Assembly: GCA_030038235.1 (NCBI GenBank)
Contig: JASHPE010000350.1
Coordinates: 1-41,913 of the forward strand
Source of the DNA: Terriglobia bacterium
Lineage (GTDB): Bacteria > Acidobacteriota > Terriglobia > UBA7540
Length of the DNA: 41,913 nt
Direction: 5' to 3'
In this document: positions 1-41,913 of the stretch, one piece after another
Position numbering within the stretch: position 1 is the first letter of the stretch
How the letters are laid out: each line of letters opens with the position of its first letter
The notes under the pieces: generated by a model
What the model was told of the DNA's origin: nothing
The model's input: only the letters and a program-made list of their open reading frames with translations
Database searches by the model: none
Program-made: the position numbers and the translations under genes

Positions 1-951
1 GCTCTCTCCAACATTCTCTCTACCCTGTCAGCCTGCACTCGGGAGACAGACACGAGGGGCTGGCACAGTAAAGGCTCGGTCATCGGCATTATCTTTACCG
101 AGATCGCTGAAACCGAGAAGAGCCTGATCGCCGGCGCGGTTCTCAACCGTGTTACGAAGCAGCTTCAAAGCAACTTGGGCGTGGGCCAGGCCCAACACAT
201 TGCCATCTCATTGAACTTCTTTCCCGAGAATTGGGTTCCAGGACCGCCCCCGGGATCCGACGCCAAACTCAAGCTGTATCCCGACCTGTTCAATAATGGC
301 GACTCCAGGAAGTCCGCGCGCATCCTGAAGAGGATCATTGACGTGGTCGGAAGCACTCTGGCTCTGGTGGCCTTGTCCCCCTTGTTTGCGCTGGTGGCTC
401 TTCTTATCAAGCTCACCTCAAAGGGCCCCGTAGTTTTCAGACAGGAGAGGGTAGGGCAGCGCGGGCGAACGTTCGAGTGCTTGAAATTCAGGTCAATGCA
501 CGCTGTGAACGATCCCAGCATTCATAAAGAATACGTCCGGGCGCTGATCGCGGGTCCGCGCAGTTCCAGCCGAGCGAGAGGAGAGGCGGGCACGGTCTAC
601 AAGATCAAGCACGACCCCAGAGTCACGCCGATCGGGATGATCTTACGCAGGACCAGTCTGGACGAGCTCCCACAACTTTGGAACGTACTCAAGGGAGAAA
701 TGTCTCTGGTTGGACCGCGGCCGGCGATTCCCTACGAAATCGAATCCTATGACCTCTGGCATCGGCGGCGGGTGCTCGATGTCAAACCGGGCATCACCGG
801 CCTCTGGCAGGTGCACGGGAGAAGCAGGACAACCTTCGATGAGATGGTCCGTCTTGACATCAGATACGCCGGGAGCTGGTCGATCTGGCTCGACCTGAAA
901 ATTCTTCTCAAGACCCCGAGAGCTGTCTTGTCTGGCGAAGGAGCATATTGA
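1..951 (+). CDS. Phosphoglycosyl transferase (bacterial sugar transferase), 5'-truncated by the window edge
   Basis: The reading frame is open from base 1, so the gene starts upstream of the window; a TTG at 175 is only an internal codon. Codons 1-100 form a soluble N-terminal region ([13 protein letters not shown], then VIGIIFTEI) that looks like a degenerate regulatory domain. From about codon 108 it is a WcaJ/RfbP-type enzyme: a basic KRIIDVV followed by a hydrophobic segment (about 112-135), [13 protein letters not shown], and the family signature [10 protein letters not shown] with SLVGPRP (about 219-241), then PGITGLWQV. Such enzymes transfer a sugar-1-phosphate from a UDP-sugar to undecaprenyl phosphate at the inner membrane, starting repeat-unit synthesis. 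It is the likely initiating enzyme of the glycan locus downstream. The donor sugar cannot be told from sequence. Confidence 0.93.
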
Positions 952-1000
952 CGGACAATATGGCAAGACCGATCGGCGCTCTTTCGAAAGGGGGAAGCTT

Positions 1001-2005
1001 ATGATTCGACTCGGGATCATCGGCTACGGTTATTGGGGACCTAATGTGGCCCGGAACTTCAACAGTAGTGTCGGTCGCTCGGAGCTGGTTGCCATCTGTG
1101 ACAGCAATCCTTCAGCGCTGGGCAGGGCGAGGAGTCAGTATCCCGGAGTTCGACTGACTGATCGTTCCGCTGACGTTCTGGCCTCCAAGGATATTGACGC
1201 GGTGGCCGTAATTACGCCGGTGGCTTCGCACTACGAAATTGCCAAGGCTGCGCTTCGTGAGGGAAAGCACGTTTTTGTCGAGAAACCCTTCACTTGCAAC
1301 GTGGAGCAAGGCGAGGAATTGGTCGAGTTGGCCCGCGAAAACGGCCGTATCGTCATGGTGGACCACACCTTTTTGTTTACCGGCGCGGTCAGGAAGATCC
1401 GCCAGCTCATCGACGACGGCGCCCTGGGCGGCTTGTATTACTACGACTCAACCAGGGTCAATCTCGGTCTCTTTCAGCACGACGTGAACGTGATCTGGGA
1501 CTTGGCTCCCCACGACCTGTCGATCATGGACTACCTCATTGACAGCCGGCCGGAAGCGGTGGTTGCCACCGGAGAGACTCATTTGAATGGGCACGCCGAC
1601 CTTGCGTTTGTCACGGTCTACTTCCCCCAGAACGTCATCGCCCACATAAACGTCAACTGGCTTTCTCCGGTGAAGGTCCGAACGACCTTGATCGGGGGCG
1701 AAAAAAAGATGCTGGTTTGGAACGACCTGGAAGTGGACGAGAAGCTCAGGGTCTATGACAAGGGAGTCCAAGTGAAGAACCGGAAGGGCGTCTACGAGCT
1801 TCTGGTCAGCTATCGTTCAGGAGATATGTGGGCCCCTAAGCTCGAACAGACCGAAGCCCTAAGAGTGGAAGTGGACTATTTCCTCGACTGCATCGAAAGA
1901 GGCGAGCGGCCGTTCAACGACGGCGAAGCCGGGGTGCGAATTGTCAAAATGCTTCAGGCCGCACACCAGTCCCTCGAACAGAGAGGGAAGGCGGTAGAGT
2001 TATGA
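1001..2005 (+). CDS. Gfo/Idh/MocA oxidoreductase, WbpB/WlbA-like UDP-HexNAc uronate 3-dehydrogenase
   Basis: 334 aa. An N-terminal Rossmann motif (GIIGYGYWGPN, residues 5-15) binds NAD(P); EKPFTCN (about residues 95-101) carries the Lys conserved in this family, followed by the usual alpha/beta substrate domain. ATG 1001 is preceded by a GAAAGGGGGAAG ribosome site. The stop overlaps the next gene by ATGA, and the following genes are a hexapeptide acetyltransferase and a DegT aminotransferase, which is the composition of the WbpB-WbpD-WbpE pathway. In that pathway the enzyme oxidises C3 of UDP-GlcNAcA (UDP-N-acetylglucosaminuronate) before transamination. The family call is firm. The substrate is inferred from neighbours, and no WbpA-type UDP-GlcNAc dehydrogenase lies in the window. 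Confidence 0.88.
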   Translation: MIRLGIIGYGYWGPNVARNFNSSVGRSELVAICDSNPSALGRARSQYPGVRLTDRSADVLASKDIDAVAVITPVASHYEIAKAALREGKHVFVEKPFTCNVEQGEELVELARENGRIVMVDHTFLFTGAVRKIRQLIDDGALGGLYYYDSTRVNLGLFQHDVNVIWDLAPHDLSIMDYLIDSRPEAVVATGETHLNGHADLAFVTVYFPQNVIAHINVNWLSPVKVRTTLIGGEKKMLVWNDLEVDEKLRVYDKGVQVKNRKGVYELLVSYRSGDMWAPKLEQTEALRVEVDYFLDCIERGERPFNDGEAGVRIVKMLQAAHQSLEQRGKAVEL

Positions 2006-2565
2006 GCGAGCACTCCGTTCGGCCCCGGCTGGCCTCGAACGACAATGGCGGTGCGCCGAACGCTGACGGACCACAATATGTCTGCGTCTCCTCCGATGTG
2101 AAGTTGGGTACCGGGGTCAGGTTTTCCAAATTCGTCAACCTTTATGGCTGCGAGGTGGGTGACAACGTCAAAATTGGGGCCTTCGTCGAGATCCAGAAGA
2201 ACGCCAAAATTGGAAACAACTGCAAAATCTCCAGCCACAGTTTTATTTGCGAGGGGGTCACCATTGAGGACGGCGTCTTCATCGGGCACGGGGTGACGTT
2301 TATCAACGACATTTATCCCCGGGCCACCGATGGCGGCGGACGATTGCAAACGGAGAGTGACTGGAGCGTAGCGCCGACCCTGGTGAAGCGAGGCGCCTCC
2401 ATCGGGTCTGGCGCCACGATCCTGGCGAACGTCGTAATCGGCGAGGAAGCGATTGTCGGAGCGGGAAGCGTGGTAACCCGGGATGTTGCAGCCCGGTCCA
2501 TTGTGGCGGGTAATCCTGCCCGCCTCCTGAGATACATTACGTCCGAAGTCGAGGTGTCGGGATGA
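2002..2565 (+). CDS. Left-handed beta-helix N-acetyltransferase, WbpD/WlbB-like
   Basis: 187 aa made of hexapeptide repeats (VGDNVKIGAFVEIQ, IGNNCKISSHSFI, IGSGATILANVVIGEEAIVGAGSVVTRDV), ending in the typical AGNPARLLRYI. This is a trimeric acetyl-CoA-dependent acyltransferase fold. The insert with FINDIYPRA after the IGHGVTF coil resembles WbpD, which acetylates the 3-amino group of UDP-2-acetamido-3-amino-2,3-dideoxyglucuronate. ATGA overlap with the upstream oxidoreductase and with the downstream aminotransferase implies translational coupling and one pathway. The fold is certain; the acceptor is inferred from context. Confidence 0.88.
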   Translation: MSEHSVRPRLASNDNGGAPNADGPQYVCVSSDVKLGTGVRFSKFVNLYGCEVGDNVKIGAFVEIQKNAKIGNNCKISSHSFICEGVTIEDGVFIGHGVTFINDIYPRATDGGGRLQTESDWSVAPTLVKRGASIGSGATILANVVIGEEAIVGAGSVVTRDVAARSIVAGNPARLLRYITSEVEVSG

Positions 2566-3791
2566 CGAAAGCGCCGGTGCCGTTCTTAGACTTGGTGCGC
2601 CCTCACGCGGAACTGGAAGACGAGCTGGTCGAGGTTGTCAGGTCCGCCCTGAGAGCGGCCGCCTTTGTCGGCGGCCCGATGGTGGAAGACTTTGAGCAGG
2701 CCTTCGCGGATTACTGCCAAACTCGCTTCGCGGTTGGTGTGGCGAGCGGAACGGACGCTCTGCGGTTTGCTCTGATGGCTGCCGGCATAGGACGCGGCCA
2801 AACCGTGCTGACCGTTCCGAACACATTCATTGCGACGGCGGAAGCGATTACACAGGCCGGGGCGCAAGTCGATTTTGTGGATGTCGACGCCCGAACGCTC
2901 AGCATGGATCCGCTCAAGCTACGGGAGTACATCGAGACGAAATGCCAGTTTGAGCCTGCAGCGGGCCGGCTGATCAACACTCAGACCCTGAGCGCGGTGA
3001 CGGCAGTCGTGCCGGTCCACCTCTATGGCCAACCGGCCGACATGGATCCGATCATCGAACTCGCAGCCCGCTACCAACTCACAGTAATCGAGGATGCCTG
3101 CCAGGCCCACGGTGCTGAGTATCTTTCGAGAAGCGAAAAACGCTGGCTGAAGGCCGGATCAATGGGCCGGGCCGCCGCGTTTAGCTTCTATCCAGGAAAG
3201 AACCTGGGCGCATGCGGAGAGGGCGGCGCGGTTACCACGAACGACGAAGAAGTGGCAGCCAAGGTTCGTATGTTGCGCGACCATGGCCAGCGCCGGAAGT
3301 ACTATCACGAAATGGAAGGCTATAATGGCCGCCTGGATGCGATTCAGGCCGGAATTCTGCTGGCGAAACTGAAGTATCTTCCGGATTGGAATGAAAGACG
3401 GCGGGAAAAGGCGGCGCACTATCGAGAACTGCTGGCCCCTGCAGATCACGACCTTGCGCTTCCGCTCGAGCCCGAATGGGCCAGGACCGTTTATCATCTC
3501 TACGTAGTGCGCGCCAAGGAACGCGATCAGCTTAAGGATTGTCTTTCGGAGGCAGGGATTGGCACGGGGATCCACTATCCCATCCCCCTTCATCTGCAGA
3601 ACGCCTACCTGAGCCTTGGCTACCGGGAAGGCGATTTCCCGGCGGCGGAATGCGCATCGCGAGAGGTCCTCTCCCTCCCCATGTACCCTGAGCTTACGCT
3701 AAGCCAGCAAAGCTACGTTGTGGAGCAACTCCTCGACGCACGAACGGTCAGCACACAGGTTCAGCTGAGCTGCCAACCAGCCCTATGTTAG
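2562..3791 (+). CDS. DegT/DnrJ/EryC1 sugar aminotransferase, WbpE-like
   Basis: 409 aa PLP-dependent enzyme of fold type I. Visible are the SGTDALRFAL cofactor-phosphate region, the VIEDACQAHGAEY segment with the PLP-pyridine Asp, and FSFYPGKNLGACGEGGA with the Schiff-base Lys at residue 213. The C-terminal substrate loop has GIHYPIPLHLQ. It would transfer an amino group from glutamate to the 3-keto sugar made by the oxidoreductase at 1001, before acetylation by the product at 2002. Start ATG 2562 overlaps the upstream stop by ATGA. The family is certain; the 3-position specificity is inferred from the trio. Confidence 0.92.
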   Translation: MTKAPVPFLDLVRPHAELEDELVEVVRSALRAAAFVGGPMVEDFEQAFADYCQTRFAVGVASGTDALRFALMAAGIGRGQTVLTVPNTFIATAEAITQAGAQVDFVDVDARTLSMDPLKLREYIETKCQFEPAAGRLINTQTLSAVTAVVPVHLYGQPADMDPIIELAARYQLTVIEDACQAHGAEYLSRSEKRWLKAGSMGRAAAFSFYPGKNLGACGEGGAVTTNDEEVAAKVRMLRDHGQRRKYYHEMEGYNGRLDAIQAGILLAKLKYLPDWNERRREKAAHYRELLAPADHDLALPLEPEWARTVYHLYVVRAKERDQLKDCLSEAGIGTGIHYPIPLHLQNAYLSLGYREGDFPAAECASREVLSLPMYPELTLSQQSYVVEQLLDARTVSTQVQLSCQPALC

Positions 3792-4714
3792 AGAGCAACA
3801 AGACTCAAGACGCAGAGATGGTGAACCTCCCTAGCTACGTTCTGATCACCCCTGCGCGGGACGAGGCGCAGTTCATCGAGCTGACGGTCAAGTCTGTTGT
3901 GGCACAGACCGTCCGGCCTCTGAAGTGGGTCATCGTCAGCGACGGATCGACCGACGGCACGGACGACATCGTCAGCAATTATGCGGCCGAGCACCAATGG
4001 ATTGAACTGGTCCGGATGCCGGAGCGCTGCGAGCGCCACTTCGCCGGAAAAGTTTTCGCGTTCAACGCCGGCTACAGCAGGGTAAAGGATTTCGGTTACC
4101 AGGCGATCGGCAGCATGGACGCCGATATCTCGTTCGGCGCGGATTACTTCGCCTTCCTGCTTCGCAGGCTGGCGGAGGATCCGGCTCTCGGACTGGTCGG
4201 GACGCCGTTCAGAGAGAGCTCTAATGAGATTTACGATTACCGGTTCACCGACATTGAGCATGTTTCCGGAGCGTGTCAACTGTTTCGCCGCGAATGCTTC
4301 GAGCAGATTGGTGGGTATGTCCCGGTGAAGCAGGGTGGCATCGACCAGATTGCGGTGATCTCTGCGCGGATGAAGGGCTGGAAGACGCGTACCTTTGCGG
4401 AGAGAACGTGTGTCCATGCCCGGGAAATGGGCACGGCGCAGGATGGAGTCTTGATGGCGCGGTTTCGAGGTGGCGTTAAGGACTACGCGTACGGAGGCCA
4501 TCCCCTTTGGGAGTTGTTCAGGATTCCGTACCAGATGACAAAGCGCCCATTTGTCGTGGGCGGCTTGGCCTTAGGAGCCGGCTACGTCTGGGGACTCCTA
4601 CGGCACAAAGAGAAGCCGATTTCCCGCGAGATGGTGAGGTTTCGGAGGCGTGAGCAGATGCAGCGGCTGAGCAGGTTCTTCGGAAAAACTTTGCTTGATC
4701 CCGTTACACGATGA
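3785..4714 (+). CDS. Family 2 glycosyltransferase
   Basis: 309 aa GT-A fold enzyme. It shows the N-terminal LITPARDEAQFIELTVKSV, the nucleotide-binding SDGSTDGTDDIV (about residue 52) and a DxD-like SMDADIS (about residues 110-115) that would hold the metal and UDP-sugar. The C-terminal part is basic with one moderately hydrophobic stretch (FVVGGLALGAGYVWGLL), suggesting membrane association. ATG 3785 lies inside the end of the aminotransferase gene (7 bp overlap) and the stop overlaps the next start by ATGA, so it belongs to the same transcription unit. It probably adds one sugar to the lipid-linked repeat unit. Confidence 0.9.
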   Translation: MLESNKTQDAEMVNLPSYVLITPARDEAQFIELTVKSVVAQTVRPLKWVIVSDGSTDGTDDIVSNYAAEHQWIELVRMPERCERHFAGKVFAFNAGYSRVKDFGYQAIGSMDADISFGADYFAFLLRRLAEDPALGLVGTPFRESSNEIYDYRFTDIEHVSGACQLFRRECFEQIGGYVPVKQGGIDQIAVISARMKGWKTRTFAERTCVHAREMGTAQDGVLMARFRGGVKDYAYGGHPLWELFRIPYQMTKRPFVVGGLALGAGYVWGLLRHKEKPISREMVRFRRREQMQRLSRFFGKTLLDPVTR

Positions 4715-5577
4715 GCTGCGAATTGGAACCGATCACGGAGGTTGACCGTAATTCGCCCGCCTCACTGGCGGCAGGACCTTCGGGCGTTCCTCACGGGGTC
4801 CGCGAGCCTGCCCGGACCGATCCGAGGCCGCATGCCGGCCGCATCATCATCAACGCCGACGACTGGGGGCGAGATCGCGCAACCACCGACCGGACCCTCG
4901 AGTGCTGGACTAAGGGATCGCTGTCGTCGGCAAGCGCCATGGTGTTTATGGAGGATTCCGAGCGGGCCGCGGCGCTGGCCTGCGAGCGCGGATTGGACGC
5001 CGGTCTCCACCTGAATTTCACGACCCCGTTCTCAGCGAAAAACTGTCCATCAGTCCTCGCAGAACATCGGCAACGGGTTTCCAGGCGCTTGCTATTCCAT
5101 CGCTTCAGCCAAGCCATCTTTTATCCGGACCTCTTGAAATCATTTGATTATCTCGTATCCGCCCAGCTTGACGAGTACTGTCGTCTGTACGGGCAGCGGC
5201 CACAGCGGCTTGATGGTCATCATCACATGCACTTATGCGCTAATGTGCTCGTTCAAGGGCTGCTGCCGCGCGGGACCATGGTCCGGCGAAGCTTTTCGTT
5301 TCAGCCGGGAGAGAAGGGCATAGCGAATCGCCTATATCGTCGCGCGCTGGACCTGATGATTGCACGACGGCACTGTCTTACCGACTTTTTCTTTTCACTG
5401 CAGCCATTGCAACCTCCGGCTCGCCTGCAGCGGATCTTCGCCCTGGCGCGCCAGTTCGTCGTCGAAGTCGAGACGCATCCGGCCAACCCGGAGGAGTATC
5501 GGTTTCTGGTGGACGGCGAAATCGTGCGCCAGGCTGGGAACTGCCTGACCGCCGGCAGCAGTGGAATCTTCTCGTGA
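4711..5577 (+). CDS. YdjC/ChbG-family carbohydrate deacetylase
   Basis: 288 aa. The family motif INADDWG (about residues 46-52) supplies the metal-binding Asp pair. HLNFTTPFS (about residue 99) and GHHHMH (about 168-173) supply metal-binding and catalytic His residues, and [10 protein letters not shown] lies near the C-terminus. ChbG removes acetyl groups from N-acetylated oligosaccharides; a YdjC member in a glycan locus would act on an N-acetylhexosamine unit or lipid-linked intermediate. The first 40 residues are low in conservation, so the ATG at 4711 (ATGA overlap) may not be exact. No signal peptide is seen, so it is likely cytoplasmic. Confidence 0.87.
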
Positions 5578-5590
5578 AGGAGTGACTCCC

Positions 5591-6391
5591 ATGGCTTCAA
5601 GCAGGTTTGATGTTCAGGCCTGGGCGCAAGCGAACGCCGACCTCCATCCGCGCGACATCCTGGCCTTTGCCTTTGAAAAGTTCTCGCCAAACGTCGGCAT
5701 CAGCTTCAGCGGCGCCGAGGACGTCGTGTTGGTGGATCTGGCAGTGAGGCTCGGCGGCGCCTTCAGAGTGTTTTCACTGGATACGGGCCGGCTCCATTCA
5801 GAAACTTACCGATTTCTGAACACGGTGCGGGAGCACTATGCCATCCCGATCGAGATCTTCTTTCCACGATCCAACGACGTGGAGAGGCTCGTGCGCGAGA
5901 AAGGCCTTTACTCATTTTATAAAGACGGCCACACGGAGTGTTGCTCGGTACGGAAGGTCGAGCCGCTCAAGCGCGCTTTGCAATCTCTCAACGCCTGGGT
6001 CACGGGACAGCGGCGCGATCAAAGCCCGGTTACTCGCAATCACGTTGCAGCTGCAGAAATCGACCAGACGTTTTCGAACGGACGCGAATTGGTGAAATTC
6101 AATCCGCTGGCGCGGTGGACGTCGCAGCAGGTTTGGGGCTATATCCGCGAGCATGGAGTTCCTTACAATCCCCTGCATGAGCGCGGATTCGCTTCCATCG
6201 GCTGCGAACCCTGCACGCGTCCGGTGCTGCCGGGCCAGCACGAGCGCGAGGGACGCTGGTGGTGGGAAGACGCGCGGTCAAAAGAGTGCGGGCTTCATGA
6301 ACAGAATCGCGACCAAAGGCAGGAGAACGGGGCGCGGTCAACTCTCGTAACCCTCACAGATAATCCTCGGTCCGAACACTGCGAAGGGTAG
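5591..6391 (+). CDS. cysH: Assimilatory adenylyl-sulfate (APS) reductase, CysH family with Fe-S cysteines
   Basis: 266 aa from ATG 5591, chosen because AAGGAG lies 8 bases before it; an earlier GTG (5561) would lie inside the previous gene. Motifs are [14 protein letters not shown] (substrate loop), [12 protein letters not shown], the Cys pair C117-C118 in [16 protein letters not shown], CxxC at C205 and C208 in GCEPCTR, WWWE, and the catalytic Cys C233 in KECGLH. The four Fe-S cysteines mark the APS-type rather than the PAPS-only form. The reaction is APS plus reduced thioredoxin to sulfite plus AMP. It lies just before a UDP-sulfoquinovose synthase that needs sulfite, so its likely task here is local sulfite supply rather than cysteine synthesis. 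No cysD, cysN or sulfite reductase gene accompanies it. Confidence 0.95.
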
Positions 6392-6465
6392 GCGGTTCCG
6401 CGGTATGTCAATGGAGTTTGCCCTGGCGCGCAGCTTCAATAATCCAAAGAGGAGGACGAAACAAC

Positions 6466-7734
6466 ATGCGCATCTTTATTGCGGGGCTTGACGGGTACCT
6501 CGGATGGTCTCTGGCGCAACACCTGACCTTGCGGGGTCATGAAATCGGAGGAGCAGACGCTTTCTTTCGGCGAAAATGGGTGGACGAAATGGGCTCTTGG
6601 AGCGCCACCCCGATCGCGACTATGGGAGACAGACTGAATGCGTTCGAACACCGCTTTGGGAGGCCGCTCCGTTTCTGGGAGGCCGATCTTCGGCAGTACG
6701 ATTTTGTCGAGCGGATGTTCTCTGAGTTCCAGCCCGATGCCATCGTACATCTCGGGGAGTGCCCTTCTGCTCCGTACTCCATGATCGACGTGAACCATGC
6801 CGTCGAAGTACAAACCAACAACGTCACAAGCACGCTAAATTTCCTGTTTGCTATCCGCAATATTTGTCCTGATGCCCACCTTGTAAAGCTCGGGACCATG
6901 GGTGAATACGGCACTCCTGGCGTCGACATTCCGGAAGGCTTCTTTGAGATCGAGTTCCGGGGCCGACGCGCGAAACTCCCGTTTCCGCGACTCGCGGGTT
7001 CGTGGTACCACTGGTCCAAGGTCCACGGATCGAACAACGTTATGTTCGCCTGCAAGATCTACAATTTGCGAGCCACCGACGTCATGCAGGGCGTTGTGTT
7101 CGGGACGCGCATCGACGCCATGGGCGACGATGAAAAACTGCTGACCCGCGTGGATTTCGACCAGGCCTTCGGGACCGCCGTAAACCGCTTCTGTTGCCAG
7201 GCCGTCATCGGCCATCCGTTGACGCCGTATGGCAAAGGTCAGCAGCGCCGCGGCTTCCTGCCCTTGCGCGATTCCATGCAGTGCCTGACTCTTGCGCTCG
7301 AGAACCCACCTCGAAAGGGCGAATATCGGGTCTTCAACCAATTTGAAGAGGTTTATGGCATCACCGAGCTGGCGGTCAAGGTCAAGAGAGTCGCCGCAAC
7401 CTTGGGATTGAACGTTGAGGTGAGGAATATGGAGAATCCCCGGGATGAAATGGAAGAGCACTATTACCGGCCTGACCATCAGAACCTCTTTGACCTAGGC
7501 TACAAGCCGACGCACGACGTGGAAGCGGAAATGGGAATCATGCTTGGGGACCTGATCAAACACCGCACCCGGATCGAAGCCAAGCGCGAGGCTCTAATTC
7601 CAGACGTCCACTGGAACGGGCGCAGAGGTAAGGTGCACTTCCTGCATCCGCCGGTGCCGTCGGTTCAAGCGCCACGAAGCGCTCCGTCCCCAGCCAACCA
7701 ACCCCTTCCGAGTCCCTTCCCAGCGGGTGTCTGA
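6466..7734 (+). CDS. sqdB: UDP-sulfoquinovose synthase (SQD1/SqdB)
   Basis: 422 aa extended short-chain dehydrogenase. ATG 6466 has GAGGAGG ten bases upstream, better than a TTG at 6418. The N-terminal GLDGYLGWSLAQHL is the NAD-binding glycine motif in the form found in SQD1. ECPSAPYSM and QTNNVTSTLN are also SQD1-like. The active-site residues are T144 (GTMGEYG), Y181, H182 and K185 (WYHWSK), almost the same positions as T145, Y182, H183 and K186 of plant SQD1. The enzyme makes UDP-6-sulfo-quinovose from UDP-glucose and sulfite. The C-terminal 30 residues are Pro-rich and probably disordered. SqdB normally feeds sulfolipid synthesis, but no SqdX/SqdD-type partner is seen and all neighbours are glycan genes, so a sulfoquinovose-bearing polysaccharide is inferred. 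Confidence 0.93.
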   Translation: MRIFIAGLDGYLGWSLAQHLTLRGHEIGGADAFFRRKWVDEMGSWSATPIATMGDRLNAFEHRFGRPLRFWEADLRQYDFVERMFSEFQPDAIVHLGECPSAPYSMIDVNHAVEVQTNNVTSTLNFLFAIRNICPDAHLVKLGTMGEYGTPGVDIPEGFFEIEFRGRRAKLPFPRLAGSWYHWSKVHGSNNVMFACKIYNLRATDVMQGVVFGTRIDAMGDDEKLLTRVDFDQAFGTAVNRFCCQAVIGHPLTPYGKGQQRRGFLPLRDSMQCLTLALENPPRKGEYRVFNQFEEVYGITELAVKVKRVAATLGLNVEVRNMENPRDEMEEHYYRPDHQNLFDLGYKPTHDVEAEMGIMLGDLIKHRTRIEAKREALIPDVHWNGRRGKVHFLHPPVPSVQAPRSAPSPANQPLPSPFPAGV

Positions 7735-7855
7735 AGCATCTCTGGTTTCAGGCGCTGCCGTGTCCGAGCTCGCAAGCCCCGCGCGCTCGTCTGAGGGATT
7801 CCCGCCCTCTGCAGCCGGTCCAACAGGTGCTTTTTTGACAGGAGCAGCGTGAGCG

Positions 7856-8764
7856 ATGAACGAAGAATCGAATCACATTTGTGTATGTATTTGCACCTAC
7901 CGGAGGCCAGAGCTTCTCAAGCGCCTCTTGGACAGCCTCCGCGATCAGGACACAGGGGGACTCTTTACTTATTCGATCGTCGTGTCCGACAACGACAGTG
8001 CGCGCTCCGCGGAAGCGGTAGCGGCTGAATTCGCAAGGTCGTCGTCGGTCGGCATTCGCTACTGCGCGGAGCCCCAGCGGAGCGTATCGCTGACACGAAA
8101 CAGAGCCATTGAAAACGCGCGTGGAGACTTCATCGCCTTTCTCGATGATGACGAGTTCACGACGAAGGACTGGCTGCGAACATTGTTCCGGGCTTGCAGC
8201 GAGCGCGATGTGGCCGGGGTGCTCGGGCCTGTAGAATCGCACTTTGACCAGGCGCCGCCCGATTGGGTCGTGAAGGGCCACTTCTATCAACATTCGGTTT
8301 CCCCGACCGGCTCCGTGGTCTCCTGGACGAAGGCTCGAACAGGCAATGTGCTGTTTAAGAAAGCAATCCTTCCGCAGAACGAGTTGGCGTTCAGGCCGCA
8401 GTTTAGAGGCGGCGGCGCGGATCAGGACTTTTTCAGAAGAATGATCGAACAGGGCCACGTTTTTGTTTGGTGCGAAGAGGCGGTGGCCTACGAGGTTGTG
8501 CCTCCGGTACGTTGGAAGCGCAGCTTCATGCTCAGAAGAGCCTTGCTGCGGGGCGGAGCGACTCCGCTCCATCCGACATTTGGCGCGCGGGACATTGTGA
8601 AGTCCATGGTCGCGGTGCCTGCTTATGTGTTTGCCCTGCCTTTCGCCTTCGTGCTCGGACACCACAGGTTCATGAGTCTCATGATTAAGCTTTGTGACCA
8701 TCTCGGCAGGCTTCTCGCCTGCGTGGGCATAAGGCCGATCAAGGTTGCGTACGTCACCGAGTAG
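7856..8764 (+). CDS. Family 2 glycosyltransferase
   Basis: 302 aa. Visible are CICTYRRPELLKRLLDSL at the N-terminus, VVSDNDSA for the nucleotide, SLTRNRAIENARGDFIAFLDDDEF with the DDD metal site (about residues 99-101), and GGGADQDFFRRMIEQG as the acceptor-side motif. A C-terminal hydrophobic stretch (VAVPAYVFALPFAFVLG) suggests attachment to the inner membrane. AGGAG stands 11 bases before ATG 7856. The 121-base gap from the sqdB gene shows no clear terminator. It is a possible sulfoquinovosyl or other sugar transferase for the repeat unit; the donor cannot be read from sequence. Confidence 0.9.
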   Translation: MNEESNHICVCICTYRRPELLKRLLDSLRDQDTGGLFTYSIVVSDNDSARSAEAVAAEFARSSSVGIRYCAEPQRSVSLTRNRAIENARGDFIAFLDDDEFTTKDWLRTLFRACSERDVAGVLGPVESHFDQAPPDWVVKGHFYQHSVSPTGSVVSWTKARTGNVLFKKAILPQNELAFRPQFRGGGADQDFFRRMIEQGHVFVWCEEAVAYEVVPPVRWKRSFMLRRALLRGGATPLHPTFGARDIVKSMVAVPAYVFALPFAFVLGHHRFMSLMIKLCDHLGRLLACVGIRPIKVAYVTE

Positions 8765-8767
8765 AGG

Positions 8768-9838
8768 ATGGCCTTGAATAAGGCGGATCATGAGTTTATA
8801 GCCGATGGAAGCGAGGTCATTCTCGTCACGGGCGCGACCGGTTTTATCGGGTCCAGGCTTGTCGAGACCCTGGTCGATCTCGGCTTTTCCAAGCTTCGCT
8901 GCTTCGTCAGGCACTCCAGCCCAGCGGCGAGAATCGACGCCCTGTGCTCTCTCCGCCTCCGTGGAGCGCGCGTGGATCTGATGTCAGGCAATCTCCTCTC
9001 GCCCGCGGATTGCGACGCTGCGGCCGCAGGCGCGGCAGTGATATTCCATTTGGCCGCCGTCCGCGGCGAGAAATCCGTTCCCGAGGCGTTCAGAAACTCG
9101 GTCGTCACAACGCGCAATCTGCTCGAAGCGGCCGTCCGGCAGGGCAACTTGAAGCGATTCGTGAACGTTAGTTCGTTTTCGGTTTACAGCAACAAGTCCC
9201 GGCGGAAGCTTGTTGACGAGTCCTGTCCGGTCGAGACGCATCCGGAACTCCGGGGCGACGCTTACACGTTTGCAAAAACCAAGCAGGATGAACTGGTAGC
9301 CGACTACGCCAGCCGCTTTGGGATTCCCCATGTGGTTGTCAGGCCCGGCTACGTCATTGGTCCCGGTAATCCAGGCATGGCCGGCCGTGTCGGGATCGGC
9401 ACGTTTGGCATTTTTCTGAATCTCGGCGGTTCCAACCCGATGCCTTTCACGTATGTCGACAACTGCGCGCAGGCCATCGCGCTGGCCGGATTGAAAAAGG
9501 GTGTCGATGGCGAGGTCTTCAACGTCGTAGATGACGATCTGCCCTCGGCCCGGCGATTCCTGCGCTTGTACAAGAAGCACGTGAGACATTTTCGATCGAT
9601 TTATCTTCCTCGCGCTTTCAGTTATGCCCTTTGCTCCTTCTGGGAACGATATTCCGCGTGGTCGCAGGGACAGTTGCCGCCGGTCCTGAATCGCAGACTC
9701 TGGTACGCCTACTGGAAGAAGGCCGATTACAGCAACCAAAAGCTGAAGACCATGCTCGGCTGGACGCCGACGGTGCCCATGGCGGAAGCGCTCGCGCGCC
9801 ATTTCGCGGCTTGCCGGGACGGAGTGGCCCATGCTTAA
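8768..9838 (+). CDS. NAD-dependent epimerase/dehydratase (extended SDR)
   Basis: 356 aa. VTGATGFIGSRLVETL (residues about 19-34) is the Rossmann glycine motif; the catalytic YxxxK is in DAYTFAKTKQDEL (about residue 163). RPGYVIGPGNPG and the FTYVDNCAQAI segment are typical of nucleotide-sugar and related extended SDRs. It starts 3 bases after the previous stop and overlaps the next oxidoreductase by 8 bases, so the three are co-transcribed. The exact reaction (4-epimerase, 4,6-dehydratase or reductase) cannot be assigned. Confidence 0.88.
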   Translation: MALNKADHEFIADGSEVILVTGATGFIGSRLVETLVDLGFSKLRCFVRHSSPAARIDALCSLRLRGARVDLMSGNLLSPADCDAAAAGAAVIFHLAAVRGEKSVPEAFRNSVVTTRNLLEAAVRQGNLKRFVNVSSFSVYSNKSRRKLVDESCPVETHPELRGDAYTFAKTKQDELVADYASRFGIPHVVVRPGYVIGPGNPGMAGRVGIGTFGIFLNLGGSNPMPFTYVDNCAQAIALAGLKKGVDGEVFNVVDDDLPSARRFLRLYKKHVRHFRSIYLPRAFSYALCSFWERYSAWSQGQLPPVLNRRLWYAYWKKADYSNQKLKTMLGWTPTVPMAEALARHFAACRDGVAHA

Positions 9839-10955
9839 GGCCGCGATCGTCGGGTGCGGCAAGATTGCCGACGATCACGCGTCGCAGATCCAGCGGATCA
9901 ACGGATGCGAAATCGTCGGCGTCTGCGATCGTGAGCCCTTGATGGCGCGGCAGCTCTCGGAAAGGTTTCCCGTCCGGCGATATTTCGGAGACTTGAGTGA
10001 GCTCCTGAGCGAAACCCGGCCCGACGTCGTCCACGTCACCACTCCGCCGAAGACTCACTTTGAGATTGCCAGGCTTTGTCTCGAAGCCGGCTGCCACGTC
10101 TATGTGGAGAAGCCGTTCGCACTCTGCGAGGACGAGGCCGAAAGGCTGATCGAGATCGCGAACCAGAGAAGTCTTAAGGTAACCGCCGGGCACGACGATC
10201 AGTTCAGGCATGCAGCGCTGCGCATGCGGGCGCTCATCCAAAGCGGGTATCTCGGCGGCGCACCCGTGCACATGGAGAGCTACTACGGTTACGAGCTCGG
10301 ACAGAGCGGATATGCCGGAGCGCTTCTGAGAGACCGGCAACATTGGGTACGCAAGCTGCCCGGGAAGCTGCTGCAGAATGTCATCAGCCACGGCATCGCC
10401 AGGATCGCGGAATACTTGACCACGGATTCGCCCGAGGTCATCGCCTATGGCTTCGTCAGCCCGCCGTTGAGGAGCATGGGCGAGACCGAAATCGTGGACG
10501 AGCTGAGGGTGATCGTTCATGAAGAAGGCGGCCCCACAGCCTATTTCACTTTTTCGTCGCAAATGCGGCCCTCGCTTCACCAGTTCCGCATCTATGGGCC
10601 CAAGAACGGCCTCGTTCTCGATCAGGATCAGGAGACGCTGATCAAGCTGCGCGGCGCGCGCTTCAAGAGCTACGCCGAGAAGTTCGTGCCTCCCGCGCAG
10701 TTCGCACGTCAATATCTCGGCAACCTGAGGCGGAACCTTGGGCTCTTTCTCAGGAACGACTTCCACATGAAGTCGGGGATGAAATACCTGATTGAGTCGT
10801 TCTACCAGTCGATCGCCGAAGGCACGCCGGTTCCGATCCCTTACCGTGAGATTCTTCTCACCACCAGGATCATGGATTCGATCTTCGCCCAGCTTGACGC
10901 GGCTCTCGCTCCGGCGGAACGCCAGCCGGTCCTGGAGGCGGTTCCGATCGACTGA
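9831..10955 (+). CDS. Gfo/Idh/MocA-family oxidoreductase (second copy)
   Basis: 374 aa. N-terminal AIVGCGKIADDHASQI (Rossmann motif, residues 4-19), HVTTPPKTHFEIA, and VEKPFALCEDEAERL with the conserved Lys of the EKP motif. The substrate domain is longer and unlike the WbpB-like protein at 1001, so it is a diverged paralogue with another substrate. It overlaps the SDR gene by 8 bases, suggesting that the two act on the same sugar nucleotide. Followed by an 81-base gap before the acyltransferase-like gene. Confidence 0.88.
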   Translation: MLKAAIVGCGKIADDHASQIQRINGCEIVGVCDREPLMARQLSERFPVRRYFGDLSELLSETRPDVVHVTTPPKTHFEIARLCLEAGCHVYVEKPFALCEDEAERLIEIANQRSLKVTAGHDDQFRHAALRMRALIQSGYLGGAPVHMESYYGYELGQSGYAGALLRDRQHWVRKLPGKLLQNVISHGIARIAEYLTTDSPEVIAYGFVSPPLRSMGETEIVDELRVIVHEEGGPTAYFTFSSQMRPSLHQFRIYGPKNGLVLDQDQETLIKLRGARFKSYAEKFVPPAQFARQYLGNLRRNLGLFLRNDFHMKSGMKYLIESFYQSIAEGTPVPIPYREILLTTRIMDSIFAQLDAALAPAERQPVLEAVPID

Positions 10956-11036
10956 CCATCGAGACGGCGCGTCCCTCCCCTCTCCGGTGTCGTCCTTGAC
11001 GCCGTCTGCCGAGTCTCTAAGTCGTAGTGATTGCCG

Positions 11037-11945
11037 ATGAGCGAGCGTGTGAATATTTGTGGCAGCGATATCAAGGTTCAGGGGCGTTTCCTCCGAATCG
11101 CCCGTGCTGACGGCGAGAAATATAAGTTCCTCGATGATCCCGAAGCGGTGCTGAAGGAACTCAGAACGTGCGGCAGACGCGTGGATCTGTTCACTTTCAT
11201 TCAGAGATTGCCAGAGACGGCGCCCAAATACCCCTACCCCTGGGAATGGGACAACCTGGCAGTTTTGCCGGTATCGACTTTCGATCAGTGGTGGACCAAG
11301 CAGATCGGGTTTAAAGCGCGGAACAAGGCCAAACAAGCTGAGAAAAGGGGTGTAACGTTCCGGGAGGCGCCCTTCGATGACCCCCTCGTGCAGGGCATCT
11401 GGGCGATTTACAACGAGTCGCCCGTCCGCCAGGGCCGGAGGTTCCCTCATTTCGGGAAAGATGTCGAGACCGTGCGCAGGGAAGAGGCGACGTTCCTTGA
11501 CAGCAGCATCTTCGTAGGCGCATTCCTCGACGGCAGTCTAATTGGCTTCGTGAAGCTTGTGATGGACGACACTCGAACTCAGGCGGGCTTGATGAATATC
11601 GTCTCGCTGATCCAGCATCGGGACAAAGCCCCGACGAATGCGCTCATCGCGCATGCCGTTCGCGCCTGCGCCGACAGGGGAATCCGTTACCTCGTGTATT
11701 CGAACTTCGCGTATGGGAAAAAGCAAACGAGCACCCTCAGCGACTTCAAGGAACGCAACGGATTTCAACGCGTCGATCTGCCCCGCTACTATGTCCCTCT
11801 GACCCACATTGGTAGCCTCGCTTACCAGCTCGGCCTGCACCGCCGTTTCGTCGACCGTCTGCCGGAGCCGTTGCTTGCCAGGGTCCGCGAGCTTCGCAAG
11901 GCCTGGTACCAGCGCGTGCTGCATCTGGCGGCCGAGGCTCCCTGA
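11037..11945 (+). CDS. GNAT/FemAB-like acyltransferase
   Basis: 302 aa from ATG 11037; a TTG six bases earlier is also possible and no strong ribosome site decides. WWTKQIGFKARNKAKQAEKRGVTF and the core with IFVGAFLDGSLIGFVKLV, MNIVSLIQHRDKAPTNALIAHAVR and DFKERNGFQRV follow the layout of FemAB/GNAT-fold acyl or aminoacyl transferases found in glycan loci. It lies 12 bases before an asparagine-synthase-like gene and 4.7 kb before an acyl carrier protein gene. A role in attaching an amino-acid or acyl group to an amino sugar is inference. Confidence 0.65.
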   Translation: MSERVNICGSDIKVQGRFLRIARADGEKYKFLDDPEAVLKELRTCGRRVDLFTFIQRLPETAPKYPYPWEWDNLAVLPVSTFDQWWTKQIGFKARNKAKQAEKRGVTFREAPFDDPLVQGIWAIYNESPVRQGRRFPHFGKDVETVRREEATFLDSSIFVGAFLDGSLIGFVKLVMDDTRTQAGLMNIVSLIQHRDKAPTNALIAHAVRACADRGIRYLVYSNFAYGKKQTSTLSDFKERNGFQRVDLPRYYVPLTHIGSLAYQLGLHRRFVDRLPEPLLARVRELRKAWYQRVLHLAAEAP

Positions 11946-11957
11946 ACGGAACAGACG

Positions 11958-13796
11958 ATGCCGGGAATCGTTGGCCTCATCACAAACCTGCGGAGGGAAC
12001 AGGCCGAGCCGCAATTGCTGCGGATGGTCCGGGCTATTCATCACGAGTCTTTCTATGCGTCGGGAACCTGGATCGACGAGTTGCTTGGCGTGTACGTGGG
12101 CTGGACCGCGCGCCAAGGCTCCTTCGCCGACGCCATGCCGCTTGCGAATGAGAGCGGCGACATTGTCCTGGCCTTCTCCGGGGAGGAATATCCCGAACCT
12201 GGCGCCGCCCGTCGCCTGAAGGAACGGGGACACGCGGTGGAGGCAGGCGGGCCTTCGTACCTTGTTCATCTCTACGAAGAGGACCCGGCGTTTCCGGCAG
12301 GCCTGAACGGACTGTTTCACGGTCTTGTAGCCGATAGGAAGCGCGGGACGGCGACCCTCTTCAACGATCGCTACGGACTGCGCCGCTTCTACTATCACGA
12401 GTCGAACGACGCCTTCTACTTTGCCGCGGAAGCCAAGGCGATCCTCGCGGTTCGCCCCGAGCTTCGCCAGTTCGACCTTCGCGGCCTCGGCGAGTTCATC
12501 GCCTGCGGATGCGTGCTCGAGAACCGTACGCTCTTCGAAGGCATCCAGGCGCTGCCGCCCGCCTCGGCCTGGACCTTTCGCGGTGGTGCCATCGAGGCCA
12601 GGCGCGCGTACTTCGATCCGCGCGAGTGGGAAGAGCAGGAGTCCCTGGACCCGGAAGGCTGGTACCAGGCGCTGCGCGAAGTCTTCGCGCGCAACCTTCC
12701 CCGCTACTTCACTGGCGGCGAGCCGATCGGCATGTCGCTGACAGGCGGATTGGACGGCCGCATGATCATGGCCTGGCGCAAGGCGGAAGCCGGCTCGCTT
12801 CCCTGCTATACGTTCGGAGGCTCGTACCGCGATTGCCGCGACGTCACCGTGGCGCGCAAGGTGGCCCAAGCCTGCCGCCAGCCGCACCAGGTGATCACGG
12901 TCGGCACGGACTTTCTCTCGCAATTTCCGCGCTACGCCGAGCGCGCGGTTTATCTCTCGGACGCCTCGGTGGAGTTGAACCGGACGCCGGCTCTCTACGC
13001 CAATGAGAAGGCGCGGGCGATCGCTCCCGTCAGGATGACCGGGAACTATGGCAGCGAAGTGCTGCGCGCCAATCGGGCCTTCAGGCCCCACGCGCCCATG
13101 GCCAGCCTGTTCGGTTCCGAGCTGACCCCGTATTTTCGCCAGGCACAGGCCACCTATAACGGTTTCGCCCAAACGCATCCCGTAACCTTCGCCGCTTTCC
13201 GCCAGGCTCCCTGGCACCATTACGGACTCTTCGCTTTGGAGCAGACTCAGCTTTCGGTGCGCTCGCCCTATCTCGACAACGATCTGGTCCGCACGGCCTT
13301 CCGCGCGCCCCAATCTTCTCTCACGACCGCCGACGATTGCCTGCGGCTGATCGCCGATGGAGACGCGGGCCTCCGCCAGATCCGCGCCGATCGGGGCCTC
13401 GGCGGAAATCATGGCCGCCTGACGGCTGCCGCAGCGCGCAGCTTCCTCGAATTCACCTTCAAGGCCGAGTATGCCTACGACTACGGCATGCCGCAGTGGG
13501 TGGCCCGGATCGATCATCTGTGCTCGCCCTTGCATTTCGAGCGAATTTTCCTCGGAAGGCACAAGTTCTATCATTTCCGGGTCTGGTATCGGGACGCTCT
13601 CGCCAGCTACGTTCGGGAAATGCTGCTCGACTCGCGGACGCTCTCGCGGCCTTACCTGGAACGGAACGCGGTCGAGCGAATTGTGCAAGGCCACCTCAAG
13701 GAAGGCCGGAACTACACCACGGAAATCCACAAGGTGCTGACCCTGGAACTCGTGCAGCGCCAGTTCCTCGATCCGGGATGCCTTGGCTTCGTTTAG
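11958..13796 (+). CDS. Asparagine-synthase-like protein lacking the glutaminase cysteine
   Basis: 612 aa, the usual AsnB length. It begins MPGIVGLIT where AsnB enzymes have MCGI: the N-terminal nucleophile Cys is Pro, so the glutaminase half cannot work in the standard way. Other N-domain features remain (FNDRYGLRRFYYHE, FYFAAEAKAIL). The synthase half starts near residue 230; its ATP-pyrophosphatase loop is LTGGLDGRM (from T262) in place of SGGxDS. RSPYLDNDLVRTAF is the usual AsnB C-terminal motif. Known AsnB relatives without Cys (beta-lactam synthetase) adenylate a carboxylate and use another amine. Here it may form an amide on a uronate or amino sugar, perhaps with the neighbouring acyltransferase. 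Confidence 0.85.
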   Translation: MPGIVGLITNLRREQAEPQLLRMVRAIHHESFYASGTWIDELLGVYVGWTARQGSFADAMPLANESGDIVLAFSGEEYPEPGAARRLKERGHAVEAGGPSYLVHLYEEDPAFPAGLNGLFHGLVADRKRGTATLFNDRYGLRRFYYHESNDAFYFAAEAKAILAVRPELRQFDLRGLGEFIACGCVLENRTLFEGIQALPPASAWTFRGGAIEARRAYFDPREWEEQESLDPEGWYQALREVFARNLPRYFTGGEPIGMSLTGGLDGRMIMAWRKAEAGSLPCYTFGGSYRDCRDVTVARKVAQACRQPHQVITVGTDFLSQFPRYAERAVYLSDASVELNRTPALYANEKARAIAPVRMTGNYGSEVLRANRAFRPHAPMASLFGSELTPYFRQAQATYNGFAQTHPVTFAAFRQAPWHHYGLFALEQTQLSVRSPYLDNDLVRTAFRAPQSSLTTADDCLRLIADGDAGLRQIRADRGLGGNHGRLTAAAARSFLEFTFKAEYAYDYGMPQWVARIDHLCSPLHFERIFLGRHKFYHFRVWYRDALASYVREMLLDSRTLSRPYLERNAVERIVQGHLKEGRNYTTEIHKVLTLELVQRQFLDPGCLGFV

Positions 13797-13841
13797 CTTC
13801 GTTTTGGCCTCGTTTTCCTGGGCTTGTTGTTGATTATAAAC
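13797..13841 (+). repeat. Intergenic repeat unit, copy A (TTCGTTTTGG type)
   Basis: Directly after the AsnB-like stop, a segment starting CTTCGTTTTGGCCTCG and running to TTGTTGATTATAAA is closely matched by 17020-17063 after the acyl carrier protein gene. Both sit just downstream of gene ends, so this is a dispersed gene-end repeat. It has no hairpin strong enough to call a terminator. Confidence 0.55.
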
Positions 13842-13921
13842 GGTTTGATTAACCCCGTTTCGCGAAATGTGGCAAAATTGATGGGGAAGCGGGTCAGACT
13901 CAGGGAAAGCAACTGAGGGCC

Positions 13922-14274
13922 GACGGCTGGCAATCTGCATTTGGAGACACCCCTTTTGCCAAAAAACCGACAGTTTTGAGGCGCAACGCACTGAAAACAA
14001 TAGAGATAACTGTGTCGGGTTCGCTCTCCGGCATTTCGGGATAAGTAATTGAAGGGCTTGCACTTAACCCCGTCGGGTTCGCTCGGGTTCGCTTGACGAC
14101 TGACGGCTGGCAATCTGCATTTGGAGACAGCCCTTTTGCCAAAAAACCGCCACCTTTGAGGCCCAACGCACTGAAAACAATGGAGATAACAGTGTCGGGT
14201 TCGCTCTTCGGCATTTCGGAGATAACTAATTGAAGGGCTTGCAGTTAACCCCGTCGGGTTCGCTCGGGTTCGCT
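13922..14274. repeat. Tandem direct repeat, two copies of about 172 bp with a 180-bp period
   Basis: Copy 1 spans 13922-14093 and copy 2 spans 14102-14274. Both begin GACGGCTGGCAATCTGC and end with GGGTTCGCT units, with only scattered substitutions and one extra base in copy 2. They share internal pieces such as TTTTGCCAAAAAACCG and CAACGCACTGAAAACAAT. The minus strand is open across the repeat in more than one frame, which is what a stop-poor repeat gives and not good evidence of a gene. It fills most of the 613-base gap between the AsnB-like and hexapeptide transferase genes. Confidence 0.9.
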
Positions 14275-14313
14275 CACGAAAACAGTGTCCGGCAGGCGAA
14301 GTCCAGCCATTGA

Positions 14314-14336
14314 AACGAGCGCAACTCACGCTCGTT
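14314..14336. other. 8-bp perfect hairpin between the tandem repeat and the next gene
   Basis: AACGAGCG (14314-14321) pairs with CGCTCGTT (14329-14336) around a 7-base loop, CAACTCA. There is no T-run after it, so it is not a classical Rho-independent terminator. It could be an operator, an RNA structure or the edge of a repeat element. Confidence 0.5.
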
Positions 14337-14409
14337 GTCATATAGACATCACAAATATCACGACACCGCAAAAAAGTCAAGCACGAAATAATTGCCGTTT
14401 TGATGACCC

Positions 14410-14928
14410 ATGAAGCAACAACGCTGGGCAGAAAACAGTCTCAGGGCCATGGTGAACCGCCTGCTCCAACTGGCTGCCCGGATTGCGCCGGGTGCTACCA
14501 GCCTGCGCGTTCAGTTGCACCGCTGGCGGGGCGTCAAGATTGGCAAGGGTGTCTGGATCGGCTATGACGCCGTCATCGAAACCTCAAAGCCGCAGCTCGT
14601 GACCATCGGCGACGACGTGACGATCAATATGCGGGCCACGGTGATCGCGCATTTTCGCGAGGTCAGGGGGGTGGAGATCGGTTCTCGGGCGAGCATCGGG
14701 CCGGGCGCCATCATCATGCCGGGAGTGACAGTGGGCGAGGGTGCCGTGGTGACGGCGGGCAGCGTGGTTACCCATTCCGTCCCGCCGATGACGGTGGTCC
14801 AGGGCAATCCAGCGAAGGCGGTCGCGCGCAATGGCGTGGCCTTGCTGCGCGATGTTTCCCTGAAGCAGTTCACCGCTTCCCTTCGGCCGATGGCAAGGCG
14901 CGCGTGCACGCCATCCAACACAAACTGA
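14410..14928 (+). CDS. Hexapeptide (LpxA-like) O-acyltransferase, WbbJ/maltose acetyltransferase type
   Basis: 172 aa. Hexapeptide coils VKIGKGVWIGYDAVIE, VTIGDDVTINMRATVIAH, VEIGSRASIGPGAIIMPGVTVGEGAVVTAGSVVTHSV, closing with VQGNPAKAVARN as in sugar O-acetyltransferases. It likely acetylates a hydroxyl of a repeat-unit sugar with acetyl-CoA in the cytoplasm. No good ribosome site stands before ATG 14410. The 3' end overlaps the next gene by 25 bases, in a part of the protein beyond the beta-helix. Confidence 0.87.
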   Translation: MKQQRWAENSLRAMVNRLLQLAARIAPGATSLRVQLHRWRGVKIGKGVWIGYDAVIETSKPQLVTIGDDVTINMRATVIAHFREVRGVEIGSRASIGPGAIIMPGVTVGEGAVVTAGSVVTHSVPPMTVVQGNPAKAVARNGVALLRDVSLKQFTASLRPMARRACTPSNTN

Positions 14929-16577
14929 TCGCGGTGTTCCCCGAGGCGAGCCGGCACTTCCGGCGCCGCTTGCTTGATTCGCTCGCGGAACTTTATCCCA
15001 TCGATTTCGTGCCGCCGGACCGGGCGGGCTTCAAGGCGGCGATTTTCTTCTCTCAAGAGGGAATGCGGGCCGAGCAGGCTTTCGAGCGTGGCGTAAGCTC
15101 ATTCGTTTTCGAGGACGCCTCGGGCGGCGTACCGCTGGCCGCGGACGCGAGCGTGAGTTTCTCCAATCACGCCGCTCTCCACCCGGCCTTTCGGAGTGTC
15201 CGGATTCCGCTCGGTAAGGCTGCTGCGGCTGCCGAGCTCAAGCCTGGGGAAAGCGACAGCAAGCTCGCCAGTCACGATTCCCTGGGTCTGTGGTTATTCC
15301 GGTCGAACGGTGAAGCCGAGCTTCACACCACGGCCTTCGGGCCGCCTGATCTCGAAGACGGCGAGCTGCTATGGTTGCATTTGCAACCGCAGGATTGGCT
15401 GAGCCTTCTGCCACTTCTGCACTTCCTCCGGCGCGTGACAGCCGATATGGACTGGTCGCCGGCTCCGCAGCAGGCATCTTTTATCTTTGACGACCCCAAC
15501 CTGCACGCGCTTCGCTATGGCTACCTCGATTTTACGAAGCTCGCTCGCGAGGCGGACGAACATAATTACCATGCCGCTCTGGCCACCGTGCCGCTCGACG
15601 CCTGGTACGCGGCACGCAAGCCCGTGGAACTTTTTCACCAATGCCCGCAGCGCTTGTCGCTGTTGATCCACGGCAACAACCACGTCAAGAATGAACTTGC
15701 TCAGGAATATGGCGATGGCGAGGCGCTGCGCACGCTCGCCCAGGCCCTGCGGCGCATTGGCGGTCTCGAACGCAGGACCGGCCTGAAAGTCTCGAGGGTG
15801 GTGGCCGCTCCACACGGGGTCTGCTCTGAATTCACGATCGCGCAGATGATGCGGTTGCCGCTCGAGGGGGCCTGCGTTTCCGCGGGGCCGATGGTGCGCT
15901 CGAACCCGAAGATGAGCTGGCCGCTGAGCTTTGGCCTGTCGCCGGTCTGCGTGATGGCGGGCGGCTTCCCTGTCATCCGGCGATTCCACCTCCGGTACGG
16001 CTTGCTGTTCTTGCGCTTCGCCGCCTTTTTGGGCCAGCCCATTGTTCCCTATGGGCATCATGAGGATTGTGCGGACGGTCTGCGGGGGCTGGCGGAGATC
16101 GCGGACACGGTGAATAGCTGGGGCCGGACAAGCTGGGCCGATCTCGAGTCCGTTATTCGCAGCCATTGCCGCACCAAGCGGGACGGCGACTCGTTGCACG
16201 TTGAGATGTGCGCGCGCCGGGCGCGTGTGATGGTTCCGGACGGCGTGTCGCACGTGGTGGTTGATCGTCAGGCCACGAGCGAAGCGGACGGCGACGGTGC
16301 ATTGACGGCAGTCTCGGCGGGGATGCGGCCCGAGACTTGGGCGCTCGGCGTACCCAATCAGGTTACACCGTCGACGGTCCTGAACCTCAGCATTTCATCG
16401 CCAGGATCTGTCGATCCTGCAAGCGTCGGCCGGCCGAGCTATCGTTTGTGGCCGCCCGTGCGGCGGATGCTGGCCATCGGCCGCGACCGCGTGAGGCCGA
16501 TTCTCAGCCATTGGTCCCTGGTCCTTGGCCCTTTGTCCCTGGTTTCTCGTCATTTTGTGCCTGGCCTGATGCATTGA
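14904..16577 (+). CDS. Polysaccharide-deacetylase-like protein of unknown specificity
   Basis: 557 aa, GTG start inside the upstream gene. The first 190 residues match no family I recognise. From about residue 194, ASFIFDDPNLHALRYGYLDF, LLIHGNNHVKNEL and RVVAAPHGVCSE resemble the metal-binding Asp pair, His motif and later strand of NodB-like deacetylases, but in altered form. PYGHHEDC may add metal ligands. The last 20-25 residues (from LSHWSLVLGPLS) are encoded by CCTGGTCC-type low-complexity DNA like the intergenic repeats of this genome, so the original stop may have been lost. No signal peptide. It may be a deacetylase or hydrolase on lipid-linked glycan; moderate certainty. Confidence 0.6.
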   Translation: MHAIQHKLIAVFPEASRHFRRRLLDSLAELYPIDFVPPDRAGFKAAIFFSQEGMRAEQAFERGVSSFVFEDASGGVPLAADASVSFSNHAALHPAFRSVRIPLGKAAAAAELKPGESDSKLASHDSLGLWLFRSNGEAELHTTAFGPPDLEDGELLWLHLQPQDWLSLLPLLHFLRRVTADMDWSPAPQQASFIFDDPNLHALRYGYLDFTKLAREADEHNYHAALATVPLDAWYAARKPVELFHQCPQRLSLLIHGNNHVKNELAQEYGDGEALRTLAQALRRIGGLERRTGLKVSRVVAAPHGVCSEFTIAQMMRLPLEGACVSAGPMVRSNPKMSWPLSFGLSPVCVMAGGFPVIRRFHLRYGLLFLRFAAFLGQPIVPYGHHEDCADGLRGLAEIADTVNSWGRTSWADLESVIRSHCRTKRDGDSLHVEMCARRARVMVPDGVSHVVVDRQATSEADGDGALTAVSAGMRPETWALGVPNQVTPSTVLNLSISSPGSVDPASVGRPSYRLWPPVRRMLAIGRDRVRPILSHWSLVLGPLSLVSRHFVPGLMH

Positions 16578-16637
16578 TGACCAGGTACGAATGACCCCTG
16601 ACCAATCACTCGGCCTCCCGCTCCTGGAGAGAACACT

Positions 16638-16907
16638 ATGGACGACGTCCGGCACAGGCTGACGAGATGCTTTCGCGCGGTCTTTCCCGAGTTCTCGCCG
16701 AATGAGAACGGTCACGCTCGCGTCGGCCGCGCCGATGACTGGGACTCGCTTACCGCAGTGACGCTGTTGGCGGTTGTCCAGGAGGAGTTCGGAATCGAGC
16801 TGGAAGTCGATGACCTGGAGAGCGCCACATCCTTTGAGACGCTTCTGGCGCGCGTCAACCAAGCGATTGGAAGCAGCGCCCAACGGGGTCTTTACGCGAA
16901 TCAATGA
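16638..16907 (+). CDS. Acyl carrier protein
   Basis: 89 aa, four-helix ACP pattern with the 4'-phosphopantetheine attachment Ser at residue 37 in DWDSLTAVTLL, followed by EEFGIELEVDDLESATSFETLLARV. GGAGAG lies 8 bases before ATG 16638. A free-standing ACP in a glycan locus points to transfer of a thioester-held acyl or aminoacyl group, with the AsnB-like protein (11958) and the FemAB-like proteins (11037 and 28975) as candidate partners. No AMP ligase or thioesterase lies next to it. Confidence 0.9.
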   Translation: MDDVRHRLTRCFRAVFPEFSPNENGHARVGRADDWDSLTAVTLLAVVQEEFGIELEVDDLESATSFETLLARVNQAIGSSAQRGLYANQ

Positions 16908-17415
16908 GCCTCAGCGCCGCGATTGCGGTACGGAACTCCGGCACATCGCCATCGGGTTCGTTTTGCTGCTCTTAAGCCGATTTAAGGACTTTTAAGGGCT
17001 ATTTAAGGCTCTTAATTGGGTTCGTTTTGGGCCTTGTTTCGGGCCCTTTTGTTGATTCTAAAGGACATTTTGGCTTCGTTTTTGCAAATTTTTAGGGGGG
17101 GGAAGGGGGAGGGGGAAGATTTCCGTGTCGGGGCGGCCAACGGCGCCCGGAAACCCCGAGCCCAGTTACCCCCAGCCAACATCCTCCCAGAACTCCTGAC
17201 ATCGTTCCCAGCGCTTTGTTCTACGGCTGTCATCGCTCTTACTGTCCTAGAAATGAGGCTGGCATCAGTTCTACCGAAAAGTCGGTAAATCGCCGTCACA
17301 GATGGTGGTGAGGCGGGCTGCAAAGTCGTGATCGGCGCTGGACTCAAACGAGCCGGCTTGCATGGGGCATTCCGGGGATGAGTGATTGAACTAGCTAGGG
17401 TTAACCCTTGCGGAA
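16908..17415. other. 508-base gene-free stretch with repeats and a G-rich tract
   Basis: It holds GGGTTCG units, three TTTAAGG-type repeats (16979-17014), a second copy of the TTCGTTTTGG gene-end repeat (17020-17063), and a G tract at 17095-17115. No convincing gene is present on either strand; the open frames have repeat-derived composition and no ribosome sites. Confidence 0.6.
17095..17115 (+). other. G-rich tract able to form a G-quadruplex
   Basis: Runs of 8, 5 and 5 G separated by AA and A give four or more GGG runs with 1-2 base loops. It lies 300 bases before the methyltransferase gene. A structural or regulatory effect is possible but not shown. Confidence 0.45.
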
Positions 17416-18093
17416 ATGCCCGACTTGATTAAGTACTTGCTAACGCGCGCTGGAGAATTCGTTTCTCCGGGCACGGTTTACAACCTGGACGCCACCCTCA
17501 ATTATCTCGAGGTGGGACGATGGATGCGCGCCAACGGCTACCACGTAACCCGTCGAGTTGACCGCCGTGAGCAACTGTTCGACATGGTTGGGGCTCGGAT
17601 AGCCGAACGCGAGGTCCTTTACCTGGAGTTTGGGGTCTTTCGGGGAGCCGCCACGCGGTACTGGTCCAAGCTCCTGCGCAATCCTGGCAGCAAACTCCAT
17701 GGTTTTGACAGCTTCGAGGGTCTGCCGGAGAGCTGGCTCCCTCATCGTCCCGCCGGTCACTTTTCAGTTGGAGGCGAGATCCCCCAGATTGACGACCCTC
17801 GCGTGGAATTCTTCCGAGGTTGGTTCGAGCAAACGCTCCCGGAGTACAAAATTCCCGAACATGATGTCTTAGTGCTCAATCTCGACGCCGACATGTACTC
17901 CTCGACGATCTTTGTCTTGAACGCCCTGGAGCGTGCGATCGTTCCCGGGACCTATATTTACTTCGACGAGTTCAATCACCGATTGCACGAGTTGCGCGCC
18001 CTCGATGAGTTCACCAGGAGGACTGGAATGCGGTTCTCGTTGCTGGGCGCCACGCGTTGCCTGGCTCATGTGTTCTTTCAGCGCGTTGCTTAG
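17416..18093 (+). CDS. TylF/MycF-like SAM-dependent O-methyltransferase
   Basis: 225 aa class I methyltransferase. LEFGVFRGAATRYWSKLL (about residues 71-88) is the SAM-binding glycine region. HGFDSFEGLPESW is the TylF-type motif after strand beta-2. LNLDADMYSSTI (about 155-166) and IYFDEFNHRLHE (about 180-191) supply the Asp/Glu residues that bind Mg2+ in MycF. Family members methylate sugar hydroxyls, so it probably O-methylates a repeat-unit or terminal sugar. It starts a new stretch after a 508-base gap, so it may have its own promoter. Confidence 0.88.
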   Translation: MPDLIKYLLTRAGEFVSPGTVYNLDATLNYLEVGRWMRANGYHVTRRVDRREQLFDMVGARIAEREVLYLEFGVFRGAATRYWSKLLRNPGSKLHGFDSFEGLPESWLPHRPAGHFSVGGEIPQIDDPRVEFFRGWFEQTLPEYKIPEHDVLVLNLDADMYSSTIFVLNALERAIVPGTYIYFDEFNHRLHELRALDEFTRRTGMRFSLLGATRCLAHVFFQRVA

Positions 18094-18121
18094 CCACCAA
18101 CCCTGATTACTGACCACTGTC

Positions 18122-19564
18122 GTGCACATTCACATTCCTCCGATAATCGCCAGTCCCATATTCTTCGCCGGGATTGTCTACCTTTTCTGGCTCGACCGTG
18201 ATCCTGACGTCGAAGTTTCCAAGGCCCTCTGGATTCCGACGATATGGCTGCTCATCAACTGCTCCCGGCCGGTTTCCTTTTGGCTGGGAATAACGCGGAC
18301 GGCAGACATGGCGAGTGCCTATGCGGAGGGAAGCCCCGTCGATGCAACGGTGTTCCTGGTCCTGGTGGCTGCCGCCCTGTTCGTGCTTTTCAACCAGGGG
18401 GGGCGGATAGAACCGATCCTGCGCGAGAACTGGCCCATTGTGCTGTTCTTCGGGTATGCGGCTTTCAGCATGGTCTGGTCCGACGATCCTTTTGTCACCT
18501 TCAAGCACTGGATCAAGGGCATTGGCGACGTGATGATGGTCCTGATCGTGCTCACCGAGGCACGGCCGGTGGATGCCATGAAGCGGCTGTTGACGAGGGT
18601 CGGGTTCCTCCTCGTGCCCTTGTCGGTGCTGACCTGCAAGTACTATCCCGGCATAGCTCGGGTGCTCAGCCGAAGCTGGGAGATGGAGTACACCGGCGTT
18701 ACGGGCCAGAAGAATGGTCTTGGGGAGCTGTGCTTGTTCTTCGGACTGGGGCTTCTGTGGCGCTTTCGCAGCGTCTACAACGACCGCGAGAACCCGGACA
18801 GGCGGCGCCGGCTTCTGGCGCTGGGCACGGTCCTGGTAATGGTGATCTGGCTTCTTCGGATGTGCCAATCCCTGACTTCCATTTGCGCCCTGGGTATGGC
18901 GGGCGCGGTCATGCTGCTTTTTGTGCGGCCCGCCTTTCGTTTTAGGCCGGTGCTTGTCCATGCGCTGGTTGTGGCCCTGATCGGCATTTCGGCATTTGCG
19001 TTGTTTTTTCAGCAGTCCGGCGGCCTCGTACAGGCTTTGGGGAGAACTTCGAGCCTGAGCGGCCGGACCACAATCTGGGCCGCGGTGCTCAGCGTCCCCG
19101 TCAACCGTGTGGTGGGGGCCGGCTATGAGAGCTTCTGGCTCGGACACCGGTTGGAAGAGGTGCAGGACGTTTCGGGGCAGCCCACGAACGAGGCACATGA
19201 CGGCTACCTCGAGATGTATGTCAACCTGGGGTGGACTGGCCTCATGGTGCTGGCGCTCCTTATTGTGACAGGCTACCGAAACATAATCGGCGCCTGGCGC
19301 CGCGACCCCGATATCGGCAGCCTCCGGCTAGCGTTCCTTCTTGGGGCCCTTATCACCGCCTTCACGGAGGCCGCGTTCAGGATGCTGTCGATTACGTGGA
19401 TTTTCTTCCTTATCGCGACGATCGGGAGTTCGGAAGCTTGGGAAGGTGACGCGGCTGCCCAGACTGCGGACCAGTTTGTCGAATACCCACGCCAGGTGGG
19501 GGACGCAGACAACGATGACCGGGCTTTCGAGCCCCCTGTAGCTTCCGGAAGGCCTGGTTGGTAG
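18122..19564 (+). CDS. O-antigen ligase / polymerase family membrane protein
   Basis: 480 aa, GTG start 28 bases after the methyltransferase gene. There are about 10-12 hydrophobic segments and a large loop before the last third. SLSGRTTIWAAVL and RVVGAGYESFWLG followed by EAHDGYLEMYVNLGW are the Wzy_C (O-antigen ligase) signature, with the catalytic-loop Arg and His typical of WaaL/ExoQ-type proteins. It polymerises or ligates undecaprenyl-linked repeat units on the periplasmic side. The soluble C-tail after residue 440 is poor in motifs. With the flippase at 20631 it suggests Wzx/Wzy-dependent export. Confidence 0.9.
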   Translation: MHIHIPPIIASPIFFAGIVYLFWLDRDPDVEVSKALWIPTIWLLINCSRPVSFWLGITRTADMASAYAEGSPVDATVFLVLVAAALFVLFNQGGRIEPILRENWPIVLFFGYAAFSMVWSDDPFVTFKHWIKGIGDVMMVLIVLTEARPVDAMKRLLTRVGFLLVPLSVLTCKYYPGIARVLSRSWEMEYTGVTGQKNGLGELCLFFGLGLLWRFRSVYNDRENPDRRRRLLALGTVLVMVIWLLRMCQSLTSICALGMAGAVMLLFVRPAFRFRPVLVHALVVALIGISAFALFFQQSGGLVQALGRTSSLSGRTTIWAAVLSVPVNRVVGAGYESFWLGHRLEEVQDVSGQPTNEAHDGYLEMYVNLGWTGLMVLALLIVTGYRNIIGAWRRDPDIGSLRLAFLLGALITAFTEAAFRMLSITWIFFLIATIGSSEAWEGDAAAQTADQFVEYPRQVGDADNDDRAFEPPVASGRPGW

Positions 19565-19611
19565 ATGTGCGGAGCGCTTCAGGGACTCTGAGCGCGGAGA
19601 GGTGACAGCCG

Positions 19612-20625
19612 ATGAGTGATTCCGGGACAAGCTCGAGCGCCAGACCCGTATTTGTGGTTGGTTGCCCGCGATCGGGCACCACGCTGCTTTACAATATGAT
19701 TTTGTCGTCCGGCGGTTTTGCCCTGTTTCCCATCGAATCCCACACTTTTGACATCCTCGGCAAGAGATTCCCCAATTTGACATCACTGAGCGGCAGAAAG
19801 AGGCTCCTGGAATACTACCTGCGAACCAACAGATTCGCTGTGACGGGCTTGGACCGTGCCGCTATCGAACCCAGAGTTATGAACGGGTGCCGAAACATCG
19901 GCGATTTTCTGAAAATCGTGATGGAGGAGATGTGCCGGAAGCAGGGCGTGAGACGATGGGCGGAAAAGACCCCCCACCATGTCCTGTATATTCGTGAAAT
20001 CAAGCGGATGATTCCCGATGCGCTGATCGTTCACATCATCCGTGACGGGCGGGACGCGGCTCTCTCCAGGGTAAACATCCATCACGAGGACCGCCCTAAT
20101 ATAGCAAATCCGGATCCGGTTGGCTTCTACTTAGGGGAGTGGGGAGGGAGAATGCTGGCGGCGGGCGTGGACTGGGAATGGAAGCTTCGGGAGGGCCGGG
20201 CGGCCGGGCGGGAGATCGGGCAGGATTATTATGAATTGCACTACGAAGATCTCGTCCGGGAGCCGAGAGAAACGCTCGCGAAACTGAGCAACTTCATTGC
20301 CTATAGTCTGGACTACGACCGGATTTTGCAGGCGGGCGTAGGCGCCGTGGGGAGGCCGGACACGTCCTTTCCGGGCGAATCCTTCAACCCTGTTGGACGC
20401 TGGCAAAGACAGTGCTCGCCCGATGAACTCGCAAAGTTTGAAGCCGCGTTCGGCGACTGTCTGGAGGAACTCGGTTACGCCCTGGCTACAGACCCGCAGG
20501 ACAGGCGGAAGGCCTTCCCGGCGAGTGCGTGCCGGGCTTGGGGCCTTTCGCAGCTCCGGCTGAGGCACTGGCTTAAGCTTAATACTCCGCTCGGCCGCCG
20601 GGCAGCATGGGGAGTGGAGCTGTAG
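19612..20625 (+). CDS. Sulfotransferase family protein (PAPS-dependent)
   Basis: 337 aa. FVVGCPRSGTTLLYNM (about residues 12-27) is the 5'-phosphosulfate loop; VHIIRDGRDAALSRVN (about 140-155) is the 3'-phosphate binding motif with its Arg and Ser. WAEKTPHHV (about 116-124) matches the substrate/PAPS contact found in bacterial Sulfotransfer_3 proteins, and YYELHYEDLVREPRETL is the standard late motif. It would place a sulfate ester on a sugar hydroxyl or amine. Together with CysH-SqdB, the locus could make both C-sulfonate and O-sulfate groups. A GAGGTGACAGCCG leader precedes ATG 19612. Confidence 0.9.
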   Translation: MSDSGTSSSARPVFVVGCPRSGTTLLYNMILSSGGFALFPIESHTFDILGKRFPNLTSLSGRKRLLEYYLRTNRFAVTGLDRAAIEPRVMNGCRNIGDFLKIVMEEMCRKQGVRRWAEKTPHHVLYIREIKRMIPDALIVHIIRDGRDAALSRVNIHHEDRPNIANPDPVGFYLGEWGGRMLAAGVDWEWKLREGRAAGREIGQDYYELHYEDLVREPRETLAKLSNFIAYSLDYDRILQAGVGAVGRPDTSFPGESFNPVGRWQRQCSPDELAKFEAAFGDCLEELGYALATDPQDRRKAFPASACRAWGLSQLRLRHWLKLNTPLGRRAAWGVEL

Positions 20626-20630
20626 CGTTC

Positions 20631-22208
20631 ATGCGGGCCTACTCGACGACGCCGTTTGACGAAGCTGGAGCGGCCCGGCCCGTTGCGCAAGGCGGCGAGT
20701 TGCGCAGGCTGGCTGTCCGGGGAGCAGGCGCCATGGTTTTCGCCAGGGGCGCAACTCTGTTTTTCCAGATCGTCTCCGCGGTGGTCCTGGCCCGGCTTTT
20801 GACCCCGGCCGATTTCGGCGTGGTTGCCATGGTTACCACCTTCAGCCTCCTTCTGGTCAGTTTTGGGCTGAATGGGTTCTCCGAGGCTATTATCCAGCGG
20901 GAGCAGCTTGACCCCTTTCTCGCCGGCAACTTGTTCTGGATCAATATGGGCGGCGGCCTGGCTCTGACGATCGCGTTCGCCGCAGCCGGGTCGCTCCTGG
21001 CACGGTTTTATCGGGATCCTCTGGTGGCGCGGGTCGCTGTCGGCATCGCGCCTTCCATCCTGCTGGCGAACGCCGGATATGTTCACCTGGCTCTCCTCAA
21101 ACGGGCCATGCGTTTCGGCGCAGTTTCCGCGAACACTATTTGCGCGCGGTTCGCTTCGGTGATCGTCTCAATCGTGCTGGCCTCGACGGGGTGGGGCTAT
21201 TGGGCGTTGGTGGCCGCTGTCGTCGTTGAACCCTTGAGCACGACTATAGGGGCGTTTGCGCTGTGCCGATGGCTTCCCAGCCTGCCGAGGCGCAAGGCAG
21301 GGACGGCGGACATGGTCAAGTACGCAGCTAACGTCTACAGCAGGTTCGCCGCCAATTATTCTGTGCGGAACCTCGACAACCTTCTGGTGGGCTGGCGCTT
21401 CAACGCCGTAGCACTCGGGTTCTATAAGAAGGCTTATGACTTGTTTGCGTTTCCCGTCACTCAACTGGTGGGGCCACTGGCGGATGTGGCCCTGGCGACG
21501 CTCAGCCGATTGAGGGGCGACTCCGCCGAGTACAGGCGGTATCTCGTCAACTCCCTGGCCGTGGTGTCGTTCGCGGGCATGGCGATTGGGGCGGACCTCA
21601 CGCTGACAGGCAAAGACGTGGTTCGGTTGGTGCTCGGACCCCAATGGTCGGAATCGGCAAGAGTCTTCATGCTGTTTGGACCGGGGATCGGGGTGATGTT
21701 GCTCTATAACTGCTACGGCTGGATTCATCTCTCGATTGGAAGGCCGCATCGGTGGCTTCGTTGGGGGTTCGTTGAATTCGCGTTTACCGCCCTGATGTTT
21801 GTTCTGGCACTCCCGTGGGGCCCTGCAGGGATTGCCGCCGCATGGAGCCTATCTTATTGGGCCCTCTTGATTCCCGCCTTTTCGTATGCCGGGCGGCCCA
21901 TCGGGTTTGCTGCTTCATCCGTGGTCGCCGCTGCCTGGAAGTATGCCGTGGCGTCTCTGCTCGCAGGCTTGATAACTGCCACCACCCTCCAAAGGACGCG
22001 ATTCTGGGGCACTCCGCCCGATGTGAAGGTTGCGTTGGAGGCAATCATCGTGATCTCGGCCCTGTTTGTGACGCTTTACTTGGGTGCGGTCATCCTGCTT
22101 CATCGGGGATGGGGCCCGCTGCGGCAGATTGCCGGACTCTTGCGCGAACTCGCTCCGCGGTCCAAAGCCGTCGATTTAGACGCTGCGAAAGTGGAAGTTA
22201 TCGCCTAG
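20631..22208 (+). CDS. Lipid-linked glycan flippase, Wzx/WzxC type (MOP superfamily)
   Basis: 525 aa from ATG 20631, which has GGAGTGGAG in front. ATG 20607 in the same frame, inside the sulfotransferase end, is the alternative. There are about 12-14 hydrophobic segments. FARGATLFFQIVSAVVLARLLTPADFGVVAM at the N-terminus and the NLFWINMGGGL stretch are typical of polysaccharide_synt proteins of the WzxC group. YSVRNLDNLLVGWRF and LGFYKKAYDLFAFP are the mid-protein signature. It moves the undecaprenyl-linked repeat unit across the inner membrane, for the polymerase at 18122. Last base of the gene is 32 bases before the next start. Confidence 0.9.
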   Translation: MRAYSTTPFDEAGAARPVAQGGELRRLAVRGAGAMVFARGATLFFQIVSAVVLARLLTPADFGVVAMVTTFSLLLVSFGLNGFSEAIIQREQLDPFLAGNLFWINMGGGLALTIAFAAAGSLLARFYRDPLVARVAVGIAPSILLANAGYVHLALLKRAMRFGAVSANTICARFASVIVSIVLASTGWGYWALVAAVVVEPLSTTIGAFALCRWLPSLPRRKAGTADMVKYAANVYSRFAANYSVRNLDNLLVGWRFNAVALGFYKKAYDLFAFPVTQLVGPLADVALATLSRLRGDSAEYRRYLVNSLAVVSFAGMAIGADLTLTGKDVVRLVLGPQWSESARVFMLFGPGIGVMLLYNCYGWIHLSIGRPHRWLRWGFVEFAFTALMFVLALPWGPAGIAAAWSLSYWALLIPAFSYAGRPIGFAASSVVAAAWKYAVASLLAGLITATTLQRTRFWGTPPDVKVALEAIIVISALFVTLYLGAVILLHRGWGPLRQIAGLLRELAPRSKAVDLDAAKVEVIA

Positions 22209-22240
22209 GTTGCTCAAAAGGCCTGCACTCGATAACCGGA

Positions 22241-23020
22241 ATGGAAGCAGCCGTGCGGAATTATTGGACAAGCGTGCGCGGGCGGTTGGCGCGCGAGAGC
22301 GCGCGTCTTCTATGCCGGCGGCCGTTTCGAATCAATACGCAAGTCGCGGTGATCTCATTTAGCTTTGATGACTTCCCGCGTTCCGCCCTGCTCGCGGGCG
22401 GGCGTATCCTCGGCAGGTACGGCGCCCGGGGCACGTATTACGCCTCCCTCGGGCTCATGGGCAAGCAGGGGCCTCCCGGACCCATGTTCCTGCTGGAGGA
22501 TCTCCGAAGGCTCCTGGACCAAGGACATGATCTGGGCTGCCATACGTTTGGACACTGCCATTCGTTGAACACTCCGCCGGCGGCTTTTGAGAGGTCGGTG
22601 ATTGAGAACCAGCTGGCGCTCGGCCAGCTTCTACCCGGGGCCTCGTTTAGGACTCTGGCCTACCCCATTAGCCCGCCACGGCCGGGGACAAAGCGGAGGG
22701 CAGGCAGGCATTTCCTTTGCTGCCGCGGCGGGGGCCGGTTTCAGGCCTTCAACGATGGGGTGGCCGACCTCAATTGCCTTTCGGCCTTCTTCCTGGAGAA
22801 GAGCAGGGACAATCCGGATGCGGTGAAGGCCTTGATAGACCGGAATGTCAGCGCGCGGGGATGGCTGATTTTTGCCACCCACGACGTCTCCGATTCTCCC
22901 AGCCCCTACGGGTGTACTCCCCGCTTCTTTGAAGATGTCGTGCATTACGCGGTGAATTCGGGGGCACGGATTCTGCCGGTCGCGCAGGCGTGCGAGGAAC
23001 TGACAAGAAAAAGGGGCTAG
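22241..23020 (+). CDS. NodB-homology polysaccharide deacetylase
   Basis: 259 aa from ATG 22241; the frame is open farther upstream but that part lies inside the flippase gene. SFSFDDFPRSAL (about residues 42-53) has the catalytic and metal-binding Asp pair; the metal-binding HxxxH is in HTFGHCHS (about 100-107). GARGTYYASLG and LIFATHDVSD (late His motif) complete the NodB fold. It has no signal peptide, so it likely acts in the cytoplasm on a lipid-linked or nucleotide-linked N-acetyl sugar. Confidence 0.88.
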   Translation: MEAAVRNYWTSVRGRLARESARLLCRRPFRINTQVAVISFSFDDFPRSALLAGGRILGRYGARGTYYASLGLMGKQGPPGPMFLLEDLRRLLDQGHDLGCHTFGHCHSLNTPPAAFERSVIENQLALGQLLPGASFRTLAYPISPPRPGTKRRAGRHFLCCRGGGRFQAFNDGVADLNCLSAFFLEKSRDNPDAVKALIDRNVSARGWLIFATHDVSDSPSPYGCTPRFFEDVVHYAVNSGARILPVAQACEELTRKRG

Positions 23021-23036
23021 GGGCCGGGGATCGGGG

Positions 23037-23097
23037 CCGGGGGTCAGTGGTCAGTGGCCAGAGCTACCCTTGATCCCTGACCCCTGATCCCTGACTT
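23037..23097. repeat. CTGACCCCTGA / GTCAGTGG intergenic repeat between convergent genes
   Basis: GGGGGTCAGTGGTCAGTGG is followed by CCCTGATCCCTGACCCCTGA-type units, so the two halves can partly fold back on each other. Shorter pieces of the same kind occur at 16594-16606 and 18101-18121. The element separates convergent genes and could end transcription from both sides, but there is no T-run. Confidence 0.55.
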
Positions 23098-23103
23098 CCG
23101 CCG

Positions 23104-25689
23104 TTAATTAACCACGGCGGTGAGGTTCGTCGGAGGGGCAGGCAGATCTCCATCCTCTTCCGGGTAGCAGTTCGCCGCGCTGAAGAGCAGGATGTTCGGC
23201 CAGGCAACGGCGCCACCCGAAAGGTAGGACCCCGGATTAGTGGTCAGCGCGAAGCTGACCGTGTTGGCGCTTGCTGCCGTGACCTGCCAGGTTCCGTTAT
23301 AGCCTGACGGGCTGACGCCAGAAACCGTGATCGTAGCATCTGCTGCAAGCGTATTCAATGGAGTGGTCAGCGTAACCGTGCCGCTGGACCAACTTCCTCC
23401 CGTTACAGCGAACGTGCTCTGATAAGCTGGATCGACGGGTGTATTTTCGTAACAGAGTTGCGCCGGTATTGCGTAGGAATAACCTCCAACGCCATCGGGC
23501 GCGGTTCCCCCGGTCACGTCCGGCCCGATGGCGGGCCAAGGCGGGGTGGAACCGTATCCAGAGCCCATCGTCCAGAAGGGTGGCTGTGCCGAGAGATAGA
23601 GTGAGTTGGGCAGCGTTGTGCCAGAGGGCACAGGATTTGCATTGATGTAGGGAAATCCCGTAGTCGGAATTTCTGACGTGCCGCCGCATACGGTCGACCA
23701 TCCGGGATCAGATGAATTCCCGCACCAGCGGACGGCCCCGGTAGCCACGTCGTAGTTGCCCCAGCGCAGTAGTGTGGAAGCGGTAAGCGGATCGTACCCA
23801 TTGGCAATGTTGGAGCCATTCTCGCCCGGAAGTCCCAGGCTGTAAACATAGCCGCTGCCGTAGACTGTGCCGTTCGAGGCTTCGGAGTAGACGGTCTCGC
23901 TTCCCACGGTACCGAGTACGCTTCCGATGACGCTATTCCCGCGCCCAAAAGCGCTGATCGTTACAGCCTGTAAGTCCGCCGATTTCTGGGGCGTGTCCTG
24001 TCCCCGGCAGCGATTGCGGAAAAGAGTGATATCTGTGCCCGGGCCATGATCGTCGTCAGCCTCGCAGTGGGCTACATCGTTTCCCTCGAAGAGGGCCATT
24101 CCCGTGACGCCATGGTTCATCGACATATCCTGGATCATCCAGCCTGGGTTGTTATAGGCAGCGTCCACAGAGTAGTTGTAGCCGTAAACGAACCCATAGC
24201 CGCCCTCACTGATTAAAGTCGAGGATTTATGTACCAGGATATTGTTCTGAAACAGGATGTTGGAGGACTGATAGTTGTCCAATCCGTAGCTGTTGCTCGT
24301 TCCGCTTGTCAGTGCCACAAAATAACTGTCTACGATGTCGAGGTTCGAGGACCAGGCAGCCATTAAGAGCTTCGGATCGTTGGAGACTACCCGAACGTTC
24401 TTAATCCAGCACTGGTAGGCGTTCATGAGCTCGACTGTGGCTTCACTAACGGGCGCCGGCGCTGTAGAGGAATCAATGGTCAAAGCCTCGATGCCGTCGC
24501 CGGTCGCATACTGCGAAGGGTAGTTGCCGGTCCAATAGACGCCTGGATGCTGGGATGCCCGCCAGTTGTTCATCATAACCGGCGGCGTGATCGTGATCTG
24601 ATTGCCGTTGATGGCGGAGACGATGTGAATTTCGGCTTGGCCCCGCTGGCTCACTTCGTTGGTGAGACAAGCCACGTTCGGATTCTGGCCCGTCCCCGTA
24701 TTAGGGCAAGTCCTGCCGATATAGGTTTGGTTGTTGAAGATGGTCTCATTCGTGACGTTGCTCACGAATATACCGCCCGTATCCATGCTGGCGAAGCCCC
24801 CGGTGCAAGGCGAAAGGCCCGTGGTCGGGTCGACATACTGAAAGTTGTAAGGCGAAGCCTGACCCGGCACATTAACGGCGGTCACGGTCCACCAGCCACC
24901 GTAGCCTGCGTTAGTTCCCTGCCCGCAGGTGTTGGTTCCAGAGTTTATGTATCCGCCTACAGCCACGGTGTCCCCAATGTTGAAATTGTGGGCAATAGTT
25001 GTATTGCAGATTACGGTCGTGCCACTTTCCGAGCAGCCGGTTCCCGAAGTCAGGAGCCCATAACTGTCATCGTCCTGGTCAAGAATGACCATCTGGCCGA
25101 CGGCAAGCCCGCTCGTTGAGCCGAGGGTTAAGACAGTCGAACCCTGCGCATACCCTGCCGTCCAAGTGGCGTTCCCGGCGTACCATGTGTACGAGTTGGT
25201 GCTTCCCAATATGCAGGCCCAAGTAGTGCCCTGACAGGTGGCGGGCGTCGATGTCGTCATGACCAGTTTTGTCTTATCCGGCCCGGCGCCACGCAGTTCA
25301 ACATTGTTCACGGCATTGAATTTCAGGCCGGCAGTCGAAAACTCAAAGTTCCCTGCCGAAAGCAGAATGTATCCGCCGCCTTTGCAGCCGGCAATAAGCG
25401 AATTGATGCTGGCGGCATCGTCCCCGCCCGAGGGTGAATACGAGCCATTCTGGTTCGAACATTGCAAGGGTGGCTCGACGATCTGAAAACCGGCCTGCGT
25501 CCAATCGACCGCCCGGCTGGGATCAAGAATCCCGGACCAAGCTTGCGAATGCGCTGAAGGTGGAACAAGGGATACCGTGATGAAGAAGAATCCTACAAGT
25601 ACGAGGAGGAAAGTCACCGGACGGAGGAGTGGATTGCGGCTCACCGGACCTCGTTTGCTGATTCTGTCGACGATTTCAAAGAGTAGCAT
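23104..25689 (-). CDS. Secreted right-handed beta-helix protein (pectate-lyase-like fold)
   Basis: 861 aa. The N-terminus has a basic stretch, a hydrophobic run (FLLVLVGFFFITVSLVPPS) and a probable signal-peptidase site after AHS-Q near residue 50. Then DDAASINSLIAGCKGGGYILLSAGNFEFS is the classic start of a parallel beta-helix (pectate lyase/GH28-like) domain, with later coils of the form NNVELRGAG, NSYGLDNYQSSNILFQNNILVHKS and ITLFRNRCRG. Near the C-terminus there is an Ig-like module (TFAVTGGSWSSGTVTLTTPLNT). A GGGGGTCAGGTAAT leader precedes the ATG. It faces the polysaccharide genes and may cleave or bind the exported polymer. Catalytic residues cannot be assigned, so lyase activity is inference. 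Confidence 0.8.
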   Translation of the reverse strand: MLLFEIVDRISKRGPVSRNPLLRPVTFLLVLVGFFFITVSLVPPSAHSQAWSGILDPSRAVDWTQAGFQIVEPPLQCSNQNGSYSPSGGDDAASINSLIAGCKGGGYILLSAGNFEFSTAGLKFNAVNNVELRGAGPDKTKLVMTTSTPATCQGTTWACILGSTNSYTWYAGNATWTAGYAQGSTVLTLGSTSGLAVGQMVILDQDDDSYGLLTSGTGCSESGTTVICNTTIAHNFNIGDTVAVGGYINSGTNTCGQGTNAGYGGWWTVTAVNVPGQASPYNFQYVDPTTGLSPCTGGFASMDTGGIFVSNVTNETIFNNQTYIGRTCPNTGTGQNPNVACLTNEVSQRGQAEIHIVSAINGNQITITPPVMMNNWRASQHPGVYWTGNYPSQYATGDGIEALTIDSSTAPAPVSEATVELMNAYQCWIKNVRVVSNDPKLLMAAWSSNLDIVDSYFVALTSGTSNSYGLDNYQSSNILFQNNILVHKSSTLISEGGYGFVYGYNYSVDAAYNNPGWMIQDMSMNHGVTGMALFEGNDVAHCEADDDHGPGTDITLFRNRCRGQDTPQKSADLQAVTISAFGRGNSVIGSVLGTVGSETVYSEASNGTVYGSGYVYSLGLPGENGSNIANGYDPLTASTLLRWGNYDVATGAVRWCGNSSDPGWSTVCGGTSEIPTTGFPYINANPVPSGTTLPNSLYLSAQPPFWTMGSGYGSTPPWPAIGPDVTGGTAPDGVGGYSYAIPAQLCYENTPVDPAYQSTFAVTGGSWSSGTVTLTTPLNTLAADATITVSGVSPSGYNGTWQVTAASANTVSFALTTNPGSYLSGGAVAWPNILLFSAANCYPEEDGDLPAPPTNLTAVVN

Positions 25690-26303
25690 ATTACCTGACC
25701 CCCTGAGGAGAGTATCGGCGCCGCGTAATCACCTCACCAGCCAGCGATCATGGGACTCGCCTTGGCACACTAATCGCGTGGCGTCGGATTCCGTGTGAAA
25801 TCCGGCGGGTGCGGCCGCACGGTTTCATCTGCTGCTTTGGACGTGTCGCGTCCGAGAGTTCATTGAAACCTGTTCCTGCTCTCGAACACGGCAACCCCCC
25901 CCGGGGATGGAGAGGCCAGAGTATGCTGGACCCGTGCGGCAGGCAAATTTCCAGCACGTAAACTTCACGTCAACTGCGGGTCAACAGGGCGGCGGGAGCG
26001 GCGGAATGCAGGAACTTTCACTTTGGGTTCCTGGCGGACCTGCAAGGCAGGCACCGAACCACCCCGAACGCACGCCCCTGGGCAGAAGAACCTTCTGCGC
26101 GCCCCCGGTCGCTTGAAGGCTTGCCGCGAATGTAGCGAAAGGGTTACCCCTTTTTACTGGAGAGTAACCTAATTAGGACTTATTCGGCCTCTCCGGACTT
26201 CGGAAACCCGAGCGATGCAATTTGAATTCCAAGGAGACAGGCAACTGATTCATCAGGAGCCCGGTATTCGGACGGGCGTTGCGAAGAAGGCCTGGAGGGA
26301 AGC
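25690..26303. other. 614-base divergent intergenic region
   Basis: It separates the minus-strand beta-helix gene from the plus-strand alpha/alpha-toroid gene, so it must hold promoters for both. It contains a sigma-54-like site at 25763-25778, a short AAAGGG/CCCTTT hairpin followed by Ts at 26138-26155, and GGAGGG before the GTG at 26304. Short open frames here have no ribosome sites or family signs. Confidence 0.55.
25763..25778 (+). promoter_or_regulatory. Sigma-54-like -24/-12 element (weak)
   Basis: TGGCACACTAATCGCG has the GG and GC dinucleotides 12 bases apart and a perfect TGGCAC -24 half, but a poor -12 half. It points toward the gene at 26304, about 525 bases away, which is a long leader. 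Many PEP-CTERM/exosortase loci are controlled by sigma-54, which is why it is recorded. Confidence 0.3.
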
Positions 26304-27599
26304 GTGACCGAGAGTTCGCCAGCTTCGTTTACGAATTCACGCCCGAATACGGGCCCTGTGGCTGACCGACATCTTCATCCCGGGGCGCCATCTCGATCCG
26401 CCGCACTGTCCGAACACCACCTCGGCACGAATCCGGCTTTCAAGAACCAGATCTACGAGTCCATTTGCCGATTGTCGGATTGGCTGGAGAAGAATGACTA
26501 TCGCGGCTACGACGTGTTCGATGGCCTGAACGCCAGGTTTCTGCGGCCGCTCACGCTGAACAGCAAGCTCCTGCGCACGGTGCTGCAGCAGGGAGTGCGG
26601 CGGTTTCCCATCAACCTGCGCCCGCTGCTGGGCATCGCCCCGAGCCGTTCGACAAAGGGCATGGGCTTTCTAGCCCGAGGCTTCCTGCGCCTTTATGACG
26701 CTACGGGTGAGACGGCCTGGCGGGAGAAAGCCGAATCGGCGTTGCAATGGCTGGTCGAGAATCAGTCCGAGGGTTACAGCGGCGCCTGCTGGGGAAACCA
26801 CTTCGATTACCAGGCGCGAGGAGACTTTTATCTGCCGAAGTCCGTGCCGACTGTCGTATGGACGTCTCTCATCGGTCACGCCTTTCTGGACGCCCACGCG
26901 CATCGTCCCGAGAATGGCTACCTGCGGGTGGCGGCGAGCGCCTGCGAGCACATCTTGCACGATGTGAAAGCGCTTGCCGAGCACGATTCAGTCTGCATCT
27001 GCTACACGCCAATCCACAACAGCTTGGTTCATAACGCGAACGCCCTGGCTGCCGGCCTGCTGGCCCGGACGTATTCCTACACGGGAAACGAAGCGTATCG
27101 GGCTTTGGCAGAGAAAGCGATTCGGTACACGGCCCGGTACCAGAGGCCCGACGCCTCCTGGTACTACGGAGAAGCGTCATATCGCCGATGGATCGACAAC
27201 TTCCATACGGCATACGTGCTCGATTCCTTCAAGCACTACACCGAGAGCACGGGCGATGACCGTTTCGAACCGAACCTGATGAATGGTTACAAATACTGGA
27301 AGAACACCTTCTTCCTTGGGGACGGAACTCCCAAATACTATCATCACAAAACCAAACCCATTGACATCCAGTGCTGCTCCCAGGCAATTGATACACTCGT
27401 GTTCTTCCACGACCGCGACCCGGACAGCCTGGCCTTGGCGCTGAAGGTAGCCAGGTGGACGATCGACCAGATGCAGGATCGCACCGGCTACTTCTACTAT
27501 CGCCGGTACTCGTCGCGGTTGTTGAACAAAACCCCGACCCTGCACTGGGGACAAGCGACCATGTTCTGCGCCCTCGCCGGACTATATAGACTCCTATAA
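26304..27599 (+). CDS. Alpha/alpha-toroid (six-hairpin) protein, possible polysaccharide-active enzyme
   Basis: 431 aa; GTG 26304 has GGAGG 5 bases before it. After a variable N-terminus of about 45 residues, helical-hairpin repeats fill the protein: FLARGFLRLYDATGETAWREKAESALQWL, AFLDAHAHRPENGYLRVAASACEHIL and GLLARTYSYTGNEAYRALAEKAIRY. Conserved aromatic and acidic patches (CWGNHFDYQAR, SWYYGE, RRWIDNFHTAYVLD, QCCSQAIDTL) face the inside of such barrels and are usually sugar-binding. No signal peptide. Proteins of this fold include glycosidases, lyases and epimerases; which one applies here is not clear. It lies 15 bases before a GT4 gene. Confidence 0.6.
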   Translation: MTESSPASFTNSRPNTGPVADRHLHPGAPSRSAALSEHHLGTNPAFKNQIYESICRLSDWLEKNDYRGYDVFDGLNARFLRPLTLNSKLLRTVLQQGVRRFPINLRPLLGIAPSRSTKGMGFLARGFLRLYDATGETAWREKAESALQWLVENQSEGYSGACWGNHFDYQARGDFYLPKSVPTVVWTSLIGHAFLDAHAHRPENGYLRVAASACEHILHDVKALAEHDSVCICYTPIHNSLVHNANALAAGLLARTYSYTGNEAYRALAEKAIRYTARYQRPDASWYYGEASYRRWIDNFHTAYVLDSFKHYTESTGDDRFEPNLMNGYKYWKNTFFLGDGTPKYYHHKTKPIDIQCCSQAIDTLVFFHDRDPDSLALALKVARWTIDQMQDRTGYFYYRRYSSRLLNKTPTLHWGQATMFCALAGLYRLL

Positions 27600-27614
27600 C
27601 GAGCCGATTCCAAC

Positions 27615-28880
27615 ATGAAGAGGAAGATCCTGATCATCGTTGAGAATTTGCCGGTTCCCTTCGACCGGCGGGTATGGAAGGAGGCCTGCTCCCTGCGCGA
27701 CAACGGGTACGAGGTAAGCGTGTTGTGCCCGCGGGGCAAGGGCTACGAGCGGGGGTTTGAAGTCCTTGAAGGGATTCAGATTTACAGGCACCCCATGCCA
27801 GGAGAAGGCAACAGCCGGATTGGGTATCTGTGGGAGTACGGTTGCGCGCTGTTTTGGGAATTCTGGTATGCATGGAGGATCTATTGGCGGCAGCGATTTC
27901 AGGTAATTCAGGGCTGCAATCCACCCGATCTGATTTTCCTGGTCGCCCTGCCGTTTAAGCTACTAGGAGTCAAGTACATCTTCGACCATCATGATGCCGG
28001 TCCCGAGCTCTATCTTGCCAAGTACGGCAGGAAGGGGATTCTCTACCGTCTTCAGCTCTGGCTTGAAAGCCTGTGCTATCGGTCGAGTGACGCCGTGATG
28101 TCGACCAACAGCAGCTACCGGCAGCTCGCCATAACTCGCGGCGGGGTCGCTCCGGAGGACGCGTTCATTGTGCGCAATGGGCCTGATTTGAGAACCTTCA
28201 AAAGCGTCCCGCCGAACCCGGTCCTGAAGCACGGCAAGGCTCATCTCGTCGGCTATGTAGGGACGATGAGCACCCAGGAGGGCCTGGAGATACTTCTGAG
28301 CGCGGCATTGTATATTAAGAACTCGGGACGCCGCGACGTTCATTTCACTTGCGTCGGTGGCGGGCCGGGATTGCCTCGACTCCGGAAGTTGGTGCGTGAG
28401 AAACGTCTCGACAATGTCGTGAATTTCACGGGAAGAATTCCGGACGACGAGATGATCGAGATCCTGTCAACGGCCGACGTATGCGTCAACCCCGACAAAC
28501 CATGCGAAATGAACAGCATTTCCACAATGGTCAAAATCATGGAGTACATGGCCTTGGCCAAGCCAATCGTCCAGTTTGATCTCAGGGAGGGCAAATTTAG
28601 CGCGATGGATGCTTCCCTTTACGCCGACGATCAGAACCAGGTGGTTGATTTTGCCAACAAGATTCTTTGGTTGCTCGACAATCCCGACGAGCGCAAGAGG
28701 ATGGGTGAATTCGGACGCAGAAGGGTGGAGGAAGAATTGGATTGGAAGCACTCTGTCCACAATCTGTTGGCGGCCTATCAGAGGGCGTTCGCGAAAGGCG
28801 CGCTACCACTTCGAGGTTCTGCTCTGCCGCTCATGAGCGGCGAGAAGGAGACCGGGGAGGCCGGCTCAGAAAGCAGATAA
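27615..28880 (+). CDS. Family 4 glycosyltransferase
   Basis: 421 aa GT-B enzyme. VENLPVPFDRRVWKEACSL is the N-terminal motif of the GT4 group common in exopolysaccharide loci; YIFDHHDAGPELY and VRNGPDLRTF follow. The C-domain has VGYVGTMSTQEGLEILLSA, VCVGGGPGLPRLRKL-like nucleotide loop (FTCVGGGPGLP), FTGRIPDDEMIEIL, and the donor-binding E-x7-E region in CEMNSISTMVKIMEYMALAKPIV. AGAGGAAG overlaps its 5' end region. It probably adds a sugar to the repeat unit on the cytoplasmic face. Confidence 0.93.
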   Translation: MKRKILIIVENLPVPFDRRVWKEACSLRDNGYEVSVLCPRGKGYERGFEVLEGIQIYRHPMPGEGNSRIGYLWEYGCALFWEFWYAWRIYWRQRFQVIQGCNPPDLIFLVALPFKLLGVKYIFDHHDAGPELYLAKYGRKGILYRLQLWLESLCYRSSDAVMSTNSSYRQLAITRGGVAPEDAFIVRNGPDLRTFKSVPPNPVLKHGKAHLVGYVGTMSTQEGLEILLSAALYIKNSGRRDVHFTCVGGGPGLPRLRKLVREKRLDNVVNFTGRIPDDEMIEILSTADVCVNPDKPCEMNSISTMVKIMEYMALAKPIVQFDLREGKFSAMDASLYADDQNQVVDFANKILWLLDNPDERKRMGEFGRRRVEEELDWKHSVHNLLAAYQRAFAKGALPLRGSALPLMSGEKETGEAGSESR

Positions 28881-28974
28881 CGGGAAGAGAAGTATACGTC
28901 ATTAGCTGAGCCTGACTTGGGTCCCAAGCGAACATTCTCAACCGGGCCATGTCGAAGCGGCGAGCCAACCTTTT

Positions 28975-30084
28975 ATGACCGCCCACGTTGTTGCAAGCAC
29001 TGAGGAAACGCTGACCCGCGAAGAACGACGGACCATGATGAGCGGTGTGTTCAGAATCGATCCCCTGAGCGATCCGCGATGGCTCTCGCTTTTGGAGAGG
29101 CACTCAGAGGCCTCTATATTTCACACCCCGGAATGGCTGCGATGTCTGCACCGCACGTACGGATACGAACCTGTTCTCTATACCAGCTCTCCTCCTGGCC
29201 GGCCGCTGAGCGACGGAGTTGTTTTCTGCCGTATCGACAGCTGGCTGACTGGATCGCGCCTGGTTTCACTGCCGTTTTCCGATCACTGCCAGCCCCTCGC
29301 GGGGCCTTGCGGGGCGCCCGCCGTTTTGCTGAAAGCCGAGGATGTCGGCTACAAGGGCTGCAAATACGTCGAGATACGGCCTTTAGACTTCCGAGGGTTT
29401 GAGGAGCCTGTACTGCCCCGTTTTCAAGCGAATGAGGAATATTATTTTCATAGCCTTGATTTGAGGCCCGACCTCGACGTACTCTTTCGCAGCTTCCATA
29501 AGAGCTGTATTCAGAGAAAAATTCAGCGAGCCGAGCGAGAGAGTCTGACATATGAAGCAGGGCGATCCGAGTCAATATTGGCCAAGTTCTATCATCTGCA
29601 ACTGCTCACGCGGCGCCGCCACCGTCTCCCGCCTCAGCCCCTCGCGTGGTTTCGGAACCTCATCGACTGTCTTCGTGACAAGCTCACGATTCGAATTCTT
29701 TCTAAAGGCGGTCAGCCTATAGCCGGAATCCTGACCCTATCCTTCAAGACGACTTTGGTTTACAAGTATGGGTGCTCTGACGCAGGTTGTCATCGTCTCG
29801 GCGGGATGCCGCTCCTGTTCTGGAGGGCTATTCAGGAAGGAAAGCAGCTAGGCGCAGAAGAATTCGATTTGGGCCGATCGGAGATCGACAATCGCGGTCT
29901 TGCTGCCTTCAAGGAACACCTGGGCGCAACGCGCTCCAAGCTGGCTTACTTCAGGCTGGCGCCGCGCGAATCGAACGGCGCGCCGAGAAAGCGGCAGTTG
30001 CGAATCGTTCGTTACGCGCTGGCGCGTGTGCCGGGCCCGGTGGCGCAGCTAGTAGGCAGCGCGCTTTACAGACACATAGGTTAG
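28975..30084 (+). CDS. FemAB-like acyltransferase of the exosortase-associated type
   Basis: 369 aa. FRIDPLSDPRWLSLLERHSEASIFHTPEWLRCLHRTYGYEP is the typical N-terminal start of BioF2/FemAB-like GNAT proteins found in PEP-CTERM exopolysaccharide loci. FHKSCIQRKIQRAERESL, FYHLQLLTRRRHRLPPQPLAWF, PIAGILTLSF, YKYGCSD and FDLGRSEIDNRGLAAFKEHLGA follow the double-GNAT layout. ATG 28975 and ATG 29035/29038 are all possible; the later ones fit where conservation begins. It may add an amino-acyl or acyl group to an amino sugar. The acyl donor is unknown; the ACP at 16638 is one candidate. Confidence 0.8.
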   Translation: MTAHVVASTEETLTREERRTMMSGVFRIDPLSDPRWLSLLERHSEASIFHTPEWLRCLHRTYGYEPVLYTSSPPGRPLSDGVVFCRIDSWLTGSRLVSLPFSDHCQPLAGPCGAPAVLLKAEDVGYKGCKYVEIRPLDFRGFEEPVLPRFQANEEYYFHSLDLRPDLDVLFRSFHKSCIQRKIQRAERESLTYEAGRSESILAKFYHLQLLTRRRHRLPPQPLAWFRNLIDCLRDKLTIRILSKGGQPIAGILTLSFKTTLVYKYGCSDAGCHRLGGMPLLFWRAIQEGKQLGAEEFDLGRSEIDNRGLAAFKEHLGATRSKLAYFRLAPRESNGAPRKRQLRIVRYALARVPGPVAQLVGSALYRHIG

Positions 30085-30112
30085 CATCGCGTGAGGGGGA
30101 GCGAGTGCTGAA

Positions 30113-31477
30113 ATGACAATGCCATTGCTCGACTTTTACCGCTGTCCGGAAACCTTCGGAGGGTTTAGCTTGACCTCACAATTGTGCACCGAGCCGGGCT
30201 ACTTCCGGTTTGGTCATGATCTCGTCTGCTTCGGACAATGTGCGGCAGGCTATTCCTCCCGCTCGTCGAACAATGGGCTTTTCGACGCGTTTCGCAGCGT
30301 CAGCTTCAACCACTCCGGCGTCCGGCTGCCTTTTGATCTCAGCCAAGTCGTCGACAACCTGCGCTTGGAGCGCTATGTCCCGCCTCCGGATGCGGGATTG
30401 ATGCGGCGGGCGATTCGAGATGGCTACTACCTGATTCGCCCGTTTCTCGGAGTCTCCCTCCGCAAGCACTTCCAGAAGTTGTTTCTTCGGGGTTGGGATG
30501 CGATTCCATTTCCCGGTTGGCCGGTCGACATGACGGTAGAACGCCTGCTCGAAAAGCTTATGATCCTCCTTCTTAAGTCACAAGAGGCAGGCGCGGTCCC
30601 ATTCATCTGGTTCTGGCCGGATGGCGCCTCAAGCTGCGCGATGATGACTCATGATGTCGAAACCGGCACTGGGTTGGGTTTCTGCCCGGAACTGATGGAT
30701 GTCGACGATGCCTGGGGGATCAAGGCGTCGTTCCAAATTGTGCCGGAGAAGCGGTATCCCGTCACTCCCCAATTTCTCGACAGCATCCGGAACCGGGGAT
30801 TTGAGCTTAATGTTCAGGACTTGAATCACGACGGCCACCTTTTCGACAATCGCAAGCGGTTTCTTGTTCGGGCAGAAGCGATCAATGGGTATGCCAAGGC
30901 ATTTGGCGCGAGGGGATTTCGCGCCGCAATGATGCATCGTAACCCGGACTGGTATGAGGCCCTCGGTGTGTCCTATGATCTGTCAATCCCTAATACTGCG
31001 CATCTGGAGCCTCAGCACGGCGGCTGCTGCACAGTGTTCCCCTACTTCATTGGCAATGTCCTGGAGCTTCCGCTGACTACCACCCAGGATTATTCTCTCT
31101 TTCACATTTTGAACGACTACTCGATTGAGTTGTGGAAGCGTCAGATCGGTCTGATCCGGCAGCGGCATGGTCTGGTGAGCTTCATTATTCATCCGGATTA
31201 CATCATCGCAAAGCGGGCCCGAGATACGTATCTGGCACTGCTGGAACATCTCACAGGGCTGCGCGAGGATTGCAACGTGTGGATGCCTCTCCCCGGCGAA
31301 GTTGACCGCTGGTGGAGGGAGAGGAGTCAAATGCAGCTCGTAGTCGAAGATGGCCGCTGGGTGATCAAGGGACCGGGCAGCGAGCGCGCTCGCGTAGCCT
31401 TTGCCACCCTCGATGGAGAAGATTTGCGGTACAGAGTTTCGAATGAGGTGACGCCGCCGGTTGCATGCGCATGTTGA
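30113..31477 (+). CDS. Polysaccharide-deacetylase-fold protein
   Basis: 454 aa, ATG 30113. The NodB-like core starts near residue 176 with SCAMMTHDVETGTGLGFCPELMDVDDAWGIKASFQIVPEKRY, where the HDVE supplies the metal-binding Asp and the GIKASF strand is typical. NVQDLNHDGHLFDN replaces the HxxxH motif with HDGH, and GFRAAMMHRNPDWYEAL and FIIHPDYI are the later motifs. The first 170 residues are a separate region with no recognised family. It precedes the exosortase gene by 78-123 bases. Deacetylase or related hydrolase; likely cytoplasmic since no signal peptide is seen. Confidence 0.75.
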   Translation: MTMPLLDFYRCPETFGGFSLTSQLCTEPGYFRFGHDLVCFGQCAAGYSSRSSNNGLFDAFRSVSFNHSGVRLPFDLSQVVDNLRLERYVPPPDAGLMRRAIRDGYYLIRPFLGVSLRKHFQKLFLRGWDAIPFPGWPVDMTVERLLEKLMILLLKSQEAGAVPFIWFWPDGASSCAMMTHDVETGTGLGFCPELMDVDDAWGIKASFQIVPEKRYPVTPQFLDSIRNRGFELNVQDLNHDGHLFDNRKRFLVRAEAINGYAKAFGARGFRAAMMHRNPDWYEALGVSYDLSIPNTAHLEPQHGGCCTVFPYFIGNVLELPLTTTQDYSLFHILNDYSIELWKRQIGLIRQRHGLVSFIIHPDYIIAKRARDTYLALLEHLTGLREDCNVWMPLPGEVDRWWRERSQMQLVVEDGRWVIKGPGSERARVAFATLDGEDLRYRVSNEVTPPVACAC

Positions 31478-31600
31478 TCACACGTGCGGTCGGCGTCTCC
31501 CTCTTGATTTCTGAGCCCTTAATCTTGGCGGTCGGCAGATTCGACCCGTGTTCGATTGGAACTCACAGGAAGCTGCGACGGCTTAAGAACCCGGAGCACA

Positions 31601-32578
31601 ATGCCTGATAATCAAGCGGATCTGCGCGCGCCACTCGATCTAACCGTTCATTCTGACGGTTCTGGCTTAGAGCTCCGCGAGCCCCTCACCGCACGAAACA
31701 CGCTCCTGGCGCTGTTGATTGCCGTGTCGCTCGCCGGCTTTTGGGCGCCAGTCCGCAACCTGACGACTCTTTCGATGGGTAGCGACGAGTATTCTTATCT
31801 CGTTCTGATACCAGCGATGGTCTTGGGTCTCTTTTACATCGAGCGGAGAACCATATTCCGGCGTATCCAGTATTCCCTCGGCGCCGGAACCATCGTCATC
31901 CTGGGCGGCCTCGTGACGGCCGGCGCCGCCGCCCTCCTATCCGGCCGGTTCAGCGTGGACGACCGGCTGTCGTTGGAGATTCTCGGCCTGGTTACGATTT
32001 GGATCGGCTCTTTCATCCTCTGCTACGGAACCAGGGCCTCGCGTGCTGGACTTTTTGCACTGCTTTTCGGCCTGTTGCTGGTGCCGCTGCCGCCAAATGT
32101 GATGGCTACGCCCATCGCGTCGGTCCAGCACGCCTCGGCGGACGTTGCCGCCTTTCTCTTTACACTCACCGGCATACCCGCTTTCCGGGACGGCTTGACA
32201 TTTTCCTTGCCCCGGCTCACGTTCGTGGTTGCGACGGAGTGCAGCGGAATTCATTCCAGCATTGCCCTGTTTATTGCCAGCATTCTGGTAGGTCATTTTT
32301 GCTTTAAAAGCGGCTGGAAGAAAGCTCTCGTGGTTCTGTTGGTATTTCCCGTCGTTTCCTTCACGAACGGACTTCGGATGTTTACTCTCGCCACGCTCGC
32401 GGTTTACGTCGACATGAGCTTCTTTTATGGGAACCTTCACCACAAGGGCGGGAGCCTTTTTTTTGCGCTTGCGCTCCTGATTTTGGCCGGCGTGACCAGA
32501 CTCCTTCGAGGCCGCTGGCCCCAGACGAAGTCGGCCTCGCCGACTGGTCCCATTACGGATACGCGCACCGGAACCTGA
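31601..32578 (+). CDS. Exosortase (EpsH-related transpeptidase of the PEP-CTERM system)
   Basis: 325 aa from ATG 31601 with GGAG 6 bases upstream; a TTG at 31556 has no ribosome site. About eight hydrophobic helices. The catalytic residues of the family are in place: C214 in ATECSGIHSSIALF, R259 in NGLRM, and H280/H281 in NLHHKGGSLFF. Exosortases cut PEP-CTERM tails at the inner membrane during export. The substrate in this window is the PEP-CTERM protein at 35583, with a decayed tail at 32619-32867 just behind the exosortase gene. Linkage with exopolysaccharide synthesis is the normal context of this family. The exact exosortase subtype is not assigned. Confidence 0.93.
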   Translation: MPDNQADLRAPLDLTVHSDGSGLELREPLTARNTLLALLIAVSLAGFWAPVRNLTTLSMGSDEYSYLVLIPAMVLGLFYIERRTIFRRIQYSLGAGTIVILGGLVTAGAAALLSGRFSVDDRLSLEILGLVTIWIGSFILCYGTRASRAGLFALLFGLLLVPLPPNVMATPIASVQHASADVAAFLFTLTGIPAFRDGLTFSLPRLTFVVATECSGIHSSIALFIASILVGHFCFKSGWKKALVVLLVFPVVSFTNGLRMFTLATLAVYVDMSFFYGNLHHKGGSLFFALALLILAGVTRLLRGRWPQTKSASPTGPITDTRTGT

Positions 32579-32618
32579 CCGGCTGGAAAAGCATTGACCC
32601 TGCAGCTACTTTCAGTGA

Positions 32619-32867
32619 GGACGGGGACGATCGGCCCATGACGCACAGGAATCGAGTACAGCTTGGGATCTGCTTGCTGGCCGGTACTGTGTGCTGCCGC
32701 CCCGAACGAGCTGGATCGTAGGGTCCTACGCGCCCTCTGCGCCTGACCCGGGAACCTTGCTGTTGCTAGCCATGGCGGTGATCGCCCTTGCCGTCGCGGC
32801 AGGCCGCGCGCAGATTCGTCGGCAAAGAACATGGCACGTCTTCCGGCGCACCTCTAAAACTAGCTGA
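32619..32867 (+). pseudogene. Remnant of a PEP-CTERM protein: C-terminal sorting tail without a gene body
   Basis: A frame open from 32619 to the TGA at 32865-32867 has no good start codon but ends in a clear sorting tail: SAPDPGTLLLLAMAVIALAV followed by Arg-rich residues (RAQIRRQR) near 32745-32820. This is the Pro-x-Pro, hydrophobic helix and basic end pattern of PEP-CTERM (PDPGT in place of PEPxx). The frame then runs on for 14 more residues. It overlaps the region just before the HAF-repeat gene, whose protein lacks any tail. Likely left from a deleted or rearranged substrate gene. Confidence 0.5.
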
Positions 32868-32880
32868 ACAGTTTCGTACC

Positions 32881-33792
32881 GTGGGACGAACGACTCGCAT
32901 ACTGCTCGCGTTGCCTCTCATAATCGTATTTTGTGGCGCGGCGCCACAGACGCGCAAAGATACCCCGTCGGGCCTCAACAAGACGGTGAAGGGGCTATTT
33001 CCGTTTTGCGGTTTCGTGGAGAGCGGCGGTCGCTTTACCATCTTGCACGGCGTCTACTTTTTTGGCGGCCAGCCTTCAGGAATGAACGCCAAAGGACAGA
33101 TCGCAGACCCGTACCTTGGCGTTGTTGACGCCGTCACGGGCGCCGTCACCCCGATCGCCGTGCCTGGCGCTAAGGTCACTGCGCCATTCGGGATCAATGA
33201 CGCCGGAACAGTCGTGGGCTACTACTTCAACGGTTCAGTCGATCAAGGGTTCCTGGACCGGGCAGGTACCTTTACCACGATTGTTCCTCCTAGCGCCACT
33301 TGGACCGTGGCCTACGGCATCAATGCCGCTGGAGAAGTCGTGGGTTATTACTTAAGTGGCTCGAAGACCCGAGGATTCGTGTATCACGATGGCGCCTTCA
33401 GCAGCGTCGACTTTCCTGGTGCGCGCTACACCATACCTACGGGCATCAACGACAGGGGAGATATTGTCGGCATACAGTCCGACGGAAAGTCGGAGCACGG
33501 CTTCCTGGACAGCGGGGGTACCTTCACCAGGATTGACCATCCTGACGCAACCTGGACGGACATCTACGGGATCGACAACGAGGGACGCATTGCGGGCCGT
33601 TTTTTCAACAAACGCGGGGCGGAAGAGGGATTCTTGGACAAAAGCGGTGCGTTCACCGCGATAGACTTTCCCGGCGCGGTTTCGACCGACGCACAAGGTA
33701 TCAACGACGAGGGGAATATCGTCGGAACCGCCCGACTCCGGAATGTTGCTACTAATCGACGTGGGTACAGCCCCCCTTGCCCCAGCCGGTAG
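32881..33792 (+). CDS. Secreted HAF-repeat (beta-propeller-like) protein without sorting tail
   Basis: 303 aa from GTG 32881, chosen because it gives a good signal peptide (GRTTRILLALPLIIVFCGAAP); a TTG at 32788 in the same frame would add 31 unlikely residues. The mature part is made of about five repeats of some 43 residues of the form GINDAGTVVGYY...GFLDRAGTFTTI, PGA, seen at residues near 98, 141, 184, 226 and 270. Such HAF-type repeats are frequent in secreted proteins of PEP-CTERM bacteria. The last 15 residues (from VATNRRGYSPP) break the repeat pattern and contain no sorting tail, so a frameshift or loss of the 3' end is possible. The leucine-rich signal holds a Cys (VFCGAA), so lipoprotein sorting is an alternative. 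Confidence 0.7.
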   Translation: MGRTTRILLALPLIIVFCGAAPQTRKDTPSGLNKTVKGLFPFCGFVESGGRFTILHGVYFFGGQPSGMNAKGQIADPYLGVVDAVTGAVTPIAVPGAKVTAPFGINDAGTVVGYYFNGSVDQGFLDRAGTFTTIVPPSATWTVAYGINAAGEVVGYYLSGSKTRGFVYHDGAFSSVDFPGARYTIPTGINDRGDIVGIQSDGKSEHGFLDSGGTFTRIDHPDATWTDIYGIDNEGRIAGRFFNKRGAEEGFLDKSGAFTAIDFPGAVSTDAQGINDEGNIVGTARLRNVATNRRGYSPPCPSR

Positions 33793-34004
33793 TGCGGTTT
33801 CCCGAATATAACCCGGGATAATCTTCCGGCCGGTGGGTACCGGGATGTGCCGTTGCGTCGCAGCGTGACGCCGGTTCGTCTCCTTGCAGGCCGAAAAAGC
33901 GGCCTTCTCTCCCAGATCTCTCGCCAAACTCCCCCTCCCCGAATATCCTGCCGCCGTTCCCCTCGCAGGATTGATTGCTCCCGATTCCCACCTGACAAGT
34001 CCCG

Positions 34005-35195
34005 ATGATAACGAGAATGCAATTGTACGGTGGAAGCTCGACGTTGGTTTTTGTCGGCATTGTGGTTGCGTGCCTCTGGCCTTTCCAATCCCCACCCAAT
34101 CAGGTCGCCTGGCTCGACCATGGCAACGGGGTGCGATTTGGCGATTACGGAACGATCGTCAGCCGGGGCGCCGTCATGCCCGAATGGCCGGTATCAAACT
34201 CCTGGACTCTCGAGATATGGCTCCGGCCCGAAAAGGCCTATGAGTCCGACACGATTCTCGCCTTCTACAATCCTCAGCGGCCGCGCGGCTTCTCACTGAC
34301 TCAGTGGAACACCGATGTTGTGGTGCAGAACAAGAGTTGGAGCAAAGAATACGAACCCGGGGGCCGGGAACCGTGGGGGCGGCATACCCTTCAAGGCACC
34401 CATGTGGTCTTCTTAAGCCTGGCTTCAGGTCCCGAGGGGACCAGTGCGTACATTGACGGCAACCTGGTTAGCGTGGCGCGCGAATTTAGGCTCCCTGCTA
34501 GTGGGCTTTCAGGTCAGCTCGTGGTGGCCAATTCGCCCGTGGACAATGACGGTTGGTCTGGAGATCTGCGCGGTCTCGCACTCTATAGCCGCGAACTGAC
34601 CGAGGCCCAGATTTTTCGGCACTATGCCACTTGGACCCGCACCGGACGGCCCGACGTAGCCCCCGGCGAAGGCGCGGTGGCGCTCTATCTCTTCAACGAA
34701 CACTCCGGCGACGTCATCCACAACCAGGTCCGCTCGGGCGCCAACTTATACATCCCGGGCCGATTTCTCGAGGTTCATCAAGCCCTTCTGAAACGCCCTT
34801 GGAATGAATATCGGTCGGATTGGGGCTACTGGAAGAATATCCTGATTAATGTTGCTGGATTTGTGCCGCTGGGTTTTTTCTTATATGGCTATTTGTCTCT
34901 AGGCCTGGGCATCCGCCACGCCGTGCTCATCACAATTCTGGCAGGAGCGCTGCTCAGTCTAACGATGGAAACCCTGCAATCCTTTCTTCCCACGCGAGAT
35001 TCCGGCATGACCGACATCATCACGAACACGTTGGGAACAGCCTTGGGCGCGGCGTTGTGCCGCTGGGTGAGCATCCTCAGCGAACGGTTCGCCGACAGCC
35101 ACCACGCTGGGATACGCCTTCTTGCAGGATTACTGTCGCGCCACGAGCAGGAACCGGCGGCTCCTGAGCCTGCCAGCGTCCTCCAGCGCGAGTAG
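34005..35195 (+). CDS. LamG-like domain fused to a VanZ-like membrane domain
   Basis: 396 aa. Residues 8-27 (GGSSTLVFVGIVVACLWPFQ) form a first membrane segment. Residues about 45-215 are a concanavalin-A/LamG-like fold: SWTLEIWLRPEKAYESDTILAFYN, VVFLSLASGPEGTSAYIDGN and WSGDLRGLALYSRELTEAQI. From about 283, ILINVAGFVPLGFFLYGYL, VLITILAGALLSLTMETLQSFLPTRDSGMTDIITNTLGTALGA is a VanZ-like signature with its E and RDSGMTDI motifs. So a sugar-binding-like domain would sit outside the membrane on a VanZ core. The pair is not the usual plain VanZ protein and may tie the glycan to the envelope. Fusion is clear; function unknown. Confidence 0.85.
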   Translation: MITRMQLYGGSSTLVFVGIVVACLWPFQSPPNQVAWLDHGNGVRFGDYGTIVSRGAVMPEWPVSNSWTLEIWLRPEKAYESDTILAFYNPQRPRGFSLTQWNTDVVVQNKSWSKEYEPGGREPWGRHTLQGTHVVFLSLASGPEGTSAYIDGNLVSVAREFRLPASGLSGQLVVANSPVDNDGWSGDLRGLALYSRELTEAQIFRHYATWTRTGRPDVAPGEGAVALYLFNEHSGDVIHNQVRSGANLYIPGRFLEVHQALLKRPWNEYRSDWGYWKNILINVAGFVPLGFFLYGYLSLGLGIRHAVLITILAGALLSLTMETLQSFLPTRDSGMTDIITNTLGTALGAALCRWVSILSERFADSHHAGIRLLAGLLSRHEQEPAAPEPASVLQRE

Positions 35196-35379
35196 GTCCG
35201 CCTTGTATCTCTCCGCTGGAGCTGGAATAACTCCCGCGGTGCGGCGGCCGGCGCCACCAGGCAGTCCGGACAGCTCCTGGGAGTACAAAAAAAGCCGATT
35301 TCGGGGGTTCAGCACCCATTTGCGCCGCTTCTAAGGTTAATATTGGCAGCTTCGATAGCGTGAAGTGTGCGTGCCCAAA

Positions 35380-35399
35380 ATGTGCAAAGTTTTGCACAT
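35380..35399. promoter_or_regulatory. Perfect inverted repeat, candidate operator
   Basis: ATGTGCAAA (35380-35388) and TTTGCACAT (35391-35399) are exact reverse complements with GT between them. The length and symmetry fit a dimeric regulator binding site, about 190 bases before the PEP-CTERM start and about 60-80 bases before the sigma-54-like element, where an activator would bind. The regulator is unknown and not in the window. Confidence 0.55.
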
Positions 35400-35459
35400 A
35401 TTGACCCTGCCTAGAAAGCTATATTGCTGATTCTGAATGGCTTGGTGACGTTCAGAGAC

Positions 35460-35475
35460 TGGAACGTAGCGTGCA
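35460..35475 (+). promoter_or_regulatory. Sigma-54-like -24/-12 promoter of the PEP-CTERM gene
   Basis: TGGAACGTAGCGTGCA fits TGGCACG-N4-TTGCA with mismatches at two bases, and GG and GC are 12 apart as required. It would start transcription near 35486, giving a leader of about 97 bases. The known control of PEP-CTERM genes by sigma-54 in other bacteria (PrsK/PrsR system) supports this, but it is a pattern match only. Confidence 0.4.
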
Positions 35476-35582
35476 TCAAGACCCACGCTGCGGGAGTCGA
35501 TCCGAAGCCGCTGTTGTGTACCCAAATGACGCCGGCGGCTGGGATCACGATTCACTATCTTGTTGGAGGGGGGAGACTGGAA

Positions 35583-36320
35583 ATGTATCGACGATGCGGT
35601 TTGGCGATTGCCGCGACGCTGTTATTGGCTCTCGGCTTGGCTGCCACGGCCTTTGCGGGGACTGTAACTATCACATTTACGTCGGCAAGTTCGTACGATA
35701 ATACGTACGACGGCTTTTACGCTGGCATTTATAACGGCTATGTGAACAACACGCCGGCGCAGTTTGTGTGCGATGACTTCTTGACTGAAATCGGTGACGG
35801 TCAAATGTGGTCGGCCTATTCGAACATCAACAATCCTGTAAGTTCGGGTCCGACCGGAGTCAAATACACTGGGTCGACAGGCGGGTTCCCGATCTCTAAT
35901 CCTCAACTGGTTGGCCTTGGTTTAACCCAGCAGCAAGAGTACAACATGGTTACCTGGCTGGTCCAACAGATATTCAATGATCCCACGAATTCGAAGGGGG
36001 ATTGGGGCGCTCTGGGCGGCGCCATCTGGGCGATCACTGACGGTGGTTGGAACAATTCAGACTATACGGGTACGGTCTATGGGTCGGGAGCCTACTCGAT
36101 GACCGCATACGACGCGGTACAGAACTCGTTGGCCTATATGAATGCCAGCAGCGCCCTTTACCATGTTTATACGCCGACTGTCTATGCGGACGGGCAGGAA
36201 TTCTTTTCGCCTACCTCTGCCGCCGAGCCCAGCGTGGCGCTCCTCCTGATATTGAGCGTCGCGTTGGTTGGCGGATGGGCGCTCAAGCGGCGCTCGTCGT
36301 CCAGCAGCCCCGTGCGATAA
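35583..36320 (+). CDS. PEP-CTERM sorting-domain protein
   Basis: 245 aa from ATG 35583, preceded by GGAGGGGGGAG at good spacing; the frame is open earlier but without a ribosome site. Signal peptide in the first 25 residues (CGLAIAATLLLALGLAATAFAG). The mature part is rich in Tyr, Asn, Gly, Ser and Thr: FYAGIYNGYVNNTPAQFVCDDFLTEIGD and QQQEYNMVTWLVQQIFND, ALGGAIWAITDGGW. The C-terminus is SAAEPSVALLLILSVALVGG then WALKRRSS, i.e. an AEPS variant of the PEP motif, a membrane helix and a basic end. It is the likely substrate of the exosortase at 31601, to be secreted and perhaps glycosylated. Confidence 0.88.
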   Translation: MYRRCGLAIAATLLLALGLAATAFAGTVTITFTSASSYDNTYDGFYAGIYNGYVNNTPAQFVCDDFLTEIGDGQMWSAYSNINNPVSSGPTGVKYTGSTGGFPISNPQLVGLGLTQQQEYNMVTWLVQQIFNDPTNSKGDWGALGGAIWAITDGGWNNSDYTGTVYGSGAYSMTAYDAVQNSLAYMNASSALYHVYTPTVYADGQEFFSPTSAAEPSVALLLILSVALVGGWALKRRSSSSSPVR

Positions 36321-36620
36321 CAATTGTCAGGTCTGACATACGCTGCCGCGGCTTGTGACCGGAACCGCCGTTCATAGTCCGCGGCAGTTGCGTAAGAGAA
36401 CGACGATCCCACCGAAAGTGAATCTCTGCGCCGCCCGTGAACAGGGGGCAGCGCGTCGCGTCCCACCTTTGCGCACACTGCCTGTGTGCCTCTTTCCTTC
36501 GGAACCTCCCGCTAATAAGCTCCTGCCCGACTTGGCACAAAATATGCGCCGGATGTCACAACGACGGAATCGAATTGTTACCTCCGCTCGCTCCAGGTTC
36601 GCGCAACGCAGGGTGAACTT
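36321..36620. other. 300-base intergenic stretch between convergent genes
   Basis: No gene is supported. It holds only a sigma-54-like match at 36533-36548. Short open frames on both strands lack ribosome sites. Confidence 0.5.
36533..36548 (+). promoter_or_regulatory. Sigma-54-like element with no obvious downstream gene
   Basis: TGGCACAAAATATGCG has a perfect TGGCAC -24 half, GG and GC 12 bases apart and an ATGC -12 half. It reads into the 3' end of a minus-strand gene. It could be a chance match, drive an antisense RNA, or be left from a lost PEP-CTERM gene. Confidence 0.3.
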
Positions 36621-37028
36621 TCATCGCACGCGCGCCCGAACCATTTTGGAATACCTGCTTTCTTTGCCCTTGGAGGTCACGGAAGTCGCTACATAGTAGT
36701 AGGTCCTACGAGCAACAACAGTAGTGTCGGTATAGCTTGTTCCGAGGACCGGGGTGGAGGTCAGTTTCACAAAAGGGCCGGAACGAGACGTGCTGCGATA
36801 AACATTGTAGCGGGTTACGTCAGGGGAGACGCTGGCCTTCCAGGACAATTTAACGGAATGAGTCGCTGCGCCACCGGCAGAGAGATTGGCCAAATCTTCG
36901 CTCCCCCAGCCTCCAAAGAGCGTCAATAAGACCAGAATAAGAATAGTGCGATGAGCGGCGGCAAACCTGCTGCCGTTTTGGTCCAGTGCCAGCATGTCAC
37001 AATGCCTGGACGATCTCGTCGCGCCCAT
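36621..37028 (-). CDS. Small secreted fibronectin type III protein
   Basis: 135 aa. Hydrophobic segment AHRTILILVLLTLFGGWG (about residues 25-42) is a signal peptide or anchor. Then one Fn3 domain: HSVKLSWKASVSPDVTRYNVYRS, FVKLTSTPVLGTSYTDTTVVARRTYYYVATSVTSKGKESRYS. It resembles the last domain of the protein at 37284-38306, so the two are paralogous and in the same orientation. TATAAT on the minus strand (37041-37036) lies only 8 bases before ATG 37028, so the ATG at 36995 may be the true start. It is followed by no terminator that I can see. Confidence 0.7.
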   Translation of the reverse strand: MGATRSSRHCDMLALDQNGSRFAAAHRTILILVLLTLFGGWGSEDLANLSAGGAATHSVKLSWKASVSPDVTRYNVYRSTSRSGPFVKLTSTPVLGTSYTDTTVVARRTYYYVATSVTSKGKESRYSKMVRARVR

Positions 37029-37283
37029 GGAAGATATTATAGCGCAGTATGGGACCAGCGGAAGGGGCCGATGCAGTTCCCGGCCTATTGGTAGTCCGGA
37101 CTACCCCCAAAGGAAGCCGAGGTCAGACAGTTGACAACCTCTCTGCCTGGTGGCAGAACCTGAAAAGGTTGTAAATGACCGTGATTGTCGATAGGCATCC
37201 CCACCGGCAAACGAGTACCAGCCACGCATCCGGAGATGGAGCACCTTGGTGACGATGGCGATGCTCATAGCCGAGCTTCGACT

Positions 37284-38306
37284 CTAGGAAGACGGCACTG
37301 AGGCTTGGACCTGATTGGAGTAGACGCTTTCGTGGCCCTCAGAATCAACGGCTGTAGTCACATAGTAGTAGGTCTGGCCGTCCTGGACAGTGGTATCGGT
37401 GTAGGTCGTACCGGCTACCAAAAGGGAATTTATCTCAGTGTACGGACCACCTGACCCCGATCCGCGATAGACGTTGTATCCCGCGACATCGTTCGAGCCG
37501 CTTGGGTCCCACGATAGAGACACACTATATGAATTGGCTCCGGTACCGGAGAGAGAGACGACCGCCGGAGAATTGGTGGCGTTGCTGATTACCGACATGC
37601 TTCCCGTCACGCTGCCGCCAGACGCGGGTGCGAAGACCGCGTCGAGCGTCGCATTCTGTCCTGACGCGAGAGTCACCGGAAGAGTCAGACCGCTGAAACT
37701 GAACCCGGCGCCCGTCAATGTGACCTGAGAGACGGTGATGCTGCCACTGCCGGTGTTGGTCATGACGACAGGCACAGAGCTATTGCTCCCGACGTTGACG
37801 TCGCCAAAACCAATGCTGGTCGGAGCTGCTCCGAGTTGCAGGCTTAGGGCCCCGGTTCCCGAAAGGTCGACAGCGATGGGAGAGTTAGTGGCGTTGCTGA
37901 CTATTAGGGCGCCGCCGTTAGCGCTGCCCTGTTTGGTAGGCGCAAAAGTAACGGAGACCGAAACGCTGTCTCCAGCGGACAAAGTGTAGGGCAGTTGCGG
38001 TCCGCTCAGGGAAAACTCGGGGCCGCGCAAGTTGAACTTGGTGATCTTGACGGCGGAGTTGCCCGTATTCGTCAGGGTGAATTGCTGGGTAGCGCTTCCA
38101 CCGTCCTGAACCGTACCGAAGTTGATGTTTGTCGGGCTCTGGCTAAGCGTGCGAGTTTGCGAAGCAGCCGCAGCTTCCGGTCTGACGCTGGCCGCCAGAA
38201 CGAGAAGGGAGCCAGCCAGAAATCGCGCTAGCTGACGGTGAGCACGGCGTTCGGATTGCGGAGTCCTGACGCGGAGAGAGACGGGCCGGGATGAAGGGTC
38301 CAACAT
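37284..38306 (-). CDS. Secreted protein with two ASH (choice-of-anchor D) domains and one fibronectin III domain
   Basis: 340 aa from the ATG at 38306, with GAGGAG 8 bases before it. A signal peptide (ARFLAGSLLVLAASVRPEAAAAS) covers about residues 22-45. Two ASH-like repeats follow, each ending LSGTGA: INFGTVQDGGSATQQFTLTNTGN and IGFGDVNVGSNSSVPVVMTNTGS mark their starts. The last 85 residues are an Fn3 domain (SVSLSWDPSGSNDVAGYNVYR, TYTDTTVQDGQTYYYVTTAVDSEGHES). Such proteins are common in Acidobacteriota and probably act as extracellular adhesive or carbohydrate-binding proteins. No enzyme domain is present. Confidence 0.82.
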   Translation of the reverse strand: MLDPSSRPVSLRVRTPQSERRAHRQLARFLAGSLLVLAASVRPEAAAASQTRTLSQSPTNINFGTVQDGGSATQQFTLTNTGNSAVKITKFNLRGPEFSLSGPQLPYTLSAGDSVSVSVTFAPTKQGSANGGALIVSNATNSPIAVDLSGTGALSLQLGAAPTSIGFGDVNVGSNSSVPVVMTNTGSGSITVSQVTLTGAGFSFSGLTLPVTLASGQNATLDAVFAPASGGSVTGSMSVISNATNSPAVVSLSGTGANSYSVSLSWDPSGSNDVAGYNVYRGSGSGGPYTEINSLLVAGTTYTDTTVQDGQTYYYVTTAVDSEGHESVYSNQVQASVPSS

Positions 38307-39107
38307 CTTCAATGCTCCTCTTTAGGGCTGCGGCTCAAGGATATTGGCCGACGCGCAGGGCGGCCCGCGCAAGAGCGCTTGGCACAAACCACCAAACGCG
38401 AGTTGCTCGCGGCGCCAAGGGAACCGAGAGGGTTAGGATCCCGGTTCGGACTCTTCGGACTGTTAATCGAAAAGTACCTTTGCTTTTCCCGAAGAGTAAC
38501 CGGGCGGTGACAGATATCGGCCATTAAGCCCCCCCGAGCGCAGGGATAGCAAGTTCGCTGCCAGCCCGGGAAAGCGAGCTTCTTCCGGACGATTCCCCCG
38601 GGGAGGTTGAGATTCCCACCGGACGACGGGAGCAGAGCCGCTCTCCTTGATCCGCTCGGGCCGCTCCCGTGGCGATACCAGCTGCGGGTTGGGTTGACTG
38701 CAAAGTCGGCGAGTCTGGCCGTCGTTGCAAAGGGCAATTCTCCTTTCGAATCGGGCTGCATTGTATCGGCTTCAAGGCGGCTTCGGCGCGCAGGTTACTG
38801 GTAAGTTATAAAAATACTCCGATTCTCGAACCTTATCAAGTCAGTCATCACTGCACGAATTGGAACAAAATGCTTGACGCAGGGGGGAAGATAGAGCATG
38901 GTGGATGCCACACGGGGGTAGCTATCCATCAGGAGCGTGAGGCACAGCCAGGAGTGGCTGTGCTACCTCGGGCCAACTTGCCGGCCGTGAAACCGCGACG
39001 TAAGCCGCGAGCAAGCTCGCGGGAAGAAAGCGGCATCAAGCTGCCGCACTCCAAGGCTCGCGCCGGGGAGAAGCGAGTGCGCGACGCAATCAGAAAAGGG
39101 GGAAGAC
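38307..39107. other. 801-base gene-free region
   Basis: It lies between the divergent ASH/Fn3 gene and a small secreted protein gene. It holds the GAGGAG site of the former (38314-38319, minus strand), a series of three hairpins (38942-39047), and AAGGGGGAAG before the GTG at 39108. I looked for a c-di-GMP riboswitch and found no convincing one. Open frames on either strand run through the hairpins and lack ribosome sites. Confidence 0.5.
38942..39047. repeat. Cluster of three REP-like hairpins
   Basis: Hairpin 1: GCACAGCCA (38942-38950) / TGGCTGTGC (38955-38963), 4-base loop. Hairpin 2: CCGCGAGC (39005-39012) / GCTCGCGG (39015-39022), 2-base loop. Hairpin 3: GCGGCA (39030-39035) / TGCCGC (39042-39047), 6-base loop. 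All are perfect, close together and GC-rich, which is the pattern of interspersed extragenic repeats. Confidence 0.65.
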
Positions 39108-39548
39108 GTGAAGACACATCTGCTGCTTGCCATCGTGGGCGTGCTTTTGCTGAGCCCGAGCGATTCCCCTCCCAGGCTCACTGATCTGATGACGGTCATC
39201 GTGGCGCAAGTTTCCATGCCCAACCTCAGCGACGCTGTCCCGACCACCACAATATTCACGCCAGAGACGGCCGGGCTGTTCCGAATTTCGGCATATGTTG
39301 AGGCCCCTCCCTCAGCCAACAGCGGTTCTGTGAGTGCTAACTTCACATATACTGACGACACCGGAGTCCAGAGCAGCCTCGGACTGGTGCAATCACCCAC
39401 GCCGCTCAGCGGAGGTTCGTCGCAGGGCACAACGGTCTTTCGTTGTCACGCGTACAAATCGGTGGCCTTTGAAACTTCCGGAAATTTTCCCTGTTCGGGC
39501 CCTTGCTATTCCGTTCATCTCACGATTGAGCGGCTCGACCACCAATAA
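39108..39548 (+). CDS. Small secreted protein of unknown function
   Basis: 146 aa; GTG 39108 is preceded by AAGGGGGAAG. A signal peptide is likely (HLLLAIVGVLLLSPSDS). The rest is beta-rich: TAGLFRISAYVEAPPSANSGSVSANFTYTDDTG, SQGTTVFRCHAYKSVAFETSG, with three Cys (RCHA, FPCSGPC) that may form disulfides. No sorting tail. I do not recognise the family; a secreted cell-surface or matrix protein is the most one can say. Confidence 0.6.
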   Translation: MKTHLLLAIVGVLLLSPSDSPPRLTDLMTVIVAQVSMPNLSDAVPTTTIFTPETAGLFRISAYVEAPPSANSGSVSANFTYTDDTGVQSSLGLVQSPTPLSGGSSQGTTVFRCHAYKSVAFETSGNFPCSGPCYSVHLTIERLDHQ

Positions 39549-39758
39549 CTCTCGCCTCTGGGGCCAAGCGCGCCTGGCTGGCCGATCGACCTCGTGGCGG
39601 AGTTCAAACTGTGCCGCTACCAAATCCTGTAGATTGTGCAAAACGCGTCATCGAACGGCGACACCTGGAAGTGTCACCTTGAGGTTACACAATTGTCTAC
39701 CAGGATCCGTAGATCGGCCAACTGAAGGACATAGCTGCGAGGCCGAAGCACGTCCCGG

Positions 39759-40079
39759 TTAGCGCCAGTGGCCCTCCCGCCAGTACCAACCGCGCCTGGC
39801 GTGGACCCACTGCCCGCGTACCCATGCGCGCCGTCCGGCCGGAGGACGCTCCCAGCGTCCAGGCGTCCACGCGTACCTGCCGCCTTCCCAGCGGTTATAG
39901 CCGCCAATCCAGACAAAACCGACGCCCGGAGCCGGTGGTGGCGCTTCAGCGATCAGCGCGGGAGGTGGGGTTCCGACGTAAACCACTGCTCGCGGAGGCG
40001 GTCCGCCGCAACCCGAGAACAGCGTCATAATTCCGAACGCGAGAGCCCCGAGCAAACCAACGTGAGCACGCCTGGTCAT
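39759..40079 (-). CDS. YXWGXW-type repeat lipoprotein
   Basis: 106 aa from the ATG at 40079, with GGGGGAGACTGGAG upstream. Signal peptide with lipobox (LFSGC, Cys near residue 23). A Pro-rich linker (PPPALIAEAPPPAPG) is followed by WIGGYNRWEGGRYAWTPGRW, WVRGQWVHARRGWYWREGHW, the repeats of the YXWGXW family. Probably anchored in the outer or inner membrane. It is divergent from the AhpD-family gene at 40264. No functional link is visible. Confidence 0.8.
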   Translation of the reverse strand: MTRRAHVGLLGALAFGIMTLFSGCGGPPPRAVVYVGTPPPALIAEAPPPAPGVGFVWIGGYNRWEGGRYAWTPGRWERPPAGRRAWVRGQWVHARRGWYWREGHWR

Positions 40080-40263
40080 CAACCGTCTCCAGTCTCCCCC
40101 TGAAGAGCTATATTCGTCAGATGATCACAAGACTTGGCGAGGATGCGCAACCGAGTCAGCAGATGTGAGTACCGGAGCCGGAGATCCCACTCGATTTTGT
40201 CTGGAGACTGCTTTACTCTGAGATGACAGGCTGGAAGCCGGCGGACTGGGGCAACGAAACGAC

Positions 40264-40872
40264 ATGGAGCCGATGTTCTTAGCGGAGGTCGAGCAAGCTG
40301 AAGGGGCCGGCCAGTACGCCGACCTCCTGCGCAACATGCGGGCCTCGGGCGGACCGGTTTCGCAGATCTTTCACCTGTTCGCGTTCAAACCTCAGGCCAC
40401 CGAGCATCTGTCGCGATTTACGCAGGAAGTGATGCGCGGCCCGTCGCCGCTCACGCCCGGAATGCGCGAGTTGATCGCGGCGTTTGTCTCCGCCGAAAAT
40501 CATTGCCCGTATTGACTGCGCTCCCATGGCGCGGCTGCGGCGCAGCTGCTTGACAATCGAGCTTTGGTGGATGCGGTGGTGACGGACCTGGCATCCTCGC
40601 CCCTGTCCACGGCGGAGAAGGCGCTGTTCGAGTTTCTGCGCAAGGTCAATCGCGCGTCGCACACCATCTCGCAGAGCGACGTCGACGGGGTGAAAGGCCA
40701 CGGCTGGAGCGACGAGGCGCTTTACGACGCCATTACCGTCTGCGCGCTTTTCAATTTCTACAATCGCTGGTGCGACGCTACGGGCGTGCATCCCATGCCG
40801 CCGGAAGCGCACGAAATGTCAGGGAAACGTCTCGTCGCTCACGGATATGTGATGGGAACGCCGTCGAAGTAA
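40264..40872 (+). CDS. AhpD-family (carboxymuconolactone decarboxylase-like) protein, candidate selenoprotein with in-frame TGA
   Basis: One frame runs from ATG 40264 to TAA 40870-40872, broken only by TGA at 40513-40515. Read through, it gives 202 aa, the usual length for peroxidase-related AhpD proteins. The TGA is exactly at the second cysteine of the redox motif: SAENHCPY-U-LRSHG, so C81-P-Y-U84 replaces CxxC, with H88 in place. Downstream codons continue with SPLSTAEKALFEFLRKV and DAITVCALFNFYNRWCDATG, typical of the family. A fold-back follows the TGA (40516-40545). CxxU AhpD-like selenoproteins are known in bacteria. The alternative is a nonsense mutation or assembly error; the precise position argues against it. 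The family reduces peroxides with the CxxC/CxxU pair. Selenocysteine genes (selA, selB, selC, selD) are not in the window. Confidence 0.8.
40516..40545 (+). promoter_or_regulatory. Candidate bacterial SECIS hairpin after the TGA codon
   Basis: CTGCGC (40516-40521) pairs with GCGCAG (40540-40545). An inner CGC (40530-40532) pairs with GCG (40537-40539) and leaves a GGCT loop starting 18 bases after the TGA. Bacterial SECIS elements lie directly behind the UGA with a G-U-containing apical loop at this distance. Other pairings compete, so the fold must be computed. Confidence 0.5.
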
Positions 40873-40900
40873 TGTGCGCAGTTGAGTGATGTGCCAAGTT

Positions 40901-40993
40901 GAGACGTACGGGCGGCCCTTGTGGCCGCCCAAATGCTCGCACTAGCGCGGGATGCGTCGTAGGGGGCGGCCACAAGGGCCGGCCGTACGTCTC
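40901..40993. repeat. Long inverted repeat between convergent genes
   Basis: Left arm 40901-40930 and right arm 40964-40993 are 30 bases each and complementary except for one position, with a 33-base loop. The arms contain GGGCGGCCCTTGTGGCCGCC. This matches the kind of GGGCGGCCACAAGGGCC element seen dispersed in many soil bacteria. It lies between the stops of the AhpD and ferritin/VIT genes and may act as a bidirectional terminator or be a small mobile repeat. Confidence 0.75.
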
Positions 40994-41007
40994 CATTTAC
41001 TGCCCGC

Positions 41008-41913
41008 TCACGAGTTTCCGATTAAGACACCGGTGAGGAAAACCAGCGCGCCGCCCAGCACCACCTGCAGGGCCGCGGAAAAGGCCGGAGTGCCCATATA
41101 CCGGTGCCGGATCCCGCCGATAGCGAGCAACTCCACCAGAACCACGGCGCCGGCTACGGTCATCGCCACTCTGAAGTTCGGGATAAGGAACGGCAGCGTG
41201 TGACCGATGCCGCCGAGAGCGGTCATGAGCCCGGTCACAAATCCGCGCAGCATCGGGTGACCGCGGCCGGTCAGGGTGCCGTCGTCGGACAGCGCTTCAG
41301 CAAAGGCCATGCTGATTCCGGCCCCAAGCGATGCCGCGAGCCCCACCGCGAAGGCGTCCCAACTGCTCTTGGTGGCGAACGCGGCGGCAAAGACTGGCGC
41401 CAAAGTCGAAACCGAGCCATCCATCAAGCCGGCGAGGCCCGGTTGCACCACCTGCAGCACGAACAGGCGCCGTTTCGCCTGCTCCTCCTCGCCCTTGTTT
41501 TCGGCGGTGAGCTTCTCTTCACCGAGTTCCTGCGCGCGCAGGGCGTGGTAGCGTTCCTCCTGGGCGAGATCGTCGAGAAGCTGGCGGATGCCGGCATCGC
41601 TGGCGCGGTCAGCGGCCGTCTCATAAAAGCGGCGGGTCTCCAACTCGATGGCGCTGGCTTGCTTGCGCAGCCTGTCGAGTCCGAGCGGCTTGATGAGCCA
41701 GACCGGTTGGCGCTCGACGAAACCCTTGACGTCCTGGCGGCGAATGAGCGGAATATGCTCGCCGAATTTCTTCTGATACAGTTCAATCAGGCGGCGCCGA
41801 TGCCCGGATTCTTCCTGGCGCATCCCGTCCAGGACGGACGCGGTGGCGGGGAAGTCCTGACGCAGTCCCTCGGCGAAATCCGCGTAGATGCGCTCGTCTT
41901 CTTCTTCAAGAGA
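41008..41913 (-). CDS. MbfA-like iron transporter: ferritin-like domain fused to VIT1/CCC1 domain (5'-truncated by the window edge)
   Basis: The frame is open to the last base of the window, so the start lies beyond it. 301 codons are present. The N-terminal part is a ferritin-like (erythrin) domain with di-iron ligand motifs [34 protein letters not shown] and [15 protein letters not shown]. The second half is a VIT1/CCC1 transporter: [74 protein letters not shown] and two further helices. MbfA proteins export iron and lower peroxide stress. Its convergent neighbour is a thiol/selenol peroxidase-like gene, though their link is only by position. Confidence 0.93.

Follow-up and report, generated by a model that had tools for sequence, protein, structure and literature searches.

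A soil-type bacterium of the Terriglobia appears to carry a gene set for a surface polymer that bears both sulfate groups and a sugar with carbon-bound sulfonate. The genes lie in the window, by which we mean the whole 41,913-nucleotide stretch of DNA analyzed here, and form a Wzx/Wzy-type, exosortase-linked exopolysaccharide (EPS) cluster (Table 1). Two sulfur modules are set into it, a sulfotransferase and a CysH-SqdB pair, and on balance we favor, with modest confidence, an acidobacterial EPS cluster in which both operate by the mechanism proposed below. The argument is built from protein families, motifs, gene order, the presence of PAPS genes and conserved neighbors, all of which were observed directly in the sequences. 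From the gene neighborhood, the best single reading is that both sulfur routes reach one polymer, and we consider this likely.

Table 1. Features of the exopolysaccharide locus (positions within the window)
Feature	Position	Strand	Remarks
Priming sugar phosphotransferase (Bac_transf)	175..951	+	TIGR03025 above cut-off
Amino-sugar set of three genes: Gfo/Idh dehydrogenase, hexapeptide acetyltransferase, DegT aminotransferase	1001..3791	+	
CysH, APS-reductase type	5561..6391	+	CC residues 127-128, CEPC 215-218, ECGLH
SqdB-like UDP-sulfoquinovose synthase homologue, CP-motif clade	6466..7734	+	Listed ORF from TTG 6418
GT2 glycosyltransferase	7856..8764	+	Directly 3' of SqdB
Protein without Pfam match	11031..11945	+	Upstream of AsnB; 41% homologue adjoins AsnB in locus L080
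AsnB-like amidotransferase, XrtA/PEP-CTERM type	11958..13796	+	Below cut-off; 67% homologue in L080
Wzy_C/O-antigen ligase-type polymerase	18122..19564	+	Adjacent to sulfotransferase also in L080
PAPS-type sulfotransferase (Sulfotransfer_3)	19612..20625	+	Studied feature; 337-aa ORF
Wzx-type flippase (Polysacc_synt_3)	20607..22208	+	
Exosortase	31556..32578	+	142 bits against PF09721; XrtC is the top NCBIfam model, with a score under its cut-off

By family score and motifs, the product of the studied gene is a PAPS-dependent sulfotransferase in its predicted activity. It reaches 98 bits (E 1.2e-27) against Pfam Sulfotransfer_3 (PF13469; cut-off 27) and 35.2 bits against Sulfotransfer_1 (cut-off 22). 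It contains a 5'-phosphosulfate motif (VVGCPRSGTTLL) and a 3'-phosphate motif (HIIRDGRDAALS), roles that we assume for PRSGTT and IIRDGRDAALS, respectively; both align with 10 relatives, in three of which the first motif reads PRSGNN and not PRSGTT. A structure of the sulfotransferase predicted from four sequences had a mean pLDDT of 35.8, too low for the model to be of use. The Pfam scores, motifs and ORFs confirm what the earlier note had claimed, namely that a sulfotransferase with both PAPS motifs shares one locus with CysH and SqdB.

As in a Wzx/Wzy cluster for sulfated EPS, a priming transferase, glycosyltransferases, Wzx, Wzy and the sulfotransferase occur together. The sulfotransferase begins 47 bp after the end of the Wzy-like polymerase, and its 3' end overlaps the flippase frame by 19 bp. 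Further window genes encode GT2 and GT1-type transferases, a FemAB-like protein and a TylF-like methyltransferase. About 12 kb separates the two sulfur modules, which belong to a single series of glycan genes mostly on the plus strand. No Wzz/polysaccharide co-polymerase or outer-membrane export family was detected by Pfam among the 36 window ORFs scanned; as the window starts with the priming transferase at base 175 and the contig is possibly incomplete, such genes may lie elsewhere in the source assembly, which is fragmented (6.67 Mb in 481 contigs). Contamination of the contig was rejected on the basis of the grouping of CysH with copies from the same family and by synteny with a family member. 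With exosortase (XrtA/PEP-CTERM) EPS loci, the window shares an exosortase, an AsnB-like amidotransferase, a FemAB-like protein, a Wzy-like ligase and a PEP-CTERM-type glycosyltransferase according to NCBIfam models, although, general models excepted, its scores fall under the specific cut-offs. Downstream of the exosortase, the protein encoded at 35424-36320 has a PEP-CTERM-like end (AEPS, a hydrophobic stretch and KRR) and is a likely exosortase substrate.

The distribution of the sulfotransferase gene is patchy. Matches were found in 8 of 61 genomes, the source genome included, and were strong (E below 1e-50) in five; among 396 genomes of the phylum, six, again counting its own, had a match at E 1e-20 or better, and no relative was confirmed in the named genomes. 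The closest relative found, at 57-60% identity, is on contig C46 of genome G022 (locus L080), which shares with the window Wzy (50%) and Gfo/Idh (77%) in addition to the AsnB and 11031 homologues listed in Table 1. In 2 of the 10 relatives (L082 and L085), ATP sulfurylase-APS kinase and CysQ accompany the sulfotransferase. G026 has ATP sulfurylase-APS kinase followed by CysQ and then the sulfotransferase; G014 has the same order but with TauE between ATP sulfurylase-APS kinase and CysQ; in G033 (L081), the sulfotransferase is preceded by CysQ only. Such operons, in which relatives are accompanied by ATP sulfurylase-APS kinase, CysQ or both, tie the subfamily to PAPS. The dedicated operons at L082:6941-10771 and L085:9681-15005 are among those with PRSGNN as the first PAPS motif. 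In three further loci (L084, L206 and L207), a GNAT/FemAB-like gene adjoins the sulfotransferase or lies close by, and the surroundings include glycosyltransferases, UDP-glucose dehydrogenase or AsnB-like genes.

In one relative (L083), a gene for a CmlA-like diiron hydroxylase (5654-7246) adjoins the sulfotransferase, suggesting that acceptors may differ within the subfamily. This neighbor, along with the exosortase in the locus and the PEP-CTERM-like end of the protein encoded downstream of it, would fit an acceptor other than a glycan, whether a lipid, a peptide natural product or an exported PEP-CTERM-like protein. We regard such an acceptor as improbable, given that the sulfotransferase sits between Wzy and Wzx, that its Wzy/AsnB neighborhood is shared with a relative, and that the window protein has no significant match to tyrosine sulfotransferases (E 0.07 at best).

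The earlier note had suggested looking in the genome for APS kinase and ATP sulfurylase near other glycan genes. A 580-amino-acid fusion of ATP sulfurylase and APS kinase is encoded outside the window, on contig C361, and is immediately preceded by a CysQ homologue (63%); neither APS kinase nor ATP sulfurylase families were found by Pfam among the 36 window ORFs scanned. Both CysH proteins of the genome have the CC/CxxC/ECGLH pattern of APS reductases, so that assimilation can proceed without PAPS, and sulfotransferases would be the simplest reason for an APS kinase and CysQ. The genome has five Sulfotransfer_3 matches, the window copy included, and because of the other four the window enzyme is not the sole possible user of PAPS. 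A second APS-kinase-like domain occurs in the source genome (G000 C457, L002), fused to a PPDK_N-type domain and beside a Gfo/Idh gene.

The window CysH scores 263.6 bits against TIGR02055 (thioredoxin-dependent APS reductase; cut-off 235.3), and its best PDB match is the APS reductase 2goy. Its CC and CxxC motifs are presumably the cluster ligands of APS reductase. The second CysH, on contig C264, adjoins sulfite reductase and a tetrapyrrole methylase; this rules out the window CysH as the sole assimilatory copy and marks the second copy as the housekeeping enzyme and that of the window as spare. The latter looks dedicated to the adjoining SqdB, for which ATG 6466 is the likelier start because AGGAGG lies upstream; the CysH gene ends 74 bp before this ATG. 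In trees, the window CysH clusters with copies from members of its family (it joins G014 and G026 with support 0.84). The window SqdB, by contrast, clusters with sequences from other phyla; its clade, which has four members including L091, L094 and L101, has support 0.92. The two neighbors thus have different histories, CysH coming from the family and SqdB from outside it, and the pair probably came together at this site.

To judge from its motifs and placement, the window SqdB is not of the lipid type and belongs to a distinct CP-motif clade that spans many phyla and has capsule/EPS neighbors. In an alignment of 117 rows, its motifs are ECPSAPY and SWYHWSKVH, and the CP/WW pattern is seen in 48 rows. 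Besides the window, these rows represent 44 named loci, three of which are entered twice; the pattern is absent from all 30 SqdB loci of the set L048-L077, of which two belong to the source genome. Throughout the clade (6466-7734; L090-L132 and others), CP replaces QR and WW replaces FL near the active site. The SQD1/SqdB enzymes of sulfolipid synthesis (PDB 1i24) are homologous to the window protein over the full length and share its Thr, Tyr, Lys triad, but belong to a lipid pathway and read EQRSAPYS and SFYHLSKVH, compared with ECPSAPYS and SWYHWSKVH in the window.

Downstream of CP-clade SqdB genes, 31 genes were scanned with Pfam (30 of the 33 found, plus that of the window), yielding nine SDR and three GT2 proteins and one each of Bac_transf, Wzz and CysH. 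Upstream, the scan covered 33 of 38 genes found, with the confirmed sulfotransferase of L101 substituted for the automatic pick; six were GT2 and two heparinase-like, and single cases were Wzi, polysaccharide deacetylase, ATP sulfurylase, CysH and the L101 sulfotransferase. The setting of the clade is therefore largely one of surface polysaccharide, and its neighbors sometimes include CysH, ATP sulfurylase or sulfotransferases. The SDR, ~60% identical among several loci, is often directly 3' of the CP-clade SqdB. CysH and SqdB fall in one same-strand run in 3 of 46 CP/MP-type loci (L098, L099 and L153). They are direct neighbors in L099 and L153, and ATP sulfurylase intervenes in L098, which puts that pair slightly beyond 1 kb. 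Two such strict neighbors among 46 loci would arise by chance with a probability of ~0.0003 to 0.002, assuming 1 to 3 CysH genes per 4 Mb and counting neighbors within 1 kb. The run in L098 (1426-5341, from the Bipolaricaulota) consists of CysH, ATP sulfurylase, SqdB and GT2 and looks like a complete sulfate-to-sulfosugar operon.

Whether the SqdB-like enzyme makes a sulfonated sugar at all has to be weighed against the possibility that it forms some other 6-modified or 5,6-ene-derived sugar, in which case the polymer would carry O-sulfate only and CysH would be a chance neighbor. The window protein scores 542.1 bits against the NCBIfam equivalog NF041015, under the cut-off of 575, which was reached in none of the 61 genomes searched and in 1 of 14 control genomes. 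It and its clade have Pro at the position of Arg101 in Agl3, whose R101A mutant is inactive according to the part of that report drawn on here (PMC4388408), and the SDR that follows SqdB makes up 9 of the 31 downstream genes. These points all favor a different sugar. However, the same Pro occurs in other SqdB clades of the alignment, and the catalytic Thr145, Tyr182 and Lys186 of SQD1 are kept in the window protein (TMGEYG and YHWSK aligned), these being residues named in the same portion of that report (PMC4388408). Furthermore, CysH or ATP sulfurylase stands beside SqdB in L098, L099, L153 and the window, which points to sulfite as the donor. We therefore think a different sugar quite unlikely.

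A further question is whether the CysH-SqdB pair serves the locus polymer. The sulfotransferase could sulfate that polymer while CysH and SqdB supply a separate product, such as a sulfoquinovosyl lipid: the modules lie some way apart, and SqdB was first known from lipid synthesis. Moreover, G022 has the sulfotransferase module, but no CP-type SqdB was found in it, neither of its two full SqdB copies being of that type (on its contig C32, a GT4 follows SqdB), which indicates that the two modules are separable and were not inherited together. Against this, the source genome has two other SqdB copies, on contigs C209 and C63 (L064 and L075). That on C209, with an MGDG-synthase-like glycosyltransferase one gene downstream, fits the lipid role, and clade placement speaks against the window copy as the sulfolipid enzyme. 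The C63 copy is of another type (QP/FL). In addition, the clade of the window SqdB has EPS-type neighbors, and the gene that follows it encodes a GT2 and not a GT4 of the SqdX type. A separate product is thus unlikely, in our estimation, and the GT2 is a candidate sulfoquinovosyl transferase.

Regular co-travel of sulfotransferases with SqdB is suggestive and weakly supported. An in-house profile run on the retrieved stretches of all 80 SqdB loci detected sulfotransferases only in L101 and L129; the Sulfotransfer_3 genes there number two in L101 (Thermoanaerobaculia), and that of L129 (Acidobacteriia) is accompanied by a flippase-like gene. Two of 30 loci compares with an expected 0.28 (Poisson about 0.03), the expectation being a rough density estimate based on sulfotransferase counts for the genomes to which 30 of the 80 loci belong. 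The above considerations divide what the earlier note had proposed. Its view that the glycan locus brings two sulfur routes together stands, with CysH yielding sulfite, SqdB-like enzymes using sulfite and the sulfotransferase using PAPS. The extension to sulfate and sulfonate in the same polymer is a likely proposal, tempered by the SqdB clade being without the Arg essential in Agl3 and by the nearest relative having the sulfotransferase module without that type of SqdB.

In the mechanism that we favor, CysH would reduce APS to sulfite, and the SqdB-like enzyme would add this to a 5,6-ene derived from UDP-glucose, forming UDP-sulfoquinovose or a close relative. A glycosyltransferase of the locus would then transfer the sulfonated sugar to the repeat unit. 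PAPS would be provided by the ATP sulfurylase and APS kinase encoded elsewhere in the genome. Acting in the cytoplasm, the sulfotransferase would sulfate a hydroxyl group of the repeat unit while this is lipid-linked and still unflipped, and CysQ would remove PAP. The acceptor, the product sugar and the presence of both groups in one polymer are the parts of this scheme that we infer.

Relatives are known for each sulfur half, but there is little precedent for finding the two together in a single bacterial locus. The product of the synechan xss cluster of Synechocystis PCC 6803 was identified by chemistry as a sulfated EPS in the parts of the report used here (PMC8205485). Like the window, xss is a Wzx/Wzy EPS cluster with glycosyltransferase and sulfotransferase genes; unlike it, the cluster is cyanobacterial, has two sulfotransferases and makes a polymer of four neutral sugars and sulfate, and those parts of the report name no CysH-SqdB pair for it. 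In the same excerpts, its authors, writing in 2021, knew of no sulfotransferase genes that had been found in other bacterial extracellular polysaccharide clusters, and they then found such genes in many cyanobacteria (PMC8205485). Agl3 of Sulfolobus acidocaldarius resembles the window SqdB in being a UDP-sulfoquinovose synthase for a surface glycan and not a lipid, as described in the portions drawn on of PMC4388408 and PMC9549778; that system differs in serving an archaeal protein N-glycan and in having Arg101, and a sulfotransferase is not named in those portions. Within the set of open-access papers covered, the terms searched brought up no polysaccharide locus of a bacterium that combines a sulfotransferase with a sulfoquinovose synthase. 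In granular-sludge EPS, according to the part of that study used here, sulfated glycoconjugates have been measured and their genes were hard to find (PMC10483923).

In its widest form, our proposal is that a non-photosynthetic bacterium draws on a single APS pool to make a surface polymer that combines O-sulfate esters with a C-sulfonate sugar, and that the CP-type SqdB clade is a polysaccharide-dedicated lineage of sulfonated-sugar synthases, present in many phyla and working without the Arg essential in Agl3. We hold this combined proposal tentatively and with some doubt. If true, Wzx/Wzy-made sulfated EPS would not be confined to cyanobacteria, contrary to the view expressed in the cited parts of the 2021 synechan paper; sulfoquinovose would come from a bacterial polymer as well as from plant and algal lipid; and the CP-type SqdB would provide an anchor clade for finding sulfonated bacterial glycans.
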